From an uncultured Lachnospiraceae bacterium (GTDB lineage: Bacteria; Bacillota; Clostridia; Lachnospirales; Lachnospiraceae): a stretch of DNA of 64,000 nucleotides. Below, piece after piece: positions 1-64,000 of the stretch (position 1 is the stretch's first letter; each line of letters starts with the position of its first letter). Under the pieces are notes generated by a model. It worked only from the letters and a program-made list of their open reading frames with translations, made no database searches and was not told the DNA's origin. Made by a program: the position numbers and the translations under genes. Where the stretch lies: assembly GCA_947177165.1 (NCBI GenBank), contig CAMWTP010000018.1, positions 1-64,000 on the forward strand. The letters run 5' to 3'.

Positions 1-51
1 TAATATGAAGAAGAAGTTCTATTTTTATGGAAGATAATCTAACGAATAATA

Positions 52-993
52 CTATCTCGCTCCTTTATCGTAAGGTATGCCCTCAGCCTTGGGCGCCCTT
101 GATTTCCCGGAGACAAATACAAGAACGACTAATGAAATAATATAAGGAAGCATATTATATATCGCGCTCGGAATCTTGAGCGCCACAAGCGCATCAAATC
201 CCATATAGACATTGGAAAGCGCGCGAAACATTCCAAACAACAGGGCTGTGAGTCCAATATTGACCGGACGCCACTGTCCGAAAATCATAACCGCCAGAGC
301 CAGGAATCCAAATCCGGCCACACCGTTCTCGAACTTCCATTCGCTGACACCCGCTGTGATGTAGACAAGACCGCCAAGACCTCCAAGTCCGCCTGATATC
401 AGAACACCTGCACAGCGCATCTTATAGACATTGATTCCCACGGAATCCGCCGCCTGAGGATGCTCACCACAGGCACAGAGGCGCAGCCCGAATTTTGTCT
501 TGTACAGTACGATATAAGAAGCAATCAGCACCAGCAGTGCAATCAGCATAAACCAGTTAAACTCAAAGGAACCAATATTCACGAGAAACGACTTCTTTGC
601 CTGCCTATACACAACCGTCGAAGATACGTTATCCACACTCTCTGCGGTGTTGATCGCTCTTACGAGCACTACTGCAACCGCTGGCCCAAGAAGATTAAGT
701 GCCGTTCCGACAAGTGTCTGGTCAGCGCTGAATTTGATCGCTGCGATTCCAAGCAGCATTGAGAAAATCATACCGCTTATGACACTCGCGAGCACAACAA
801 GCAAAATGACAACGACAGCCGGCATTCCAGCCGGAATGTACTTCATGGTAAGCGCCCCGCCAAGCGCTCCTATGACCATGATGCCTTCAAGTCCGATATT
901 GATGACACCGCCGTGCTCCGAAAAACACCCGCCAAGTGCCACAAGTGTCAGAACGGAAGCAAATATGAATGTATACTGAATCAGCAACAGCAT
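52..993 (-). CDS. Nucleoside ABC transporter permease (YufQ/NupQ-like)
   Basis: Integral membrane permease of 313 residues, probably the second permease of a BMP-family nucleoside (purine) importer. Many hydrophobic helices fill the chain, and the segment EHGGVINIGLEGIM near the N terminus is the loop typical of the BPD_transp_2 permeases (family knowledge). It is the last gene of a four-gene operon: its ATG shares one base with the stop codon of the other permease (TAATG), which implies translational coupling. Its stop lies 51 bases from the window edge and no terminator is visible there. Sugar (RbsC-type) permeases belong to the same superfamily; the neighbouring BMP lipoprotein and purine genes favour nucleosides. 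Confidence 0.88.
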   Translation of the reverse strand: MLLLIQYTFIFASVLTLVALGGCFSEHGGVINIGLEGIMVIGALGGALTMKYIPAGMPAVVVILLVVLASVISGMIFSMLLGIAAIKFSADQTLVGTALNLLGPAVAVVLVRAINTAESVDNVSSTVVYRQAKKSFLVNIGSFEFNWFMLIALLVLIASYIVLYKTKFGLRLCACGEHPQAADSVGINVYKMRCAGVLISGGLGGLGGLVYITAGVSEWKFENGVAGFGFLALAVMIFGQWRPVNIGLTALLFGMFRALSNVYMGFDALVALKIPSAIYNMLPYIISLVVLVFVSGKSRAPKAEGIPYDKGAR

Positions 994-2126
994 TACTTTG
1001 CGCCCCCTTTCTTCCCATCCCTTTTATCCAGATATCTGTTCAGACGAAGCTTGAAGAAAAATACAAAACCACACAAGTAAATGATAAATGCGGAAATCAG
1101 ATCTGAAATCTGTGAGCAGTACATTGTCTTATCCACATAGGTTCCACCGCTGGTGATATGCTGGATAAAATAGGAGGCAAAAATCGCCCCGATCGGATTC
1201 GAACCGCCGAGAAAGGCCGCCGCAATCCCGTTAAAGCCCATCGCGGGAACGGATGTCTGCTGCACCATCCACTGCTCAATGCCAGTCAGATAAAAAATTC
1301 CCGCACCAAGCCCTGCAAGTCCGCCGGCAATCATCATTGTCAGTATAATATTCCTCTTCTCACGCATACCGCAGTATTTCGCCGCATTTTTGTTCAAGCC
1401 TGTGGCCTTCAGCTCATAGCCAAATTTTGTCTTTTCCAGCAGAATCCATATGACCACTGCCACAATGACAGCCAGCAGCAGTCCAACCGTGACGAATTCA
1501 TTTTTGGAAAACAGTTTGTCCAATCCCATGTTTGGCAGCAGTGCACTCTTGTTCGTGCTCGAAAGCGGTTTGGTATACGGCGTTGTCTGCTCCTTCACAG
1601 TTGTCAGTAGCATATTCACAGCATAGAGCCCGATCCAGTTGAGCATGATACAGGAAATCACTTCATTTACATTGAAATACGCCTTCAGCGCACCGGAAAC
1701 TGCCCCGACAAGTGCTGCCGCGGCAATTGCAGCAAGCAGGCACAGATACCATGGCATACCGAATTTCAATCCGCAGTACAGACAGGCTCCCGCACCAATC
1801 ACATACTGTCCTGCCGCGCCAATGTTAAACAGCCCCACTTTCCACGCAAACAGCACAGACAGGGCACACATCAGCAGCGCGGATGCCTTTACCAGCGTCG
1901 TGCCGAAATATTTCGTTGCAACCGCCGCACTTGGATAATACAGGAAGTTCTTCAGGATCGCGATAATCGCTTTTCCAGCCCCTTGCGGATTGATAATCCG
2001 CAGCACGAAATACCCAATCAAAAGGCCTATGGCAATGCAGATCAGTGACCCAAGAATGGTCTGAAAGCCGCTGTTTCTGATACATTTATTCAGAAAACTG
2101 CCTTCTCTTTGCTGTTCATTTTTCAT
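993..2126 (-). CDS. Nucleoside ABC transporter permease (YufP/NupP-like)
   Basis: Membrane permease of 377 residues and partner of the downstream permease, with which it probably forms a heterodimeric channel for nucleosides. The N terminus is a short basic cytoplasmic tail followed by a hydrophobic helix from about residue 22; a series of helices follows, with the family motif region GLFNIGAAGQYVIGAG near residue 100. The start is set by AAGGAGG seven bases upstream, and the ATG overlaps the end of the ATPase gene (ATGA), so the two are coupled. The order ATPase, permease, permease is that of the B. subtilis yufNOPQ operon (established knowledge). Confidence 0.88.
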   Translation of the reverse strand: MKNEQQREGSFLNKCIRNSGFQTILGSLICIAIGLLIGYFVLRIINPQGAGKAIIAILKNFLYYPSAAVATKYFGTTLVKASALLMCALSVLFAWKVGLFNIGAAGQYVIGAGACLYCGLKFGMPWYLCLLAAIAAAALVGAVSGALKAYFNVNEVISCIMLNWIGLYAVNMLLTTVKEQTTPYTKPLSSTNKSALLPNMGLDKLFSKNEFVTVGLLLAVIVAVVIWILLEKTKFGYELKATGLNKNAAKYCGMREKRNIILTMMIAGGLAGLGAGIFYLTGIEQWMVQQTSVPAMGFNGIAAAFLGGSNPIGAIFASYFIQHITSGGTYVDKTMYCSQISDLISAFIIYLCGFVFFFKLRLNRYLDKRDGKKGGAK

Positions 2127-3667
2127 CCCGCCGCCTCCTTTCCATTCGACCTTTTAGCGCCTGCCATGTAGAGTCCAAGCTCCTCGACAGACACTTTCTT
2201 AGGGTCAAATTCTCCTACAATCTCTCCTTCGTACATCACAAGAATCCTGTCTGAGACATTCATAACCTCATCGAGCTCCAGACTAATCAGCAAAACACCT
2301 TTTCCGGCATCTCTCTGTGCCACCAGCTGCTTGTGAATATACTCAATCGCTCCTACATCAAGTCCTCTTGTCGGCTGCACAGCGATCAAAAGCTCAGGGT
2401 TCTTGTCAATCTCACGGGCAATAATCGCCTTCTGCTGGTTGCCCCCGGACATGGAGCGGGCCTTCGTGACTGCACCCTGTCCTGATCGCACATCATACTG
2501 CTCGATCAAACCATTCGCATACTGTCGGATTTCTTTTCGTCTCAAGAAACTAAATTTATTGGTAAACTGAGGTTCGAAGTATCTCTGCAAAACAATATTA
2601 TCCTCAAGAGAGTAATCCAGAACAAGCCCATGCTTATGCCTGTCCTCGGGAATGTGGCTCATGCCCAGAGTCAGACGCTTGCGAATCGGCATATGTGTGA
2701 TATCCGTACCATTCATCGTAATTGTGCCGCTTTTTAGCGGTTCCAGGCCTGACAGACCATACACAAACTCTGTCTGTCCATTCCCGTCAATGCCCGCAAT
2801 GCAGACAATCTCACCCCTGTGCACCTGAAGGGATACGTTGTTCACGGCGATGTTTTGATGCCGTTTTGATGCTACAGTCATCCCCTTGATATCCAGAACG
2901 ACATCCTTGGGCTTAGAAGGCTTCTTCTCCACGACAAAATTCACATCCCGCCCCACCATCATGGCAGAAAGCTTTTCAGGCGTTGTGTCCTTAACTGTCA
3001 CTGTGCCAATGTATTTGCCTTTTCTCAGAACGCTGCACCGGTCTGCCACCTGCATAATCTCAGAAAGCTTGTGTGTGATAAACAAAATACTCTTGCCCTC
3101 CGCCGCAAGATTTTTCATGATAGTCAGAAGCTCCCTGATCTCCTGCGGTGTCAGCACTGCAGTCGGCTCATCAAAAATCAGGATATCATTGTCGCGGTAA
3201 AGCATTTTCAGGATTTCTGTTCTCTGCTGCATGCCTACCGTGATATCTTCGATGATGGCATCGGGATCCACCAATAGACCATATTTCCCAGACAGGGCAA
3301 CTACTTTCCTGCGCGCCTCATCTTTCTGAAGCAGCCCGCCTTTCGTAGTCTCAACCCCCAAAATAATGTTGTCTAAGACAGAAAAACACTCTACAAGCTT
3401 GAAATGCTGGTGAACCATACCAATTCCCAAAGCGTTGGCGTCGTTCGGGTCATTGATCATCACGCGCTTCCCGTCCTTGTGAATCTCACCTTCCTCCGGT
3501 TGATACAGCCCAAAAAGCACGCTCATGAGTGTCGATTTGCCTGCTCCATTCTCTCCAAGCAGCGCATGTATCTCACCCTTTTTCAGCTGCAGTGTGATAT
3601 TGTCATTTGCTATGATGCCTGGAAACTTTTTTGTGATATGCAGCATCTCAATCGCATACTCAGCCAT
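2123..3667 (-). CDS. Nucleoside ABC transporter double ATP-binding protein (YufO/NupO-like)
   Basis: Cytoplasmic ATPase of 514 residues with two tandem nucleotide-binding domains, as in the RbsA/YufO class. The first domain has Walker A GENGAGKST near residue 38 and FDEPTAVLTPQE as Walker B. The second has a degenerate P-loop (GIDGNGQTE) and signature MSGGNQQK, the asymmetry usual for this class. It energises the two permeases encoded just downstream. The start is supported by GGGAGGT eight bases upstream. It follows the BMP lipoprotein gene after about 100 bases that hold a hairpin terminator, so it is probably expressed at a lower level than the binding protein. Confidence 0.92.
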   Translation of the reverse strand: MAEYAIEMLHITKKFPGIIANDNITLQLKKGEIHALLGENGAGKSTLMSVLFGLYQPEEGEIHKDGKRVMINDPNDANALGIGMVHQHFKLVECFSVLDNIILGVETTKGGLLQKDEARRKVVALSGKYGLLVDPDAIIEDITVGMQQRTEILKMLYRDNDILIFDEPTAVLTPQEIRELLTIMKNLAAEGKSILFITHKLSEIMQVADRCSVLRKGKYIGTVTVKDTTPEKLSAMMVGRDVNFVVEKKPSKPKDVVLDIKGMTVASKRHQNIAVNNVSLQVHRGEIVCIAGIDGNGQTEFVYGLSGLEPLKSGTITMNGTDITHMPIRKRLTLGMSHIPEDRHKHGLVLDYSLEDNIVLQRYFEPQFTNKFSFLRRKEIRQYANGLIEQYDVRSGQGAVTKARSMSGGNQQKAIIAREIDKNPELLIAVQPTRGLDVGAIEYIHKQLVAQRDAGKGVLLISLELDEVMNVSDRILVMYEGEIVGEFDPKKVSVEELGLYMAGAKRSNGKEAAG

Positions 3668-3708
3668 CCTATACGACCTCCCTTCATGTAATAAAACTGT
3701 ACTTATGA

Positions 3709-3736
3709 AAAAAGGGAGTTGAACTGCTCCCTTTTT
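3709..3736 (-). terminator. Partial terminator between the BMP lipoprotein and ATPase genes
   Basis: On the minus strand a ten-base-pair stem (AAAAAGGGAG with CTCCCTTTTT) closes an eight-base loop and ends in a run of T, the form of an intrinsic terminator. It sits just after the lipoprotein stop codon and before the ribosome site of the ATPase gene. Such intercistronic terminators commonly let binding proteins be made in excess over the membrane parts; that role is inferred here. Confidence 0.75.
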
Positions 3737-3769
3737 ACAATCTGAAAATCAAAGTACGCCGCAAGCTCT

Positions 3770-5050
3770 TTACTTAATGCTACCGTAGTCTGTCACTTTG
3801 ACGGTTGTTGACGGCATTACTGAAATATCGCCGGATACTGTGATCTCGCCACTGTACATCGCCTTTACAAGTGCACGGTAGTCATCTTCTGTAAATGTAT
3901 CGCACCATTGAGTAGTCTTGATTGGCAGCTGTACATAATTCTCCTCAGGATTCTCTGATACAAGGCCAAGATTTTCGATCTTTCCTACATAATCGTTCCA
4001 CTTTCCGTCCCTGATATCATTGAGAACACTGTTGACTGTCGCAGAAAGCCCTTTCATTGCCGATGTAACTGTCATACCCTCTCCATAGTCGGCATCGATA
4101 ACTGGCTGCTGGTCAGAATCAACACCGATTATCTTTCCTCCAACTTTACCTGCTGCCTCTGCAGCCGATGTGAAGATTGCGCCTCCGCAGGCAAACACAA
4201 CTTCAACATTCTTTGTTCCATACCATGTATCCATAGCACTTGTGATATCAGCATCACCATAGAACTGTCCAGCGCATACGTACTCAACTTCGACTTCATC
4301 CGCAATCCCGAGCTCTGTCGCTGCTGCGTCAATTCCCTGTACATAGCCATATCCGAAACGCGTAACTGCCGGAGCGGACATACCGCCAAGGAATCCAAGA
4401 TGCTTATAGCCTGCTTTCACTGCCGCATAACCTGCCATATACCCGGAAAGTTCCTCCTGATATGTACAACAGTAGACATTGTCTTGATTGTAATAGTCTG
4501 TCACTGTATAATCTGCTGGATTGTAAGTATATCCTTCTCCTACACCCTCCTCGCAGATATCGCCAGCGCCAACGTCAAGTGCCACAAATTTGACATCTGG
4601 ATACATGTCTGACTGTGAGACAACCGTTGCCGCAAACATATATCCCGGCATAACAATGACATTTGCACCACCAGCTACTGCCTGGTCAACGCTTGCGTTC
4701 CTGGCCTCGTCAGAATCGCTGTCAGGCTTGTAGTACGTAAACGGCACACTATTTGCCTCTGCCCAGCTCTTGCAGGATTCATAAGTCGTCTGGTTAAAGC
4801 TCTGGTCTGTGATATCGTCTGAGTCTGTGATCATTGCGATATTCATGTCAGACACCGCTGCCTCGGATCCCTCTGTCCCAGCCGCCTGTGAACCGGCATT
4901 TTCCGTACCATCTGCATCTGCGTTGGAGCTGTCCGCGCTGGAATTGCCCGTGTCCGCATTATTCGTATCAGTGTATCCGTCCGAACCGCACGCTGCCAGT
5001 GATACCACCATAGCAACAGCCAGCATGAGTGACAATGCTTTCTTCTTCAT
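3770..5050 (-). CDS. BMP-family nucleoside-binding lipoprotein
   Basis: Extracellular substrate-binding lipoprotein of 426 residues for the nucleoside importer encoded downstream. A signal peptide (MKKKALSLMLAV...) ends in a lipobox SLAAC with the lipidated Cys at residue 21. A Ser/Asn/Asp-rich linker to about residue 65 precedes the periplasmic-binding-protein-like BMP domain. The chosen ATG lies seven or so bases after AGGAGG; an in-frame start eight codons upstream lacks such a site. A promoter (TTGCTC, 17 bases, TATAGT) lies at 5119-5091. A small palindrome AACACTATGTGTT at 5070-5082 in the leader could be an operator. Purine nucleosides are the likely ligand because purA and other purine genes lie upstream. 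Confidence 0.9.
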   Translation of the reverse strand: MKKKALSLMLAVAMVVSLAACGSDGYTDTNNADTGNSSADSSNADADGTENAGSQAAGTEGSEAAVSDMNIAMITDSDDITDQSFNQTTYESCKSWAEANSVPFTYYKPDSDSDEARNASVDQAVAGGANVIVMPGYMFAATVVSQSDMYPDVKFVALDVGAGDICEEGVGEGYTYNPADYTVTDYYNQDNVYCCTYQEELSGYMAGYAAVKAGYKHLGFLGGMSAPAVTRFGYGYVQGIDAAATELGIADEVEVEYVCAGQFYGDADITSAMDTWYGTKNVEVVFACGGAIFTSAAEAAGKVGGKIIGVDSDQQPVIDADYGEGMTVTSAMKGLSATVNSVLNDIRDGKWNDYVGKIENLGLVSENPEENYVQLPIKTTQWCDTFTEDDYRALVKAMYSGEITVSGDISVMPSTTVKVTDYGSIK

Positions 5051-5090
5051 AAAATTTTTCCTCCTGGTCAACACTATGTGTTACATGCTA

Positions 5091-5119
5091 ACTATAACAT
5101 AAATACTATAAATGAGCAA
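5091..5119 (-). promoter_or_regulatory. Promoter of the nucleoside transporter operon
   Basis: Minus-strand -35 TTGCTC (5119-5114) and -10 TATAGT (5096-5091) with a 17-base spacer, about 40 bases before the lipoprotein start. The -35 hexamer is the outer end of the palindromic element at 5114-5276, so an insertion may have created or changed this promoter. Confidence 0.6.
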
Positions 5120-5276
5120 ATTTGAAATTGAGAAAAAGCCTTTCCCCTGCTCGTCGCGTGCCCCATGCGCCGCCTTAGCGGCATCTTTCCTATGCATGGG
5201 CTGTGCATGGAAAAGCCAAAGGATGGCACTGCGCTTTCCTTTGGCTTTGGCTTCTTATTTCTTCAATTTGCTCTTT
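5114..5276. mobile_element. MITE-like palindromic element between purA and the BMP gene
   Basis: The stretch begins GAGCAAATTTGAAATTGAG and ends with a near inverted copy (CTTCAATTTGCTC plus TTT). Inside are nested hairpins: GCCGCCTTAGCGGC, and GCCAAAGGA facing TCCTTTGGC. The 8-mer CTATAAAT flanks both sides in direct orientation (5106-5113 and 5277-5284), as a target duplication would. It has no coding capacity. The right arm encodes the last residues and stop of purA and the left end forms the -35 of the downstream promoter. It may instead be an elaborate transcription terminator; the AT-rich flanks make the direct repeat less decisive. Confidence 0.42.
5212..5248 (-). terminator. Hairpin after purA
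   Basis: On the minus strand, about 10 bases after the purA stop, a stem of 12 pairs (AAAGCCAAAGGA with TCCTTTGGCTTT) is followed by a short T-rich tail (TTTTCC). It is a plausible purA terminator although the U tract is short. It lies inside the larger palindromic element described at 5114-5276. Confidence 0.5.
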
Positions 5277-6547
5277 CTATAAATAATATCATCTCTCGCC
5301 GGCCCATTGCTCACGAGTGTAATCGGATAACCGATCTGCTCCTCGATAAACTCCACATATCTGCGGCAGTTCTCCGGGAGCTCCTCGTAATTTCTGATAC
5401 CTCTGATGTCGGTCTTCCATCCGGGAAGCGTCGTGAACACTGGCTTAGCCTTCTCCAGCTTCGCAGTGACAGGGAACAGCGTCGTAACCTCCCCGTCAAT
5501 CTCATATCCTGTACATACAGGAATCTCGTCGAGATACCCAAGCACATCAAGCACGGTAAAGCAGACATCCGTCGTTCCCTGCAGACGGCAGCCATACTTG
5601 GAGGCCACACAGTCGAACCATCCCATACGTCTCGGACGTCCTGTCGTAGCACCGTACTCTCCGCCATCCCCGCCGCGGCGTCTGAGCTCATCAGCCTCGT
5701 CTCCGAATATCTCTGATACAAACGCGCCTGCGCCGACCGCTGATGAATAAGCCTTACATACCGTATAGATTTCCCTGATCTCATAAGGCGGTATTCCCGC
5801 ACCGATCGCACCGTAAGCCGCAAGTGTCGATGAGGATGTCACCATCGGATAAATGCCGTGATCCGGGTCTTTTAACGTTCCAAGCTGGCCTTCCAGAAGA
5901 ATATTCTTTCCAGCCTTCAATGCCTCATCAAGGTATGCGGAGACATCACATACATAAGGCTTGATCATATCCCTGTATTCATGCAGCGTCTCAAGCAGCT
6001 CTGCGGGAACAATTGCAGGCTTGTGATACAAATGTTCTAATATTACATTTTTCTGTTCCACCACACGCCCGATTTTCTCTTTCAGGAGCTCCTCATCAAA
6101 AAGCTCACTCACCTGGAAACCGACTTTTGCATATTTATCTGAATAGAACGGAGCAATGCCTGACTTGGTGGAACCAAACGACTTTCCACCCAGACGCTCC
6201 TCCTCGTACTGGTCAAACAATACATGATACGGCATCACGATCTGTGCCCTGTCTGATACCAGAATCCTGGGCATCGGCACATTTCTGTCCGTGATCGACT
6301 TGATCTCATTCATCAATATCGGAATATCCAGCGCCACACCATTGCCGATAATGCTTGTCGTATGATTATAAAATACGCCTGAAGGCAGGGTGTGAAGTGC
6401 AAACTTGCCGTAATTGTTCACAATCGTGTGTCCTGCATTTGCACCGCCCTGAAAACGGATAACAATATCTGCCTCGCGCGCGAGCATATCGGTAATCTTA
6501 CCTTTTCCCTCGTCGCCCCAATTAGCTCCTACTACTGCTTTTACCAT
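5255..6547 (-). CDS. purA: Adenylosuccinate synthetase
   Basis: Cytoplasmic enzyme joining IMP and aspartate with GTP to give adenylosuccinate, the first committed step to AMP. The 430-residue product has the usual length. It opens with the family motif GANWGDEGKGK at residues 6-16 (GTP loop), followed by QGGANAGHT, and carries GATTGRPRRMGWFD and VSNGPARDD later. The start is the ATG seven bases after GGAGG; an ATG two codons upstream touches the ribosome site. The last residues (KSKLKK) lie within the palindromic element, so the C terminus may have been altered by insertion. It has its own promoter and a structured leader of about 150 bases. Confidence 0.96.
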   Translation of the reverse strand: MVKAVVGANWGDEGKGKITDMLAREADIVIRFQGGANAGHTIVNNYGKFALHTLPSGVFYNHTTSIIGNGVALDIPILMNEIKSITDRNVPMPRILVSDRAQIVMPYHVLFDQYEEERLGGKSFGSTKSGIAPFYSDKYAKVGFQVSELFDEELLKEKIGRVVEQKNVILEHLYHKPAIVPAELLETLHEYRDMIKPYVCDVSAYLDEALKAGKNILLEGQLGTLKDPDHGIYPMVTSSSTLAAYGAIGAGIPPYEIREIYTVCKAYSSAVGAGAFVSEIFGDEADELRRRGGDGGEYGATTGRPRRMGWFDCVASKYGCRLQGTTDVCFTVLDVLGYLDEIPVCTGYEIDGEVTTLFPVTAKLEKAKPVFTTLPGWKTDIRGIRNYEELPENCRRYVEFIEEQIGYPITLVSNGPARDDIIYRKSKLKK

Positions 6548-6593
6548 TGACATACCTCCGGTTCTCTTTACTTCACTGTAGATTCCTGTACGC

Positions 6594-6684
6594 GGAGAAT
6601 ACCCGCACTCCGGGCGTTCTCCTGTGTGATAAAAGTCTGCTGCACAGATTTTTATCACACTTCCCGTCATATCGGCGCAGCCGA
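6594..6684 (-). promoter_or_regulatory. Structured 5' leader of purA
   Basis: Between the purA promoter and start codon the minus-strand RNA can form three hairpins in series: TCGGC/GCCGA (6684-6672); a 16-pair stem built on GTGTGATAAAA facing TTTTATCACAC (6660-6624); and GGAGAA/TTCTCC with inner CCCG/CGGG (6622-6594). No T-run terminator follows any of them, and the sequence does not match a purine, PRPP or ppGpp riboswitch consensus that I recognise. It could be a regulatory leader, an operator pair or a small palindromic repeat. Confidence 0.45.
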
Positions 6685-6703
6685 CACAAACAATCCGCTA
6701 ATT

Positions 6704-6732
6704 ATCATACAACTTTTTAACAAATAAGTAAA
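6704..6732 (-). promoter_or_regulatory. Promoter of purA
   Basis: Minus-strand TTTACT (6732-6727), 17-base spacer, TATGAT (6709-6704). It begins 19 bases after the purB stop codon, so purA can be transcribed separately from purC-purF-purB. Confidence 0.6.
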
Positions 6733-6750
6733 GAATAATTATACATTTAT

Positions 6751-8202
6751 TTAGACATTTATTTCCGCCCTGAGTCCAAGCTCTGACTGGTTTTCCTCGA
6801 GCACCGGCCTGACCACTTTGCTGAGGAAATTATCAACCTGTACCGGAGATCTGCCCACATACTTAGACGGGTCCATCGCCGCCTGAAGCTGTTCCAGCGT
6901 CAGATTGAACTCGGGATCGGCAGCGATCAGCTCCAGAAGGTTGTTATCCTTTCCCTCCACCTTGACATTCTTCCCGGCTTCCATGGAAAGCGTCCTGATC
7001 TTCTCGTGAAGCTCCTGTCTGTTTCCGCCGTTCTTGACGGCATCCATCATGATATTCTCTGTCGCCATAAACGGAAGCTCTGCCATCAGATGCTTGGTGA
7101 TCACTTTGTCATAGACCACAAGTCCGTCAACCACATTAAGACACAGGTCAAGAATCCCATCAATTGCAAGAAATCCTTCAGGGATCGATAGTCTCTTGTT
7201 CGCCGAGTCGTCAAGCGTCCTCTCAAACCACTGTGTCGCGGAAGTAATTGCAGGATTTAATGCATCAACCATCACATAGCGGGACAGCGATGCAATCCGT
7301 TCCGAGCGCATCGGATTGCGCTTGTACGCCATCGCAGAGGAACCAATCTGGTTTTTCTCAAAGGGCTCCTCCACCTCTTTTAAGTGCTGTAATAACCGGA
7401 TATCATTTGACATCTTGTGCGCACTTGCCGCAATCCCCGCGAGAATATTCGCCACTCTGGTATCCACCTTTCTGGAATACGTCTGTCCTGACACGGCATA
7501 GCACTCCTTGAAGCCCATCTTGGCCGCGATCATCGGATCAATCTTGTCAATCGTCTCCTGGTCGCCGTCAAACAGTTCCAAAAAGCTTGCCTGCGTGCCT
7601 GTCGTCCCCTTGGAACCAAGCAGTTTCAGGCTTCCCATTACATATTCCAGGTCTTCGAGATCCATCAGAAATTCCTGCATCCAGAGCGTAGCGCGCTTTC
7701 CTACCGTGGTTGGCTGCGCCGGCTGGAAATGTGTGAAGGCAAGCGTCGGCAGACTCTTGTACTTCTCGGCAAACTTTGCAAGCTCATCAATCACATTCAC
7801 CAGCTTCCTGTGCACAAGCTTCAGCGCCTCATTCATCACGATAATATCCGTGTTGTCCCCCACATAGCAGGAGGTTGCCCCCAGATGAATGATGCCTGCC
7901 GCCTTCGGACACTGCTGCCCGTAAGCATACACATGACTCATCACGTCATGGCGGACAAGCTTTTCACGCTCCCTTGCCACCTCGTAATTGATATCCTCCG
8001 CATGTGCCCTCAGCTCGTCGATCTGCTCCTGTGAGATGACTGGCTTGCCGTTCTCACTCAGTCCCAGCTCCATCTCTGTCTCCGCCAGGGCAATCCAGAG
8101 CCGCCTCCATGTGCGGAACTTCATATCCTGTGAAAAAATGTACTGCATCTCCTTGCTGGCATAGCGCTCAGAAAGGGGGCTTGTATATCTGTCTGTACTC
8201 AT
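6751..8202 (-). CDS. purB: Adenylosuccinate lyase
   Basis: Cytoplasmic lyase acting twice in purine synthesis: it splits SAICAR to AICAR plus fumarate and adenylosuccinate to AMP plus fumarate. The 483-residue product carries the fumarase/aspartase superfamily signature GSSAMAYKRNP near residue 290, and HLGATSCYVGDNTD and THFQPAQPTTVGKR earlier, which hold active-site His and Thr residues (family knowledge). The start (MSTDRYTSPL) is preceded by AAGGAG at seven bases; the frame stays open 25 codons upstream but without a ribosome site. It is the third gene of purC-purF-purB, 58 bases after purF. Confidence 0.96.
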   Translation of the reverse strand: MSTDRYTSPLSERYASKEMQYIFSQDMKFRTWRRLWIALAETEMELGLSENGKPVISQEQIDELRAHAEDINYEVAREREKLVRHDVMSHVYAYGQQCPKAAGIIHLGATSCYVGDNTDIIVMNEALKLVHRKLVNVIDELAKFAEKYKSLPTLAFTHFQPAQPTTVGKRATLWMQEFLMDLEDLEYVMGSLKLLGSKGTTGTQASFLELFDGDQETIDKIDPMIAAKMGFKECYAVSGQTYSRKVDTRVANILAGIAASAHKMSNDIRLLQHLKEVEEPFEKNQIGSSAMAYKRNPMRSERIASLSRYVMVDALNPAITSATQWFERTLDDSANKRLSIPEGFLAIDGILDLCLNVVDGLVVYDKVITKHLMAELPFMATENIMMDAVKNGGNRQELHEKIRTLSMEAGKNVKVEGKDNNLLELIAADPEFNLTLEQLQAAMDPSKYVGRSPVQVDNFLSKVVRPVLEENQSELGLRAEINV

Positions 8203-8260
8203 ATTCTTCTCCTTATTTTTCAACCATGCAGGAAAATTTCCTTCATCCCTGCTCCAGAAT

Positions 8261-9709
8261 CTATTTTTCAAAATCACCCCGGATATCCTGCGCCGGCGGC
8301 TCGATCGGATAATTTCCGTCGAAACACCCTGTACAGATACCCAGTCCGTCCACCATACCCTTTAATCTGTCTATATTCAGATATCCAAGCGAATCCGCGC
8401 CTATGATCTCCCTGATCTCATCGATCGTCCTGTTATTCGCGATCAGCTGGTCTTTCTCTGGAACATCTGTTCCAAAATAGCAGGGCCACAGAAACGGCGG
8501 CGAGCTGATGCGCACATGCACTTCCTTTGCTCCAGCCTCCCGGAGCATCCGCACGATCCTGTCCGAGGTCGTTCCGCGCACGATAGAGTCATCGATCATG
8601 ATAATACGCTTCCCGTTCACCGCCTCCCTGAGGACATTGAGTTTAACCTTCACACTCGACTCACGGCTGCTCTGTTTCGGCTTGATAAAGGTTCTTCCCA
8701 CATAGCCATTTTTCACAAAAGCAGTGCCGTACGGTATCCCCGACTGCAGCGAATAGCCAAGTGCCGCCGCATTTCCCGACTCCGGCACACCCACGACAAG
8801 ATCTGCCTCAACAGGTGAATCTATGGCAAGAAAACGCCCGGCCTGAATGCGCGACGCGTACACACTCACCCCGTCGATATGACTGTCCGGCCTTGCAAAA
8901 TAGATGTACTCAAAGATACACCTCGCCTCCCGCTCCTTTGGAAGTGCGCGCGACAGGTCTGAAATGATCCCTCCGCCGGGCGTGATCGTGACCGTCTCGC
9001 CCGGAAGCACATCCCGCACAAACGCCGCGCCGATCGTATCCAGCGCACAGGTCTCTGATGTGATGATATAGCTGTTCTCCCGCTTTCCAATACAGAGCGG
9101 TTTAAAACCATAGGGGTCTCTCGCGCCAATCAGTTTTCTCGGACTCATGACCACCAGAGAATAAGCGCCCTTAATCTTCTGACACGCACGGTTGACCGCT
9201 TCCTCGACAGTTTTGGTATTGAGCCGCTCCCTTGCGATATGGTAAGCGATCACCTCAGAGTCGATTGTTGTCTGGAAAATCGCACCCGTGTATTCCAGAT
9301 CGTGCCGGAGCTCCGCCGCATTGATCAGATTTCCGTTGTGTGCCAGCGCCAGAGTGCCCTTCACATAATTTAACACGAGCGGCTGGGCATTCTCCCGCGT
9401 GGAAGCGCCCGCCGTCGAGTAGCGCACATGTCCCACGCCGATATCACCCTTCATCGGCTCCAGATTGTCCTGCGTGAACACTTCATTGACAAGTCCCATA
9501 CCTTTGTAGGATACCACTTTCCCCTTCGGGCCGCTCGTCTCGCTGACTGCAATACCGCAGCTCTCCTGTCCCCTGTGCTGCAGTGCAAAGAGTCCGTAAT
9601 AAATCGTGGAGGCGACATCCTGACCGTCGAAATCATAGATGCCAAAGACACCGCACTCTTCCTTCAAACCAGTCTCGTCAAGCGTCCTGTCGATATCTTC
9701 ATTATACAT
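8261..9709 (-). CDS. purF: Amidophosphoribosyltransferase
   Basis: Catalyses the first committed step of purine synthesis, PRPP plus glutamine to phosphoribosylamine. The 482-residue product begins with an 18-residue propeptide ending ...GLKEE followed by CGVFGIYD, so Cys19 would be the N-terminal nucleophile after cleavage. The glutaminase domain holds HRGQESCGIA, and the phosphoribosyltransferase half holds the PRPP loop MIDDSIVRGTTS near residue 365. Four Cys residues near the C terminus (ICTGCFDG and others) fit a [4Fe-4S]-type PurF as in B. subtilis (inference). It follows purC by 32 bases. Confidence 0.96.
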   Translation of the reverse strand: MYNEDIDRTLDETGLKEECGVFGIYDFDGQDVASTIYYGLFALQHRGQESCGIAVSETSGPKGKVVSYKGMGLVNEVFTQDNLEPMKGDIGVGHVRYSTAGASTRENAQPLVLNYVKGTLALAHNGNLINAAELRHDLEYTGAIFQTTIDSEVIAYHIARERLNTKTVEEAVNRACQKIKGAYSLVVMSPRKLIGARDPYGFKPLCIGKRENSYIITSETCALDTIGAAFVRDVLPGETVTITPGGGIISDLSRALPKEREARCIFEYIYFARPDSHIDGVSVYASRIQAGRFLAIDSPVEADLVVGVPESGNAAALGYSLQSGIPYGTAFVKNGYVGRTFIKPKQSSRESSVKVKLNVLREAVNGKRIIMIDDSIVRGTTSDRIVRMLREAGAKEVHVRISSPPFLWPCYFGTDVPEKDQLIANNRTIDEIREIIGADSLGYLNIDRLKGMVDGLGICTGCFDGNYPIEPPAQDIRGDFEK

Positions 9710-9741
9710 AAATTTTTCTCATACCCCTCGATCATTCGAAC

Positions 9742-10614
9742 CTAAACAAACGCTTTTCCTGTGAGCAGTTCAAACGCTTCCTTATACTTGTCAACTGTCC
9801 TGGTGACAACTTCGTCCGGCAGCAGATTGTCATTGTCAGGGTTTGCCTTGAGCCAGTCTCTCACAAACTGTTTGTCAAAAGATGGCTGTCCCTTACCAGC
9901 CTCATACCCTTCCAGCGGCCAGAAACGCGAGCTGTCCGGTGTGAGCATCTCGTCGCCGAGCACCACGTTTCCGTTCTCGTCAAGACCAAACTCAAACTTG
10001 GTGTCCGCAATAATGATCCCCTTGCTCAGTGCATAGGATGCGCACTTATTATAGAGAGCTATCGTGGCATCCTTGATCTTTGTGGCATACTCCCTGCCCT
10101 TTCCGGGGAACTTTGCCTCGAGCACTTCGATGCTCCGCTCAAAGGAGATATTTTCGTCATGCAGTCCAATCTCAGCCTTTGTGCTCGGTGTATAGATAGG
10201 CTCTGGAAGCTTTTCCGACTCTTTTAATCCCTCAGGAAGCCTGATACCGCAAACGGTTCCGTTCTCCTTGTAGCTTGCCCAGCCGCTCCCTGTAATATAG
10301 CCGCGCACGATACACTCGATCGGAAGCATCTCAAGCTTGCGGCACATCATGCTGCTGCCGTCAAATCTATCGTTCTGGAAAAATTCGGGCATGTCCCTGA
10401 CATCCACGGAAATCATGTGGTTTGGTACAACATCCTTTGTAAAATCAAACCAAAACTTTGACATCTGTGTGAGTATCGCACCTTTTTTTGTAATCTTATT
10501 CTTCAAAATCACATCAAAAGCGGAGATTCTGTCTGTCGCCACAATAATCAGGCTGTCTCCATTGTCATATACCTCACGTACCTTACCTTCTTTGATTGGT
10601 GCAAATTCCTGCAT
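9742..10614 (-). CDS. purC: Phosphoribosylaminoimidazole-succinocarboxamide synthase
   Basis: SAICAR synthase, joining aspartate to CAIR with ATP in purine synthesis. The 290-residue protein starts with the typical KEGKVREVYD and has ATDRISAFDV and ECIVRGYITGSGW, the two family signatures. Its length matches the long PurC class that also includes the yeast enzyme rather than the roughly 240-residue E. coli type. AGGAGG precedes the ATG. It is the first gene of the purC-purF-purB run. A TATAAT at 10644-10639 may be its -10, but no good -35 is seen. Confidence 0.95.
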   Translation of the reverse strand: MQEFAPIKEGKVREVYDNGDSLIIVATDRISAFDVILKNKITKKGAILTQMSKFWFDFTKDVVPNHMISVDVRDMPEFFQNDRFDGSSMMCRKLEMLPIECIVRGYITGSGWASYKENGTVCGIRLPEGLKESEKLPEPIYTPSTKAEIGLHDENISFERSIEVLEAKFPGKGREYATKIKDATIALYNKCASYALSKGIIIADTKFEFGLDENGNVVLGDEMLTPDSSRFWPLEGYEAGKGQPSFDKQFVRDWLKANPDNDNLLPDEVVTRTVDKYKEAFELLTGKAFV

Positions 10615-10676
10615 TTAATCTTCCTCCTCGTCGCATTGATTATATCATTAATAAGCTGCTAAGCAGCACTTTCCCC

Positions 10677-11864
10677 TCAAGCAAGCACTTTCTCGTAATC
10701 AGACACTAAATCCAATATTTTCTCTGCGTATTCCGGATACTTTGCCACGATATCCTTGACCTCATCCTGCGCCTCCTGTGCAACCTTGGCATTGTACTCC
10801 ATCTGCTTTCTGAGCTTCTGGCGTCTGATGATGAGCCCATGTCTGATCTCCACCATCTCCTTACTGTCGACCAGCGCCTCTGCCTGGTGCAGCCATACAT
10901 TCGGATCCGCAATATTGCAGCTGCGCAGAAGCTGAATCAATGATGCCTCATTGATATCCAAATCATGCTCCATCTGTTTTTCCTGCTCCCGGTGAATATT
11001 TTCCTCAATGTATTTGTCCCAGAGCTTCTTGAGCTCATTGGAGCTGTTGACATTGTATTTCACATACAGATACTCCAACAGATTGGTATTGTTTACATAG
11101 CGAATCTTCACCGTGTTTTGCAGAAGCACAAGCTTATTGATCCCCTTCTCGACCTTCACAAGCTCCCGCTGCGCCTCATGAAATTTTACAAACACAAAAG
11201 CGAGTGTCGACGCCACGATCAACACTGCGATCGCATATCCAAGCGATACGTCAAGATGCCATGACGCGCCTATGATCGCGAGCATCAAGATCAAAAACAA
11301 CATTGAGCCGACACACATGAACGTGATGCCTTTCATGTTCTGCATGGAATTTTGAAGCTCATTTTTTCTATAAAAATAGGCATGACGCTCACCGTCAAGT
11401 CTTCCCATGTCACGCTTCACGAGCACCTGATAATCTTCTGCTTCCTTTAATCTCGTGTATCCCTCAGGCATGTACTGCTCAATGCGCTCCATCCGAAGAT
11501 AGTCCTCCGGCTTCATGATACGGCGCTTCTTATCAAGCTTCTTCCTGCTATTCTCCAACTCAAGAATTTTTGAGGCGCACGTCTTCAGCTGTTCCTTGAT
11601 CTCATCAGGCTGCGCCTCGATCTCCTCCATATCGGTCAGATAGGAAGTCACAAGGTTGTACTCCCCGCCAAGTGTATCCAATTCCCTGGACGCTTCCGAC
11701 ATCTGTTCCATACATGCCTTGACATAATGTTCGCGCTGTGTCTTGTCATGCATGTCAATATCATCGCGTTTCAGGCTTTCCTCCTCCCAGTCAGGCCCAT
11801 ACACATTCTCCTCCCCGTCCGTCCGCCGGTTAAAAAGGCCTTTGATCTTTCCCAATAATCCCAT
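10677..11864 (-). CDS. Two-TM coiled-coil protein of unknown function
   Basis: Protein of 395 residues without a family I recognise. Residues 40-175 and 230-395 are charged and mainly helical with coiled-coil character. Two hydrophobic helices at about 180-200 and 208-228 form a hairpin in the membrane, so both long arms should lie in the cytoplasm. There is no signal peptide. The start follows AAAGGGG at seven bases. It is the last gene of the operon headed by the epimerase-like gene, 31 bases after the TPR protein. Co-transcription with the DUF5716/DUF5717 pair suggests a membrane-linked partner of those proteins (inference). Confidence 0.8.
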   Translation of the reverse strand: MGLLGKIKGLFNRRTDGEENVYGPDWEEESLKRDDIDMHDKTQREHYVKACMEQMSEASRELDTLGGEYNLVTSYLTDMEEIEAQPDEIKEQLKTCASKILELENSRKKLDKKRRIMKPEDYLRMERIEQYMPEGYTRLKEAEDYQVLVKRDMGRLDGERHAYFYRKNELQNSMQNMKGITFMCVGSMLFLILMLAIIGASWHLDVSLGYAIAVLIVASTLAFVFVKFHEAQRELVKVEKGINKLVLLQNTVKIRYVNNTNLLEYLYVKYNVNSSNELKKLWDKYIEENIHREQEKQMEHDLDINEASLIQLLRSCNIADPNVWLHQAEALVDSKEMVEIRHGLIIRRQKLRKQMEYNAKVAQEAQDEVKDIVAKYPEYAEKILDLVSDYEKVLA

Positions 11865-11895
11865 TTAGTAACCCCTTTCTCCAATATCTGCTCCC

Positions 11896-12729
11896 CTAAT
11901 TCTTTGTCTGACGCTTATAATCCTTTTTAATCTGCTTTATGACCGCCTGTGACCGCTGACGGTACGCCTCCGTCTGCCCGCTTTCCTTAAGCTCTGACAG
12001 TTCTGTCACCAACATCCGCTCCTTCGAGGCGAGCCACTTCTCGTCCGTCTGCGCGCACATCTGCTCCACTCTCTGAAAATCCTCCTCCCAACCCGGATTC
12101 TCTCTCTTAAAAGCACCGTATGCGTAGTCTGTGAGCGCCTTTTTGTTTGCCAGAATGTACGCACACCTTGTCTGTCTGTCAGGATGCAGAAGATACGCTT
12201 CATAATACATCTCTGCGGCCTGCCGGAATGCAAAATCCATCGCGTAGATCGATGCCATATTATAATACAGCAGCGCCCTTCCCGCACTGTCCCTCGAGGG
12301 AATATATTCCACAAGCTCCCTGTATATGGCAAGCGCCTGGCGGAATCTCCCCTGCTGATACAGGTACTCTGCACGTTTCTTGTACTTCTCTGTGAGTGTC
12401 AGGCTGGATTGTTCTTTCAATATGCGGTCCACCTGCTTGGCTGTATTGCTGTCATACATGCCGGTCCGCTCAAAGATTGTCGAGACAAAAGCGGCGACCG
12501 ACACGCGCTTCCTGACATACACATCAAGCTCGTCTGCAAGCTCCGCAAGCCCGCACTCATATCGAATCCAGTTTACGAGCTCTGCAGAGACAATGGAGTC
12601 ATCCAAGAGATGCACTCTTTCCATAAAATAATAACATAACTCTTCCATAGAATACAATGAAATGTCAGAAAATTTTATATAAAATGGGTTTTTAGCGTAA
12701 TTCCCTATACATAAGCAAACATTATTCAT
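11896..12729 (-). CDS. TPR-like helical repeat protein
   Basis: Cytoplasmic protein of 277 residues. The N-terminal 100 residues (SMEELCYYFMERVHLLDDS) have no match I know. Residues of about 112-205 show TPR-like helix pairs (KRAEYLYQQGRFRQALAIYR, then YYNMASIYAMDFAFRQAAEM). The C terminus is basic and helical. TPR arrays bind other proteins, so an adaptor role within this operon is plausible. It lies between the DUF5716 protein (gap 33 bases) and the two-TM protein (gap 31). No catalytic motif is visible. Confidence 0.78.
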   Translation of the reverse strand: MNNVCLCIGNYAKNPFYIKFSDISLYSMEELCYYFMERVHLLDDSIVSAELVNWIRYECGLAELADELDVYVRKRVSVAAFVSTIFERTGMYDSNTAKQVDRILKEQSSLTLTEKYKKRAEYLYQQGRFRQALAIYRELVEYIPSRDSAGRALLYYNMASIYAMDFAFRQAAEMYYEAYLLHPDRQTRCAYILANKKALTDYAYGAFKRENPGWEEDFQRVEQMCAQTDEKWLASKERMLVTELSELKESGQTEAYRQRSQAVIKQIKKDYKRQTKN

Positions 12730-12762
12730 TTACATAACCTCTAAATTTCATCCGGTCTGTTT

Positions 12763-14112
12763 CTATGTAATCACCTCGAGCGGCAGACATTCTTTCCAGA
12801 CCTGTCCTGTGGACGGAAAAAATTCTCCGAACCCCTTATCCGCAATCTCAATCTGTACTGCATTGGCATCTTCCATATAAAACCGGAGTTCCACACGATT
12901 GGTCTTATTGCCCCGCACCTTCAGTCCCTCAAGGGAAATCCTGGCCACCCGCGTCTTTCGCCCATCCACCGGGACGATGTTGAGCGTAATCGCATTGTTT
13001 TTCACAAGCATCACATCAAATGTATTGTGTGCTTCATACCAGTTTGTACCCGCGTCGAGAATTGGATAATATACCTCCGTCTGGCCTCTGTCACAGGTCA
13101 TACCGATGTTCGCCCGAAGCTTATCCCCTGACAGGTATACGTAGGACGTGGACAGCGTCGAAGGATACACGCGCTCCCTGGCACCGTAACAAGCCCCTTT
13201 GCTAAACAGATTATTTCCCTGAAAAACGCGCCTTCCCCGACACATGTATTTCAAGGACTCCCGGCACCAGTCCTTAGAAAACGAATCACCCAATAAAAAA
13301 ACAGATGTAATCACTCTCTGATCGCAATTTTTCCGAACAATCTCAAGCAGCGCTGAATCAAGCTGCTTGAAAAAAGCTCTCTTTGCAGTCTCGTTCTTGT
13401 CTGACAGGTCAGGTATCTTCATCTGCGGATACTGCGCAGCGTCTATAAAACACGCTACCGGGTTCGTCTTCCTGTTCATGGACAGGAGGTAGCTCTTGAT
13501 TCCATCACTCCTGTAATCATACAAAAGCACGTCATGAATCCACATTTCCTGCGGCTGGTGAATAATGTACTGAAAAAAGCAGTCCTCATGACTCAGGAAA
13601 TAGACTTCCGTCTTTCGCTTTCCGATATGCTTTGATATGTTTCTGAGCATTTTCATAACACTCGTATTAATATCTTTCATCGTGAAAGCCACTGCCGCAA
13701 TATCCTCGGAGACAATATACGCCGATAAAATTGCAAGCGCTTTTTTTACAAATATCCTGAGAAGGTATTCCGCAGACAGTTCCTCCTCAGACAAGGAATC
13801 CGTACCAACCTTGACACTGACATTATTTTTTGCCAACAGCAGCAAGTCTTCGACAAGTACTCCCTGTCCTTCCTTCGCCGCCTTTAGCGCTTCCTTGCCA
13901 ATCAGCCATGCAGTCTCTCCCTCGGCATCGTACTTCTTGCACAGAAGTGTCGGAATATTGTACTGTTCCTCCCCCATCACCAGGCTGACCGTGTCGGGCA
14001 TGCTCTGATTCTGCCTGCAGTAGCTGATCTGTGAATAATCGTTTCCCAGATCAAAGCCGACCACTACTCTATTCTTTTTTGTCATTTCATCCAATGCCCT
14101 GTCAATCAACAT
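12763..14112 (-). CDS. DUF5716-type Hsp70/actin-fold protein
   Basis: Cytoplasmic protein of 449 residues. VVVGFDLGNDYSQISY near residue 16 is a phosphate-1 loop of the actin/Hsp70 ATPase fold, and GKEALKAAKEG near residue 73 fits the Hsp70-like layout. The C-terminal third (from about 310) is beta-rich and could be a substrate-like domain. I recognise the combination as the DUF5716 family, found mostly in Lachnospiraceae beside DUF5717 genes, as here. The start has GAGG at eight bases; an ATG at codon 10 has no good site. Function unknown; ATP-driven assembly or chaperoning of the giant neighbour is an inference. Confidence 0.75.
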   Translation of the reverse strand: MLIDRALDEMTKKNRVVVGFDLGNDYSQISYCRQNQSMPDTVSLVMGEEQYNIPTLLCKKYDAEGETAWLIGKEALKAAKEGQGVLVEDLLLLAKNNVSVKVGTDSLSEEELSAEYLLRIFVKKALAILSAYIVSEDIAAVAFTMKDINTSVMKMLRNISKHIGKRKTEVYFLSHEDCFFQYIIHQPQEMWIHDVLLYDYRSDGIKSYLLSMNRKTNPVACFIDAAQYPQMKIPDLSDKNETAKRAFFKQLDSALLEIVRKNCDQRVITSVFLLGDSFSKDWCRESLKYMCRGRRVFQGNNLFSKGACYGARERVYPSTLSTSYVYLSGDKLRANIGMTCDRGQTEVYYPILDAGTNWYEAHNTFDVMLVKNNAITLNIVPVDGRKTRVARISLEGLKVRGNKTNRVELRFYMEDANAVQIEIADKGFGEFFPSTGQVWKECLPLEVIT

Positions 14113-14140
14113 CTTTCTTACCTCTTTTCGGGAGCTGGTA

Positions 14141-17100
14141 TTACAATACCTTGAACAGCTCCCTCACACAGAAATCCTGATAGATATAGTCCTCTGTCAA
14201 CTGCTGTGCCGTCACTTCATCATGAAGGCTGATACTCAGCAGAATATCGTTCAGTATATCAAATCGGTCATCCGCATTGTACTGCTGCCTCTCTGACGCA
14301 GCACTTCCAGAATCCGATTCGGACTTGCCAGACAGTGTACCGCTTTGCGTCACACGCTCCTGCACCTCCCCGTCCTCCAAAAAGCTTTCCGTAATATAGT
14401 ACTGTATCGTTTCCCCATGGAAGAGCTGGAACATGCTGACGTGGATTCCCTCATACATTTCCTTCATTTCCCTTATTTCATAACACTCGTAATCTATATT
14501 CTCCTCCGCTGGTTCTTCCCCATTGTCAATCCTGCTTTCCGCAAAGGAGGCATCATCAAACGCATAGTGCATATACACCTGACTATGCGGCTGCGTCCGG
14601 TATTCGACAAACGCACAGTTCTTGATGTAGTGCAGCTCTGGCACCATATCCACAAGCCCTGGATAGAAAGGAAAGTATATCTCCTCATTCAAAAGCTCCT
14701 GGATAAACTCTCTGGCTGCGTCTTCCGGCACTTCCATACCTTTTTGTATATTTTCTGACCAAAACTTTAGGAGCGCAAGCTTACATACCTTGTCCGTCAA
14801 CTCCCTCCGCACATATTTTTGATATAACATATCAAAAACTCCCGGGCAAAGGATCGCTTCATAGACAAAATACTCATAGGACATATCTGTGAGTACCCTG
14901 TCCACCAGCTCTTTATCGGGACCCTCGTACTGTGCATATGCAATCAGGAGACTGTCCATGTCCGGGATTGTGACACCTGTGTACTCGATCTGCCTTAAAA
15001 TCCGCTCCATGATCTGCTTCGCGTCGAGCTCCAGATCCACTGCAGATTTCCACAATTTCCTGAGTTCTGATATCTTTCCATCATAATTCATCATTAGATA
15101 ACGCAAGATATTTTCATCGTATTTCATATTCCTGTAGATATAATGTGCCACATTTACAAGAAATTCATCATACTCATAGTCCTTGTTGACAATCCGCTTG
15201 CTGACAAGCCTTGCCACGGACTTCGGCTCCACATCTGCAACTCCATAAGAGCGCAGCCAGTAATATGCCTTGTCAAACATTCCTCTCGAGATCAGGTACT
15301 TGATAAACTCCGCGCGCTCCGCCGTCTCCATCTCGTCTGCCTCCGTATCCTCCAGAAAGGCATCGAGCTCACCGATCATGTCATTGTCATAGTAAAACCG
15401 AAGAAGTTTCGTGCGGATCTCCTTCTTAAAATTCTCCACCACCTGCGGCGACTCCACAAGATTTTTAAAACGTCTGACATTATCCTGCGAAATCGTTATA
15501 TAATTCTTGTCCACCTCGCACAGATAGATATCAAACCGCAGGCGCCCCTGCATATAACCACTGACATACCCCAACTGCTTCTTTGGCTCCATCAGCTGCT
15601 TATTCTCATAATGGATACTCTTCGTAAACCGGTTGCCGTTCTCATCCTGTAGAAAGAGCTTGTACTCACTCCCATATATCGGTATCATGCAGACACAGTT
15701 CTCCACCGGGTAAGAACTCTCACCATTTACCTTCTCGTGGATGACAATGATATTTTTTACCTTCGGATTGTCCACGTAGATGCGATGCATAAAGAGCAGC
15801 GGCGTGTAGGCGTAAGCCGTCTCATCCATGATCATCTGGGGAGCCAGCATATTTTTGTACAAATACGCGAGATTTTCATTGATATGCCCCAGCTTGATCT
15901 GGTCTACCACAAACCGCTCAATTGCGATGCGGTAGCTCTGTTCCAGATCAGGGTACCTGTCTCTGTTCTTGATGATATAAGTGTACAGGAACGCATTTAA
16001 TTCATACTCAAGACTGCTCTGGTATGCAAAATACATCAATACCATCTTGGGAATCTCTATGCCCTCTTTGATATCTCCATACTTGTCAAGTTCCAGCGAC
16101 ATCATATAATACTCATAAAGACCTGTCACCCTCACAGAATGTTCCACGCCGAGCGCATACCACGGATAATACTCCACGCCCTTCTTATCTCCTAATATCA
16201 GAATGTGACAGATGGACGCAACGGTCTGCGGCGATTTGTAGGTGCGGTACACCTCCCCCAGGATTCTGAGCAGCAGTGCCGAATACTCCTTCTTGCGGGC
16301 GGCAAGGTACTGCAGCTGCTCGATCAACTCCGGCCGGAGCATCTGACGCCTGGCTCCGTGCCACAGAACATTCTCCTCAAAGCGTTCCAGCTTGAGCAGG
16401 AATGTCGGATTATCCTGCAGCAACAGAACTGCCTCACAGAGCAGCATCGGACTTGTGCATCCGTTCTCAAACATCTCTTCCATAAACTGCCAGCGAAGCT
16501 CCCGGCTGCGCAAGAGATCCTCGTTGAGTTGAAGGACAAACCAGCCAAGACGCCATTCCGCCGGATTGTTTACATAGATCGTCTCAATCTCATCACTGAT
16601 ATTCCTCACATAATCCTCTGCGCAGTTAATCAGAGTTGTGAGATACAGATAAAAGCAGTTTTGAAAAATATCACCTGGTTCCTTTGCCAATCGCTGATCC
16701 AGCATGTCCAGATACCATTTTGCCTCGTTAAAACGCTCCTTTGTGATCAGCAGCTGTACCCGGTACAGGTTAAAGAGAATACTATCCTCATCAATCTCCA
16801 AAAAAACTTTCAATTCCTTTTCAAACCGGTTAATCCACTGTGTCTCTGTCAACCGGTTCAGTCTCATGTCGACAAAACCGTTCACCAAATTACATAACGC
16901 CCGTCTCTGTTTCTTGCTGTCTGTTCTCTTCTCCGGCTCCTCCTCCATCAGTATGTCAAACGGAATCGTGTAACCATTGCACGCATCAGAAAAAATGACC
17001 GCACCGCTATTCACACCGTCATGCAATTTCGAGGCATCGATATAAATATTAAAATCACACTTGTTATTAACAAAATCCTCACTTGTCAGGAGCTGCCTGT

Positions 17101-17779
17101 CTGTGCTGAGGAAATCACCGTTAACCCAGACATGAACATAGCTGTAGCCCCAGCCGCTTCTCGATATGACAATACTCTTCACAATGCTGTCCTGAATATC
17201 TTCGAGAAGAAACCCCTCGATGTCAAAGCTATATATAATAGGTGTTTTTTTATTGACTTCGACCAAAAACTCCTCAACATTCTGCTCATTTCCATGATAG
17301 CGCGACAGCCCTACATAGGATAAATACGCATTTCTGTCGTTTTTCTGTAATATGGAAGCGAAATTCCGCGAATAGAAAAGCGCAACAGCCTCTCCCCAAT
17401 TTGTCTGTGCGAGATTCGTAAAATGAAACAGGTTCCTGATCGTTCCGAGAGAGCTCTGTAGCTGCGGTTTCTGTACATTGATCTGATATGGTATCGCATA
17501 CTCCCCGCGATTGCTGAGGATCACAAGCTCTCCTCTGACGTTGCTGCCCGCCTCGGCAGTTGTCCCGTCAAAGCAGTACTCAATCTGTGTCTCCACATCG
17601 CAAAACGTAGTCTCATACAATCGAATCCTGGTATCCGGCGAATAAATCTTTCCCTCTGCGTACTTGTCAGCGGCACGTATGGTGAAGCTGTCCTCGACAA
17701 TTTCCCCTGGCTCTGTATTAAATTCTATACTCTGACAAGAAATTTCGAGATATTCCGGCTTCTCCCTGTTGTCACCCAT
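14141..17779 (-). CDS. DUF5717-type giant protein
   Basis: Protein of 1212 residues without signal peptide or membrane helix. The N-terminal 110 residues are beta-rich (EFNTEPGEIVEDSFTIRA) like an immunoglobulin-type domain; a second such domain follows to about residue 280. The middle, from about 290 to 1000, is helical with repeat-like character (RFNEAKWYLDMLDQ, FDKAYYWLRSYG). The C terminus is acidic. The family (DUF5717, recalled) is restricted to Lachnospiraceae-like bacteria and usually lies next to DUF5716. It sits 20 bases after the epimerase-like gene, preceded by AAGGAAG. No catalytic motif was found; a scaffold is the best guess. Confidence 0.75.
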   Translation of the reverse strand: MGDNREKPEYLEISCQSIEFNTEPGEIVEDSFTIRAADKYAEGKIYSPDTRIRLYETTFCDVETQIEYCFDGTTAEAGSNVRGELVILSNRGEYAIPYQINVQKPQLQSSLGTIRNLFHFTNLAQTNWGEAVALFYSRNFASILQKNDRNAYLSYVGLSRYHGNEQNVEEFLVEVNKKTPIIYSFDIEGFLLEDIQDSIVKSIVISRSGWGYSYVHVWVNGDFLSTDRQLLTSEDFVNNKCDFNIYIDASKLHDGVNSGAVIFSDACNGYTIPFDILMEEEPEKRTDSKKQRRALCNLVNGFVDMRLNRLTETQWINRFEKELKVFLEIDEDSILFNLYRVQLLITKERFNEAKWYLDMLDQRLAKEPGDIFQNCFYLYLTTLINCAEDYVRNISDEIETIYVNNPAEWRLGWFVLQLNEDLLRSRELRWQFMEEMFENGCTSPMLLCEAVLLLQDNPTFLLKLERFEENVLWHGARRQMLRPELIEQLQYLAARKKEYSALLLRILGEVYRTYKSPQTVASICHILILGDKKGVEYYPWYALGVEHSVRVTGLYEYYMMSLELDKYGDIKEGIEIPKMVLMYFAYQSSLEYELNAFLYTYIIKNRDRYPDLEQSYRIAIERFVVDQIKLGHINENLAYLYKNMLAPQMIMDETAYAYTPLLFMHRIYVDNPKVKNIIVIHEKVNGESSYPVENCVCMIPIYGSEYKLFLQDENGNRFTKSIHYENKQLMEPKKQLGYVSGYMQGRLRFDIYLCEVDKNYITISQDNVRRFKNLVESPQVVENFKKEIRTKLLRFYYDNDMIGELDAFLEDTEADEMETAERAEFIKYLISRGMFDKAYYWLRSYGVADVEPKSVARLVSKRIVNKDYEYDEFLVNVAHYIYRNMKYDENILRYLMMNYDGKISELRKLWKSAVDLELDAKQIMERILRQIEYTGVTIPDMDSLLIAYAQYEGPDKELVDRVLTDMSYEYFVYEAILCPGVFDMLYQKYVRRELTDKVCKLALLKFWSENIQKGMEVPEDAAREFIQELLNEEIYFPFYPGLVDMVPELHYIKNCAFVEYRTQPHSQVYMHYAFDDASFAESRIDNGEEPAEENIDYECYEIREMKEMYEGIHVSMFQLFHGETIQYYITESFLEDGEVQERVTQSGTLSGKSESDSGSAASERQQYNADDRFDILNDILLSISLHDEVTAQQLTEDYIYQDFCVRELFKVL

Positions 17780-17799
17780 TGTTTCACTTCCTTAAAAAC

Positions 17800-18471
17800 T
17801 CATGAAATACCGTCACAATACCGACGAATTTCCCCAATGATTTCTCCGTATGACCGCCCTTTTCCAAAAAGAAGCGTAGTGCCGAGCACAAACCCATCCA
17901 TGCCCATCGGCGCAAACTTTAAGATCTTGTCTGCGCTGCAGGCGCCGTCCCAATATAGCTGAAACTGCATCTCTTCCTTCAGCGTCAGCAGTCTCTTGAT
18001 CTTTTTCCCGACATAGGGCATGTACATCTGACCCGCATTGCCCGGATTTACCGTCATAACAAGAACTTTTTTGACAATCCGAAGCATCTCGTAGACCGTC
18101 TCCACGCTTGTACCCGGATTGATGGCAATCCCCGGAACCATGCCTGCATCAATGATCTTCTGCAAGGTTGTGGAAGGGTGATACTCCGCCTCCGGATGAA
18201 TATACACGGTATCCCCGCGCCTTAAGTTATTTAAAAAAAGCTGTACATTATTGTTAGGATGCTCTATCATCAAATGCACATCGAGCGGCTTTCGGGTCGC
18301 ACTGGCTATGTATTTCATATCGTTCAATGACATGGCAAAATTGGGCACATAGCGCCCATCCATGATATCTATATGGAACGAATCGATTCCTCCCTCGTCC
18401 AACTCTCTGATCTCTCTCTCCAAATGACCATAATTGGCACACATTAACGATGCTGTAAGCTCAAAATACAT
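17800..18471 (-). CDS. Ribulose-phosphate 3-epimerase family protein
   Basis: TIM-barrel sugar-phosphate epimerase of 223 residues. The metal and catalytic positions of the Rpe family are present: SFHIDIMDGRYVPN (His/Asp), DVHLMIEHP (His), VMTVNPGNAGQ, and WDG in place of the usual VDGG. FVLGTTLLF near the C terminus is the phosphate-binding end. The changed WDGACSADK motif suggests a substrate other than ribulose 5-phosphate, for example allulose 6-phosphate (inference). It heads the operon with DUF5717/DUF5716, driven by the promoter at 18629-18601, with a leader of about 120 bases that contains a GCCTGC/GCAGGC hairpin (18516-18548). Confidence 0.8.
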   Translation of the reverse strand: MYFELTASLMCANYGHLEREIRELDEGGIDSFHIDIMDGRYVPNFAMSLNDMKYIASATRKPLDVHLMIEHPNNNVQLFLNNLRRGDTVYIHPEAEYHPSTTLQKIIDAGMVPGIAINPGTSVETVYEMLRIVKKVLVMTVNPGNAGQMYMPYVGKKIKRLLTLKEEMQFQLYWDGACSADKILKFAPMGMDGFVLGTTLLFGKGRSYGEIIGEIRRYCDGIS

Positions 18472-18600
18472 AAGCTTTCATCTCCATTTTCCCTGTTTTT
18501 ATTCCTTATTTCTCTGCCTGCCATGCCACTGAACCGCTACACGCAGGCTCCTCTATATCGATATCTGTAAGTGTGCTGCCTTTTGACCGATACGTTGTCT

Positions 18601-18629
18601 ATCATACCATATTTCGACGAGATTCGCAA
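18601..18629 (-). promoter_or_regulatory. Promoter of the epimerase/DUF5717 operon
   Basis: Minus-strand TTGCGA (18629-18624), 17-base spacer and TATGAT (18606-18601) with an extended -10 TGG. It is back to back with the nucleoside hydrolase promoter, with only about 16 bases between the two -35 boxes, so the two could share a regulator. Confidence 0.65.
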
Positions 18630-18644
18630 TGGTTAAGTTGCGTC

Positions 18645-18674
18645 TTGACACGGCCGACATATTTATCATACAAT
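18645..18674 (+). promoter_or_regulatory. Promoter of the nucleoside hydrolase gene
   Basis: Plus-strand TTGACA (18645-18650), 18-base spacer and TACAAT (18669-18674), close to the vegetative consensus, about 57 bases before the start codon. Confidence 0.7.
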
Positions 18675-18731
18675 GAACATGGAAACCGCGTCTTATACAC
18701 CCTTATACAGGAAAATCAGAAAGGCTGATTC

Positions 18732-20051
18732 ATGAAAATAAATCGATTCATAATACTTTTGCTGGCGATCCCGGCCGCTGTCAGCATTATAGTCATTATA
18801 CGATCTCAATCCCCCGCCGGCAGAGACGATTCACAACATTTCTTTCACATCGAACATTTCACTACAGCTGTCCCTCCAAAGCCCACGACTCCCGAGGAAT
18901 CTTCCGCACAGCCAGACTCCCTGTCCCCTTCGTCTTCCCCGGATGAAACAGTTCCCGCGGATGAGATCTTTATTGTCGACGACTGGGTAAAGCAGATCGA
19001 TGACTTTCTGGGAAAAGTTGATGCCGCCGCGCAGGAACAGGAGCTGGAGCAGGAAGAGACCGCTGCACACAGCATCGAGGAGGAGAACTCCGAGCTCCGT
19101 CCCAGCCGGGAGCGCGTCTCCTCAGTCATTATCGACACAGACTTTGCTTCCGATGCGGACGATGTCGTTGCGGTCAGGCTCGCGATGTGCTTCCAGGATC
19201 TGGGCATGCTTGATGTCAGGGGAATCGCCCTGTCCACTACGTATTCCCGATCTCCGCTCGCAGTCTATGCGCTGTGCACACAGGACGGATATGGCAATAT
19301 CCCTGTCGCCATGGACACCTCCGGAAACGGCGTACAGGTCCACACCAATTATGTGGATGTCATGTACGATCTGCCGAAAAACAGAACAGACTACGAGCAG
19401 CCTGTCCCGATGTACCGGCGCATCCTGTCGGCATCCGACACCAGGGTGAATATCATCACACTGGGTTTTCTGCAAAATATCCAAGGCCTGATGAACAGCA
19501 CGCCGGATCAATACTCTCCCCTCACAGGCATGGAACTGATCGCCCAGAAAGTAGATACAATCTATATCGTCGGCGGAAACAGCACCGGAAAGCCATCGTT
19601 CAATTTCTATTGGACCGGTGAAAAGGTGATCAGCGCCGCCAAAGATGTTGCGCGCAATTTCCCTGCCAGAGTTGTCTTTCTGCAGAGCGATCTGAGTGAT
19701 GATACCTTTTGCGGACAGCTCTACAGTACAAGAGACTCCCGCCAGCGCGATATCGTGACAAAGGCATTGCGGGCCAATGACCAGGCCGGCGGTGTCGTCG
19801 CATGGGATGTGTTCTCTGTCTGGTGCGCCGTTCAGGACATGAACGGCGGCACAGAGTCTGCCTTCTTGACGCTCGAGCAGGGCAATCAGTATGTCAGTGA
19901 CACAGGCGCGACCGAGTGGACTGCATCTGACACCGGTCGGCATTACAAAATGTACAAGCATGTGGAAGGAGCCTACTACAGCGAAATCATGAACAATATG
20001 CTTCTGCAGAAGTATAACCGCACACATGACACTTCACATAACACTTCATAA
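18732..20051 (+). CDS. Exported or membrane-anchored nucleoside hydrolase
   Basis: Protein of 439 residues. A basic N terminus and a hydrophobic helix (about residues 5-23) act as signal or anchor. A Pro/Ser/Glu-rich linker reaches residue 130. The catalytic domain begins with IIDTDFASDADDVVAV, the Asp-rich calcium site of the inosine/uridine-preferring hydrolase superfamily. IYIVGGNS near 275 fits the fold. It would split nucleosides to base and ribose outside the cell, complementing the nucleoside importer encoded at the left end. It has its own promoter, and its 3' end overlaps the convergent last gene of the CIS operon by six bases. No lipobox is seen. CIS cargo is not suggested because of the export signal. 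Confidence 0.82.
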   Translation: MKINRFIILLLAIPAAVSIIVIIRSQSPAGRDDSQHFFHIEHFTTAVPPKPTTPEESSAQPDSLSPSSSPDETVPADEIFIVDDWVKQIDDFLGKVDAAAQEQELEQEETAAHSIEEENSELRPSRERVSSVIIDTDFASDADDVVAVRLAMCFQDLGMLDVRGIALSTTYSRSPLAVYALCTQDGYGNIPVAMDTSGNGVQVHTNYVDVMYDLPKNRTDYEQPVPMYRRILSASDTRVNIITLGFLQNIQGLMNSTPDQYSPLTGMELIAQKVDTIYIVGGNSTGKPSFNFYWTGEKVISAAKDVARNFPARVVFLQSDLSDDTFCGQLYSTRDSRQRDIVTKALRANDQAGGVVAWDVFSVWCAVQDMNGGTESAFLTLEQGNQYVSDTGATEWTASDTGRHYKMYKHVEGAYYSEIMNNMLLQKYNRTHDTSHNTS

Positions 20052-20822
20052 GGAAGCACCTATTTGAATATAATACTCCCTCTCCTCCCCTATATGCAAT
20101 GCTGCCACTGTCCTTCCGCCACTCCAGAACAGCACTTTTCCATCCGTCTGTGCGCTTCCCTTCGCTTGAGACGGAAGCGCCGCAAAAAAGTCTCCCCTGC
20201 TGTCTACGGACACCTTCGCCGCCTTGTACAGTTTTACTTTTCCCCTGTGATATATCTGCTGTATCCGCTCTTTTGTGCGGTACATGTGTTTCCCCTGTTC
20301 TGCCTGCCCGAGCAGTGTAACCAGTTCCTCCCTGCCGCCGTTTTCGCTGTCCTCATGAAACAAAAAAGTGCGCCCCTCCACGCTCCCGCTGATTCCCCAC
20401 AGCGAAATACAGTCACTTCCCGCAGTTGTCGTCTCTGTCAGCTTATACTTTGCGCTGTCGGCAGGCCACAGCACATACAGATCCTCTGGCTTATCCGCCA
20501 TGCATTTGCCATGTATGACTGCCGTATCTTCCTGAAACGGATAAAACCTGGATGGTTGAAGCCATATCGAATACACCTGTGGCGGCGCACCTGATTCCGG
20601 CTCTATGTGCAGTCTGACTTCCTGACAGAATTTTCCTGCAATCAGCACATCAATACCGTATGCTCTGTCCCTCCCTAAAATCACCGCACAGCCGGTATCC
20701 TTCCAGACCACTTTGTTCTGCTGTGCTGTCTGTATCTGCAGTCCCTTGTACCGCACCGGTCTCTCTGTCATGGCATCGGTCATACAGAGCACTGCCGCCA
20801 CGCTGGTGTGTATATGTCCCAT
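20046..20822 (-). CDS. CIS-operon last gene: beta-rich accessory protein
   Basis: Protein of 258 residues and the final gene of the CIS operon, 11 bases after the DUF4255 gene. The N-terminal 95 residues (CMTDAMTERPVRYKGLQI ... PSRFYPFQED) resemble the carboxypeptidase-regulatory-like domain often encoded beside DUF4255 in other CIS loci (recalled, moderate). The rest is beta-rich with GKVKLYKAAKVSVDSRGDFF near 195. There is no signal peptide. A role at the particle cap or in cargo handling is possible; I cannot assign one. Its 3' end overlaps the convergent nucleoside hydrolase gene by six bases, so no terminator separates them. Confidence 0.7.
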   Translation of the reverse strand: MGHIHTSVAAVLCMTDAMTERPVRYKGLQIQTAQQNKVVWKDTGCAVILGRDRAYGIDVLIAGKFCQEVRLHIEPESGAPPQVYSIWLQPSRFYPFQEDTAVIHGKCMADKPEDLYVLWPADSAKYKLTETTTAGSDCISLWGISGSVEGRTFLFHEDSENGGREELVTLLGQAEQGKHMYRTKERIQQIYHRGKVKLYKAAKVSVDSRGDFFAALPSQAKGSAQTDGKVLFWSGGRTVAALHIGEEREYYIQIGASL

Positions 20823-20833
20823 TTTAAAATCTC

Positions 20834-21415
20834 CTATTTCTCTCTTCCGGATTTTGGAGAGACGTGTACATCAACCTCCGCAACACGCGGGGTTTCACGG
20901 CTGACTGTGGAGTCGATCGCAATCGGCGAAACCTTGTAAAACAATGACAGCCTGTTTCCCACATTGGGAAAGCTCCATATCTTTGATTTCTCATCGGCAT
21001 CGGGATTCAGCATCTGTACATGCAGCCCGATACCGTCCGTGCTGTGCGGACAAACTTTCTCGAGTGGAATAACCGGATTGTCATACAAAAGCTGTATGAC
21101 ACGCCCCATGATCTGTTCCTCCTGCACCAGTCTGTACATCGCGTCCCCCTTGGCATAGGCGGTAATCATATAATAAAGACTCAGGTAAATTGGCGGTCTG
21201 GAAACGCTGCTGCCAGACACCACGCGCAGCGGCGAAAAGACCTCCCCGCTCTGCCGCACATCGTACAAAAACAGTCCCAGAACCACGTCTCCTCTATCTT
21301 CCGGGCTTCTAAGCCCTATCTCTTCCGCACTCTGTACCAGCTCCGGAACAAGTGCCTCCTGCAGCATTTTTACCAAATACCTGCTGGTGTCTGCGATCAT
21401 TGTATAATCTCCCAT
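20834..21415 (-). CDS. DUF4255 protein, CIS cap/terminator (Pvc16-like)
   Basis: Protein of 193 residues carrying a DUF4255 domain. The pattern is an N-terminal helix (ISDTSRYL-like: MIADTSRYLVKMLQEAL), VVLGLFLYDVRQSG, and PPIYLSLYYMITAYAKGD, all characteristic of the Pvc16-type protein that closes the sheath-tube end away from the baseplate (family knowledge). It follows the P2-I-like gene by 15 bases, with AGGAGGGG upstream. Its presence supports a complete, terminated particle. Length is close to the single-domain form. Confidence 0.85.
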   Translation of the reverse strand: MGDYTMIADTSRYLVKMLQEALVPELVQSAEEIGLRSPEDRGDVVLGLFLYDVRQSGEVFSPLRVVSGSSVSRPPIYLSLYYMITAYAKGDAMYRLVQEEQIMGRVIQLLYDNPVIPLEKVCPHSTDGIGLHVQMLNPDADEKSKIWSFPNVGNRLSLFYKVSPIAIDSTVSRETPRVAEVDVHVSPKSGREK

Positions 21416-21430
21416 GATATGCTTCCCCTC

Positions 21431-22537
21431 CTATTTTAATACGACAGTGCCGTTCATCCGGGCTCCGCCATCGAGACTTCCCTCGCCTTTTGTGGAGAGC
21501 ACTGCATTGTAATCCAGATAGCAATACGTGTCGATCCTGCTGCTTTCCGGACAAAATACCAACCGGATGCGGCTTCTGGCCGGCTTAAACTGATTGATCA
21601 GATACATCATCTGCGACTGCAGCTTCTCATCCCCATTTTTCTTCAGCAGAATTGTGACGTCCTGCATGGAAGAGCCATACAGCCTCTGCTCCGTGTCCCT
21701 CTCTCTGCCCGGCAGATGCCCTTCCAGCCTGTTTCGCTCCACGATAAAGGCCTCCTCGCCGAGTACCAGCCGGATCAGTTTCCTGATGACCTCCTTCGTT
21801 CCCTTCATGCGGTTGAGCGTGTAGATTTCTTTCGTCAGACTGCGCAGCACCTGCTCATCCAAAAAATCCTGCAGCTCCTCTGCCGCAGCAAAGCCAAGCC
21901 AGCCGGCGATCTCCACAAGCACCGGCATCGGCGTCGTATCCAGGTCAAAATACCTGTCCATATGGGTAACAGTGTCGGCCATATTCTGATAAACCGATGA
22001 AAAGATTGACATATAGCGATGGAAAAATCCGCCTTCCTCCTGATAAATCTCCGGGAACGTCCGCATAAAGTTATCCCCCTGGCTGTCCAGAAACATCTCC
22101 CCAACCCAGTCAGCATCTGGTGTCCCATTTTCAATCACAACAGCAATCCATAGATATTCGCCTGCAAGCGCATACAGCAGGATATCCTCGTGGTTCACAA
22201 ACTCCACGCCCTGCTGTTCAAACAGCGTGCATTTCTGCTTCCATGGCACGCTGCTGTCATGAAAATATCTGTTTGTCTCATCGGCCTGTCCTGCAGGCGC
22301 ATCGGCTGCAAGCGCGTATATTCTGAGTGTACTACCTGGAGAGAGCACACCTTTGCAGTGAAAGCGTCCCCATTTGGTGCCATGCTCATAGCTGCGGAAA
22401 CGGTTCAGAATTACAAAGTGCCCGCCTCCTTCGTCATTGCCGGCAAAGCGGAGCACACTGCCATCTTGTACCAATCCCTCATAATATGCCATCGAAAGCT
22501 TTGAAGCATTCAGCGTATACCTCTTTTTACTCTGCAT
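21431..22537 (-). CDS. Tail protein, P2 gpI-like domain (TIGR02242 type)
   Basis: Protein of 368 residues. The second half (from about 160) holds FPEIYQEEGGFFHRYMSIFSS, DRYFDLDTTP, ILAxWLG-like VEIAGWLGF and RSLTKEIYTLNRMKGTKEVI, the hallmark pattern of the TIGR02242/Tail_P2_I family that builds the baseplate periphery. The first 150 residues are beta-rich and may be a particle-binding or receptor-facing domain. In many CIS loci the corresponding protein is followed by a tail fibre; none is seen here. It lies 95 bases after the second J-like gene, with AGAGGAA before the start. Confidence 0.85.
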   Translation of the reverse strand: MQSKKRYTLNASKLSMAYYEGLVQDGSVLRFAGNDEGGGHFVILNRFRSYEHGTKWGRFHCKGVLSPGSTLRIYALAADAPAGQADETNRYFHDSSVPWKQKCTLFEQQGVEFVNHEDILLYALAGEYLWIAVVIENGTPDADWVGEMFLDSQGDNFMRTFPEIYQEEGGFFHRYMSIFSSVYQNMADTVTHMDRYFDLDTTPMPVLVEIAGWLGFAAAEELQDFLDEQVLRSLTKEIYTLNRMKGTKEVIRKLIRLVLGEEAFIVERNRLEGHLPGRERDTEQRLYGSSMQDVTILLKKNGDEKLQSQMMYLINQFKPARSRIRLVFCPESSRIDTYCYLDYNAVLSTKGEGSLDGGARMNGTVVLK

Positions 22538-22632
22538 CTCTGTGTTCCTCTCATCTTTTCATTTGCAGCATAATAATTCTGTATCTTTATTTCATACCCT
22601 GAATTCCATACCTTAAAGAACTGTCCAAACAG

Positions 22633-24855
22633 CTATCCCACAACCTCAACACGGATATCCCCCGGATAATACAGTGCATTCGGTTTCATCTGGATATCCA
22701 GCCCTGCCTGGTCCGCCCACTGGCTGCTGCCGGGAAAGATCGAGAGGTCAAGCACCTCCTCCACACAGTCCATGTCCGCCAGACAATGGTACAATTCGAG
22801 AAAGACAACCCTGCTCCCGAAACCTGTCTCTGTGTGAACCCCGTCAAGCAGTTCCATAAATTTCGCTTCTATTTGCTGCCCGATTCTCCCACTGCTATGT
22901 GCCAGATGTTTTCTGACAGAGACTGCTCCCCTCACATGAACCGGCACATACACCGGCTGTGTGATCAAGACCTTTGACGCAAGCAGCCGGCAGTGCTCCA
23001 CATAACGGTTAATTTCCTGCTGATAGATCTCAGACAATCCCGGAAATGCCTCTGCGCTGTTCGGTTTTACGACAATGAGAATCTCATTCCGCTCTGTCAC
23101 CGGACAGACACCGATCTTGTGAATGGACAGTCCCGGGATATTTTTGATCATCTGCACGCAGTCCTCCCCAGTCACCATCGTGGCCGGCCTGGACAAATCC
23201 GCAGCAAACCGTCTTCTGACCTGTTCAAAATCTTCCGCAAAGCTCCCGTCCGCAACATCAGCACAGTTCACAAAATCAAGCCGGAAATCCCTGTTCACGT
23301 GTGCAAGCTCCGTCCCCGCACGGATATTTCCGCCGTCCCCCTCATAAAATACAACATTTCCGAGGCGCAGCTCTGCTCCCTCATATCGCCCGCAGTCCTG
23401 TATGACCAACATATGTTCTGACGCGCTGATGTGGTAACACACCTCCCCTGCAGTCTGGTTTCCGGGGCTGACCACATGGCAGAGCTCGTCCCCAGACAAA
23501 CTTCTCTCCACGACCAGCACCGAAAAATCCGGCGTGTACAGCACTCCCGTATCCGGGAGCGGTATCTCCTGATCGTCATATCCGTAAAGCGTACCAAGGC
23601 TGCTGTAAGCCATCAGGGCGCTGTCCCTGCACACCGCGAGAACCTCCTGCGGCAGTTCTTCCGGTGACTCCGCGCCAGACTCCTGACCGCTGTATTTTGC
23701 GAGTGTCAGTGTTATAGAAAAATCTTCCTCAAATTCCACCCTGCAGAAGCGTTTCCGCGCCTCCCTGTCTTCGTCCATGCAGTCCAAGTCAAAATATCTG
23801 TGATATCTGCCGTCCGCTTCCTTACCGTAGACTTCAAGATATCCGTTACTGACCGCGCCGTTTTCCGCATGCGCTTCTCCGATATGCGCTTCTCCGATAT
23901 GCGCTTCTCCGATATGTACTTCTCCAATGAGACAGCTTCTGAATTGAACCTTTCCATTCTTCACAGGCAGCTCCATCACATAGGAACGCGTATCCCTCTG
24001 AACCGCCGGAACCAGCAGGCCGCATATCCGCTGGAACCTTGGCACAATATCGTACGCTGCCCGCACGAGCGTTACACGCATCCGGTATGCATTCTCCCCA
24101 CGATCCTTCACCAGCCTGCCGCGGAGCTTTTCATCTAGGGAAAATGCCACATATCCGCTCTGCAGAAAGCAGTGTGTCCCATCCTCCACCGCAATCGCGC
24201 GATATCCCCCGCTTGTCTCAACCTCCCACAAAGCCTCCGCAAAAGGATTGGGGTGTCTGTCATCAAAAGCATTCCCGACCGGATTCCTGTCAAACTGCTG
24301 TGCGAGCTCGACAAAAAACGCAACCTTCTGTCCTGCCGCCGGAATATCATTTAAAAAGAAATATATAGCCTCCCCTCCTGTAGGCTGCCCGCCAAACAGG
24401 GACAGTCCCCCCTTTACTCCCTCCCTGCCCAGAAGCACAGTTTGTCCAATGCCGCCGCTGTCTGCGCGGACTGACAACAGGCGCATCTCCCTGACCTCCG
24501 CGCACTGCTCCAGCTCAAAACAGATATTCTGTGCGTACAGCTTCATCCGCTCCGGCACCAGACAGGGCGTTTTCCTGTTTTGGGGCATTTTTGGTATCAG
24601 ATACGCTGCGGCACATGTCCCTTCCCGCGCCGTAAATCCTGCAAGTGCCAGAAGGCGCAGCTTGATCTTCCCGGGTACTTCGTTGATCTCACTCTGCTGC
24701 AGTGCCGTAAATGCCGAAAAGTTTTCCAGTATGGTGATTCCGGGGTCAGAGATATTGTAGTTTGTCCATTCCCTGCTGTACATCGGTATGCGGGCGATGG
24801 ACTCCTCCCGAATCTGATCGTATCCCTTGTCATCCAAATCAATATTACCAAGCAT
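22633..24855 (-). CDS. Baseplate J-like protein (Pvc12-like)
   Basis: Baseplate wedge protein of 740 residues. REWTNYNISDPGITILENF near residue 30 is the conserved N-terminal motif of putative baseplate assembly proteins in CIS loci. The C-terminal half holds the J-type core (ICGLLVPAVQ, VVKPNSAEAFPGLSEIYQQEI, YVPVHVRGAVSVRK). A run of five-residue repeats (IGEAH, three exact copies plus degenerate ones) interrupts the middle at about residues 310-328. The ATG overlaps the end of the preceding J-like gene by 11 bases, suggesting coupling. It probably forms heteromeric wedges with the 971-residue neighbour. Confidence 0.88.
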   Translation of the reverse strand: MLGNIDLDDKGYDQIREESIARIPMYSREWTNYNISDPGITILENFSAFTALQQSEINEVPGKIKLRLLALAGFTAREGTCAAAYLIPKMPQNRKTPCLVPERMKLYAQNICFELEQCAEVREMRLLSVRADSGGIGQTVLLGREGVKGGLSLFGGQPTGGEAIYFFLNDIPAAGQKVAFFVELAQQFDRNPVGNAFDDRHPNPFAEALWEVETSGGYRAIAVEDGTHCFLQSGYVAFSLDEKLRGRLVKDRGENAYRMRVTLVRAAYDIVPRFQRICGLLVPAVQRDTRSYVMELPVKNGKVQFRSCLIGEVHIGEAHIGEAHIGEAHAENGAVSNGYLEVYGKEADGRYHRYFDLDCMDEDREARKRFCRVEFEEDFSITLTLAKYSGQESGAESPEELPQEVLAVCRDSALMAYSSLGTLYGYDDQEIPLPDTGVLYTPDFSVLVVERSLSGDELCHVVSPGNQTAGEVCYHISASEHMLVIQDCGRYEGAELRLGNVVFYEGDGGNIRAGTELAHVNRDFRLDFVNCADVADGSFAEDFEQVRRRFAADLSRPATMVTGEDCVQMIKNIPGLSIHKIGVCPVTERNEILIVVKPNSAEAFPGLSEIYQQEINRYVEHCRLLASKVLITQPVYVPVHVRGAVSVRKHLAHSSGRIGQQIEAKFMELLDGVHTETGFGSRVVFLELYHCLADMDCVEEVLDLSIFPGSSQWADQAGLDIQMKPNALYYPGDIRVEVVG
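23871..23930. repeat. 15-bp tandem repeat within the J-like gene
   Basis: Three exact tandem copies of GCGCTTCTCCGATAT (23871-23915) and a fourth degenerate copy to 23930. Read on the minus strand they encode HIGEA-type pentapeptides. Being a multiple of three, copy-number change would keep the frame and alter only the loop length. Confidence 0.9.
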
Positions 24856-27760
24856 CGTTGTCCCCCACTATGTGAATCTTGTGCGTTCCGTTACAGCAGA
24901 CCATCGACGGGCTGACCGCAATCCCGTCCAGCGCCTTCTCATAATTATCGTGTTCACATGTATACTGCGCCAGCACATTCATGTGCACAATCCTCGCAGT
25001 ATTCTCCAGCGCGCTAAGCATCAGCCTGATCTGCCTCGTTCCCGGGAGCATTCCGATCCGCCATCTTGTCTCCCCCTGCTCCCTCACCGGTTCCAGAAAC
25101 GCGGTGATTCTGTCCAGCCAGCGCTGCCTGATCTCAATACTCCTCGACAATTCCGGCACATCAAGCCAGATTTCAACCGATATTTTCACAAAAACGGGCG
25201 GACAAACCTGTATCAGTGCACTGTCACACGCCGCCTCGCAGCAATCCAGCAGATGTCTTTTCAACGGCTCCTGTATCCTCCTGAAAGAGTAATCCCCCTT
25301 CTGATAGTCCCGCATCAGCAGCACAAGCCTGATCACACCGCTCTCCTCCGTGACACACGCCGCCTGCGCAACCATGTCAGAAAATGCGCTGGCTTCCCTG
25401 ATATAATCCTGCTCTGTCACCATGCGTCCCTGGGAAGAAAGAACATCGCTCCCCCTTTCCAGAGCGTGCGGCAGCCGCTCCAGATTGGTTCCTCCGTAGG
25501 CGTCAACAGGATTGACAACCTGCCCGACGGATATCACAGTACTCCGAAAACGGTCAATGCTGCCCGCCCGGATATTCGCCTTCTCCCCGTCGCAGCAAAG
25601 CACTCTGGTTTTGAACGCAATGCTGCCTGTGTTCTGCGGTATCCTCACATGGACACCGTCGCCAAAAATCAGCTCATTTGTCCCCCTGTCCACACAGTAA
25701 CAGCGCTCCATGGACGCCGCACCCTCAAAGCTGTCACACTCATGCCACAGCACATAAAAGTCCTCCACCTCTCCGAGAAAATTGTATTCTGCCCTGACTT
25801 CCGCCGGTGTGTTCTTCATGAGCTGATTTCTCTCATCTTCCGTGAGCTGTTCCTTCTCGTTGACCCACACCCCGACTGACAAAATATTCTCCGCGTACAG
25901 CGGGAACCGCATATTGGGTGCCGCTATGTCAATATAATAATCCTGTTCATCTCTTGCGATGACATTTTCCGCCATCACAGCGTTCATGTGAATCTTTCTG
26001 ACGACAGGCGCATTGTCCTGGCTGTCGATCCGGCTCAAAATCTGCAGCCGGATCCAGTACCGCACGATTCCGGCAACTTCGCCTGCTGCAATGTCCGCAG
26101 GCGGCACAAACAGAAGGATTCCCGAATTGAGAAAGCCATTGGTATGATCAACCACTCTCAGCGGTTGAAAGCCATCTCCGCCCGCGTACGCAAAAGCCAG
26201 ATCCAGCCCCGGCGGCGGCGCAGGCTTTTCCAGCTCCACAAACAGAGCTACCGGCCCCTGGTCAAACGGACGGTCAAATCCCCAATACACGAAATCTCCT
26301 TGATAAGGCTCCTGTACAAACGCACAAAAGCCGCTGCCGTTCTTCCACTCATCCTGCACCTTATCCACCTCTGTGCCCCGCACCACAGAAACAGCATCCG
26401 GCGTGATGCCATCCGACTGTTCCTCCAGACACAGCATGACATCCGACAATACAGGGTAACTGTATTCCACCCCCTGCAAATAACAATTGTCCGCCCTGAC
26501 AACCTGCATGCGGATACATTTTCCCTCGTATCCGCCCTGCACCACACACTCCCAGTCCGCAGGAACCACAAATTGGATGCGGTGCTCCCCCGCATTCTCC
26601 TCCCTGGAGAAAAGAGCGGTCACATCGATATCCGTCGGAAGCCGCCTCCATCCCTTTCTATTAAAATAGGAAAAAAATACCTCGTCGACATGGCTCTCAT
26701 AACGCACCTCAGCTCCGCCATCCCGCGGTTTTCTTCTGATAAGGCGCAAATCTGCCGGGGCGCTCACTGTCCTGTGCGCATGATGCCTGCCAAATTCCAG
26801 ATGAAAGTGCAGTGTTACCACCGCCCCCCGCCAGTCAAACATAAAGTCCTGTCCGATAAAACATTCATCGTAAAGTGCGGGCTGCACGGCAAACGGCAGA
26901 AACCGTCCCGTCTCCACCTCATCCCTCCCATTCCAGATAAAATCCGGCCGGACTGACTGACATGCCGGGAGCAATTCGACACTGTTGACCATAAGGTTCC
27001 GGCAGTCCACCTTGTCTGTCAGCGGCTTTTTCATCTCCAGTACAAGGACTGTCATCTCCTCCCCGTCAACTGATATCACATTGAGAGGCTCACTGGCGCC
27101 AATCTCAATCCGCCCGTCACAGCCCCTCATTATCTCAAAGGGTTTTGTCTGCCCGCCGCTATGCACTGCCGAGAGCGCAAAATACTCCCTGTCAGCAAAC
27201 AGTTCTGCCATCTGCAAATCCGGAAAATTCCCCCGAAGGCGGAGCAATGCAGTCTGTTTTGCCACGTTTGGAAATTTCCGGAAACACATCACAACCGCCT
27301 GTCTGCGAAACGCCGGATTCCTTTTCTGCCATGGGAACATCGAAAATACATCTGATGTCTCAACAATATCAGTCAATTCTGTGTTCACTGCACAGACATC
27401 CTGTGAAAACGTGAACACGACCTCCTCCCCGGTTTCTGTCAGACCGATCACCTGTGTTCCCCTGGGCAGCACTACGCTGCCCTGTGCGCTATCGCTGACC
27501 CTGAGTGCACAGATCGTCCTTGACGGTATCGCAGGCTTGCGTGACAGTCCGTACATATTGGCGAACGCAATGCGATACTTGCGCCACACCTGATTCAGTT
27601 TTTTGACATTCTCCATCATCAGATGAGAGAAAATCAGGCCGATCACTGACGCCGCGTCCGGCTGCACAGTATCAAATTTCCACTCTGGCGTATAAGAGGC
27701 CGCCAGTTCCTGCATCTCGTCCAGAAGATCCTGTCGGTCTCTGCTGTCAATCTCTATCAT
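24845..27760 (-). CDS. Large baseplate J-like protein (Pvc11-like)
   Basis: Baseplate protein of 971 residues. The N terminus (MIEIDSRDRQDLLDEMQELA ...) with PEWKFDTVQPDAASVIGLIF matches the opening of the large CIS baseplate protein in which the partner has a DPGITLLE-type motif. Beta-rich insertions follow, and the C-terminal part has VRIPQNTGSIAF, AYGGTNLERLPHALERGSDV and VTEQDYIREASAF, typical of gpJ cores. The start chosen has AAGGAAA at about eight bases; an ATG ten codons upstream lacks a good site. It ends 11 bases inside the next J-like gene. Confidence 0.87.
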   Translation of the reverse strand: MIEIDSRDRQDLLDEMQELAASYTPEWKFDTVQPDAASVIGLIFSHLMMENVKKLNQVWRKYRIAFANMYGLSRKPAIPSRTICALRVSDSAQGSVVLPRGTQVIGLTETGEEVVFTFSQDVCAVNTELTDIVETSDVFSMFPWQKRNPAFRRQAVVMCFRKFPNVAKQTALLRLRGNFPDLQMAELFADREYFALSAVHSGGQTKPFEIMRGCDGRIEIGASEPLNVISVDGEEMTVLVLEMKKPLTDKVDCRNLMVNSVELLPACQSVRPDFIWNGRDEVETGRFLPFAVQPALYDECFIGQDFMFDWRGAVVTLHFHLEFGRHHAHRTVSAPADLRLIRRKPRDGGAEVRYESHVDEVFFSYFNRKGWRRLPTDIDVTALFSREENAGEHRIQFVVPADWECVVQGGYEGKCIRMQVVRADNCYLQGVEYSYPVLSDVMLCLEEQSDGITPDAVSVVRGTEVDKVQDEWKNGSGFCAFVQEPYQGDFVYWGFDRPFDQGPVALFVELEKPAPPPGLDLAFAYAGGDGFQPLRVVDHTNGFLNSGILLFVPPADIAAGEVAGIVRYWIRLQILSRIDSQDNAPVVRKIHMNAVMAENVIARDEQDYYIDIAAPNMRFPLYAENILSVGVWVNEKEQLTEDERNQLMKNTPAEVRAEYNFLGEVEDFYVLWHECDSFEGAASMERCYCVDRGTNELIFGDGVHVRIPQNTGSIAFKTRVLCCDGEKANIRAGSIDRFRSTVISVGQVVNPVDAYGGTNLERLPHALERGSDVLSSQGRMVTEQDYIREASAFSDMVAQAACVTEESGVIRLVLLMRDYQKGDYSFRRIQEPLKRHLLDCCEAACDSALIQVCPPVFVKISVEIWLDVPELSRSIEIRQRWLDRITAFLEPVREQGETRWRIGMLPGTRQIRLMLSALENTARIVHMNVLAQYTCEHDNYEKALDGIAVSPSMVCCNGTHKIHIVGDNDAW

Positions 27761-27793
27761 CGCGGTTTCCTTCCACATTTGCATTCGCACTAT

Positions 27794-28213
27794 TTATTCC
27801 ATACCGGGTTCTGTACCTGATTCTGCATTCAGATAAAAAGGAAAGACGAGACTGTCCCTTGTGTAGCTCCCGGCTATCCTGTAATTGATATCCACGATCA
27901 GACAGCCCCTGTCGAGCTCAGGCTTCACGCTGACCTCCACATCGGCAAGTCTCGGCTCCTGCTCCAACAGCGTCTGCCCGAGCTCACTCGCCATCATGTT
28001 CATTCTCGTGACGGATGTGTCCATAAAAGTGTATGACAATAACCTGCTCCCAAAATCTTCGCGCGTAAACCGCTCCCCCTTCTGCGTCATCAGGATGATG
28101 TACACCGACTCTCTCACGCTCTGCGCACCGTCCGCCATCACCGCCCGCCCTGTCGCGGGATTCACCTGAACCGGAAATCTGAGTCCGCTTCCAAGATATG
28201 TGTTGTCCTCCAT
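27794..28213 (-). CDS. gp25-like baseplate protein (Pvc9/TssE-like)
   Basis: Baseplate wedge protein of 139 residues of the GPW/gp25 family, which nucleates sheath polymerisation at the baseplate. RFPVQVNPATGRAVMADG, SVRESVYIILMTQKGERF and EDFGSRLLSYTFM match the family layout; the acidic-Asp/Phe-Gly element (EDFGSRL) is the equivalent of the conserved E-F-G-S motif. AGGAGG precedes the start. It lies nine bases after the spike gene. Confidence 0.92.
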   Translation of the reverse strand: MEDNTYLGSGLRFPVQVNPATGRAVMADGAQSVRESVYIILMTQKGERFTREDFGSRLLSYTFMDTSVTRMNMMASELGQTLLEQEPRLADVEVSVKPELDRGCLIVDINYRIAGSYTRDSLVFPFYLNAESGTEPGME

Positions 28214-28222
28214 GACTGCCTC

Positions 28223-29035
28223 CTAACCCAGTTTCACAGGCTTGCCGCTCAGCGTCAGCATTCCGCTGCTCTCGCTTTTTAAGAGCGATGTCGCCTCTGT
28301 GCTCACCTGTCTCCCCGATATTTTGACATTGCCGTCCGCCTCAAGTTTCATGTTGGCAGACGCCTCCACAGAAAGCTTTTTCGTCTCGATACTCACCTTT
28401 CCGCTCTCGCCGTTCATGATCACTTTGATCGTATCTCCAACAGTGATCTCAAGCCGCTGCTGCGCGTGCACTTTCATGACTCCTTTCTGGGTGCTCATCT
28501 CCACGAGACAGTGCTTCTCCTTATCGTATATGGCAATCTTGTCCGCCTCGTTGTCGATGTCGATGTGGTGCTCGTCATGCGCAGTCGCCACCGTGATCTT
28601 GTCCTTTGCACCGTCCTCATTTTCATCATCCCAGAACGAAATCCTGCTGCCGTTGCGCGTCTGCAGCTGTTTGATCTGATTATGCTCATTTGCCGCGCGC
28701 TTCAAAAATTTGTCCTTATCCTTCGGAATGCAGCCAATGACATAGGGTTTCTCGATGTTTCCGTCCTCAAACGCCAGAAGAACCTGATCCCCTTTCTCTG
28801 GCAGAAAATAAATTCCCCAGCCGGGACCGATATAGGGCATCGCCATCTTTGCCCACTTTAACTGGTTCGCGTCCGTGTCCCGCACCGGAATCGTGACACA
28901 GAGACGCCCTGGCATCTCCTGTGTGTAATTTTCTGCCACGATGCCGACCATGATCCCATTGATCCGCTCGTCCCCGAATTCCGTCTTGGTAATCTGCCTC
29001 TCCGAGACGGCGTCAAATACATCAAAAAGCGCCAT
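28223..29035 (-). CDS. Spike protein, gpV/gp5 OB-fold with beta-helix
   Basis: Central spike of 270 residues. INGIMVGIVAENYTQEMPG near residue 25 begins the OB-fold of the gpV/gp5/VgrG type, with AMPYIGPGWGIYFLPEKGDQV and GNIEKPYVIGCI following. From about 165 the chain has short periodic beta strands (VSIETKKLSVEASANMKLEA) like the triple-stranded beta-helix tip. The hub domain is encoded separately just upstream, so this is a split VgrG. The start has GGGAGGG at ten bases; an ATG three codons upstream is too close to it. The tip would be capped by the PAAR-like protein. Confidence 0.9.
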   Translation of the reverse strand: MALFDVFDAVSERQITKTEFGDERINGIMVGIVAENYTQEMPGRLCVTIPVRDTDANQLKWAKMAMPYIGPGWGIYFLPEKGDQVLLAFEDGNIEKPYVIGCIPKDKDKFLKRAANEHNQIKQLQTRNGSRISFWDDENEDGAKDKITVATAHDEHHIDIDNEADKIAIYDKEKHCLVEMSTQKGVMKVHAQQRLEITVGDTIKVIMNGESGKVSIETKKLSVEASANMKLEADGNVKISGRQVSTEATSLLKSESSGMLTLSGKPVKLG

Positions 29036-29058
29036 TTGCCACATTCCCTCCCATTCCG

Positions 29059-30204
29059 CTACTCCAGCGCTGCCGCCACCGCTGTGATGTGTGTGTGATA
29101 TCCGTTCTCCGCTGACATATCGTGCCGCACCTGTGTGATGTAAAACCGGTTGTCACAAGGCTGACCCAGATCTGTCATCCTGACAAAATGTCCCGGTTTC
29201 AGCTCCGGAAGCCCGATGCAGTCACATTCCAGCGTTCCAAAGCGGTAGGCGATGTCCTCCATCAGCGCATCCGCCCGGTACTGCGCCTGTTCTTTTGACA
29301 CTGCATTGGCATCAATCACGATCCGGTGCGTCTGTCCGATCAGTGCTTTTGCCCTGTTCCCCGCAGAGATTTTGTTGGATACCTTTTTGACTGCCGACAC
29401 CATTGCCGCCTTAGCTGTGTCCATTCCCCTGACTTCCACACTCTTCACCAGACCTGTGATATCGTAGGCGAGATCATAGCTGATCACGCCGCGCTCCATT
29501 CCGATCTCCAGCAGACAATCCTCGGTTGTCTGTTTCGCCTTTCGGAAAATGACCTGGCCGTTATCCACAAAAAATTCGTAGTTAAAGCGCTTCGCCGCCC
29601 GCACGATAAACTCATAATCACTCTCCAACACCATCTCCACTGTATAGGAGGTCGTCTGATCTGCGCCGCCGCTTTTCTTGTCGGGCGTGTCATCCACCTT
29701 GACTGACTTGTAGATTCCCTCCGCATTCATCTTCTGATACATGGGCTTGTTAAAAATCTCTGTGATCGCATCCCCATAGTTTCCGGCTGTCATCTGCCTT
29801 GCATAACTGTTGGACATCATAAGCCCCTTGGCGTCCATCGCAGTGACCTCCACATGATGAATGTCCCCCTCTCCGCACACAAAGCGGGCCTGCGCCACAA
29901 AACCTACAAACACTTCCTCCTCCGCACCGTGATACCCCAAGGAGACCGTCACGGCACTGCCAAGCTGCACATACTCCCTGAATCTGGAGAATTCGTAGCA
30001 TTTCTTCTCCAGATCATACACATTGTAGATCGCGTACGTGACGGCGGACGCCTCCAGCCCGCAGCTGAGCTCCACCTCTATATTGCTCAGCACCAGCTCG
30101 TGTTTGTTTTCTGAAAACAGCTTGTCACCGACACGCAGTGTTACCACAGGATAGGCAAACGCGCTGTATTTTTTTCTGAGAGTATTGTAATCTTTCTTTG
30201 ACAT
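29059..30204 (-). CDS. Hub protein, gpD/gp27-like
   Basis: Tail hub of 381 residues of the phage late control D family, which joins the tube to the spike. SNIEVELSCGLEASAVTYAI, SRFREYVQLGSAVTVSLGY and TAMDAKGLMMSNSYARQ near residue 130 fit the gp27 double-barrel. VEMVLESDYEFIVRAAKRFN and GQVIFRKA near residue 190-235 are strong gpD signatures. It ends about 23 bases before the spike start; in Photorhabdus-type systems the two are one VgrG-like chain. The start has GAGG at eight bases. It follows the second CIS_tube gene. Confidence 0.9.
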   Translation of the reverse strand: MSKKDYNTLRKKYSAFAYPVVTLRVGDKLFSENKHELVLSNIEVELSCGLEASAVTYAIYNVYDLEKKCYEFSRFREYVQLGSAVTVSLGYHGAEEEVFVGFVAQARFVCGEGDIHHVEVTAMDAKGLMMSNSYARQMTAGNYGDAITEIFNKPMYQKMNAEGIYKSVKVDDTPDKKSGGADQTTSYTVEMVLESDYEFIVRAAKRFNYEFFVDNGQVIFRKAKQTTEDCLLEIGMERGVISYDLAYDITGLVKSVEVRGMDTAKAAMVSAVKKVSNKISAGNRAKALIGQTHRIVIDANAVSKEQAQYRADALMEDIAYRFGTLECDCIGLPELKPGHFVRMTDLGQPCDNRFYITQVRHDMSAENGYHTHITAVAAALE

Positions 30205-30214
30205 CGTTCTTTCC

Positions 30215-30814
30215 TCAACTGTTCGCTTCCAATGTGTCAACTGTCTTGTCTGTCGGTTCCGGTTTTCTTGATGTCTCGATGGTCATATCCATGTGCCCGC
30301 TGATGGGCACTCCCGATGGGTCAAACATGTCGTACTCTCCCGAAAAGGATACCAGCCTCCCCTCGATCTGAATGTTCGACCACGCAAATTCTACCTGTTT
30401 CGTTGAACTCCTTCGTATCATATCCAGAATCCGCTCCATCTGCTCCCGAACGGACTGATCCCCAGAATAGCGGCTGTGAAACAGCAGTGAGAAGGAGATA
30501 CCGACTGTGCTCTCGCCGGAAACGGTTGTGATCTGACAATCTTGATTCCCCTGATTCTCGTACTTGACCTTGTCGCTCTCTGTTACGCTGGCGCGGTACT
30601 TGATGCTGGCAGGGTTGTACTGCACCGCAATCTCGTCCCTATCCCGGCTCCCTGCATTTCCGCCAGCAGCCGCCCCGCCCTGTTCCAGCGCTCTCTTCGC
30701 TGCCAGATTCTGCCGTTGTTTTGCGGATTTTGCTGCCGCTATGCCCCCTGTATTCTGCTCTTTGCAGTCAATTTTAAGGACCGCCTTGCGATATGACGGC
30801 TGTTCGTGGTTCAT
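30215..30814 (-). CDS. CIS_tube-domain protein (Pvc7-like), second copy
   Basis: Protein of 199 residues. After an Ala/Gly-rich N terminus (to about 60), IAVQYNPASIKYRASV and VGISFSLLFHSRY are the start of the CIS tube/baseplate adaptor domain (PF19266-like). VEFAWSNIQIEGRLVSFSGE and FDPSGVPISGHMDMTIE complete it. Such proteins sit between tube and hub and often end in a LysM domain; none is present here. It is a distant paralog of the preceding gene, so the adaptor layer may be a hetero-oligomer (inference). Confidence 0.85.
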   Translation of the reverse strand: MNHEQPSYRKAVLKIDCKEQNTGGIAAAKSAKQRQNLAAKRALEQGGAAAGGNAGSRDRDEIAVQYNPASIKYRASVTESDKVKYENQGNQDCQITTVSGESTVGISFSLLFHSRYSGDQSVREQMERILDMIRRSSTKQVEFAWSNIQIEGRLVSFSGEYDMFDPSGVPISGHMDMTIETSRKPEPTDKTVDTLEANS

Positions 30815-30833
30815 ACTGTGTCAGACTCCTTCC

Positions 30834-31379
30834 TCAAATCCCTTCCAATGTAAGCGCGACAGTTGCCCTTGTGGGAATCCCGAGCTGGTTAAAAAGCACA
30901 TACTCTGCCTCCACACTCCGCAGCACCCCCTTGTACGACATGTCCCCCCAGCAAAAAGCCGCCTGACGCACATAAGGATCCCTGACCAGTGCGATAAACC
31001 GCTCCACATCAGGCTGCACGTCGGCATCCTCGTCGTTCGTCCTGTCAAATATAAGCTTAAAACTCACATTGATGGATGCGTCCGGATCATCTGCAAAAGC
31101 GGCCGCTATGCGCTTCTGCCCGCTCTGTGTCAGCGTTGTTTTCTTTTCCCGTTCCTGCCGACCCCTGTCATAAATGGAGAACGACAGTGTCGAGGGGTTA
31201 AACTGAACCTTTATGATCGGATTTTCCCATGCAGTTTTTGCAGGGTTTCCATTGTCCTTACCCGGGTTGCTTTTTCCTGACAGTCTGTCCCTCACAACGG
31301 AATTTGACAGCTTGCCCACGCTCTGGGCCGCATTGCAAAATACCTGTATATAGGCTGTCTCCACCTGATCTCTGCCCAT
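30834..31379 (-). CDS. CIS_tube-domain protein (Pvc7-like), first copy
   Basis: Protein of 181 residues with the same fold as its neighbour: IKVQFNPSTLSFSIYD, SINVSFKLIFDRTND, AAFCWGDMSYKGVLRSVEAE and FNQLGIPTRATVALTLEGI. No LysM domain follows. The ATG is placed two bases after the stop of the 976-residue protein (TGAGTATG), with AGGGG nine bases upstream; a TTG two codons earlier is less likely. Two adjacent, diverged adaptor genes resemble the paired Pvc5/Pvc7 arrangement of other CIS (recalled). Confidence 0.84.
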   Translation of the reverse strand: MGRDQVETAYIQVFCNAAQSVGKLSNSVVRDRLSGKSNPGKDNGNPAKTAWENPIIKVQFNPSTLSFSIYDRGRQEREKKTTLTQSGQKRIAAAFADDPDASINVSFKLIFDRTNDEDADVQPDVERFIALVRDPYVRQAAFCWGDMSYKGVLRSVEAEYVLFNQLGIPTRATVALTLEGI

Positions 31380-31381
31380 AC

Positions 31382-34312
31382 TCAATATCCCCTTCGCCGC
31401 TGTTCATTTTTCAGTCTTCTCTCCAGATCACGGTACACAATATCTGAAATCTCGTGCACCTGCGTCCTCAATTTTCGGTTGAGCAGCCGCGCGAGCTGCT
31501 CCTCGCTCTCGCTGACCAGTTTGCGCTTTATGTCCTGGAGCTGCTGCTGTGTGACCTGCTCCTGCCTGATCTGTTCCTGTTTTAACTGCTTCAGCTCCGT
31601 CTGTATCTCCGTCCGTATTTCTGTCCGCAGTATCTGATCCGCCTTTGCGGATAAGCTGTTTTCCGGGCTGCTGGAAGATTCGGACATCTGGGCTTCCGGT
31701 TTATGGACGAAATCGATGCCATGAAACCGGGGAGGTTCTATGCTCATCCGGTTTCCTATGTTTTCTATATTTTCTATATTTTCTATATTTTCTATGCTTC
31801 CTATGTTTCCTTTATCTGCCTTAGACTCCGGATATTCCGCGGGCTCTTTCCTCTCTATATCTTTCCTGCTCTGTATCAATTGCCGATTCTCCGCAGGCTC
31901 TTTCCTTTCTGTGCCTTGCTTGTTCTGTATGAATTGCTGTTTCTCTGCAGGCTCTTTCCTTTCTGTGCCTTGCTTGTTCTGTATGAATTGCTGTTTCTCT
32001 GCAGATTCTAATTTTTCTATGTATTTCTCGTTTGCTATGGATTCCAGATTTTGCATTTCTGCTGTATTTCTAATCATTTTTTCATCCGCACTTGAAAATA
32101 TTACCTCGAAATCCACATATTCCTGACAAATCCTGTCCTCTCTTTGTTCAATCTGCCTCAGGACAGCATCAATATGATTTTGCAGCTGCGTTATTTCCGT
32201 CTCTTTATGTTGATGAATCTGATACGCCGCTTCCTTCGTCTCAGCCATGTGACGGCTGTGTATCCTATCCGCTTGCGCAATGTCATGTTTCTTCCCATCG
32301 GCATCCGCTTCCGCACCGCTATCGTCGGCACTGACCGCCGCTGTATGATCCGTCTCTCCGGGGGGATATCCTAACAGCCGCCTGTAAAAGAGCTGTGTTC
32401 TCTCGTCCGTGACACGCAGTATCCTTTCTATTTCCTGCGGAAGCTCCTCCCTGATAGCCGGCGCATTCTCATAGATCTCGCGAAGTACCTCCTGCGGATT
32501 CTCCATGGCGCGCAGCGCACTCTGCCGGGCCTTCGCCTGGTCCACTGTTATGCGCTTTACTGCATTCCCAGACTTTCCAGGTTCAGTTTTCTCCCCGCTG
32601 TCCAACAGCTGTTTCATCGACACATTATGCTGGTTGACCTGCTCCAACAGCCTTACATTCTCTGTTAACGGTACCTTCCGGTCGGATACAAATTCCTCAT
32701 ACCGACTCAAAAATTCGCTCATGTAATCGTATGCGCTATCCCACTGATATGACAAATACTGGCTGTCAACCATCCCGGAATCGTTCTGCTGCTCCTGCAT
32801 TTCCTGCGCCTGTAAAATATCCCGCTGCGTCTGCATTTCCCGCAATTGCAGAATATCCCTGACATGCCCTTCTTCCTGTCTCCAGGATGGAGGAATCCAT
32901 TCATGTTCTCCCTGCTGCCGCGAAACGTCTCTCCCAGGCTCCACTTCCTGTATCTGTATCTGGAGCTGCGCATCCTCTGCCCCCTGACTCTGCAAAGCTT
33001 CCTGACCATTCTGTCCCCTCGCAGGTTTCTGGCTTTGCCGGCCGCGCCTGTTTTCCTTCTCCTGCCGGAGTATCTGATAAACTGCCTGAACCGCACGCAG
33101 CTCCTCCCTGTCCCCCGCCTCATCCGCCATCTCAACACCCTGCCCCAAAATGAGATCTGTCAACCGCTCCTCCATACGCATTTTTGCGGCAAGTTGTTTC
33201 TGAATATTCTGGTTCTCCCATATGGATAGCACGAGGTCCTCCGCCTTTCCGCTGCTGCCAGTTTCCGCCAGCAGCTGTACCAGCACTTGTTCGTCCCGTA
33301 TCAGCTCCGCCATGCACTGTGCATACGTCTGACTCTGACGCACATCGACATTTTTTTCATTCTGAAAGTACCAGAACCGTTCAAGCACGTCCTCCACACT
33401 CTGATAAAAAATGCGGGTGTAATCCCTCCATTCCGATCTGCGCCTGTCCCGATACTGCTGCCGCCCGCGGTGTATCTTTTGAACCACATTTTCAAGCACT
33501 GCCGCCGCTATGCGCTGCACCACCGCTTTCTCTGTCACTTCCCCCTGCTCAAATCTCCTGATCTCATAATACATGTCCTCCTGCCATACGGCTGGATTTG
33601 TCTGATGGAACAAGATCTCCCTGACCTGCGACAGCTGAATGGCATCCGCCTGCTCGATCCACGCAGCCTCCCGGATTCCCTGGGCAGCTGTCTTCCCCCT
33701 GTCCGTCTGGCAATTGTACGAATAGATTATATTATTGCACGCCGCAGTCCTGAGCCGCTCAAAGATTTGCCTGTGCAGATAGAGCACCGACCTGCACTCC
33801 TTGTCATAAGCCTCCTTCAGCGCTGACTTATAAATATGATGAATATGATCACGAAAGGATTCGACAACATCAGAACGATTTCTTCCATAGGAATAATAGT
33901 GGTTGAGCAGTTCATTCAGCAGTTCATTCCGCTCCATGTGGCGATGTACCTGCTGCATAAATCCGCTCACATTCATAATGCCCATTTTCTGCAGCACGGA
34001 TGCCACAAAGACTTCATCCTGATAAGTAAACTCTGGCGTGAAACAGATCATAAGCCTGTTCACCAGCTGGTTGACCAGCTCCAGTTTGATCCGGTTGTCC
34101 GCATGCATATGAGTTTCCACCGACAGGATTCCGCCATGTTCCGTATTTACATATTGTTCCGCCCCCTGCACTGCCATATGAAGAAGATCTGCGCCTGTGA
34201 TCTCTGTGCCAGTCAGCTGGTAATTTGCGGCAATTTTCTCTCCCAGTATGTCCGGGTATGTCCTTAACGCCGAGAGACTCTGTAACCGCATCGGCTCCCT
34301 GATCGTCAGCAT
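31382..34312 (-). CDS. Large Gln/Glu-rich coiled-coil protein, possible tape measure
   Basis: Protein of 976 residues that I do not recognise. Residues 1-170 look globular and helical (LLHMAVQGAEQYVNTEHGG). From about 200 the chain is rich in Gln, Glu and Arg with long coiled-coil stretches. An 18-residue repeat (KQQFIQNKQGTERKEPAE) occurs three times near 765-830, then IEN tripeptide repeats. The last 100 residues form a strong coiled coil. There is no signal peptide or hydrophobic segment. It lies between the second tube gene and the CIS_tube genes, exactly where a tape-measure gene sits in tail operons. That role is inferred from position and length only; a cargo or scaffold role is possible. 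Confidence 0.7.
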   Translation of the reverse strand: MLTIREPMRLQSLSALRTYPDILGEKIAANYQLTGTEITGADLLHMAVQGAEQYVNTEHGGILSVETHMHADNRIKLELVNQLVNRLMICFTPEFTYQDEVFVASVLQKMGIMNVSGFMQQVHRHMERNELLNELLNHYYSYGRNRSDVVESFRDHIHHIYKSALKEAYDKECRSVLYLHRQIFERLRTAACNNIIYSYNCQTDRGKTAAQGIREAAWIEQADAIQLSQVREILFHQTNPAVWQEDMYYEIRRFEQGEVTEKAVVQRIAAAVLENVVQKIHRGRQQYRDRRRSEWRDYTRIFYQSVEDVLERFWYFQNEKNVDVRQSQTYAQCMAELIRDEQVLVQLLAETGSSGKAEDLVLSIWENQNIQKQLAAKMRMEERLTDLILGQGVEMADEAGDREELRAVQAVYQILRQEKENRRGRQSQKPARGQNGQEALQSQGAEDAQLQIQIQEVEPGRDVSRQQGEHEWIPPSWRQEEGHVRDILQLREMQTQRDILQAQEMQEQQNDSGMVDSQYLSYQWDSAYDYMSEFLSRYEEFVSDRKVPLTENVRLLEQVNQHNVSMKQLLDSGEKTEPGKSGNAVKRITVDQAKARQSALRAMENPQEVLREIYENAPAIREELPQEIERILRVTDERTQLFYRRLLGYPPGETDHTAAVSADDSGAEADADGKKHDIAQADRIHSRHMAETKEAAYQIHQHKETEITQLQNHIDAVLRQIEQREDRICQEYVDFEVIFSSADEKMIRNTAEMQNLESIANEKYIEKLESAEKQQFIQNKQGTERKEPAEKQQFIQNKQGTERKEPAENRQLIQSRKDIERKEPAEYPESKADKGNIGSIENIENIENIENIGNRMSIEPPRFHGIDFVHKPEAQMSESSSSPENSLSAKADQILRTEIRTEIQTELKQLKQEQIRQEQVTQQQLQDIKRKLVSESEEQLARLLNRKLRTQVHEISDIVYRDLERRLKNEQRRRGY
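31761..31796. repeat. 9-bp tandem repeat in the coiled-coil gene
   Basis: Four tandem copies of TTTTCTATA (last one ending TATG), encoding IEN tripeptides on the minus strand. Slippage here would add or remove three residues at a time. Confidence 0.85.
31837..31998. repeat. 54-bp tandem repeat in the coiled-coil gene
   Basis: Three tandem units of 54 bases starting at 31837, 31891 and 31945; units two and three differ at one base, and the next unit begins at 31999 but decays after about eight bases. Each encodes an 18-residue Gln/Lys/Glu-rich segment. The near identity of the last two copies points to recent duplication. Confidence 0.88.
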
Positions 34313-34401
34313 GCCCACATCCCCTTTCCGATTTCAGGTTTTCTTTTTTTTATTTCTATTCATTTCTTTTCATTTCTTTTCATTTCCGATCTCCAGCCAT
34401 C

Positions 34402-34995
34402 TCAAAATATTTTGCGCCGGAGCAGTCCCATCTGTTCCATATCGGCTTTGCGAAGCTCCTGATGATCATAGGCAGCATGACGCTTTCCCTTCCCCTGAAA
34501 CCGCATGCCGGTACTGTCAAATTCCCACGGCGTCCTGATCTCTTCGGCATTCGCATTTTCCACTGTGACCTGCTGATAGGCAATCTCAGTCGTCACAGAC
34601 ATGAGACCACCCTTTTCTGCATCCAATTCTCCATACTTCTTGCTGGTCACAACCGCTCCCGAAAAGGTGAATGTCATTACCGCATGATTGAAATCATGGA
34701 CATAGCGCCCTACATAGAGTACCAGCGGCATCTGACACTGGTATCCCACCGGCAGCGGATCAAAATGCCGCTCGCCGATATAGCGCTCAATCTGCAAAAT
34801 ACTGGGTTTGGAAACTGGTTTTTCTCTCAGCTGGACATAATCGTTCACGCCGCCCTCCATGATGTTCTCGTATTCTTTCTCCTGTGCGATCCCGCTCACC
34901 TTGGTACATGGCAGATCGTACACAGCATCTACCCTGAGCAGGAAAATATAGTTCGGCATCGGATTGTTTACGAGCTCCTCTGATGGATTGGCCAT
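34402..34995 (-). CDS. Second tail tube protein (gp19-like)
   Basis: Protein of 197 residues of the T4 gp19/TIGR02241 tube group. PNYIFLLRVDAVYDLPCTKVSGI opens the tube fold (the run is cut by a strand break near residue 25), and KPSILQIERYIG and VTTEIAYQQVTVENANAE near the C terminus correspond to the last strand and helix (compare VELAYEELIIPN in the first tube protein). It has a longer C-terminal tail than the 164-residue tube. It may form the initiating tube layer at the baseplate, as in systems with two or three tube paralogs (inference). Upstream GGAGTGGAG fits the start. Confidence 0.8.
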   Translation of the reverse strand: MANPSEELVNNPMPNYIFLLRVDAVYDLPCTKVSGIAQEKEYENIMEGGVNDYVQLREKPVSKPSILQIERYIGERHFDPLPVGYQCQMPLVLYVGRYVHDFNHAVMTFTFSGAVVTSKKYGELDAEKGGLMSVTTEIAYQQVTVENANAEEIRTPWEFDSTGMRFQGKGKRHAAYDHQELRKADMEQMGLLRRKIF

Positions 34996-35009
34996 CTACT
35001 CCACTCCCT

Positions 35010-35225
35010 TTACAACTTGTTTGTCGGTCTCATATCCAGGATGCTGATCTCCCGCTGGTTTCCTCTTAGTCCCTTTCTCTCCGAGGGACTCTGGCTATTG
35101 TTGATCCTGATATGAATGTCGGAGATCTCACTGCACCACCGCCGTCTGTCCGTGTGCTCCATCTTTAGAACGGACTCCTCACTCCAATGAAAATAGTAGG
35201 CGATAAATGACATCTCCCGATACAT
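35010..35225 (-). CDS. Small DUF6760 protein
   Basis: Protein of 71 residues. MSFIAYYFHWSEESVLKMEH and RRRWCSEI match the DUF6760 pattern (AYHFHW ... LEH..RRR) seen in CIS loci next to tube genes (recalled). The rest of the chain is polar. It sits between the tail assembly protein and the second tube gene, 15-20 bases from each. Position and size suggest an assembly factor for tube or baseplate. The start may be four codons further in (GGGAG precedes that ATG as well). Confidence 0.82.
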   Translation of the reverse strand: MYREMSFIAYYFHWSEESVLKMEHTDRRRWCSEISDIHIRINNSQSPSERKGLRGNQREISILDMRPTNKL

Positions 35226-35245
35226 TTCCTCAACCGGATACAGCC

Positions 35246-35608
35246 TTATCCCTCTCGCGTAAAATTTATGGGAACCTCAAACGTGTGTCCGCACGACGGA
35301 CAGACCGCCCTGATCATGACCGGTTCCACGTTATTGATTTTCTGGTACATATCCTGCAAAAAAGCCATGTCCGCGGTAAAAAGCTTCTCGATCAGTGTCG
35401 TTGTGACCATCTCCACGCCCTCCAGCTCCGTTATGACCTTGGACAGCACCACGACGCTCAGGAACGAAGGATTGTTCAACACGCGCGGGTCTCTTGTTGC
35501 ACTGATCTCATCCCCGGCGGTCGCCAGACGCATCTTTCCATGCCGGTGGACCTCCCCGCTGCTGTCCACATACCCCTTGGGCAAGTCAAATTCATATACT
35601 GTCTGCAT
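35246..35608 (-). CDS. Tail assembly chaperone-like protein
   Basis: Protein of 120 residues. FDLPKGYVDSSGEVHRHGKM, RLATAGDEI and DPRVLNNPSFLSVVVLSKVI are the pattern of the CIS/phage tail assembly protein that follows tube genes. RAVCPSCGHTFEVP near the C terminus has a CxxC knuckle that may hold half a zinc site. In tailed phages proteins at this place chaperone the tape measure; that would fit the large coiled-coil protein three genes downstream (inference). It lies about 40 bases after the first tube gene. Confidence 0.82.
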   Translation of the reverse strand: MQTVYEFDLPKGYVDSSGEVHRHGKMRLATAGDEISATRDPRVLNNPSFLSVVVLSKVITELEGVEMVTTTLIEKLFTADMAFLQDMYQKINNVEPVMIRAVCPSCGHTFEVPINFTREG

Positions 35609-35649
35609 CTTCTCTGTCTCCTTATGTTTGTTTACAATTACTATAGTCT

Positions 35650-36144
35650 TTAATTCGGTATGATCAACTCTTCATAGGCAAGCTCCACAGTCTCGATCGC
35701 CACTTCGTTTGCCGTTGCGTTCAGATCCGGCGCGCTGTATTTTGCCACCCATGCATTTGTCAGTACCCATACCCTGGTGCCCTGAATGCTGGTCACTGCA
35801 GTGGAGGGCGTCCCTGTGTTTGTGTCGATCAGTTCAATCGACACTTTCGAGCGGGGCATCTCCCCCCTCGTCTCGCTGACACACTCCTGTATCCATGTCT
35901 TGAAAGCGCTGTCAAGCGTATATCCCATCTTCAAGGTGACATTTCCGTGCTTTACCAGCCCCGGAATTTTCACCGGTGCCATGCTGTGGGCATTTCCCTG
36001 CCGGAACTCGATCACATCCACGGAAGCCTCCACTCCACTGACTTCATTAAACGCCGCAGTGCCGCTCACTGCGTCGACCGTGACGAGAAAGTTCATTTTT
36101 GTCAATGGGTATGCGAGTCCCGATCCGTTATCATAAGCTGCCAT
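35650..36144 (-). CDS. Main tail tube protein (gp19/Pvc1-like)
   Basis: Inner tube protein of 164 residues of the T4 gp19 family. Strands LTKMNFLVTVDAVSG and FNEVSGVEASVDVIEFRQG, then PGLVKHGNVTLKMGYT, match the tube barrel, and the end AIETVELAYEELIIP is the characteristic C terminus. Hexameric rings of it would stack inside the sheath encoded just upstream (28-base gap). Length is standard for Pvc1/Afp1-type tubes. Confidence 0.93.
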   Translation of the reverse strand: MAAYDNGSGLAYPLTKMNFLVTVDAVSGTAAFNEVSGVEASVDVIEFRQGNAHSMAPVKIPGLVKHGNVTLKMGYTLDSAFKTWIQECVSETRGEMPRSKVSIELIDTNTGTPSTAVTSIQGTRVWVLTNAWVAKYSAPDLNATANEVAIETVELAYEELIIPN

Positions 36145-36172
36145 ATTTCACTTCTCCTTTATTTCCTATCCT

Positions 36173-37861
36173 TTATTTTGCGTCTGCCGTAAACTGTGTC
36201 ACCCGGAATATTACGAACTCCGCCGGACGCGAGGGCGCTATTCCGATGTTGCAGATCAGACGTCCGTTTTTGATATCGTCAGCCGTCATAGTCGACGCGC
36301 CGATCTCCACAAAGTAACTGTCCTCCGGGGCTGCACCTGCCAACATGCCGCTTCTCCACAAGGTATCCAGAAAAGAAGAGATCGTGATGCGGACCCTGGT
36401 CCACAGGGTCGTGTCATTTGGTTCAAATACGACCCAGTTTGTGTTTGCCTTGATACTCTCCTCCACATAGATAAACAGTCTCCTGACATTGACATACTTG
36501 AATGCGCTGTTGCTGCCTGCTGTCCTCGCTCCCCACACGCGGATCCCCTGCCCCGGAAGCCTGCGGATCAGGTTGACACCTGCCGGATTTAAGATATCCT
36601 GCTCTCCTTTATTGTAGTTCACGCTGAGATCAGAGCACATTACCGTCTCGTTTGCGGGCGCTTTGTGGACGCCTCTGGAAACATCCGTCCTCGCGTACAC
36701 TCCCATCACTGCACCGGACGGCGGGAAAAATCCCGTTTTCTGGGTAGAGCGGTCAAAACATTGTATCCATGGGTGGTACATCGCCGCATAGGTGCTGTCG
36801 ATCATCTCCCGGTATTCCAGCAATTCCTTTGTCCTGGTGTACTCCTGCGGCATATCCAGCACAGCGAAGCGGCTTCCCAGATTTTCACAGTGCGCCGTCA
36901 GCGAAACGACCACATCAGGAATCGTGATGCCCGGAACCGCGAGCATACTCACATGGTCATTCTCCACAAATGCCTGAATGCCGCTGCGGTTTCCCGGACC
37001 GTTGTCCTCCCCGATAAATGTCCCTGCGGTGACAGCGTTCATGTTCCCGTCGCTGCCGCCTGCCAGAACAATATCGCCGGAACTCTGATCTGTCCCAAAA
37101 ATCTGTGCCACTGGATTCCCAAGCCTGTCCAGCGGTTCCACACTGACACGCACCAGCTCGCTTTTCTGCAGCCTGTTCACAATATAATCCGGCGATGCCA
37201 CATTAAAGCTGAGTCCTGTGTACGTCTCGGTCTCCGTCTCATACCGAACCTGAATCTCCGTCCCGACAAGATACAGCAGTTTCCTTGGCACAAGCCCTGT
37301 GTCCACAGGCTCCTCCGCAAAAGTCTCCGCAAAAGTAATCACATTGTCATATATGGAGACAATGCGGTTGTATGCCGTTCCATACAACACGATATCGCCC
37401 TCCAGAAGCCCGTCCGCACTCTTTGCCCTGTATGCGGTTTCTCCTGTCTTCTCCAGAAGCTGGATTTTCTTCCTGGTATCCGACGCGATATGGAGCTGTA
37501 TGCGGTTTCCCCAGATTCCCTCATTTGCCGCGCTCACATGCAGAATCCCTTTGTCTGCTGCGGCCGCACAGGCACCGGGTGCCGCCACCCGCGCCACATA
37601 ACAGCGTGTGCCTCCGTTCGCAAAAAACTGCTCCACACTGCCTGCCAGATAGCGGTAGCTGCCGTGTGTGAACGCACTCAGATATCCGCCAAACTCCCTC
37701 AAAAATCCAGCAAAACTTGTGATCAGCGAAGGTGCGCCCCTGGTCGCTCCCCGCACAGCCATTCCCACAAACCCGGCTGTGCTCGTGCTGACGCCCTCAA
37801 TTGAACGCGGAGAATCGTCATACTCCTCCACATATACTCCCGGTGATAAATATTCAGCCAT
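36173..37861 (-). CDS. Contractile tail sheath protein
   Basis: Sheath subunit of 562 residues. The N terminus MAEYLSPGVYVEEYDDSPR is the classic sheath start that links neighbouring subunits, followed by STSTAGFVGMAVRG. The C-terminal domain holds RVWGARTA, YVNVRRLFIYVEESI, FEPND and IAPSRPAEFVIFRV, all conserved in tail sheath C-terminal domains. The middle region (about 150-320) is a variable insertion. Only one sheath gene is present, whereas Photorhabdus-type systems have up to three. It follows the PAAR-like gene by about 40 bases. Confidence 0.96.
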   Translation of the reverse strand: MAEYLSPGVYVEEYDDSPRSIEGVSTSTAGFVGMAVRGATRGAPSLITSFAGFLREFGGYLSAFTHGSYRYLAGSVEQFFANGGTRCYVARVAAPGACAAAADKGILHVSAANEGIWGNRIQLHIASDTRKKIQLLEKTGETAYRAKSADGLLEGDIVLYGTAYNRIVSIYDNVITFAETFAEEPVDTGLVPRKLLYLVGTEIQVRYETETETYTGLSFNVASPDYIVNRLQKSELVRVSVEPLDRLGNPVAQIFGTDQSSGDIVLAGGSDGNMNAVTAGTFIGEDNGPGNRSGIQAFVENDHVSMLAVPGITIPDVVVSLTAHCENLGSRFAVLDMPQEYTRTKELLEYREMIDSTYAAMYHPWIQCFDRSTQKTGFFPPSGAVMGVYARTDVSRGVHKAPANETVMCSDLSVNYNKGEQDILNPAGVNLIRRLPGQGIRVWGARTAGSNSAFKYVNVRRLFIYVEESIKANTNWVVFEPNDTTLWTRVRITISSFLDTLWRSGMLAGAAPEDSYFVEIGASTMTADDIKNGRLICNIGIAPSRPAEFVIFRVTQFTADAK

Positions 37862-37900
37862 CTTAGTCTCCTTTCGGTGTAATATTTTTTCCTGACATCA

Positions 37901-38290
37901 TTATGAAACAACCACTGTCTTCTGTCCCGCATTGATGATGCCGAGCGTGCCCCCGTAACTGCATACGGCGGCGGCATCATTGGTCAGACATGGTTTCCCC
38001 TCCGCCAGACATACGGCCTGGGTTGGAATCCATGTACCTGCAACTGCCGGAACACAGGGCTGCGGTGTCAATACTCCCAGTGCGGCAGCAGTCGCTGAAG
38101 CCACCTGCGGATTTGCGAGCGAGGAACACATACCAAAACCCGCAATATTGACATTCGGGGCGGAATCCTGTATTGTTGCCACTGGCTTTCCCTCCGCCAG
38201 CACAGTGCTCTGCGATGTGACAGAAAGACTGGCCGGGACTGTGCCAAACGGACACCGCAGCATCGCTCCTGTAACTACAATCACCCCCAT
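37901..38290 (-). CDS. PAAR-like spike tip protein (DUF4280)
   Basis: Protein of 129 residues with two similar halves: VVTGAMLRCPFGTVPASL ... STVLAEGKPVATIQDSAPNV, then CVPAVAGTWIPTQAVCLAEG and CSYGGTLGIINAG. This is the DUF4280 PAAR-like fold, which sharpens the spike and binds a metal through Cys residues (family knowledge). Its ATG overlaps the stop of the upstream 883-residue gene by one base (TGATG), which couples the tip to the exported coiled-coil protein. It is placed before the sheath rather than with the hub and spike. Confidence 0.9.
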   Translation of the reverse strand: MGVIVVTGAMLRCPFGTVPASLSVTSQSTVLAEGKPVATIQDSAPNVNIAGFGMCSSLANPQVASATAAALGVLTPQPCVPAVAGTWIPTQAVCLAEGKPCLTNDAAAVCSYGGTLGIINAGQKTVVVS

Positions 38291-40941
38291 CAGTACCCTC
38301 CTCTCTCCAATAATTCTGAAAGTATTTCCTGTGACCGCCCAACCACGCTGTCATTTACAAGCACAGAGTACTCTGTGCCAGAAATATCACAAATATGACA
38401 GTCAAACTGCTCTTCTATAAAAGATTGCGGAACGTATAAAACACTGGAAAACCCTGCCGGGCTGTCCATATAAATTGTTTCACCCGCCTCGTTTTCTACA
38501 GTTTCACGAAACGCCGTAAATCTGTAAAAGTACCTGCCCCTTGACAGGACAGCATTCATCCTGGTGTCACTCCAGACATATCGATACCCAAGATACGCCG
38601 CAAGGATATCCACCGGCACATAGGTCTCCTCACCCTGCTTTTTTGACACGAACACAGCACCAGAACCAGTCTGTCCCAGTGCGGCCGCCATCCCCTGCGC
38701 AAGCGCCTGTACAGGTTCTGCACCTGTCTCCTGCCCAAAATCCCCCAGCGCAATGAGCGCCGCCGCCAGCTCCTCCTGCGGGACACCCGGCAGACCGTCC
38801 AGCGAAAGCTGTTCCGATAACAAACGCTCCAATGAGAAATTCCCGTCCTCGTCAAGCAGCGCATCGATTCCCAGCGCGAAGGCAATCACATTCCCGGTCT
38901 CCTGAACTGACAGTTCCCCCGACAGGCTGGTATTGACAGCGCTCCCGGAAACAGCCGCCTCAATCTGTTCCTGGAATCCCTGATACGCGTTCACGCCCTC
39001 AAGTTCTGATTTTGCAAGAAGCTTCTGATACACTTCCTTCGATGCCTCCAGTGCAAGTGCAGAACCGTCATCCAGCATCGAGGTCAGCAGCTCCATATCA
39101 CTCTCCAGCAGGGCATATGCGGCATCGCTGGTATCGCCCTCCGCCAGCAGGCTTAAGATCTCGCGCTTGCACGCCATGATACTGGCAGCCTGACTGTCCG
39201 CCGGAATACCAGCCTGGAGACTGGCGATCTCCGCCTCCATCCGGCTGAACTCTGCCTGCAGCGCCGCATTCTGCGGATCCTCTGCGATCTGCTGCTGCAT
39301 CTCCTCCCTCTGCTGTATCCGTTCTGTCAACCGTTCCTCAAAGGCACCCTCCGAAATGCCTGTCTTCGCATCGATGTCCGCTATTTTCGCGTCAATCCTC
39401 TTTGCGGTATCCAGATCCAGGTTGTCGAGCGCCCGCAGCTTCTGTTCCTGCAAATCCGCCTTCTGTTCATACAGGGTCTGCTCAGCAGCAGTGACGTCCT
39501 CCTCCCTGATATTGGACAGCAGACTGTTCAACCAGTCCACATAGGCATCCACACCGTCCTGATACGACCGCTGGTAATCATCTGTCCTGATCACGGTACG
39601 AAACTTTGCCGCATCCTGTATTCTGAGAAGAATGTATTTCCGCGCTTCCTCCGCCTCCTGCCTGTCCACTTTTGCCTGTATCAGAAACTGCAGCTCACTC
39701 CGCGCCGCATTCGCATCCGCCATATCCTCCTGCATTCTGCGCCGCAGCGCTGCGTGCGACACATCCTGGGAAACCAGTGTGGTGTACTGCTGCGTCACAC
39801 CGCCTGACAGTCCGATGCCGTACTTCACATCCGCCGCATCAATTAACTCGTCCAAAAAAACGAGTTCCTCCTGCCGGCTGACGATCCGGCCGCTGCTGAT
39901 ATTGTCCAGATACTGCAGTTTCTGATTCTGTTCATCACAGCCGGAATAATTTGTCCCCTCCGCATTTGCGATCATACTTTCCGAGAGGGTATACTCCGTC
40001 TCGGAGAGCACCGTACTTCCCTTTGCGAGCATACTGCCCTGCGCCTCGGTCAGACTCTCCGCAGCCGCATACCGGCTGTCACCGATTGCCGTGAGAAGAC
40101 TGTCATCGAGTTCCAGCTCACCGTCAGAGTCTGTCACATCCGCAATGTCCTCCTGCAGTGAGGAGAGTCTGCTGTCAACTGTCGCGAGCACAGCCGCCCT
40201 CCGCGCATAATCCACCTTTTCCATCACCCGGAGCACCGTCTGCGTTTCCCTGCTGTCCGCCCCGTTTGCCGCAAGCTCATTGTAATACCCCTGCAAGGCC
40301 TGCAGCTGTGCGTCACACCGGTCAGTCATATCCGACTGCACCTGCGATGCGAAGAAATCCCGCACGAAATTGCGGTTGCGCACCATGGTCTTCGTGCTGC
40401 TGCCGGATTCCCGCATCATATCATACTGCATTTTCAGCGCCTCCAGCTCCGGCATATACTCCAGATCATACACGTCTGAGATATCAAAAATGCACACCGG
40501 CGCATTCGTCTCAAAGCTGTAGGTAATCCCGTCCGACTTCGTGTGATGCGTGAAATATAGTCCCCGGATCTCACTCTCGTCAACAATCTTTCCCGCTGAC
40601 GTAATATCCTCTATGGAGCCTGCATCGCTGATGTCAAGCCACATTCCTCCGGCAAGCTCCGACTTGTAATACCGCCTGCTTTGCCCGGAAGCAGATGCCG
40701 AATCCAGCGCGATCGCATAGATCTCCTCATTCAGCGAATGCAGATAGATCAAGTGTGTACCGATCGCAAGCGTTGAATTTTCTATGGAACCTGGCTCAAT
40801 ATGTATGGCATCCTCTGTGCGGAAGATCGCTGCCGCAGCCGTTCGCAGCTGCCACACCGCTGCCAGCGCTGCCGACAGGCCGGCGATTACGGCCAGCCAG
40901 CGCCTGAAGGCATCATATTTTCTCCTGTCATATCCTGTCAT
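38290..40941 (-). CDS. Membrane-anchored coiled-coil protein with CuAO_N-like C terminus
   Basis: Protein of 883 residues. A basic N terminus and one hydrophobic helix (about residues 12-30) anchor or export it. Residues 40-150 are beta-rich. From about 180 to 690 the chain is helical with many heptad-like Ala/Glu/Gln stretches. The last 115 residues (VPVDILAAYLGYRYVWSDTR ... VLYVPQSFIEEQF) resemble the copper amine oxidase N-terminal stalk domain common in Clostridia surface proteins. The start is the ATG seven bases after GAGAGG. It is coupled to the PAAR-like gene. A long extracytoplasmic stalk linked to the particle is an inference; no enzyme motif was found. Confidence 0.75.
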   Translation of the reverse strand: MTGYDRRKYDAFRRWLAVIAGLSAALAAVWQLRTAAAAIFRTEDAIHIEPGSIENSTLAIGTHLIYLHSLNEEIYAIALDSASASGQSRRYYKSELAGGMWLDISDAGSIEDITSAGKIVDESEIRGLYFTHHTKSDGITYSFETNAPVCIFDISDVYDLEYMPELEALKMQYDMMRESGSSTKTMVRNRNFVRDFFASQVQSDMTDRCDAQLQALQGYYNELAANGADSRETQTVLRVMEKVDYARRAAVLATVDSRLSSLQEDIADVTDSDGELELDDSLLTAIGDSRYAAAESLTEAQGSMLAKGSTVLSETEYTLSESMIANAEGTNYSGCDEQNQKLQYLDNISSGRIVSRQEELVFLDELIDAADVKYGIGLSGGVTQQYTTLVSQDVSHAALRRRMQEDMADANAARSELQFLIQAKVDRQEAEEARKYILLRIQDAAKFRTVIRTDDYQRSYQDGVDAYVDWLNSLLSNIREEDVTAAEQTLYEQKADLQEQKLRALDNLDLDTAKRIDAKIADIDAKTGISEGAFEERLTERIQQREEMQQQIAEDPQNAALQAEFSRMEAEIASLQAGIPADSQAASIMACKREILSLLAEGDTSDAAYALLESDMELLTSMLDDGSALALEASKEVYQKLLAKSELEGVNAYQGFQEQIEAAVSGSAVNTSLSGELSVQETGNVIAFALGIDALLDEDGNFSLERLLSEQLSLDGLPGVPQEELAAALIALGDFGQETGAEPVQALAQGMAAALGQTGSGAVFVSKKQGEETYVPVDILAAYLGYRYVWSDTRMNAVLSRGRYFYRFTAFRETVENEAGETIYMDSPAGFSSVLYVPQSFIEEQFDCHICDISGTEYSVLVNDSVVGRSQEILSELLERGGY

Positions 40942-40996
40942 ACCGCGTCCTCTCACATATTAATACAATCCAACTTTACACAAATCATATGATGCT

Positions 40997-43072
40997 CTAT
41001 TCTCCCACTGTCTCCTCCACTGTGATCGAAGCTGTCGCAACAGCAAAATTCCCCTGATATAACAGCGTCCCTGACTGACCATAGAACACTGCCTGCAGCT
41101 GGGACAGATCGCCGACCAGCAGAGACAAGTACCGGAATTCCTGATCGACTGGAATCAATTCCTCACCAGACACAGGCATTCCATCCCTGTTTTCCAGACG
41201 GTAGTATGCGATCGGCTCCCCGTTTTTGGGTGTCAGGGAGAGTGTCACCAGACCGGTAGTGCTGTCCAGGCTGTAGGCGTATGCTGCAACTGTCCGCACG
41301 GTACTCTCCTGCACCAGCGTGTAGCCGCCCCTGATCTCGAGCACATCCTGGTACACCGCCGCATCGATCTCGCACACATCCACCAATTCCTGTTCCTGAT
41401 ACAGATACAGCCTCACACTCTCCGTCTTGTCAAGATTCAGTGCCAGATGTTCCAACATGCTCTCCACCCCGGTTTTGGCACCAACCTGCTCCCCATTGAC
41501 ATACAGTGCAAAGTGTGTGATCTCCACAGAACCGTCCACAAAGTAATCTTCCGGAATACTGACCCCCAGACGGAAGAGATTGTCCTCCACCGCATACTCA
41601 ATATAGTAGTAGGCCTTCCCCTTCACCTCGTCGGCGAGAAAACTGTTCCCTCCCTGCGCGGCAGTCATATTGATGTCCGTGCCCTCCAGAAACGCTGTGA
41701 TCCCCCCGCAGGTCAGCCTGTCATACGCATACAAAAGTTTACTGTACTCTCCCAGAAGTTCAAGCTCTGCAAGCTCCTGCGCCTCATACTCCTGCTGAAT
41801 CTCCGACAGCTCATCGTAGGTAAGGCTTCCAAGCCTGTTGAGTTCCAGCCCCTTCCGCAAGTCCTGCGCCAGTTCCTCTCTCGCCTGCACCGCGTCGGAA
41901 TACGCGATCTGCGTTGTCTTCACTGTCTCAAAATCATTTCGGACTGTCTGTGTCAGTTCCTCGCGCGCAGACTGCTGTTCCCGCACCGCATCCGCATACT
42001 CCAGCGCACCGGAATACAGTGCGTAAGGATCATCCTCCACATACCTCGAACCCGCAACAGCCCCCTTGAACCATTCCTTGTTGATTCGTATGAATAAGAT
42101 CCGTATCTTCCCTTCCCACGGCGCATCGATGTCTGTCAGCATTTGACTGTAGTCCTTCCTGAAAGCCGAACTGTCAATTGCGTCCCCGTTCAGCGCCTGC
42201 TGTATGTATGGTTCAATGCGGTTCATTTTGCTCCCATACTGATTCCGCATCATGCTCTTCATCATGTTCAGACTCTCGAGGGACAGCGCTGTCTCCAGCT
42301 TCGTCTCATAATATTTCTGGTCATTATCCAGCGTATATGTCACAAGCGTATCCAGTACGCTCCGCGGGATATCCGCCTCCACCAGGGGATTGAGAAAGGT
42401 ATACCCGGAAGTGACGTCGAGGTTGATGAGCTTTGACAACTGGCTCTTTTTATTCTCAAAGGTTCTCATCTGCAGGGAGAGCTCTGTCGTCAGCCTGCTC
42501 ACACGCTTCTGCATCTTGTCAATGTCAGCCTGCGATGCCTCCCCCGCAATCAGCCTGACCTGATTTCTCTTCAAGGTATCCTTCGCCGTCTCAAGACACT
42601 GCTCATAAAAATTGATTTTTTCCTGACAGATATAAGTCTCCGTATACAGCAGTGATACCTTCTCTTTGCCGGCGAGCATCTCATCCCGCAGCTGATGCTT
42701 CAACCCGTTCATCACACACGTGATCTGCAGAGGCTTATACTGCCACTCATACTCGTCCGCAAGCGTCGGTTTCTCCGGAAATTTGAAGGAGAGAAGCGGC
42801 GTCCACCGAAAAGTCGCCATATTCTTTTTCTTCATCTTGATGGACTTGACCGCAGTGGCATACTTGATCTCCTGAATCTCGATCTTATTCTGTATCTTCC
42901 TCAAATCTGCCGAGCTGGCAGTAGCCAGACTCTGCGCTTTCTGCAGCGGGAGCGTCCGCGACGCCGCCTCAGCGCGCATCGGGCAGAGGGACAGGACAGC
43001 CTGCACCAGCAATGCCGGAAACAAGATCCAGACCACTCTTTTCCGATTGTGATCCCGTACTCCAAATCTCAT
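40997..43072 (-). CDS. Secreted TolC-like coiled-coil protein
   Basis: Protein of 691 residues. A signal peptide ends ...MRAEAAS (about residue 38). Residues of about 40-440 form long helices (KINFYEQCLETAKDTLKRNQ, LIAGEASQADIDKMQKRVSR) in a pattern like one protomer of the TolC/OEP fold, including the duplicated arrangement (ELNRLGSLTYDELSEIQQEY). Residues 460-690 are beta-rich, Ig-like. In a bacterium with one membrane it cannot act as an outer-membrane channel, so a cell-wall-spanning structure is possible (inference). The ATG follows the upstream MORN gene stop at once; an overlapping GTG three codons earlier is the alternative. Confidence 0.72.
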   Translation of the reverse strand: MRFGVRDHNRKRVVWILFPALLVQAVLSLCPMRAEAASRTLPLQKAQSLATASSADLRKIQNKIEIQEIKYATAVKSIKMKKKNMATFRWTPLLSFKFPEKPTLADEYEWQYKPLQITCVMNGLKHQLRDEMLAGKEKVSLLYTETYICQEKINFYEQCLETAKDTLKRNQVRLIAGEASQADIDKMQKRVSRLTTELSLQMRTFENKKSQLSKLINLDVTSGYTFLNPLVEADIPRSVLDTLVTYTLDNDQKYYETKLETALSLESLNMMKSMMRNQYGSKMNRIEPYIQQALNGDAIDSSAFRKDYSQMLTDIDAPWEGKIRILFIRINKEWFKGAVAGSRYVEDDPYALYSGALEYADAVREQQSAREELTQTVRNDFETVKTTQIAYSDAVQAREELAQDLRKGLELNRLGSLTYDELSEIQQEYEAQELAELELLGEYSKLLYAYDRLTCGGITAFLEGTDINMTAAQGGNSFLADEVKGKAYYYIEYAVEDNLFRLGVSIPEDYFVDGSVEITHFALYVNGEQVGAKTGVESMLEHLALNLDKTESVRLYLYQEQELVDVCEIDAAVYQDVLEIRGGYTLVQESTVRTVAAYAYSLDSTTGLVTLSLTPKNGEPIAYYRLENRDGMPVSGEELIPVDQEFRYLSLLVGDLSQLQAVFYGQSGTLLYQGNFAVATASITVEETVGE

Positions 43073-43077
43073 TGTCC

Positions 43078-44175
43078 TCACGCCTCCATTCGGTAAAAGT
43101 CAAAACCGGCCCCCTTGTCCTTGCAGAAGAAGGTATACACCGTTCCGTCCTTCTCATACACATAGATGTATGCCTCATAGTCTCTGTCAAAATCAGAAAC
43201 TTCTGTCACATCGTCAAATACCGTGTCACTCCGAAACCCCGACTTTCCGTAAAGAACTTCGCTGCCTGCCGTCTCACAGCAGATATTGAGCGCCACCTCA
43301 TCCTCCGGCTCCAGACAGGTATTGCCCTCATAGACGGGCTCTCCCAGTACTTCCGGAAGCTGCGGAATCTGATCCATGTGTCTTCCCGCCAGATCGATCT
43401 CCCTCTTTAGCACATACAAACCTGATACCCGGAAGTCCTCATCCAGTGTATTGCTCCTGTCGGTGCCAAAATATACCGCATCGATCTCTTTCATATACAC
43501 GCAGTACACTTCGTCTCCCGTGTAAATTTCACGCTCTCCCAGATATCGGTCAGAAATCTCCACAGCACTTTTCCCGATCAACTCCCGGTAAAGAATCTGA
43601 TCATTCTGGAAAAATCCCTTATAAATTTCCTCCTGCGCCGCGCTGTACAGCGTCCCGTCTCCTTCCATATGTCCCTGATCGAATTGTCCGTCATACCACA
43701 GCGTCCCGTCCTCCCGATACAGCTTTCCCGCACCGTCGTAGAGATTATTCCGGAACGCCCCTTCATATGCAGGCAGCGCGTTCTGATGATAAATTGTTCC
43801 CTCGCCGTTATACGCATTGGCATCAAAATCGCCCTCGTACACCACCCGTCCCTGCGGATCGTACAAGGTGCCTTTTCCTTTCACCACACCGCGCTCCACG
43901 TCACCGATATACGCTGTATATCCGGATTTTCCGAGAATAACCACCTTCCCTGTCACAAATTTCAGGGGCAGCGCATTGTACCGGTAAGTCCTGTAGGCGA
44001 TCCCACTTCGAAGCTTCGCAGGCTTTGTGCTCCACAGAATGCACAGACAGCACACACTGATCAGCACCACCAGCGTCATGGCAAGCTTTCTGCTCACCTG
44101 CCAGATCAAAAAAGTACAGTAATCCGTCTCATCCTTCGGCCTCATGTCCAAAAACTGCGCCAAAAGCTTTTTCAC
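43078..44175 (-). CDS. Membrane-anchored MORN-repeat protein
   Basis: Protein of 365 residues. A hydrophobic helix at about 32-50 (MTLVVLISVCCLCILW) separates a short cytoplasmic N terminus from the rest. Residues of about 85-195 carry five MORN-type units (YEGDFDANAYNGEG, YEGAFRNNLYDGAG, YDGQFDQGHMEGDG, and partial ones). A C-terminal beta domain follows (ISDRYLGEREIYTGDEVY). MORN sheets bind proteins or lipids. The GTG start lies eight bases after GGAGG and overlaps the end region of the cyclase-like gene; a TTG two codons earlier is too near the site. A scaffold for the particle at the membrane is inferred. Confidence 0.78.
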   Translation of the reverse strand: MKKLLAQFLDMRPKDETDYCTFLIWQVSRKLAMTLVVLISVCCLCILWSTKPAKLRSGIAYRTYRYNALPLKFVTGKVVILGKSGYTAYIGDVERGVVKGKGTLYDPQGRVVYEGDFDANAYNGEGTIYHQNALPAYEGAFRNNLYDGAGKLYREDGTLWYDGQFDQGHMEGDGTLYSAAQEEIYKGFFQNDQILYRELIGKSAVEISDRYLGEREIYTGDEVYCVYMKEIDAVYFGTDRSNTLDEDFRVSGLYVLKREIDLAGRHMDQIPQLPEVLGEPVYEGNTCLEPEDEVALNICCETAGSEVLYGKSGFRSDTVFDDVTEVSDFDRDYEAYIYVYEKDGTVYTFFCKDKGAGFDFYRMEA

Positions 44176-44177
44176 AC

Positions 44178-46814
44178 TCAATCCCTCCAGAACAATTCAT
44201 GATGTCCCTCTCCGCTGCCCTCCTGATTCAGCCGCTCGTCGCAGGCAAATACATACCATCTGGCGATGCCGTCCCCGGGGCATTCCCTGACAATATCGGT
44301 AAATACGCTTCGCGCCGAATACAATTCATTGTCATAGTACAATTTTAACGCGCGCTCAAAACGCTCCCTGTTTTTCAGCTTTCCAAGCTTCTGCATCTGG
44401 GGGCATGCATCGAGAATCTCATACATCCAAAACGTCGTTCTCTCATCCTGCTCATCCTCCGATGTCACATAGCCGATCAGCCGCCCCTGCACCTGTTTCT
44501 GCACCTGCTCCCATGTCTGTCCCGTCACGACAACCCGCGCCCCGCTGCGCTTCAAGTCATCAATATAGCGGCTCAGGGTATCCATCTCCATCGACGTCAC
44601 GTAGGGGTATACCTGCTTGCTCCCGCCTGCGAGCCCGCAGCGGAACTGATCTGTGTGCAACAGGATAAAAGGATTTGTGTCATAGGTATCCTCGATCTGT
44701 TCCAACAACTCCTCCATACAGTCAATGCTGTATCTCACAGCGACCAGCGCGCTCTGTCCCTCTCCCGGAAAGATTACCTTGACATTTTCCAGATTGCTCC
44801 CGTCCTGCAGAAAAACTGCCTGGTCGGATTCCTTCTGTGCAAACAGCAGTTCCATAAGCTGGTTCACATACTGCACATACTGTCTCTGCAGCTTTCCTGT
44901 GAGCAGCGTATCCTTGTCAATCACCGAGATCATTCCCAGCGTCGCCGCTATCTGGACCGTCTCGCCGATCTCAATATCCTGCAGTTTTTCTCTCGCAAAC
45001 AAGCATTCGAAATTCTGGGGTGCATACTGATCAAGATAGTTGATCGTCTCATCATTTCTGTATTTCTGCACCAGCAGATTCCTGCACATGCGCTCCAATC
45101 CTGTCCACATCAATCCAAACTCATTGTCCGGCGCTCTCCGGCTGTCAATGTGATATTCCCCCCGCGACACCCGCTCCATCGCTGCGCACAGCACTCCGAT
45201 ATTTTGCCACTTATATCTCAAAAACAGTGCAATTGCCAGCATGATCAGCAGCCAGCCGGCAAACGCCGCGATGTAAAATGCCGCCATCGTCTTATCGTAT
45301 GCGCCCATTCCGTACAGCGGGACACGGGACACCAGGCAGGTCTGATCCGCCTCCTCCCCAATCCTGGAAACTGCCATGGCGTAGGAGATTCCGCTTACCT
45401 TGTCGATAAACTGCTGGTTCTCGCCCGTCAGGATACACTGCCGGAGCTTATCAAGCGTCAATGTATCGTAAAACGTGTCCGCCTGCCTGCCGTAAGGAGC
45501 CTCCTCCGAAAACAGGAACACAAGACCATCCGCATCACAGACAAGCTCCTCCCTCGTATAAAATGCCCGCTCTGAGTTTTTCATGACACTGTAGGAAAAC
45601 GTCTTCTCGACAAATTCCTGCTGCCTGGAGCCTTTATAATCCGCATAACGAATCGGCTCTGATTCCGCATTTTCCAGCAGCCTTTCCTTCTGTATCGTCA
45701 TGCAGGTGTCTGCCAGAAACATCTGCTGCTCCCGCTCCGTCCTGATTTCATGCATTCGGATTCCCACAACCGTCACGGCCAGCCAGATGCCGCTGAATGC
45801 CGCCAATGCCGCCATCGTCTGGTACAATAACCTTCTCGGCTTCCACACCAGATGCCAGAACAGTTCCAGCACAATCAATACCGCAATGTATGCCAATGTG
45901 TATATCAGAAACGGAAACCATAGGCTCCTTGCCTTTTCACCCATGGCAAGCGCTGTACAGTCGACCGCTTCCCCGTAAGCCCCGTCCTGCCCCACGATCA
46001 GCAGGATATCCCTGTTGTCATGGGACATCAGCACCGCACTGTTCTGCGCTTTTTCTGAATACTGTATATTCCACACATCACCCATATCCCTGAACGTATA
46101 ACCGCCCAATCCATTCTCATACAGATAGGTAATATCCCTGCTGTCTTTCACCTGATAGTACAGGCCGTTTTCATCTGCGAGAAAAAAGACAACGTCCTCC
46201 AGCTCCCGCCGCTGCATCGTGCCATCCTCGACAATATAATAAATGTGGTTGTCGTGGGAAAGCGTGTACATCCCCTCTTTCCCCCAGCAGACTGTCGTCG
46301 GTATGAAGTCCGTCTCAAAGCGCACCCGCCTGTCACTGTTCCCCTCCTGGATATACAGCAGAATGTTTTCCGTCTGCTGGTCGACTCCCGTCACGTACAG
46401 CCTGCCCTCACGCACCTGAAAATCAGTCAGTGTCACATCTTCCGCAATCTCTTTCCTCCAGATGTGCTGAAACCCTTCCGCCCCCGCATCTTTCCACCAT
46501 ACGCTGAAATACTGCTTACCGTCCTGATACCACATCTGCGCGATATAAACCTTCCCCGCCTCATACCGGCAGAAGAGCTGCATCTCCTCCGCCTCGCTCC
46601 GACAGCGGTACATTGCCAACGGTGTACCGTCGGCATCCAACTGATAGACATAGACACCCGTCTGTGTTTCTCCCGCAGCATAGATCTTTCCATCCGAATC
46701 TCTCGCGATGTCCTCCACGTTAAAACCGCTGGAAGGCAAATAAAATCTGACTCCAAAAACACCAATTCCGATATAGATGACAATTGCTGTCAGCATCCTG
46801 AACTTACTCTTCAA
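44178..46814 (-). CDS. Membrane receptor with degenerate class III cyclase domain
   Basis: Protein of 878 residues. TM1 is at about 8-24; an outer propeller-like domain (SSGFNVEDIARDSDGKIYAA ... repeated blades) reaches about 295; TM2 and TM3 at 298-322 and 330-352; a second outer domain to 508; TM4 at 509-533; then a HAMP-like linker (MERVSRGEYHIDSRRAPDN). From about 600 to 815 the chain follows the class III adenylate cyclase fold, but the metal-binding Asp positions are lost (VQIAATLGMISV; SNLENVKVIF), so it is probably catalytically dead. The tail FERALKLYYDNELYSARSVF is the usual cyclase C-terminal helix pair. The start is a TTG six bases after AGGAGG. It is likely a sensor for the CIS. 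Confidence 0.72.
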   Translation of the reverse strand: MKSKFRMLTAIVIYIGIGVFGVRFYLPSSGFNVEDIARDSDGKIYAAGETQTGVYVYQLDADGTPLAMYRCRSEAEEMQLFCRYEAGKVYIAQMWYQDGKQYFSVWWKDAGAEGFQHIWRKEIAEDVTLTDFQVREGRLYVTGVDQQTENILLYIQEGNSDRRVRFETDFIPTTVCWGKEGMYTLSHDNHIYYIVEDGTMQRRELEDVVFFLADENGLYYQVKDSRDITYLYENGLGGYTFRDMGDVWNIQYSEKAQNSAVLMSHDNRDILLIVGQDGAYGEAVDCTALAMGEKARSLWFPFLIYTLAYIAVLIVLELFWHLVWKPRRLLYQTMAALAAFSGIWLAVTVVGIRMHEIRTEREQQMFLADTCMTIQKERLLENAESEPIRYADYKGSRQQEFVEKTFSYSVMKNSERAFYTREELVCDADGLVFLFSEEAPYGRQADTFYDTLTLDKLRQCILTGENQQFIDKVSGISYAMAVSRIGEEADQTCLVSRVPLYGMGAYDKTMAAFYIAAFAGWLLIMLAIALFLRYKWQNIGVLCAAMERVSRGEYHIDSRRAPDNEFGLMWTGLERMCRNLLVQKYRNDETINYLDQYAPQNFECLFAREKLQDIEIGETVQIAATLGMISVIDKDTLLTGKLQRQYVQYVNQLMELLFAQKESDQAVFLQDGSNLENVKVIFPGEGQSALVAVRYSIDCMEELLEQIEDTYDTNPFILLHTDQFRCGLAGGSKQVYPYVTSMEMDTLSRYIDDLKRSGARVVVTGQTWEQVQKQVQGRLIGYVTSEDEQDERTTFWMYEILDACPQMQKLGKLKNRERFERALKLYYDNELYSARSVFTDIVRECPGDGIARWYVFACDERLNQEGSGEGHHELFWRD

Positions 46815-46902
46815 AAACTGCCTCCTTTTGCCGTTCACAGCCTCCCGGAGTCTCTCCTGCCGCAAAAGCAGGTGCAAGAGAGATTCCGGGAGTCCATGTT
46901 CC

Positions 46903-47781
46903 CTACTGCAGCAGCGACTCCGTCCCGATCGTGTCCAGTGAACCGTCAAACAGCTTCCAGAAAGAAACATCTCCCAAAAACAGACTGCCCGCAGCCATAA
47001 GCACCATCAGACAGACCAGGACAATGCAGATTCCGGACAACAGGCGGTATAGCCAGTCCCATTCTGACACGGCAAGCCTTCCGCGCCGTTTTCTCCCTGC
47101 GCTGCCCGTCCTGCCCAGCAGCCTGATATCCCTGTACAGCTGAATCAATTCCTGATATGCTTCCCTCGCCAGCTTCTTTTCCAACAGTGCGGCAGCCTGC
47201 ATTCTGGCCCCATCGCCTTTTCCGACAGGCTCCTCAAGCCGGAGCAGACACAAAATCTCGTCCGCGCACGCAATCACATTATCCCTCTCACATATGGAAT
47301 CATCATATTCTGACAAGTCAAGCTGAAATCCAAACTGAATACTTCCGTCAGGCGCGGCGTGAGCCTGCCCCTGACTCAATATAAGATACACCACCGCAGG
47401 CGGCAGCTTCGAAACCATACACTGTTCCACAAGCGCAAGCCACACCTGTTGGCGGGTACAGAACCCTTCTCTGATGCTGTTCAGATAAAATTTCCGCAGC
47501 GGCCGCTCCCTCACATAGGGAAACACAAACCCCGCATTTTCACTCTGCATGAAAGTCTCCTCGCAGTACGTGTCCGCATTTTCCAGCAATGCCCGCGCGA
47601 TCCTGCGTTCTTTCACAATCCATATCGTCTTGTAAGGCGCGTCCGGTTCCTCCTGTTCCCGGCACACATACACACTGTTTGCCTCCCCTTCCAGAACCTC
47701 CCTGATGACCTCATACACCTTTCTGCCCGTGCGCAGAACCATTTTCCCGCCATACACAGCCTCACCCCCTGTCGATCTCAC
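46903..47781 (-). CDS. Membrane-anchored protein with possible pseudokinase domain
   Basis: Protein of 292 residues. Residues 15-180 loosely follow a protein kinase plan: VYEVIREVLEGEANSVYVCRE, YKTIWIVKERRIA, FVFPYVRERPLRKFYL as hinge, and LPPAVVYLILSQGQAHAAPD, FGFQLDLSEYD where catalytic and metal loops would be; the catalytic HRD and DFG motifs are absent. A TM helix at 247-268 places this domain in the cytoplasm. The GTG start overlaps the preceding stop (GTGA), suggesting coupling; an ATG 13 codons in is the alternative. The kinase relation is tentative. It lies before the cyclase-like receptor, with which it may signal. Confidence 0.6.
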   Translation of the reverse strand: MRSTGGEAVYGGKMVLRTGRKVYEVIREVLEGEANSVYVCREQEEPDAPYKTIWIVKERRIARALLENADTYCEETFMQSENAGFVFPYVRERPLRKFYLNSIREGFCTRQQVWLALVEQCMVSKLPPAVVYLILSQGQAHAAPDGSIQFGFQLDLSEYDDSICERDNVIACADEILCLLRLEEPVGKGDGARMQAAALLEKKLAREAYQELIQLYRDIRLLGRTGSAGRKRRGRLAVSEWDWLYRLLSGICIVLVCLMVLMAAGSLFLGDVSFWKLFDGSLDTIGTESLLQ

Positions 47782-49550
47782 TTCCTGCTCACGACTGCAT
47801 ATACATAGGTAGAAATCTTCGGCATATCCGTACAGTAAATGTAAATCTCATAGACACCTTCCTTCGCGGGTGCCGTGTACATACCGTCAGCCGTAATCTC
47901 ACCGCTTCCCGGCTCCGTCAGCTCATAACTGAGCCGGCATGGCTGCAGATTATGAAAACTTATATTGAAATAATAACTCTCCTTTGCCTGCAGGCGCACC
48001 GTCGGCGTCTCCGGTATGATCGACCGGTTTTCCTCCTCCTGCAGCTCGTCCGAATCCTTCGCGGAGACAAACCTGACTGCTACCCAGTTCAGCTGAAGCA
48101 CGATGCTCTTCTGTTCCCCCAAAAGCTTTGCCGCCACCTGGAAACTGCCCTTGTCATTCCGCACACGCACCGCCGTCTCCACCTGCATGCACTCGTGAAT
48201 ACCGAACAGCTCCGGATTGCCGAATATCGTATTTCTGTGATCACCGAAATACTCCGTCCCGACCTCGACATACACATTCCCCTTGCCAAGGCCATGCATG
48301 ATCTCCTCGGAAAGACACACGTCTCCCTTCTTCATATTGACATCGAGCGGAATTTCCAGCCTGCCGCTCGCCATAGGCAGCTGCATCTCGTCGCGTCTTG
48401 TACCATTTTGGGTGCCGGCACTGTCCCCGGATGTCCTGTTCTCAGTCCCGTTCGCCCCGCTGCCGCCAAAATACGCCATCAGCGCCTGACGCTGCCCCGC
48501 TTTGCCCGGCGTGATGATATAGCGCTTCACACCCCGTTCCGTCACTCCGCTGACCAGACAGCTGATATCCGTGCGCAGCAATTGCAGTACAGCGATGCAG
48601 ACATCGCCGCTGTCAACCGTCCTCAGATTCCTGTCAAGGCTTGTCCTGCCAACCTCGCTTACCATCAGTGAAAAAGGCTGCTGATCCGACAACTTCAGCT
48701 TGAACTGAATCCCTGCTCCCGGCTCCACCTCATGTCCGCCGACTTGAAACTGCATGTCCTCCTTGCGGCACAGAACTGTTGTCTCCTCCGCATCCGTGTG
48801 ATCAACCGTGAGCCAGTAGTCCTTTCGCAGAATCTGTCCCTCCGGAAGCCAGAGCCCCTCGATGCCGATTTCGAGTTCATGTTTCCCGGAAACATCCGTG
48901 AGAGAAGGCATTTGCAGCTTTGCCTGAAAAGACAGTTCTTTCGCTTTTTCCGAATTTTTGCGGACCGCCGCCATCACTTTCACTGCGTGTCCCTTCGACA
49001 CCGTACACGGCATGCTGATCCATACGGTATAATCCGCATTGTCCAGAATCTTTTCCCGCAGGATCAAGTCCTCCACAGCCTCCTCCTGCTGTACTGACAC
49101 TCCGGAATCCTGCACATCCTCAAAATCCCTGACATACAGCTCATATCCCTCATCGATGCGGTTGCGCTCATACTCCTTCCCGCCCGTCCCGATATCGCCG
49201 CAGTACACATCATGAACCGCCTCCTCGCGATAGCGGATATAAAGCCCTGCGCGCTCGCTGTACAGGGTATCAAATCCCTCCAGCACTGACAGCTTCCTGA
49301 CCACGGACGCATCAACCACAATCTCCCTGCCAGCTCCGTCGATTGCCACGCCGCTTTCCACCAGAATGGACAGATCATCCAGAAGTACCACATTCAAACC
49401 GCAGACAATGCCGCTGCCAAACAGAATCCGGTTCAAAAAACGCCGCTTATTGTTCATGTATAACTGCTCTGCCTGAAAATCCGCCGAAGTCAGCAGTTTC
49501 CCTGCATAGTAGCGGTTTCTCTCAAAAGGAAATAACTGGTTATTTTTCAC
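47778..49550 (-). CDS. CIS-linked protein with YYAGKLLT-type N-terminal domain
   Basis: Protein of 590 residues and first gene of the CIS operon. The N terminus FERNRYYAGKLLTSADFQAEQ, then NNKRRFLNRILFGSGIVCGL, is a domain I know from phage-tail and CIS neighbourhoods (recalled, no precise name). Several beta-rich domains follow; a Gly/Thr/Asn-rich linker is near 380-400 and an Ig-like domain ends the chain (EITADGMYTAPAKEGVYEIY). There is no signal peptide or TM helix. The start is a GTG with GGAGGA six bases upstream; an ATG 11 codons earlier has only a weak site. It may be a baseplate-associated or surface-exposed particle protein. Confidence 0.7.
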   Translation of the reverse strand: MKNNQLFPFERNRYYAGKLLTSADFQAEQLYMNNKRRFLNRILFGSGIVCGLNVVLLDDLSILVESGVAIDGAGREIVVDASVVRKLSVLEGFDTLYSERAGLYIRYREEAVHDVYCGDIGTGGKEYERNRIDEGYELYVRDFEDVQDSGVSVQQEEAVEDLILREKILDNADYTVWISMPCTVSKGHAVKVMAAVRKNSEKAKELSFQAKLQMPSLTDVSGKHELEIGIEGLWLPEGQILRKDYWLTVDHTDAEETTVLCRKEDMQFQVGGHEVEPGAGIQFKLKLSDQQPFSLMVSEVGRTSLDRNLRTVDSGDVCIAVLQLLRTDISCLVSGVTERGVKRYIITPGKAGQRQALMAYFGGSGANGTENRTSGDSAGTQNGTRRDEMQLPMASGRLEIPLDVNMKKGDVCLSEEIMHGLGKGNVYVEVGTEYFGDHRNTIFGNPELFGIHECMQVETAVRVRNDKGSFQVAAKLLGEQKSIVLQLNWVAVRFVSAKDSDELQEEENRSIIPETPTVRLQAKESYYFNISFHNLQPCRLSYELTEPGSGEITADGMYTAPAKEGVYEIYIYCTDMPKISTYVYAVVSRK

Positions 49551-49600
49551 AGATCCTCCTCCATTGCTGCCAAAATTTTCCATTTTCCGTCACATTGTAT

Positions 49601-49629
49601 ATTTTACACAAAAATATTACAAAAATCAA
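49601..49629 (-). promoter_or_regulatory. Promoter of the CIS operon
   Basis: Minus-strand TTGATT (49629-49624), 17-base spacer and TAAAAT (49606-49601), about 50 bases before the first gene. It lies in the AT-rich 119-base region (49584-49702) shared with the divergent kinase/SH3/AAA+ genes. On the plus strand a TATGAT at 49673-49678 could be their -10, though no convincing -35 matches it. Confidence 0.6.
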
Positions 49630-49702
49630 TATTTTTTGGTAAATTTCACTATTCATTTTTCAATTTATTTGATATGATAAATTTACAAGGAGGATTCGAC
49701 GT

Positions 49703-50500
49703 ATGCGCAAAACTTTTCCGTTAACACTTAACAGCATTCTGTTCATCGCCGGCATCGGTTTTCTGTTGATCCAGCGTCCGATTTGGTGTGCTGTATGTTT
49801 TTTGCTTGCCTCACTCTTGTTTATATGGACGTTCAAGGCAGAACAGACTGCCGGGCCGCCTCCCGACGAAATGCCATCGGTGGACACAGATGCGCTGAAT
49901 GCCTCGCTGACACTCCGGGTCAAGGAACTCACAGACTCCAATCAGCTGCTTTCCCGGGAAAACCAGCAGCTCACCGACGAGCTGAACCTATATCGAAACA
50001 GACATCCCAATCCGCTCTATACCTGTCCCCTCACCTCTGCTCTTCCAGTCTGTCTGGACACGTTCTTCACCGGCTACCTGAACAGTCGTGCGGACCTCGC
50101 GGAAAGCGGAAGGCTGCATGTCGACTACACCTGCTCTGTCCCCGACGCAGTCACCTATCTGTCACAGTCAGCGCTCACCCTGATCTGCAGCAATGTCTTT
50201 GACAACATGCTAAAGTTCAGCCCAAGAGCGGAATCAGTCTACATCCGGCTCACTGCCATCGAAAACGACAGTCTGATCATCTTCAAAAATGAAGGCGACG
50301 GGCCAGAGGAATCGGAACTGGACAGACTCTTCGACCTGAACTATCAGGGCACCAACAAGAAATCCGGGTGCGGTCTTGGTCTGGCGCAGGTAAAGGCACT
50401 GACCGACGACTTTGGCGCCCACGCCTGGGCAAAGAGCGCCAATGGCTCCGGATTCGCCCTGTACATACGACTGCCGGAACAGCCCTCTGCATCATATTAA
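49703..50500 (+). CDS. Membrane histidine-kinase-like ATPase without phospho-acceptor
   Basis: Protein of 265 residues. Two TM helices (about 8-24 and 26-43) precede a coiled coil (65-100) and a HATPase_c domain with N box (SNVFDNMLKFSP at 163-174), G1-like NEGDG (196-200) and G2 GCGLGL (222-227). The stretch where a dimerisation/phospho-acceptor helix should be has no His in an H-box context. It may be a GHKL regulator that acts on another protein, or a partner of a full kinase elsewhere. AAGGAGG precedes the ATG. It starts the plus-strand operon that includes the AAA+ ATPase. No response regulator is encoded in the window. Confidence 0.75.
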   Translation: MRKTFPLTLNSILFIAGIGFLLIQRPIWCAVCFLLASLLFIWTFKAEQTAGPPPDEMPSVDTDALNASLTLRVKELTDSNQLLSRENQQLTDELNLYRNRHPNPLYTCPLTSALPVCLDTFFTGYLNSRADLAESGRLHVDYTCSVPDAVTYLSQSALTLICSNVFDNMLKFSPRAESVYIRLTAIENDSLIIFKNEGDGPEESELDRLFDLNYQGTNKKSGCGLGLAQVKALTDDFGAHAWAKSANGSGFALYIRLPEQPSASY

Positions 50501-50521
50501 TAATCACCAGGAGAAACCAAT

Positions 50522-51040
50522 ATGAAGAAAAAGACGATTCTTATTCTGCTAAGCTTACTGCACATCTGTGTTTTCTGCATAGGGATCTTAATTATTTTTC
50601 AGCACAGGGAAACCAAACATATGGATATCAGTCTCTCATCTGACGCGACTGTCCGAATCACAGACACCGAACCGGAAACCGTGATCGAAGTATCCCCGCT
50701 TGCGGAATCCGAACCTGAGGAAACTTTTGTTGAGCAAACTTTTGTTGAAGAACCTTTGATTGAAAAACCTTCCATTGAAGAATCTTCGATCGAGGAGTCT
50801 TCTGCCGAATTGTCCGAGGAAACACTCTCCTACACATTTCAGTATGTCCGCGGGAAGCGAAACCTAAATATCCGGAATGCACCCTCCATGCAGGCGCGAA
50901 TTATCGGTAAAATTCCCCCTGGACAGGGAGGACGCGTACTCGAATTTGCAAACGACGACTGGGCGCTGATCGAGTACCGCGGCACGACAGGATACAGCAG
51001 CCGGCACTGGATGAAACTGACGCCGCTGGAAACAGACTAA
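50522..51040 (+). CDS. Membrane-anchored bacterial SH3-domain protein
   Basis: Protein of 172 residues. A hydrophobic helix at about 5-24 anchors it with the rest outside. An acidic linker (residues 45-105) contains degenerate five-residue units (ETFVEQTFVEEPLIEKPSIE). The C-terminal 65 residues form an SH3b domain (KRNLNIRNAPSMQARIIGK ... GTTGYSSRHWMKL), a fold that often binds peptidoglycan. AGGAG lies before the start, 21 bases after the kinase-like gene. Wall binding would fit a module that links the CIS to the envelope (inference). Confidence 0.8.
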   Translation: MKKKTILILLSLLHICVFCIGILIIFQHRETKHMDISLSSDATVRITDTEPETVIEVSPLAESEPEETFVEQTFVEEPLIEKPSIEESSIEESSAELSEETLSYTFQYVRGKRNLNIRNAPSMQARIIGKIPPGQGGRVLEFANDDWALIEYRGTTGYSSRHWMKLTPLETD

Positions 51041-51080
51041 TTATATATCGATTGCATATTAAGGAGGGCAAAACATCGAT

Positions 51081-53147
51081 ATGAACTTTCTTGAAACGAC
51101 CATATACAGAATTATCCTGAAAACGCATCTATATCTGGAAGGAACAGGGCGGCAGAACAGCTTTGAGCGATTCCCCTATCTCCGCGTGCTCACGGAACGC
51201 CTGACTGCGGAGTGCCTGGAAGCATGGCAGTGTGATGCCGGAATGGAGGCATCGCGCTACTGTGAACTCCTTCGCCGCATACACGGAGAAGCGGAAGACC
51301 TGGAAAGCAGCATACTGTGCAACACGCTGGATCTCTGTCTCGCTGCGGCGTATGTGCCGGAATTTGCCGCTTACCTGAACTACTACACCGGAAATATCGT
51401 AACCATACAGCTCGCATCGGAACTGGAGGGCGTAACCCATTCCGGCTACCGCGACATTGTGCGCAGACTGCAAAAGCTGCAAAAAATCTGCACGGTAGAA
51501 TGGGACAAAAACCCCCTCCCCTACGCCGCGGTCACGGTTGACAATGCCCTGCTCTCCTATCTGACCGGAGCAGAGCATTTATTTCCAGAACTGTTTTCTG
51601 ACCGAGTGGAATGCTTTGAACACGACGCGGCGCTGCATCCCATGTTTATCCGCCAGGACTTCGCCGCGGAAGGCGCCGAATGGCTTCAGAACGCTGTAAC
51701 GCCATCTTCCGATCCCGGCAGCACATTGCAGACAGATGCCTTTCCGGCAAACATTCTGCAGATCAGCGGAACAGGCGGCAGACGCTTTCTCGCAAAGCAT
51801 ATTGCACACCTGATGAAAAAAGACCTGATTCTCATTGATATGAATCAGTGCAAAAATATACTGGCATCCGGCTCTGATGAAGAACATTTCTGGAACCAGC
51901 TTATCCACACCGCTTTCCTTAAAAACGCTGTCGTATGTCTGCACAACATCACTGCATCCATGCTCTCTCTGGCGCAGACTGAGATCTCAGCTCTGATCCC
52001 GACTGCCATCCTGCCATTTGCCAGGGCAAGGATTCCTGTCATCCTGTGCACGGATGCCGAGATTTCCTTTTCGTCCGACAGGCGCTTGCAGCTATACCTG
52101 CATCATATCACACTCAGCAGAACGGCGCGCCGGGAGCGGGAGACAGTATTTCGCGGTCTCTCCGAGCTTTACCAGCTTCCGATTGACTGTGCTCGTCTCT
52201 CTGTGCAGTATCAGCTTTCCGCAAGTGAGATTGCCGACGCCGTAACGCGCTGGCGCTGCACCGGCAAGACCAGGCCGGAAGATTTCGTTATCCTCTGCAA
52301 TGACATCCTGCACAAAGGACAGGAGCAGATTTTCGGGCAGATTCTTTACCCGTCTGTGGGATTTGAAGATCTGATACTGCCCGCTCCTGCCAAAAAGACA
52401 CTGGCGCAGATCTGCTGCGGTGCCGCCGGGGGATACCGGATTTTCGAGGAGTGGAACCTTCAGCACCTGTACCCATATGGAAGAGCCGTGACCGTGCTGC
52501 TCTACGGTCCTCCCGGAACAGGAAAGACAATGACTGCCCACGCCATAGCAAAGGAGCTGGGAACTGCCCTGTATCAAGTCGATCTGTCACATGTGCTCGA
52601 CAAGTACATCGGTGAGACCGAGAAACACCTGGAACAGATTTTCGCATTTGCACAGAAAGCAAAGCCTGTGCTCTTTTTTGATGAAGCGGACTCCCTCTTT
52701 GGCAAGCGCGGCGAAGTGACCGACGGAAAAGACCGCTATGCCAATATGGAAGTTTCCTATATCTTACAGCGCATTGAGCAGTTTGACGGCATTGTGGTGC
52801 TTGCCACAAACCTGTACAGCGGCATCGACAAGGCATTTCTGCGCCGCATGAAATACGTCATAAAATACCAGTCCCCGGATGCCGCAATGCGCCGTCGTAT
52901 CTGGGAGGACTGTCTGCCGCCGGAACTTCCCCGCGAAGAGCTCGACCTTGATTTTCTGTCAAATCAGTTCGACCTCACTGGCGGCATCATCAAAAACGTG
53001 GTCTACACCGCGTGCGTCATGGCAGTCCACGACAGCAAAAAACTCTGCATGGAACACGTTCTGAACGCTATCCGCGCAGAGTATGAGAAATTAGAACGTC
53101 CTGTCAGTAAGGATATGTGGGAGGAGTATGGGGATATGATAGGTTAA
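51081..53147 (+). CDS. AAA+ ATPase of the CIS (Pvc15-like)
   Basis: ATPase of 688 residues, a hallmark of CIS loci. The N-terminal 430 residues hold a helical region and a degenerate AAA-like part (SGTGGRRFLAKHIAHLMKKD). The active domain has Walker A GPPGTGKT at 476-483, Walker B FFDEAD at 532-537, and ATNLYSGIDKAFLRRMKYVI with sensor 1 and an arginine region. Pvc15-type ATPases are thought to load cargo or remodel particles (established for relatives in outline). It is encoded on the strand opposite to the structural genes. AAGGAGG precedes the start at about 14 bases. Its last four bases overlap the convergent DUF4157 gene. Confidence 0.93.
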   Translation: MNFLETTIYRIILKTHLYLEGTGRQNSFERFPYLRVLTERLTAECLEAWQCDAGMEASRYCELLRRIHGEAEDLESSILCNTLDLCLAAAYVPEFAAYLNYYTGNIVTIQLASELEGVTHSGYRDIVRRLQKLQKICTVEWDKNPLPYAAVTVDNALLSYLTGAEHLFPELFSDRVECFEHDAALHPMFIRQDFAAEGAEWLQNAVTPSSDPGSTLQTDAFPANILQISGTGGRRFLAKHIAHLMKKDLILIDMNQCKNILASGSDEEHFWNQLIHTAFLKNAVVCLHNITASMLSLAQTEISALIPTAILPFARARIPVILCTDAEISFSSDRRLQLYLHHITLSRTARRERETVFRGLSELYQLPIDCARLSVQYQLSASEIADAVTRWRCTGKTRPEDFVILCNDILHKGQEQIFGQILYPSVGFEDLILPAPAKKTLAQICCGAAGGYRIFEEWNLQHLYPYGRAVTVLLYGPPGTGKTMTAHAIAKELGTALYQVDLSHVLDKYIGETEKHLEQIFAFAQKAKPVLFFDEADSLFGKRGEVTDGKDRYANMEVSYILQRIEQFDGIVVLATNLYSGIDKAFLRRMKYVIKYQSPDAAMRRRIWEDCLPPELPREELDLDFLSNQFDLTGGIIKNVVYTACVMAVHDSKKLCMEHVLNAIRAEYEKLERPVSKDMWEEYGDMIG

Positions 53148-53506
53148 ACAGAAGATGCATTCGCCGCCATTATATCCGCCTCATGCTCCAGCGCAGGACT
53201 GTCATTGACCGCCTGTCCGTTCAGGCTGCCTGTAGCGCGCACCTGCCCTCTGCGCTGCTGCACGATATGTCCAAGCTCATGTCCCAGATGCCGCTCCTGT
53301 CCCGGTGCAACATAGACATGATCTGCCTGTGTGTAGGCAAGCGCCTGCATCTGCCGTGGTTTGTCGGAATTGTAATGCACCTGCACGCCGTCGAAGGACA
53401 TTCCAGAATACGACTCAAACTGTTGTTTCATTTTATCCGGAATGCCTGTAGTATTCTTTGATGAGCTTTTGCGGACTATCGGTTCCTTTTTCATGACTTC
53501 ATACAT
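53144..53506 (-). CDS. DUF4157 metallopeptidase-like protein
   Basis: Protein of 120 residues that is almost only the DUF4157 core: MKQQFESYSGMSFDGVQVHY, then LAYTQADHVYVAPGQ, HELGHIVQQ with the zinc motif H76-E77-x-x-H80, and ALEHEAD with a third ligand near 107-109. Such domains are common in CIS loci, as cargo or as leaders of cargo proteins (family knowledge). No toxin domain is fused to it. The ATG lies nine bases after AGGAGG; the frame is open 14 codons upstream with only a TTG. It lies 87 bases after cysA on the same strand and may be read from either a local promoter or the cys operon. Confidence 0.88.
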   Translation of the reverse strand: MYEVMKKEPIVRKSSSKNTTGIPDKMKQQFESYSGMSFDGVQVHYNSDKPRQMQALAYTQADHVYVAPGQERHLGHELGHIVQQRRGQVRATGSLNGQAVNDSPALEHEADIMAANASSV

Positions 53507-53593
53507 AACAACATTCCTCCTGTCAAAAACGATACCACTGTCTCCCAAAAAGTGAACTATATTGCAATCATCTTATAACTAATACAGCATTCC

Positions 53594-54358
53594 TCATGAT
53601 TTATTCCCAGCAGAATCGGATGGCTGAACACGCCGAAATGCCTCATATCGTGCCACATCAATAAAATCCGCCACAAACTCCGTCTCCGGATGCATACAGA
53701 TTACATCCGGCGTACCGATCTGCTCAATCTTCCCCTGGTTCATGACAATAATGGTATCTGCCACTTCCATTGCCTCCTCCTGGTCATGCGTCACAAAGAT
53801 GCTGGTGATTCCCACCCTGCCAATCATCTCTTTCAGCCATGTTCTGAGCTCCCTGCGCACCTTCGCATCGATTGCGGCGAACGGCTCGTCCAATAAAAGA
53901 AGCTGCGGACTGGGGGCAAGCGCGCGCGCGAATGCCACACGCTGACGCTGTCCTCCTGACAGCTGGTGGGGGTAGCGCTTCCCGAGATCCTGCATGGAGA
54001 TCAGCTCCAGAAGTTCCTCCACCCTGCTCCTGATCTCCCTTTTGCTTTTCTTCTGCACCTCCAGACCGAAAGCGATATTGTCCGCAACTGTCATATAGCG
54101 GAACAGGGCATAGTTCTGGAACACAAAACCGATGCCCCGTTTACTTCCCGGAAGCTCATTGACACGCACGCCGTTGATCATGATATCACCCGAATCCGGC
54201 TTGTCAAGTCCTGCGATCATTCTCAATATTGTAGTTTTTCCGCTCCCGCTCGGACCGAGCAGCGCCGCCAGCTGCCCTTTTTCCACGCCGAAACTTACAT
54301 CGTTGGAGGCATGAAAGCCATCAAAGGTCTTATAAATGTGATCCATCTGTACATACAT
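53594..54358 (-). CDS. cysA: Sulfate ABC transporter ATP-binding protein
   Basis: Cytoplasmic ATPase of 254 residues energising sulfate import. Walker A GPSGSGKTT is near residue 36, signature LSGGQRQRVAFARAL near 134 and Walker B LLLLDEPFAAID. The TOBE-type regulatory C terminus of typical 350-residue CysA proteins is missing, so substrate-level inhibition may be absent. It is the last cys gene, 68 bases after cysW. The two permease genes and the sulfate-binding lipoprotein in the same operon support the assignment. Confidence 0.9.
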   Translation of the reverse strand: MYVQMDHIYKTFDGFHASNDVSFGVEKGQLAALLGPSGSGKTTILRMIAGLDKPDSGDIMINGVRVNELPGSKRGIGFVFQNYALFRYMTVADNIAFGLEVQKKSKREIRSRVEELLELISMQDLGKRYPHQLSGGQRQRVAFARALAPSPQLLLLDEPFAAIDAKVRRELRTWLKEMIGRVGITSIFVTHDQEEAMEVADTIIVMNQGKIEQIGTPDVICMHPETEFVADFIDVARYEAFRRVQPSDSAGNKS

Positions 54359-54426
54359 TTTGATTTACTCCCTCTGTCCTGATTTCTTCTGTAACTGCCC
54401 ACTCATTTCTTCCATGATGACAACGC

Positions 54427-55317
54427 CTATTCACCCTTTTTCCACTGTACGATATTCCTTGCGATCAGAATCAGCACTGCCAGCACCACTAAGATTGATG
54501 ACACCGCAAATGCCGCCGTCGTATTGAACTCATTGTACAGGATCTCCACATGCAGCGGGAGCGTGTTTGTCTTTCCTCGCAAATGACCAGATATCACGGA
54601 CACCGCGCCAAACTCTCCCATCGCGCGTGCTGCGCACAGGATAACGCCATAGAGCAGCGCCCATCTGATATGCGGGAATGTAATCCTGCGGAAAATGGTA
54701 AATCCGCCCGCTCCCATCAGTGCCGCCGCTTCCTCCTCGTCCTTTCCCTGCGCGTTCAGGACAGGAAACAGCTCACGGAACACGAACGGAAACGTGACAA
54801 AGATTGTGGCAAGAACCACACCTGGGACGGCAAACACAATCTTTATGCCGTGTGCCTTCAGAAAATCTCCCATCCAGCCGACATTTCCGAATGTCAGGAT
54901 AAACACCAGTCCTGCTATGACCGGGGATATTGAAAAGGGAATATCAATCAGTGCGGCAAGTACCTGGCGTCCCCTGAAATAGAACTTTGATAACAGGTAC
55001 GACGCAAAGACTCCAAATATGGTGTTGACCGCCACTGCAGCCGCTGTTGCAAGCAGCGTCAGCTGCAGCGCCTTGACGGTATATTCATCAAACACAGCTT
55101 CTTTATACGCCTCCCAGCCGTCACGCAGTGCATTTGTGACCACTACAATTAAGGGCAGGACAAGCATCAGAAACAGAAATAATACACAGATGCCAATCAG
55201 TAAATATTTGATTCCCCGGCCAGTATTATCCCTGTGCGGCTCCCTGACCTTCTGTATAGAGGATATTCCGTCCCCCACAATATCCTGCTGGTATGTCCTT
55301 TGTGCATTTTTTGTCAT
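54427..55317 (-). CDS. cysW: Sulfate ABC transporter permease CysW
   Basis: Permease of 296 residues with six predicted helices, the first at about 37-62. The loop EEEAAALMGAGGFTIFRRITFP is the coupling motif (EAA loop) of the CysW/ModB group. VILCAARAMGEFGAVSVISGH is the conserved sulfate/molybdate permease segment with GEFG. A polar 35-residue N-terminal tail precedes the first helix. GGAGG lies before the ATG. It follows cysNC by 166 bases, which hold no recognised element. It pairs with CysT, encoded two genes earlier. Confidence 0.9.
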   Translation of the reverse strand: MTKNAQRTYQQDIVGDGISSIQKVREPHRDNTGRGIKYLLIGICVLFLFLMLVLPLIVVVTNALRDGWEAYKEAVFDEYTVKALQLTLLATAAAVAVNTIFGVFASYLLSKFYFRGRQVLAALIDIPFSISPVIAGLVFILTFGNVGWMGDFLKAHGIKIVFAVPGVVLATIFVTFPFVFRELFPVLNAQGKDEEEAAALMGAGGFTIFRRITFPHIRWALLYGVILCAARAMGEFGAVSVISGHLRGKTNTLPLHVEILYNEFNTTAAFAVSSILVVLAVLILIARNIVQWKKGE

Positions 55318-55483
55318 TGCAGTTTTTCCTCCAACATTTTCGTTTTATCATCGATGTGTCATCAACGCATGTGAAATCATTCCATGCCGCCAGTTCTGTA
55401 TCTCACTCCCTGAAACAATTCAAACCTACTGTGCCTTCATGCTGCCTGCGCATCAATCATCTATAGTACACTTTTCCCATATC

Positions 55484-57403
55484 TTACAAAAATTTCCTGA
55501 TCTCCTTCAGCACATAATCCGCCGCCTCTTCCAGTGTGCACTGGCTGGTATCAATCTCTACCTCGGCATGCACAGGCGGCTCATACGGACTGGAAATTCC
55601 CGTAAAGTTCGGTATCTGCCCGTTTCTTGCCTTCTTGTACAGACCTTTTACATCCCGTCTCTCACACTCCTCTAAAGGCGTGCTCACATAGATCTCTATA
55701 AAGTTCGTGCTGCCGATGATCTCTCTTGCGCGCGCCCTGTCGCTTTCATATGGGGATATGAAAGACGTGAGCACGATCAGACCGGCATCATTCATCAGCT
55801 TTGCCACCTCTGCAACCCTGCGGATATTCTCGATCCTGTCCTTCTCCTCAAATCCAAGATTCTGGTTCAGTCCCATACGCACGTTGTCGCCGTCCAGAAG
55901 CATCGTGTATTTTCCCTGGATGCTCAGAGCCTTCTCAATCTCATTTGCAAGCGCCGACTTTCCCGCGCCGGAAAGCCCTGTAAACCAAAGTGTAGCGGGC
56001 TTTTGTCCCATCCTTGCGGCACGCGTCTCCCGCGTGATGTCCAGCTTCTGCCATGTCAGGTTGTCAGCCCTCCGCAAAGAGTGCTCTATAATGCCGCATG
56101 CCGAAGTCATGTTTGTAACGCGGTCAATCAATATGAAACACCCGAGCGACTTATGCTTCACAAACGTGTCATACACAGCATCCTCCGCCATGGCAATGTC
56201 GCAGACAGCAATCTCATTCTTATACAGCTGCGACGCCGCAAGATTTTCACCCGAATGAATGTCGACCTTATATTTGATGGACATTATGGTCGCCGGCAGC
56301 TTCCTCGTACCAAGCTTGATCAGAAAGTTTTTCCCCTGCACCAGTTCCGTATCGTCCATCCAGAGTATCGATGCAGTGAACATCCTGCTCACTTTCAGCT
56401 GCGTTCCTTTGACCAGCACGCATCCGCGGGACACATCCACCTCACGGTTTAACTGTATTGTCAGCGACTGCCCCTTGTACGCCTCCTGCACATTTTTGTC
56501 CGCCACAAGAATCGACTGCACACACGCCTTCTCACCGCTCGGCAGCACTGTGATCTCCTCCCCGGCAGCAATGCTTCCCGATGACGCCTGTCCCTGGAAT
56601 CCCCGAAACGATGCATTCGGCCTGCACACCCTCTGCACAGGCATGACAAATCCCTGCTCCTCTGTCCCGTCATCCACATCCACAGACTCAAGATGCTCCA
56701 GCAGAGTCGCTCCGCTGTACCATGGCATGTGCTCTGACCTCAATGTGACATTATCGCCCTCTGTCGCAGATACCGGAATGATCTCTGTATGGTAAAGCTC
56801 CAGGTCAATCGCGAGTTTTTTGATGTCCTTCTCAATCTTCCGGTATTCCTTCTGGCTGTAGCGGACCAGATCCATCTTGTTGACTGCAAACACAAAATAT
56901 TTAATTCCCATCAATGCACAGATCCTCGCATGACGCCTTGTCTGTGTGAGGATTCCCTGCGATGCATCCACCAGAATTACTGCAAGGTCCGCAAAGGAAG
57001 CCCCCACTGCCATGTTCCGCGTGTACTCCTCATGACCGGGTGTATCTGCCACGATAAAGCTCCTGCGCTCTGTCGTGAAATAGCGGTATGCCACATCAAT
57101 CGTGATCCCCTGCTCCCGCTCTGCCATCAGCCCGTCCAGCAAAAGGGAATAGTCGATCCCGCCTTCCCGGCTTCCGACACGGCTGTCCAGCTCCAGCGCA
57201 CGCTCCTGGTCAGCAAACAAAAGTTTTGCGTCGTACAGCATATGCCCAATGAGCGTGGACTTTCCGTCATCCACACTGCCGCAGGTGATAAACTTCAGCA
57301 GTCCATTGCTGCATCTATCTGCATCTCCAGTTACTTTTCCATCCATATCAGAAACTTCCTTCCCGCCTGCACAAATCATATTTCCAACCATTTTCTTATC
57401 CAT
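55484..57403 (-). CDS. cysNC: Sulfate adenylyltransferase subunit 1 / APS kinase fusion
   Basis: Bifunctional protein of 639 residues. The CysN GTPase part (about 30-440) has GSVDDGKST, DTPGHEEYTRNM and NKMD, and drives ATP-sulfurylase CysD. The C-terminal CysC part (about 455-639) starts GLSGAGKS and phosphorylates APS to PAPS; LDGDNVRMGL follows. The fusion is known as NodQ-type. The N terminus has a duplicated short segment (SDMD ... SDMD) from a 13-base direct repeat, so the true start may be 57403, one base after cysD, or 57346. Both have a GGA-rich site upstream. No cysH (PAPS reductase) is in the window. Confidence 0.92.
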   Translation of the reverse strand: MDKKMVGNMICAGGKEVSDMDGKVTGDADRCSNGLLKFITCGSVDDGKSTLIGHMLYDAKLLFADQERALELDSRVGSREGGIDYSLLLDGLMAEREQGITIDVAYRYFTTERRSFIVADTPGHEEYTRNMAVGASFADLAVILVDASQGILTQTRRHARICALMGIKYFVFAVNKMDLVRYSQKEYRKIEKDIKKLAIDLELYHTEIIPVSATEGDNVTLRSEHMPWYSGATLLEHLESVDVDDGTEEQGFVMPVQRVCRPNASFRGFQGQASSGSIAAGEEITVLPSGEKACVQSILVADKNVQEAYKGQSLTIQLNREVDVSRGCVLVKGTQLKVSRMFTASILWMDDTELVQGKNFLIKLGTRKLPATIMSIKYKVDIHSGENLAASQLYKNEIAVCDIAMAEDAVYDTFVKHKSLGCFILIDRVTNMTSACGIIEHSLRRADNLTWQKLDITRETRAARMGQKPATLWFTGLSGAGKSALANEIEKALSIQGKYTMLLDGDNVRMGLNQNLGFEEKDRIENIRRVAEVAKLMNDAGLIVLTSFISPYESDRARAREIIGSTNFIEIYVSTPLEECERRDVKGLYKKARNGQIPNFTGISSPYEPPVHAEVEIDTSQCTLEEAADYVLKEIRKFL

Positions 57404-57404
57404 A

Positions 57405-58298
57405 TCAGAAGTATCCCTCCCGCTTACGTCTTTCCATACTCCCTGCCGCCTCATGGTCAATCACACGGCTCGTCCGCTCCGACGTCACGGCGCCAAGCGT
57501 CTCCTTCACGATGTCCTCCAGCGTGTCCGCTGTGGATTCCACGCCGCCGGTCAGCGGGTAACAGCCAAGTGTGCGGAAACGAACACTCCTGTGCTGCACC
57601 TCCTCGCCGGGAAGAAGACGCATCCTGTCGTCATCCACCATGATAATATTCCCATCCCTGTATACAACAGGCCGTTCCTTTGCAAAATACAGCGGAACAA
57701 TCTCAATCTGTTCCTGCGCGATATACTGCCAGATATCTTTCTCTGTCCAGTTTGAGATCGGGAACACCCTGATACTCTCGCCCCTGTGAATCTGCGTATT
57801 ATATAAGTTCCACATCTCGGGACGCTGGTTTTTGGGGTCCCACGCCTGCTCACTGTTGCGGAAAGAAAAGATACGCTCCTTTGCCCGCGACTTTTCCTCG
57901 TCCCTGCGCCCGCCGCCAAATGCAGCAGTAAAGCCGTATTTTGACAGCGCCTGTTTCAGCGCCTGCGTCTTCATGATGTCAGTGTATGCAGATCCGTGGT
58001 CAAACGGATTGATCCCCTGACGCACGCCTTCCTCATTTGTATAGACAAGCATTTCGATTCCTTTTTCCTTCGCCATACGGTCACGGAATGCGATCATTTC
58101 CTTAAATTTCCATGTCGTGTCAATGTGCAGAAATGGAAACGGCGGTTTTTCCGGATAAAATGCTTTCATGGCAAGGTGCAGCATGACGGAACTGTCCTTT
58201 CCAATAGAATACAGCATGACTGGTTTCTCGCACTCTGCCGCCACCTCCCGTATGATATAGATTGCTTCTGCCTCAAGGGCATCAAGATGGGTGTTCAT
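57405..58298 (-). CDS. cysD: Sulfate adenylyltransferase subunit 2
   Basis: Catalytic subunit of ATP sulfurylase, 297 residues, making APS from sulfate and [22 protein letters not shown] near residue 30 is the PP-loop of the family, and [18 protein letters not shown] and RPEMWNLYN are conserved. The C terminus [11 protein letters not shown] is the standard CysD ending. GGAGG precedes the ATG. It is directly followed by cysNC (one-base gap). The MITE-like element lies between it and cysT, starting about 33 bases upstream of its start codon. Confidence 0.95.
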
Positions 58299-58330
58299 TC
58301 TTTTTCCTCCAAATTCGTTCCAAATTTTTC

Positions 58331-58475
58331 GTTACTATTCACGGCTTGAAAGCCGCTCATAGTAACGATTCGGGGCGATATTTAGAGTTTTGCTTCGCAA
58401 AAATCGCCCCTCACTCCTGAATCATATTCTCACGGAATGCGCAGTTCAACGCATTCCTGACCCGTGAAAAGTAAC
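58331..58475. mobile_element. MITE-like element with 14-bp inverted ends
   Basis: A 145-base stretch bounded by GTTACTATTCACGG and CCGTGAAAAGTAAC, which are inverted copies with one mismatch. An identical 8-mer AATTTTTC abuts both ends (58323-58330 and 58476-58483), as a target duplication would. Inside are three hairpins: GTTACTAT/ATAGTAAC with CGGCTTGAAAGCCG (58331-58366); GGGGCGAT/ATCGCCCC with TTTTGCTTCGCAAAA (58372-58410); and GGAATGCG/CGCATTCC (58434-58457). It codes for nothing. It lies inside the cys operon, so it must be transcribed through. Confidence 0.65.
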
Positions 58476-58485
58476 AATTTTTCCA

Positions 58486-59337
58486 CTACCCCTTGCTGAA
58501 CCGCTGCATATAGAGCTGCACTGAATTGATAAACAGCATCAGCAGAAATGAGATTATCAGCAGCACCAGGGCTATTGCCGTTGCATCCGAATATTTGTAC
58601 TGTTCAAGCTTCGTCATAATCAACAGCGGGGCGATCTGGGTCTTGTTCGGGATATTTCCGGCTATAAATACCACACTTCCGTACTCCCCGATTCCCCTCG
58701 CAAACGCCAGTCCGAAACCGGCGAGCAGCGCAGGAAACAGCTCCGGCAGCACCACCCGGAAAAATGTGTAAATCCTGCCTGCCCCGAGCATCTCCGCCGC
58801 CTCCTCATACTGCCTGTCCAGCTTTTCCAGCACAGGCTGCACTGCCCTCACCACAAAGGGGATTCCCACAAATACCATGGCGATCGTGATTCCTGTCCGC
58901 GTATATGCGATCTTAATCCCCGCCTTCGCAAACAGTGCGCCGATCCATCCTTTATCCGAATAAAGATAGGTCAGTGCGATGCCCGCCACCGAAGTAGGCA
59001 GGGCAAACGGCAGCTCGATCAGACCATCCATCAGACGCCTGCCCGGAAACTCATATCGAACCAGAACCCATGCGATCATTAAACCGAACACGGCATTGAC
59101 CAGCGCTGCAAAAAAAGCGCAGGAAAGACTCACAACGTAACCGGACACCACCTGTCTGGACGTGACCACGTCAACAAACTCCGCAAAGCTGAGCTGGCTG
59201 GCACTGACAAAGATCGATGCCAGGGGGATCAGCACCAGTATTCCCAGCATGGCAAGCGTTACTCCCAGCGAAAGTCCGAATCCCGGGATCACTCTGACAC
59301 CCCTTTTATTTTTTACCTTTATTATCTGCTGTTCCAT
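58486..59337 (-). CDS. cysT: Sulfate ABC transporter permease CysT
   Basis: Permease of 283 residues with about six helices, beginning GLSLGVTLAMLGILVLIPLA near residue 20. The EAA loop YEEAAEMLGAGRIYTFFRVV and the segment LAFARGIGEYGSVVFIAGN mark it as the CysT/CysU partner of CysW. Its start lies 17 bases after the sulfate-binding protein gene; the stop is 10 bases before the MITE-like element. AAAGGA is a modest ribosome site. Confidence 0.9.
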   Translation of the reverse strand: MEQQIIKVKNKRGVRVIPGFGLSLGVTLAMLGILVLIPLASIFVSASQLSFAEFVDVVTSRQVVSGYVVSLSCAFFAALVNAVFGLMIAWVLVRYEFPGRRLMDGLIELPFALPTSVAGIALTYLYSDKGWIGALFAKAGIKIAYTRTGITIAMVFVGIPFVVRAVQPVLEKLDRQYEEAAEMLGAGRIYTFFRVVLPELFPALLAGFGLAFARGIGEYGSVVFIAGNIPNKTQIAPLLIMTKLEQYKYSDATAIALVLLIISFLLMLFINSVQLYMQRFSKG

Positions 59338-59354
59338 AAGACCGGCTGTCCTTT

Positions 59355-60386
59355 CTAATCCGCATAGATCTGGTCAAATACTGCGCCATCGTTAAAATAC
59401 GTCTGATAGGCCGCATCCCAGCCGCCAAAGTCATCAATGGTAACGAGATTCATATTCAGCTCAAACTGGTCTGAATACTCCTGCAGAACCGTCTCATTGG
59501 AGGGGCGGTAATAATTGTCTCCCGCAAGCCGCTGTGCCTCGTCGCTGTATAAGTATTCGAGATATGCCGCAGCAGCCTCCTCCGTCCCATGCTCTTTCGT
59601 ATTGCTGTCCACCACCGCCACCGAAGGCTGTGCCAGAATACTGATGCTCGGCGTTATGATCTCATAGTCGTCAGGGTACTCTTTCATGGACAGATACGCC
59701 TCATTTTCCCATGCAATCAGTACATCTCCCTGTTTATTTTCTACAAAGGTGTTCGTCGCGCCTCTTGCACCGGAGTCCAGGACAAGTACGTTCTGGTATA
59801 GTTTTTTCATGTACTCCCTGGTCGCATTCTCATCCCCGCCGTCCTGCTCCTGCCAGTATGCCCACGCAGCAAGAAAATTCCAGCAGGCTCCGCCGGAGGT
59901 CTTCGGATTCGGTGTGATCACCTCGACGCCGTCCTTTACCAGATCGTCCCAGTCTTTGATACCTTTTTCGTTCCCCTTGCGCACCAGAAATACAATCGTT
60001 GACGTATACGGTGAGCTGTCAAGGTCAAACTTCTCCATCCAGCCGCTCTCAATCAGTCCGGCCTCCTCGATTGCCGTGACATCATGGGCAAGCGCCAGCG
60101 TCACCACGTCCGCCTCGTTCCCCTCGATCACGGAGCGCGCCTGTGAGCCAGAGCCGCCGTGGGACTGTGTAACCTTTACTTCCTGACCGCTCTTTTCCTT
60201 CCAGTATTCGCAGAATAATTCATTGTATGCTGCATAAAATTCGCGGGTTGGGTCGTAGGATACGTTCAGCAGTTCGATGACACTGCTGTCACTCTCTGTG
60301 TTATCCTGACCTTTCCCACAGCCTGTAAATAAGACAGCTGACACTGTAAGTCCCGTGAGAATCAGTGCCAATATCCTCTTTTTCAT
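59355..60386 (-). CDS. sbp: Sulfate-binding lipoprotein
   Basis: Extracellular solute-binding lipoprotein of 343 residues. The signal peptide ends in a lipobox (LFTGC, Cys at 23). The mature part has LLNVSYDPTREFYAAYNELF, QSHGGSGSQARSVIEGNEAD and DVVTLALAHDV, the pattern of sulfate/thiosulfate-binding proteins in which Ser and backbone amides hold the anion. KTSGGACWNFLAAWAYW near 165 is also typical. GGGGAG lies before the start. It follows cysQ by 40 bases. Confidence 0.93.
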   Translation of the reverse strand: MKKRILALILTGLTVSAVLFTGCGKGQDNTESDSSVIELLNVSYDPTREFYAAYNELFCEYWKEKSGQEVKVTQSHGGSGSQARSVIEGNEADVVTLALAHDVTAIEEAGLIESGWMEKFDLDSSPYTSTIVFLVRKGNEKGIKDWDDLVKDGVEVITPNPKTSGGACWNFLAAWAYWQEQDGGDENATREYMKKLYQNVLVLDSGARGATNTFVENKQGDVLIAWENEAYLSMKEYPDDYEIITPSISILAQPSVAVVDSNTKEHGTEEAAAAYLEYLYSDEAQRLAGDNYYRPSNETVLQEYSDQFELNMNLVTIDDFGGWDAAYQTYFNDGAVFDQIYAD

Positions 60387-60425
60387 AATTGTGTTCTCCC
60401 CTTTTATCTTAATCTTTTATCTTCC

Positions 60426-61202
60426 TTACAATTTCATTTTATTCTCTGCACAGTTAATGATATAGAAACCCTTCTCATTCCGGCAGTTTTCACGGTTATA
60501 CCGCATCAATGTATCGTCCATCTGCCGAAATGTCGCACCTGCCTCCTCCACAATACACTGCATGGCGGCTGTATCCCACTCCATTGTCGGATTAAACCGA
60601 TAGTATATCTCTGCATCGCCCTTTGCAATCACACACCCCTTAAGGGAGCTTCCCATCCTGACATAATTGGATAGATGATTCACCTGTATCAGATTATCCA
60701 TCTCGGCACAGCCATGGGAACTGCTCATGACTGCGCGGATATCCTCTTTGCGGTCTGACACATGCAGTTTTTCCGTCCGACCATCCGCTGTCAGGTATGC
60801 CCCGCTTCCTTCCGATGCCCAGTACAACGCACCTGTCACTGGTACATAGATCACGCCCATAACCGATTTTCCCTGATAAGCCAGTGCTATATTTACCGTA
60901 AACTGTCCGTTGCGCTTGATAAACTCCTTTGTCCCATCAAGCGGATCAACCACAAAGCAATAGTCATTCTTTAGACGCGCCCTGTCATCCTTCTCCTCCT
61001 CCGATAAGACTGCATACTTCGGAAATGCCGCAGTCAGCATCTGCACAATAATCTGATTGGCGGCCTTGTCCGCTGCGGTCAGCGGCATATCGCCATCCTT
61101 GTACTCGATCTGCATGTCCTTGGCATTTTGATAGATATCCATGATTGCCTCACCAGCTTTTACTGCCGCTTCTTTTGCTATGTCAAGCTCCTTTTCCCAC
61201 AT
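60426..61202 (-). CDS. cysQ: 3'(2'),5'-bisphosphate nucleotidase
   Basis: Phosphatase of 258 residues of the inositol monophosphatase superfamily, splitting PAP (left over from PAPS use) to AMP and phosphate. Metal ligands appear in LSEEEKDD, FVVDPLDGTKEFI and ...NPTMEWDTAAMQCIVEEAG, the two family signatures. It fits the operon because cysNC makes PAPS. The ATG has GAGGTG five bases upstream; a GTG five codons earlier is less likely. It is the first gene of the cys operon, with the promoter at 61268-61240. Confidence 0.92.
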   Translation of the reverse strand: MWEKELDIAKEAAVKAGEAIMDIYQNAKDMQIEYKDGDMPLTAADKAANQIIVQMLTAAFPKYAVLSEEEKDDRARLKNDYCFVVDPLDGTKEFIKRNGQFTVNIALAYQGKSVMGVIYVPVTGALYWASEGSGAYLTADGRTEKLHVSDRKEDIRAVMSSSHGCAEMDNLIQVNHLSNYVRMGSSLKGCVIAKGDAEIYYRFNPTMEWDTAAMQCIVEEAGATFRQMDDTLMRYNRENCRNEKGFYIINCAENKMKL

Positions 61203-61239
61203 TTTTACACCTCGCACTCCTTTTTTTGCACTCTTCTAA

Positions 61240-61268
61240 TGTTAAACCTAATTTCGGTGTTCTGTCAA
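61240..61268 (-). promoter_or_regulatory. Promoter of the cys operon
   Basis: Minus-strand TTGACA (61268-61263), 17-base spacer and TTAACA (61245-61240; TAACAT with spacer 18 is an alternative), about 40 bases before cysQ. It directly follows a terminator hairpin of the upstream polysaccharide genes. Confidence 0.7.
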
Positions 61269-61271
61269 TGG

Positions 61272-61333
61272 AAAAATCCCAATACAAAGCAGTTCATACA
61301 TTTCATTTGGTACATGCTTTATATCGGGATTTT
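61272..61333 (-). terminator. Terminator of the polysaccharide operon
   Basis: On the minus strand AAAATCCCGATATAAAGC pairs with GCTTTGTATTGGGATTTT (about 18 pairs including G-U) around a 25-base loop, followed by a T-rich tail. It lies about 60 bases after the acyltransferase stop codon and separates that gene from the cys operon promoter. Confidence 0.7.
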
Positions 61334-61394
61334 ATTGATCATTATTCAGTTTTTAACTGTCATCATTTCCAGTAAGCCGCATATTTAGCACTTA

Positions 61395-62324
61395 TCATAT
61401 ATATTCCAGTGCATTCTGCCACACACATTCCTCCAGACAGCTTCTATTAAAGTATTCTGTATCATCTCTGCTCCAGCATATATTTTCTCTGATTATTTTC
61501 GCAGGCACTCCCGCAATTATCACATGCTTCCCGAATGAACTTGATGTAACAGCATTTGTTCCTACCACTGAGCCTGTACCAATTCCAGCACCACCGAGAA
61601 GTGTTGTATGGCAGGCAAGCCAGACATTATCTCCCACAACAATATCTTTCGCGTAATTAATCCTCTGATGTGTTTCCACATCAAAAATATGGTGTGCATC
61701 ATGTGTCCTCAATATGACCTGGTTCCCAAACAGACAGTCTTTTCCTATCTGTATTTTGGCGTCAGCTACATAAAATTCTGCTCCGATAATTTCTGTATTA
61801 TCATCAATACTACAAAAACCATGATTTCCAAACCTAATACGGAGATTTTCTATCAAAACATTTTTTCTAATATGTAAAATATTATTGCTTCCCTGAAAAA
61901 AAACCGTCAGTTTATCTGAGAGAGACTGGTCAAAATAAATCTTGTTATTTCGTCCATCCTCGTATATTCCATTTGGAAATTCCTCCCTCAACATTTTTCC
62001 ATTCAAATGGATATTCCGTCCGATTATTTCATCAACATGAATATAATCAATCCCCTTCAAATCACTCAGATCGCTCTGAATCGAATGATAAATCCATGAA
62101 CTTCCTGTAAACACAATTACCAATGCGTTTTGGAATTTGATTAAATCGCTTCTTCTCACCAATGCAATACCGTCATATTCCTTCTTCCCACTCTCTTCCC
62201 ACTTCCTGTCAAAAAGATAATCCAGTTTTACATATTTTGATAGTTCCGCCTTTGTATTTTCATAGTACTGTCCGATTCCATACCCAATAATATGCGAATA
62301 TTTCCCGCCCTTCCAGTCTCCCAT
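61395..62324 (-). CDS. Left-handed beta-helix acyltransferase with N-terminal Rossmann-like domain
   Basis: Protein of 309 residues. Residues 1-110 resemble a nucleotide-sugar-type Rossmann domain (HIIGYGIGQYYEN ... YLFDRKWEE). From about 140 the chain follows hexapeptide repeats: IGKDCLFGNQVILRTHDAHH with the catalytic-type His pair, then IVVGDNVWLACHTTLLGGAG and VVGTNAVTSSSFGKHVIIAG. This layout fits O- or N-acetyltransferases that modify surface polysaccharides. It is the last gene of its operon, 45 bases after the DUF4422 gene. The acceptor sugar cannot be told. Confidence 0.83.
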   Translation of the reverse strand: MGDWKGGKYSHIIGYGIGQYYENTKAELSKYVKLDYLFDRKWEESGKKEYDGIALVRRSDLIKFQNALVIVFTGSSWIYHSIQSDLSDLKGIDYIHVDEIIGRNIHLNGKMLREEFPNGIYEDGRNNKIYFDQSLSDKLTVFFQGSNNILHIRKNVLIENLRIRFGNHGFCSIDDNTEIIGAEFYVADAKIQIGKDCLFGNQVILRTHDAHHIFDVETHQRINYAKDIVVGDNVWLACHTTLLGGAGIGTGSVVGTNAVTSSSFGKHVIIAGVPAKIIRENICWSRDDTEYFNRSCLEECVWQNALEYI

Positions 62325-62369
62325 CTGTTCTCCTCCCTATAGCGCCGATCTTCCGCAGACTGCAGCGCA

Positions 62370-63425
62370 CTAGCTCTGCAGGAAATTCTTGTCCGCATAC
62401 ACTACTTTGTAACGCCCCCTGTTCTTCTCGAAAAAAAAGGTCATCAGCCTTTCTGACAAAAAGCCTGGATAGCGGTTCTGATAGGAATCCCCACGCTCCC
62501 CGCCATGTTCCGCACAGACAAATAAAATCGGAAACAGCCATGCGCATAAATCATCCAATACCTCTTTTTTCATGATAAACATGTTGCAGGGCGAATACAG
62601 ATTTGTGTCAAAAAAAGAAACGGCCTCCTTGTAATCTCCTGGATATATCCGCCTTAGATAGTCCATCATGAAATCCCAGTCCGATGCCACATGCCTGTCC
62701 CTGTAATTCTGTACAAGGCTTGGCGCCACATAGAGCGGTGTCGGTAATATGACGTCGACATGATTGTCCCGCATCCTCTGATACCAGTCATCCTGCAGCA
62801 GGAAATGCCTGCGGTAATGCTCCAGTCCCACAATATCCTGTCCCGCGTTTTTCCAGATCCAGTAAAGCGCAGTCAGCTCGCAGAACTGCCTGTTGCGCTC
62901 AGAAATATTTTCACCAATATCATCCGTCAGTCCGCATATCCTTTCTTCCGTCAGCGCCGCCCCCACCTGAATCTCCTTCTGAAATGCAGATAACTGGTAC
63001 GCACACTGCAGCGGCCTGTCCAGTACGGACCGCACCACATAGATGCAGGCGGACCCGGATATCCTGTCAAACTTATCATAAGTTCTGCCCATTTCCGCAT
63101 AATAAAGTGTCAAAAAACGGTTGCGCAGTTCCATGTCCAGCTGCGGCGTGACCGGAATGATCTCCCTCATTCCCATCTGCCTGAGTTTTTCTGTCAGGGC
63201 AGTGTGGTACACCCCCCTTGTCCCCAGATAGACGGGACATCCTGTATCAAGCGATGTCCTCTCGTCAAAATGGATTACCGGGACACCTTCGATGCTGTTC
63301 GTATTCGGCTCATCATTGTCATATAAATATGCCCTGATCTCTGTGTCAGGCTCTATCTTTGTAAGGTATACACCGAGTGTCCGCGCCCTCGAATGTGCAC
63401 CGACTATGTAAATGCCGCGCCCCAT
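62370..63425 (-). CDS. DUF4422-containing glycosyltransferase-like protein
   Basis: Protein of 351 residues. The N-terminal 110 residues (GRGIYIVGAHSRARTLGVYL) look like a Rossmann-type domain of the kind that joins capsule proteins. From about 125 a DUF4422 domain follows: ELTALYWIWKNAGQDIVGLEHYRRHF is its hallmark, with LPTPLYVAP and SPCNMFIMKKEVLDDLCAWL later. DUF4422 proteins are linked to capsular or exopolysaccharide synthesis. The start is placed at the ATG with GAGGG five bases upstream, eight bases after the upstream stop; the frame is open 16 codons further. Confidence 0.85.
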   Translation of the reverse strand: MGRGIYIVGAHSRARTLGVYLTKIEPDTEIRAYLYDNDEPNTNSIEGVPVIHFDERTSLDTGCPVYLGTRGVYHTALTEKLRQMGMREIIPVTPQLDMELRNRFLTLYYAEMGRTYDKFDRISGSACIYVVRSVLDRPLQCAYQLSAFQKEIQVGAALTEERICGLTDDIGENISERNRQFCELTALYWIWKNAGQDIVGLEHYRRHFLLQDDWYQRMRDNHVDVILPTPLYVAPSLVQNYRDRHVASDWDFMMDYLRRIYPGDYKEAVSFFDTNLYSPCNMFIMKKEVLDDLCAWLFPILFVCAEHGGERGDSYQNRYPGFLSERLMTFFFEKNRGRYKVVYADKNFLQS

Positions 63426-63432
63426 CTGTCCC

Positions 63433-63972
63433 TCAACCTGCCTTTCCCATACTGCCAAGTATCTCACTGACATCTTTGTCCGTTATATTAATACAATAGA
63501 TCCGTTCGCTGCACACTCCGCGCTGTAACAGACTGTCCCTGACGGAATCTGCCAGCTGTGTATCCAGAATGGCAACCAGGATGTCGGCCTCCGTTTCCGC
63601 ACTGATATCATCCACACTGTGTACCGGCAGTCCCATAGACTGATACCTCCGATATTCCCGGTCAACCCACAGTTCAACCATATCCGGGCAGCAGCTCTGC
63701 AGATAGCCGTACACCGCCCGTCCAAAATGTCCTGCACTATACAGAATACATTTCCCGCCATTAATCCGGTACGCAAAGGGCCACAAAACGCCTTCGCCGT
63801 CCCGGTCAGCAAGCCTGCCATACGTTCTGGTCAGCATATTCCCGACTGAATAATGATTTAGCTGTCGCCCGAAACCACAGCTCCCGGAACAGCCTGGGAC
63901 TGACTGAAGAAAGCCATGCAGAATTCCCAACTCATTCCACTCCTTTTCCTCACTCCCGCACTCCCACATCAT
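63433..63972 (-). CDS. Partial surface-polysaccharide protein with Rossmann-like C terminus
   Basis: At least 179 residues; the frame stays open to the window edge, so the gene may begin beyond 64000. An ATG at 63972 has AGGGG seven bases upstream and could be a real start. Residues of about 70-170 show a Rossmann-like pattern (GGKCILYSAGHFGRAVYGYL, LWVDREYRRYQSMGLPVHSV) similar to the N-terminal domain of the DUF4422 neighbour. It may be the C-terminal domain of a larger glycosyltransferase. No catalytic motif is visible in the part present. Confidence 0.6.
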   Translation of the reverse strand: MMWECGSEEKEWNELGILHGFLQSVPGCSGSCGFGRQLNHYSVGNMLTRTYGRLADRDGEGVLWPFAYRINGGKCILYSAGHFGRAVYGYLQSCCPDMVELWVDREYRRYQSMGLPVHSVDDISAETEADILVAILDTQLADSVRDSLLQRGVCSERIYCINITDKDVSEILGSMGKAG

Positions 63973-64000
63973 CGATGTGCCCCTAACACAATAATGATAA

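Follow-up and report, generated by a model that had tools for sequence, protein, structure and literature searches.

The window, i.e. the whole stretch of 64,000 nt of DNA analysed here, carries a contractile injection system (CIS) with particle genes of the eCIS type, and directly before its tip gene lies a block of six genes whose conserved order and co-occurrence with CIS genes exceed chance. We propose that this module, inherited with the CIS in gut Clostridia, probably docks the CIS at the membrane and wall of its own producer and triggers it there.

Structure of the locus

All six open reading frames (ORFs) that had been predicted ahead of a PAAR-like tip were confirmed at positions 38290-49583 of the minus strand, in the order YAGK-PsKin-CYC-MORN-TolC-STALK (Table 1). 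They are followed downstream by the DUF4280/PAAR-type gene, with E=2.5e-30 to its family, and then by the sheath gene. The original prediction described the genes as overlapping or nearly touching. When the first start codons are used, CYC/MORN and MORN/TolC each overlap by 4 nt, and the stop codon of STALK overlaps the start codon of the tip gene by one base (TGATG); with the starts supported by homologues, however, YAGK and PsKin are about 35 nt apart and PsKin and CYC about 88 nt apart, with no overlap.

Table 1 Features of the CIS locus in the window
Feature	Position	Strand	Remarks
IUN, exported nucleoside-hydrolase-like protein	18732..20051	+	fused to MORN elsewhere
Rest of CIS operon	20046..34318	-	
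Protein of no assigned family	20046-20822	-	
Pvc16_N	20834-21415	-	
Tail_P2_I	21431-22537	-	
Wedge	22633-24855	-	
Baseplate J	24845-27790	-	
gp25	27794-28213	-	
Spike	28223-29044	-	
Hub	29059-30240	-	
Two tandem paralogues	about 30215-31400	-	
Protein of no assigned family	31382-34318	-	
Second tube protein	34402-34995	-	PF06841 6.5e-5, below Pfam cut-off
DUF6760 protein	35010-35225	-	PF20546 7.5e-17
Tube protein	35650-36144	-	PF06841 1.8e-32
Contractile sheath	36173..37861	-	PF04984 5.7e-19, PF17482 2.4e-17
PAAR-like tip, DUF4280	37901..38290	-	PF14107 2.5e-30
STALK, exported, proline-poor, C-terminal Cu_amine_oxidN1 domain	38290..40956	-	PF07833 7.5e-7
TolC-like exported protein, extra C-terminal region about 470-694	40997..43081	-	OEP 3.8e-4, below cut-off
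MORN, single-pass membrane protein, MORN repeats and C-terminal region	43078..44181	-	PF02493 8.4e-7; TM 33-51
CYC, four-TM receptor	44178..46814	-	longest ORF starts 46970, homologues support about 46814
PsKin, cytosolic probable pseudokinase domain, TM near C-terminus	46903..47742	-	longest ORF starts 47781, homologues support 47742
YAGK, probable CIS13/crown-type CIS particle protein	47778..49583	-	homologues support start near 49550
Divergent neighbours of the block	49703..53147	+	
HATPase protein, two TM	49703-50500	+	
SH3_3 protein, N-terminal hydrophobic segment	50522-51040	+	
CIS AAA ATPase	51081-53147	+	

The eCIS-type particle genes, encoding sheath, tube, spike, gp25, baseplate J, Tail_P2_I, Pvc16_N and the AAA ATPase, are all present in this one locus. 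Relatives of the divergent neighbours adjoin YAGK in a minority of loci (HK 10/80, SH3 8/80, AAA 5/80). A Pfam scan of 20 operon proteins, some of them without any match, revealed neither a lysis family nor a separate tail-fibre family. As the sheath is encoded by a single phage-type gene (PF04984, PF17482) and no TssB/C or TssJ/L/M family was detected among the operon proteins scanned, a classical T6SS with a TssB/TssC pair and a TssJLM complex was rejected.

Conservation of the block and its association with CIS genes

In the species genomes of GTDB, 454 stretches containing YAGK relatives were confirmed, and the best 80 of the 454 were examined. In these 80 loci the gene order was kept at 74/74 testable YAGK/PsKin, 68/68 PsKin/CYC, 63/63 CYC/MORN, 57/58 MORN/TolC and 52/54 TolC/STALK junctions, and the gaps were no longer than 50 nt in 70/78, 67/72, 55/64, 51/60 and 52/54 cases, respectively.

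Co-occurrence was surveyed in 144 relatives with profiles of YAGK, PsKin, CYC, TolC, STALK and the sheath. Strong PsKin (77 bits or more) was found in 25 genomes, 24 of which have a sheath match; in the remaining one, G027, CIS baseplate genes adjoin PsKin. Strong TolC matches, of at least 350 bits, were present in 14 of the 144 genomes, and strong STALK matches, with a best piece of at least 172 bits, in 15; all these genomes are sheath-positive, and the TolC and STALK matches in further genomes reached 23 bits or less. Among 391 Clostridia genomes, five have PsKin of at least 238 bits and all five belong to the 15 in which Pvc16_N was found; in the other 32 genomes with a PsKin match the score does not exceed 92 bits. 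The PsKin matches examined outside CIS (L202-L210, 59-89 bits) turned out to be other membrane proteins, with LysM in three and PKD domains in four of the seven that were scanned with Pfam.

In the genomes searched, an exclusive association with CIS genes is thus borne out for strong PsKin, TolC and STALK, but not for YAGK-like and CYC-like proteins, relatives of which also occur away from CIS genes (G101, G093). In the 144 relatives, YAGK-like proteins are found without a sheath match in five genomes besides G027, and the one in G101 is full-length (264 bits) with no CIS gene within 20 kb. The CYC profile matches 52/144 genomes, mostly through the HAMP region, with scores of up to 70 bits outside CIS genomes.

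Within the same family, the window lineage (clade A) has a sister lineage of CIS (clade B), in which YAGK, PsKin, MORN and CYC are rearranged and located at the other end of the operon; YAGK lies directly before PsKin in both lineages. In one case, G033, a single genome carries both types of CIS. Neither TolC nor STALK could be recognised in clade B, so the putative wall-spanning parts are not required there. The original prediction named related CIS operons of the same family without the six genes as a finding that would refute it; clade B, with four of them and no recognisable counterpart of the other two, speaks against the prediction in part. PsKin is not indispensable either: G475 lacks it but retains CYC, MORN, TolC and a weak STALK. 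In a more distant CIS lineage of Clostridia, the DNA read at seven loci contained none of the five genes for membrane or exported proteins. In the sheath tree the carriers fall on one side, apart from this module-free lineage, and the core module genes accompany the CIS through rearrangements of the operon.

YAGK probably belongs to the particle

The YYAGKLLT-type N-terminus noted before was seen in the alignment of YAGK. The N-terminal domain (residues 20-160 only) matches NCBIfam CIS13_fam (NF053767) with E=4.2e-28 and 98.7 bits, compared with an equivalog cut-off of 370 bits; YAGK was therefore rejected as a CIS13 equivalog and has a domain in common with this family. A search of the PDB sequences with the YAGK profile gave All3314, the crown protein of tCIS, as the best match, which is not significant (E=0.086). 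YAGK had been counted as a member of the envelope module; in view of the CIS13_fam domain it is probably a part of the CIS particle, in which it may hold the tail-fibre position. Its constant adjacency to PsKin can be taken as a pointer to a physical partnership of the module with the particle.

PsKin and CYC resemble signalling enzymes that have lost catalytic residues

PsKin carries a conserved IGTESLLQ motif in its outer tail, and the IGT tail is present in 72/76 sequences. The positive-inside rule, which is obeyed in 75/76 sequences with one tie, places the kinase-like domain in the cytosol. Comparison by hhalign of a two-lineage PsKin alignment with 20 kinases gave 93.1% (3.1e-7); the other sets gave 81.8% (clade B), 46.3% (an 11-row set) and 5.6% (clade A alone), and the controls 0.3% or less. 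The best match of the PsKin profile to the PDB sequences was also a kinase, although a weak one (E=0.0067), and no significant Pfam kinase match was obtained. In the window sequence the VAIK lysine and the HRD aspartate are both replaced. PsKin had been described as a possible transmembrane (TM) pseudokinase; the C-terminal TM segment and the profile similarity agree with this, Pfam does not add to it, and we consider PsKin to be probably a tail-anchored pseudokinase.

CYC comprises four TM segments, two outer regions, a cytosolic degenerate class III cyclase domain and a TPR-like end, and the cyclase-like domain was found in CIS-linked relatives. Both metal-binding aspartates are kept in 0/66 clade A relatives, and in fact 66/66 have neither; both were present in the aligned columns in 0/10 sequences of clade B or G124 and in 0/3 further CIS-linked CYC sequences. 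The second CYC of L073 (clade B) has the first aspartate, with an Asp shifted by one residue from the position of the second, and a cyclase paralogue outside CIS, used as control (L085), has both. An active class III nucleotidyl cyclase was rejected because these aspartates are lost. The predicted four-TM cyclase-like receptor is thus correct in its layout, but, judged from these columns, it is a pseudocyclase. A match of CYC to YukB in the PDB sequence search (E=0.039) covers the TM segments and was dismissed as an effect of composition.

MORN, IUN and the exported proteins

As had been predicted, MORN has one TM segment and MORN repeats. The charge-based evidence on its topology is weak, with 35 N-in, 22 ties and 5 N-out (n=62). 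In PHROGs, MORN matches one family of no known function (1.4e-7), and no match was found for the other five module proteins. MORN is fused to IUN in the CIS operons of G016 (422 bits) and G019, which links the IUN gene of the window to the module. Strong IUN homologues were detected in 7/144 genomes, 7/7 of them sheath-positive, and in some carriers IUN is likely to belong to the module as an accessory.

The assignment of a secreted TolC-like protein is compatible with our results: the OEP score is 20.8 bits in the window, below the Pfam cut-off of 22, and 32.9 bits, above it, in the CIS-linked relative from G475. The protein also contains a weak internal repeat (37.6%, 3.4e-4), and its profile yielded no more than weak matches among the PDB sequences. 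The inside of a TolC-type channel is about 3.5 nm wide and a CIS tube is about 10 nm, hence the TolC-like protein cannot simply be the conduit for firing. In the literature searched, contractile injection systems and TolC are mentioned together in one paper, on a plant-pathogen genome.

For STALK, the Cu_amine_oxidN1 domain was found at the C-terminus of 8/10 members scanned. The window protein begins with a hydrophobic, export-signal-like stretch and has no segment above the TM threshold, which some relatives pass at the N-terminus. Its middle part is proline-poor and gave 0.175 in a crude heptad test against a shuffle mean of 0.244; since the value did not exceed the shuffles, the predicted coiled coil is unproven, and of the description as a TM coiled-coil protein the export-signal-like N-terminus stands. 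A signal-peptidase site pattern occurs in 55/55 TolC and 38/41 STALK sequences and, for want of a chance baseline, supports export weakly.

A candidate dock and trigger, and other readings

It had been proposed that the six proteins together form an anchor and trigger. The tie of the block to CIS genes and the membrane or exported nature of its proteins suit this role, but YAGK probably has to be assigned to the particle. We favour, as rather likely from the gene content, a CIS that would be docked at the producer's own cytoplasmic membrane and triggered by an envelope sensor. YAGK would be located on the particle at a fibre or crown position, and PsKin, MORN and CYC would form the membrane dock. 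CYC may sense an outside cue by its two outer regions and pass the signal through a HAMP-like segment to the pseudocyclase, which would act by binding or change of shape and not by making cAMP or cGMP. The pseudokinase may relay this signal, or may retain the particle by way of YAGK until it is released. In the window lineage, the exported TolC-like protein and STALK would extend the dock into or across the wall, IUN would be an outer accessory of it, and the sheath would fire outward through the producer's envelope in a T6SS-like manner.

More tentatively, these CIS may represent a wall-crossing, T6SS-like class of Clostridia, with a dock and trigger made from dead signalling enzymes and with the TolC-like protein and STALK passing through the peptidoglycan. 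Here the pseudocyclase receptor would contact the tail-anchored pseudokinase bound to the particle crown, and the sheath would be released.

A self-directed checkpoint, in which the module senses envelope stress and lets cytosolic particles discharge into the membrane of the cell that made them, as a form of regulated cell death, appears unlikely to us. As most Lachnospiraceae do not grow as filaments, it is less obvious what self-killing would bring, and the exported TolC-like protein, STALK and a module of several proteins seem more than is needed. CYC is nevertheless laid out like a stress or ligand receptor, the operon scan yielded no separate fibre or lysis family, and firing of this kind has been proposed for CisA of Streptomyces, a bitopic protein needed for contraction in a Gram-positive organism (excerpt of PMC12237407). 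Still less probable is a released eCIS whose module would serve regulation, export or release (e.g. lysis timing) instead of docking: its particle genes are indeed of the eCIS type (Pvc16_N, DUF4280, AAA) and known eCIS are freed by lysis (excerpt of PMC11566945), but no lysis family was found among the operon proteins scanned, the related lineage showed no module in the DNA read at its seven loci, and the 74/74 YAGK-PsKin adjacency points to a partnership with the particle. An independent envelope or transport operon (TolC-like export plus receptor) merely lying beside the CIS operon is hardly credible, for although TolC-like and receptor genes serve other purposes in other settings and YAGK-like and CYC-like proteins can be found apart from CIS genes, strong PsKin, TolC and STALK were confined to genomes with CIS genes among those searched, the core genes remain with the CIS through rearrangement and the sheath tree has all carriers on one side; an ordinary TolC efflux or signalling operon was likewise rejected because of the CIS linkage.

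Comparison with known systems

Little is understood of the coupling between the binding of a target and the firing of a CIS (excerpt of PMC13314943), and CIS gene clusters have received little study in Gram-positive organisms (excerpt of PMC10066040). The favoured reading of a docked CIS offers a whole candidate dock and trigger, with its receptor, that gut and rumen Clostridia inherit together with the particle. A pseudokinase and a pseudocyclase jointly recruited as components of an injection machine would, to our knowledge, be new. In the literature searched we found no description of this, nor any paper that mentions contractile injection systems together with MORN or with a pseudokinase; one paper mentions them together with Lachnospiraceae, the CIS phrase being confined to its reference list. 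The records of two carriers, Lachnospiraceae bacterium AD3010 and XBB2008, are not labelled as MAGs; cultures may therefore exist, which would make the question testable.

EssB/YukC of type VIIb secretion, a Firmicutes secretion system, combines a pseudokinase domain, a TM segment and an outer part. PsKin, with its probable pseudokinase domain, is alike in layout, but its outer part is a short tail, and it gave no match to the EssB/YukC Pfam family. The T6SSiv and Bacteroidales CIS have diderm hosts. In T6SSiv, Cis13 is proposed to help anchoring to the inner membrane (excerpt of PMC12210884); YAGK shares a domain with NCBIfam CIS13_fam, which is likened to the T6SSiv Cis13 (Aasi_0556) by name only. 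The thylakoid tCIS of Anabaena is also membrane-anchored, and its cage is surrounded by a crown (Cis19/All3314) which YAGK resembles below significance; its membrane is held, however, by the baseplate/fibre extensions of Cis12 and Cis13 and not by the crown, and the accessible text describes no dedicated membrane module (excerpt of PMC8894136).

The original prediction suggested a membrane-linked CIS type without precedent, but examples from single-membrane organisms have been published. In haloarchaea, extended T6SS-mode particles are found on the cytoplasmic membrane, and one CIS clade is always linked to a gene for an uncharacterised membrane protein, the putative anchor being Hbor_38620 (excerpt of PMC11566945). 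The window CIS is similar in its single-membrane host and in the tie of membrane-protein genes to one CIS clade, here seen from the genes alone. On the other hand, Hbor_38620 is one six-TM protein with a cytosolic domain of about 150 residues, whereas the window encodes several proteins; the archaeal host has an S-layer instead of a peptidoglycan wall; and no pseudokinase, pseudocyclase, MORN, TolC-like or STALK protein is described in the accessible text of that report (PMC11566945). By hydropathy scan the module contains no such six-TM protein, CYC having at most five segments, and we set the two apart by this description. CisA of Streptomyces coelicolor is likewise a membrane protein encoded with a Gram-positive CIS and needed for firing; its outer domain is suggested to sense a signal, and it has a conserved C-terminal substrate-binding-like domain (excerpt of PMC12237407). 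It is, however, one bitopic protein whose cytosolic part is largely unstructured, in contrast to the several folded partners and exported proteins encoded in the window. Given these published membrane-linked CIS (PMC11566945, PMC12237407), the module would mark one CIS lineage and its mechanism rather than an unprecedented type.

Organization of the locus and order of the six genes

The window comes from contig 18 of a draft genome (G000) of 5.95 Mb, 95.5% complete with 7.0% contamination, and the relatives retrieved were Lachnospiraceae MAGs and other Clostridia records. In the operon of the contractile injection system (CIS), the tip gene, which encodes a DUF4280 (PAAR-like) protein, comes directly after the six genes named YAGK, PsKin, CYC, MORN, TolC and STALK; the opposite strand carries an AAA ATPase gene. 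Because a 4-nt overlap links CYC to MORN and another MORN to TolC, assuming first start codons, and one base is common to the stop codon of STALK and the start codon of the tip gene, the proposal that STALK is translationally coupled to the tip is sound. Two further sheath genes are present on contigs 81 and 63 of G000 (L001, L003); the stretches around them (L061, L062) showed no homologues of the genes used as CIS queries.

Features of the window and of two loci in other genomes (clade A, the window's CIS lineage; clade B, its sister lineage)
Feature	Coordinates	Strand	Content
CIS operon	49583 down to 20046	minus	Six genes, then DUF4280 tip, sheath, tubes, hub, spike, gp25, baseplate J, wedge, Tail_P2_I, Pvc16_N
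Six-gene module	38290-49583	minus	YAGK, PsKin, CYC, MORN, TolC, STALK
Tandem paralogues	30215-31400	minus	Two genes of about 200 aa each; the clade B loci read have one gene here, about 230 aa long
IUN	18732-20051	plus	Nucleoside-hydrolase-like
DUF5716 + DUF5717 pair	12763-17779		Two proteins whose function is unknown, encoded next to the CIS locus on its downstream side; present in genome G007 too
HATPase protein	49703-50500		Two TM segments; Pfam shows no phospho-acceptor domain; may be a further degenerate signalling enzyme here
Receptor pair in L073 (CIS locus of genome G131)	14369-19640		Two adjacent four-TM cyclase-like receptors, the second keeping more of the metal site
YAGK-like gene in L084 (genome G101)	9681-11378		Full length

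One family alignment per gene was made from the relatives retrieved around sheath matches. A YAGK profile search of the GTDB genomes gave 454 confirmed stretches, the best 80 of which were examined; a junction was counted if 1.2 kb or more of the contig remained beyond it, and the next gene of the series had to lie within 600 nt. Among these best 80 of 454 loci, PsKin followed YAGK in 74 of 74 testable junctions, CYC followed PsKin in 68 of 68, MORN followed CYC in 63 of 63, TolC followed MORN in 57 of 58 and STALK followed TolC in 52 of 54, counts that describe the window's lineage and not all CIS because the 80 loci were picked by similarity to the window's YAGK. The MORN/TolC exception (L125) has a putative lipoprotein gene between the two, with TolC starting 786 nt on; in the two TolC/STALK exceptions (L099, L102) Pvc16 comes after TolC and no STALK was recognised.

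Linkage of the gene families to CIS genes

The survey of 144 relatives covered the sheath and five of the six families (YAGK, PsKin, CYC, TolC and STALK). The sheath query matched 28 of the 144, 27 of them strongly. Strong matches to TolC (350 bits or more) were obtained in 14 of these relatives and to STALK in 15 (at least 172 bits for the best piece); all of these genomes are sheath-positive, and further genomes gave 23 bits or less for either family. For PsKin (77 bits or more), 24 of the 25 strongly matching genomes were sheath-positive; in the remaining one (G027), CIS baseplate genes adjoin YAGK and PsKin. Three of the 27 strong sheath genomes had no strong PsKin: one is 66% complete (G008), one gave a fragment only (G043), and one (G083; L045, L068) carries an orphan clade A-like sheath gene (63% identity), with no other CIS gene recognised in the 20 kb flanking it on each side.

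The tie to CIS is looser for the YAGK and CYC families. The YAGK profile matched 31 of the 144 genomes, six of them sheath-negative (G027, which has CIS genes, G095, G101, G116, G127 and G137); G101 has no sheath match, and no CIS gene was found in the 20 kb read around its YAGK-like gene. The CYC profile matched 52 of the 144 genomes, mostly weakly and in the HAMP region, and matches of 193 bits or more came from sheath-positive genomes only. In a second sample of 391 evenly drawn Clostridia genomes, 15 of which are marked as CIS genomes by Pvc16_N, PsKin matched 37; five matches reached 238 bits or more, all among the 15, and the others were 92 bits or less. The linkage to CIS is stronger than the original prediction could show.

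Related CIS lineages

We built a maximum-likelihood tree of 34 sheaths, in which a branch with 100/100 support splits 30 sheaths (15 of clade A, 11 of clade B, those of G124, G475 and G404, and the orphan of G083) from four of a lineage free of the module; short contigs meant that the full module was not read for every one of the 30. Clade A is one group if the orphan is set aside, and clade B is a single clade (99/98). The clade B sheaths, 52-55% identical to the window's, come from the window's family and one other, and G033 carries a clade B system beside a clade A one. Where contigs were readable, the clade B order was mostly Tail_P2_I-YAGK-PsKin-MORN-Pvc16-(G258)-PAAR-CYC; neither TolC nor STALK was recognised in the clade B loci read.

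Mixed forms of the module were observed in three genomes of other families. G124 has TolC (352 bits) and STALK (175 bits); in G475 these score 93 and 27 bits, and no PsKin was detectable in the whole genome. G404 has the order YAGK-PsKin-CYC-MORN-TolC-Pvc16-PAAR, in which PsKin (36 bits) and TolC (16 bits) are both weak and the TolC candidate has no OEP match. The simplest story would be that TolC was present early and then lost in clade B.

A more distant CIS lineage of Clostridia (L194, L197, L211, L212, L217-L224), comprising six f50 genomes and G340, is Pvc16-positive throughout; no PsKin, CYC, MORN, TolC or STALK was found in the DNA read, which covered both operon ends in the six f50 genomes and one in G340. 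Whole-genome PsKin searches were empty at an E of 1 for G278, G433 and G168 and gave only a PKD-type relative for G340. The operons of the six f50 genomes end at the 3' side with two or three tandem YAGK-like genes (18-45 bits). With clade B lacking recognised TolC and STALK, and the distant lineage, in the DNA read, the five membrane and exported genes, the six-gene set is less complete among related CIS than had been claimed.

Properties of the encoded proteins

YAGK had been counted as an envelope protein. Its N-terminus carries a CIS13_fam domain (98.7 bits, 4.2e-28; equivalog level is reached at 370 bits), and it resembles the tCIS protein All3314 non-significantly (E=0.086). In tCIS, All3314 (Cis19) makes up the crown that surrounds the cage, and it is Cis12 and Cis13 that hold the membrane (PMC8894136). 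YAGK therefore probably belongs to the particle, in fibre or crown position, rather than to the envelope.

PsKin consists of a soluble domain, cytosolic by flank charges in 75 of 76 members with one tie, a TM segment (251-269) and a short tail whose last residues are IGTESLLQ or a close variant; the IGT motif is present in 72 of the 76 full-length members of clade A and in 16 of 16 aligned members of both lineages. In profile comparison with 20 kinases of the relatives, where unrelated controls gave 0.3% or less, the 16-row two-lineage alignment reached 93.1% (E=3.1e-7), clade B alone 81.8%, an 11-row mix 46.3% and clade A alone only 5.6%. In this comparison both the VAIK lysine and the HRD aspartate are replaced in the window's PsKin; Pfam gave no significant kinase match for the members scanned. 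On this evidence the TM pseudokinase originally thought possible is retained as probable. Outside CIS, other Clostridia families also have pseudokinase-like membrane proteins (L202-L210), in which LysM or PKD domains follow the TM segment.

Of 65 full-length CYC proteins, 58 have four TM segments. HAMP was found in 7 of 8 CIS-linked relatives scanned, and two of the eight, L078 and L076, exceed the Guanylate_cyc cut-off (28.2 and 22.1 against 21.9 bits); the cyclase assignment in clade A rests on alignment through relatives, because among 48 clade A members scanned Guanylate_cyc was listed for none and HAMP for one. The cyclase domain is clear (4.1e-16) in L085, a paralogue that is not near CIS genes and that keeps the two metal aspartates. 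The two structural glycines are kept in 64 and 65 of 66 clade A members, but neither metal column holds Asp in any of the 66, and both aspartates occur in 0 of 10 clade B or G124 proteins and 0 of 3 further CIS-linked ones. The window's predicted four-TM cyclase-like receptor is therefore, judged from its residues, a pseudocyclase. This status is less sure for the second CYC of L073 (clade B), in which the first Asp is retained and a further Asp lies one residue away from the second column; the receptor pair there suggests a duplication of the sensor.

MORN, as expected, has one TM segment and MORN repeats. In the CIS operons of G016 and G019 it runs on into a domain 58-59% identical to the IUN product (422 bits in G016), which matches PF01156 below the cut-off (E=1.7e-5) and has an N-terminal hydrophobic segment. 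Strong IUN homologues were found in 7 of 144 genomes, all sheath-positive; the gene abuts the last gene of the operon in G000 and G007, lies about 4 kb away in G034 and G032 and on a separate contig in G008, and most module carriers are without it. Such a fusion points to joint action of the two parts. As free IUN seems to be exported, it also suggests an outward orientation of the MORN repeats, a topology that the charge rule supports weakly (35 N-in, 22 ties, 5 N-out).

The secreted TolC-like protein was also upheld: it is exported and OEP-like, below the Pfam cut-off in the window and above it in the G475 relative, and its first and second parts align weakly (37.6%, 3.4e-4; control pairs 0.1-0.2%), as expected of the TolC tandem repeat. 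For STALK, export, few prolines and a C-terminal Cu_amine_oxidN1 domain hold, and the TM coiled coil is not established.

Proposed mechanism and comparison with known systems

We propose that the membrane proteins would form a dock for the particle, contacted via YAGK; CYC would sense an outside signal, the dead enzyme domains would relay it by contact, and in clade A the exported proteins would carry the structure into the wall. Docking, contact and the direction of firing are what we infer here. The main rival is a CisA-like checkpoint, with firing into the cell's own membrane. TolC as the firing channel is disfavoured, because the CIS tube is wider than a TolC-type pore; the protein more likely serves as a strut, sensor or guide.

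The literature searched, including the accessible parts of the eCIS surveys (PMC8213781, PMC10598620) and excluding subscription papers and the supplementary tables of CIS databases, contained no description of the six-gene module. Membrane-docked CIS are already known, namely T6SS, tCIS, haloarchaeal T6SS and the Streptomyces CIS with CisA. In haloarchaeal T6SS, a gene for a membrane protein invariably accompanies one CIS clade (PMC11566945), Cis13 is proposed as an anchoring aid in T6SSiv (PMC12210884), and the Streptomyces CIS with CisA is another membrane-linked CIS (PMC12237407). The finding is real and its linkage firmer, but the set is less complete and, with such systems published (PMC11566945, PMC12237407), less without precedent than the new CIS type originally predicted; on these sources, the module, itself without an earlier description in the literature searched, would be a variant of the membrane-docked CIS already known.
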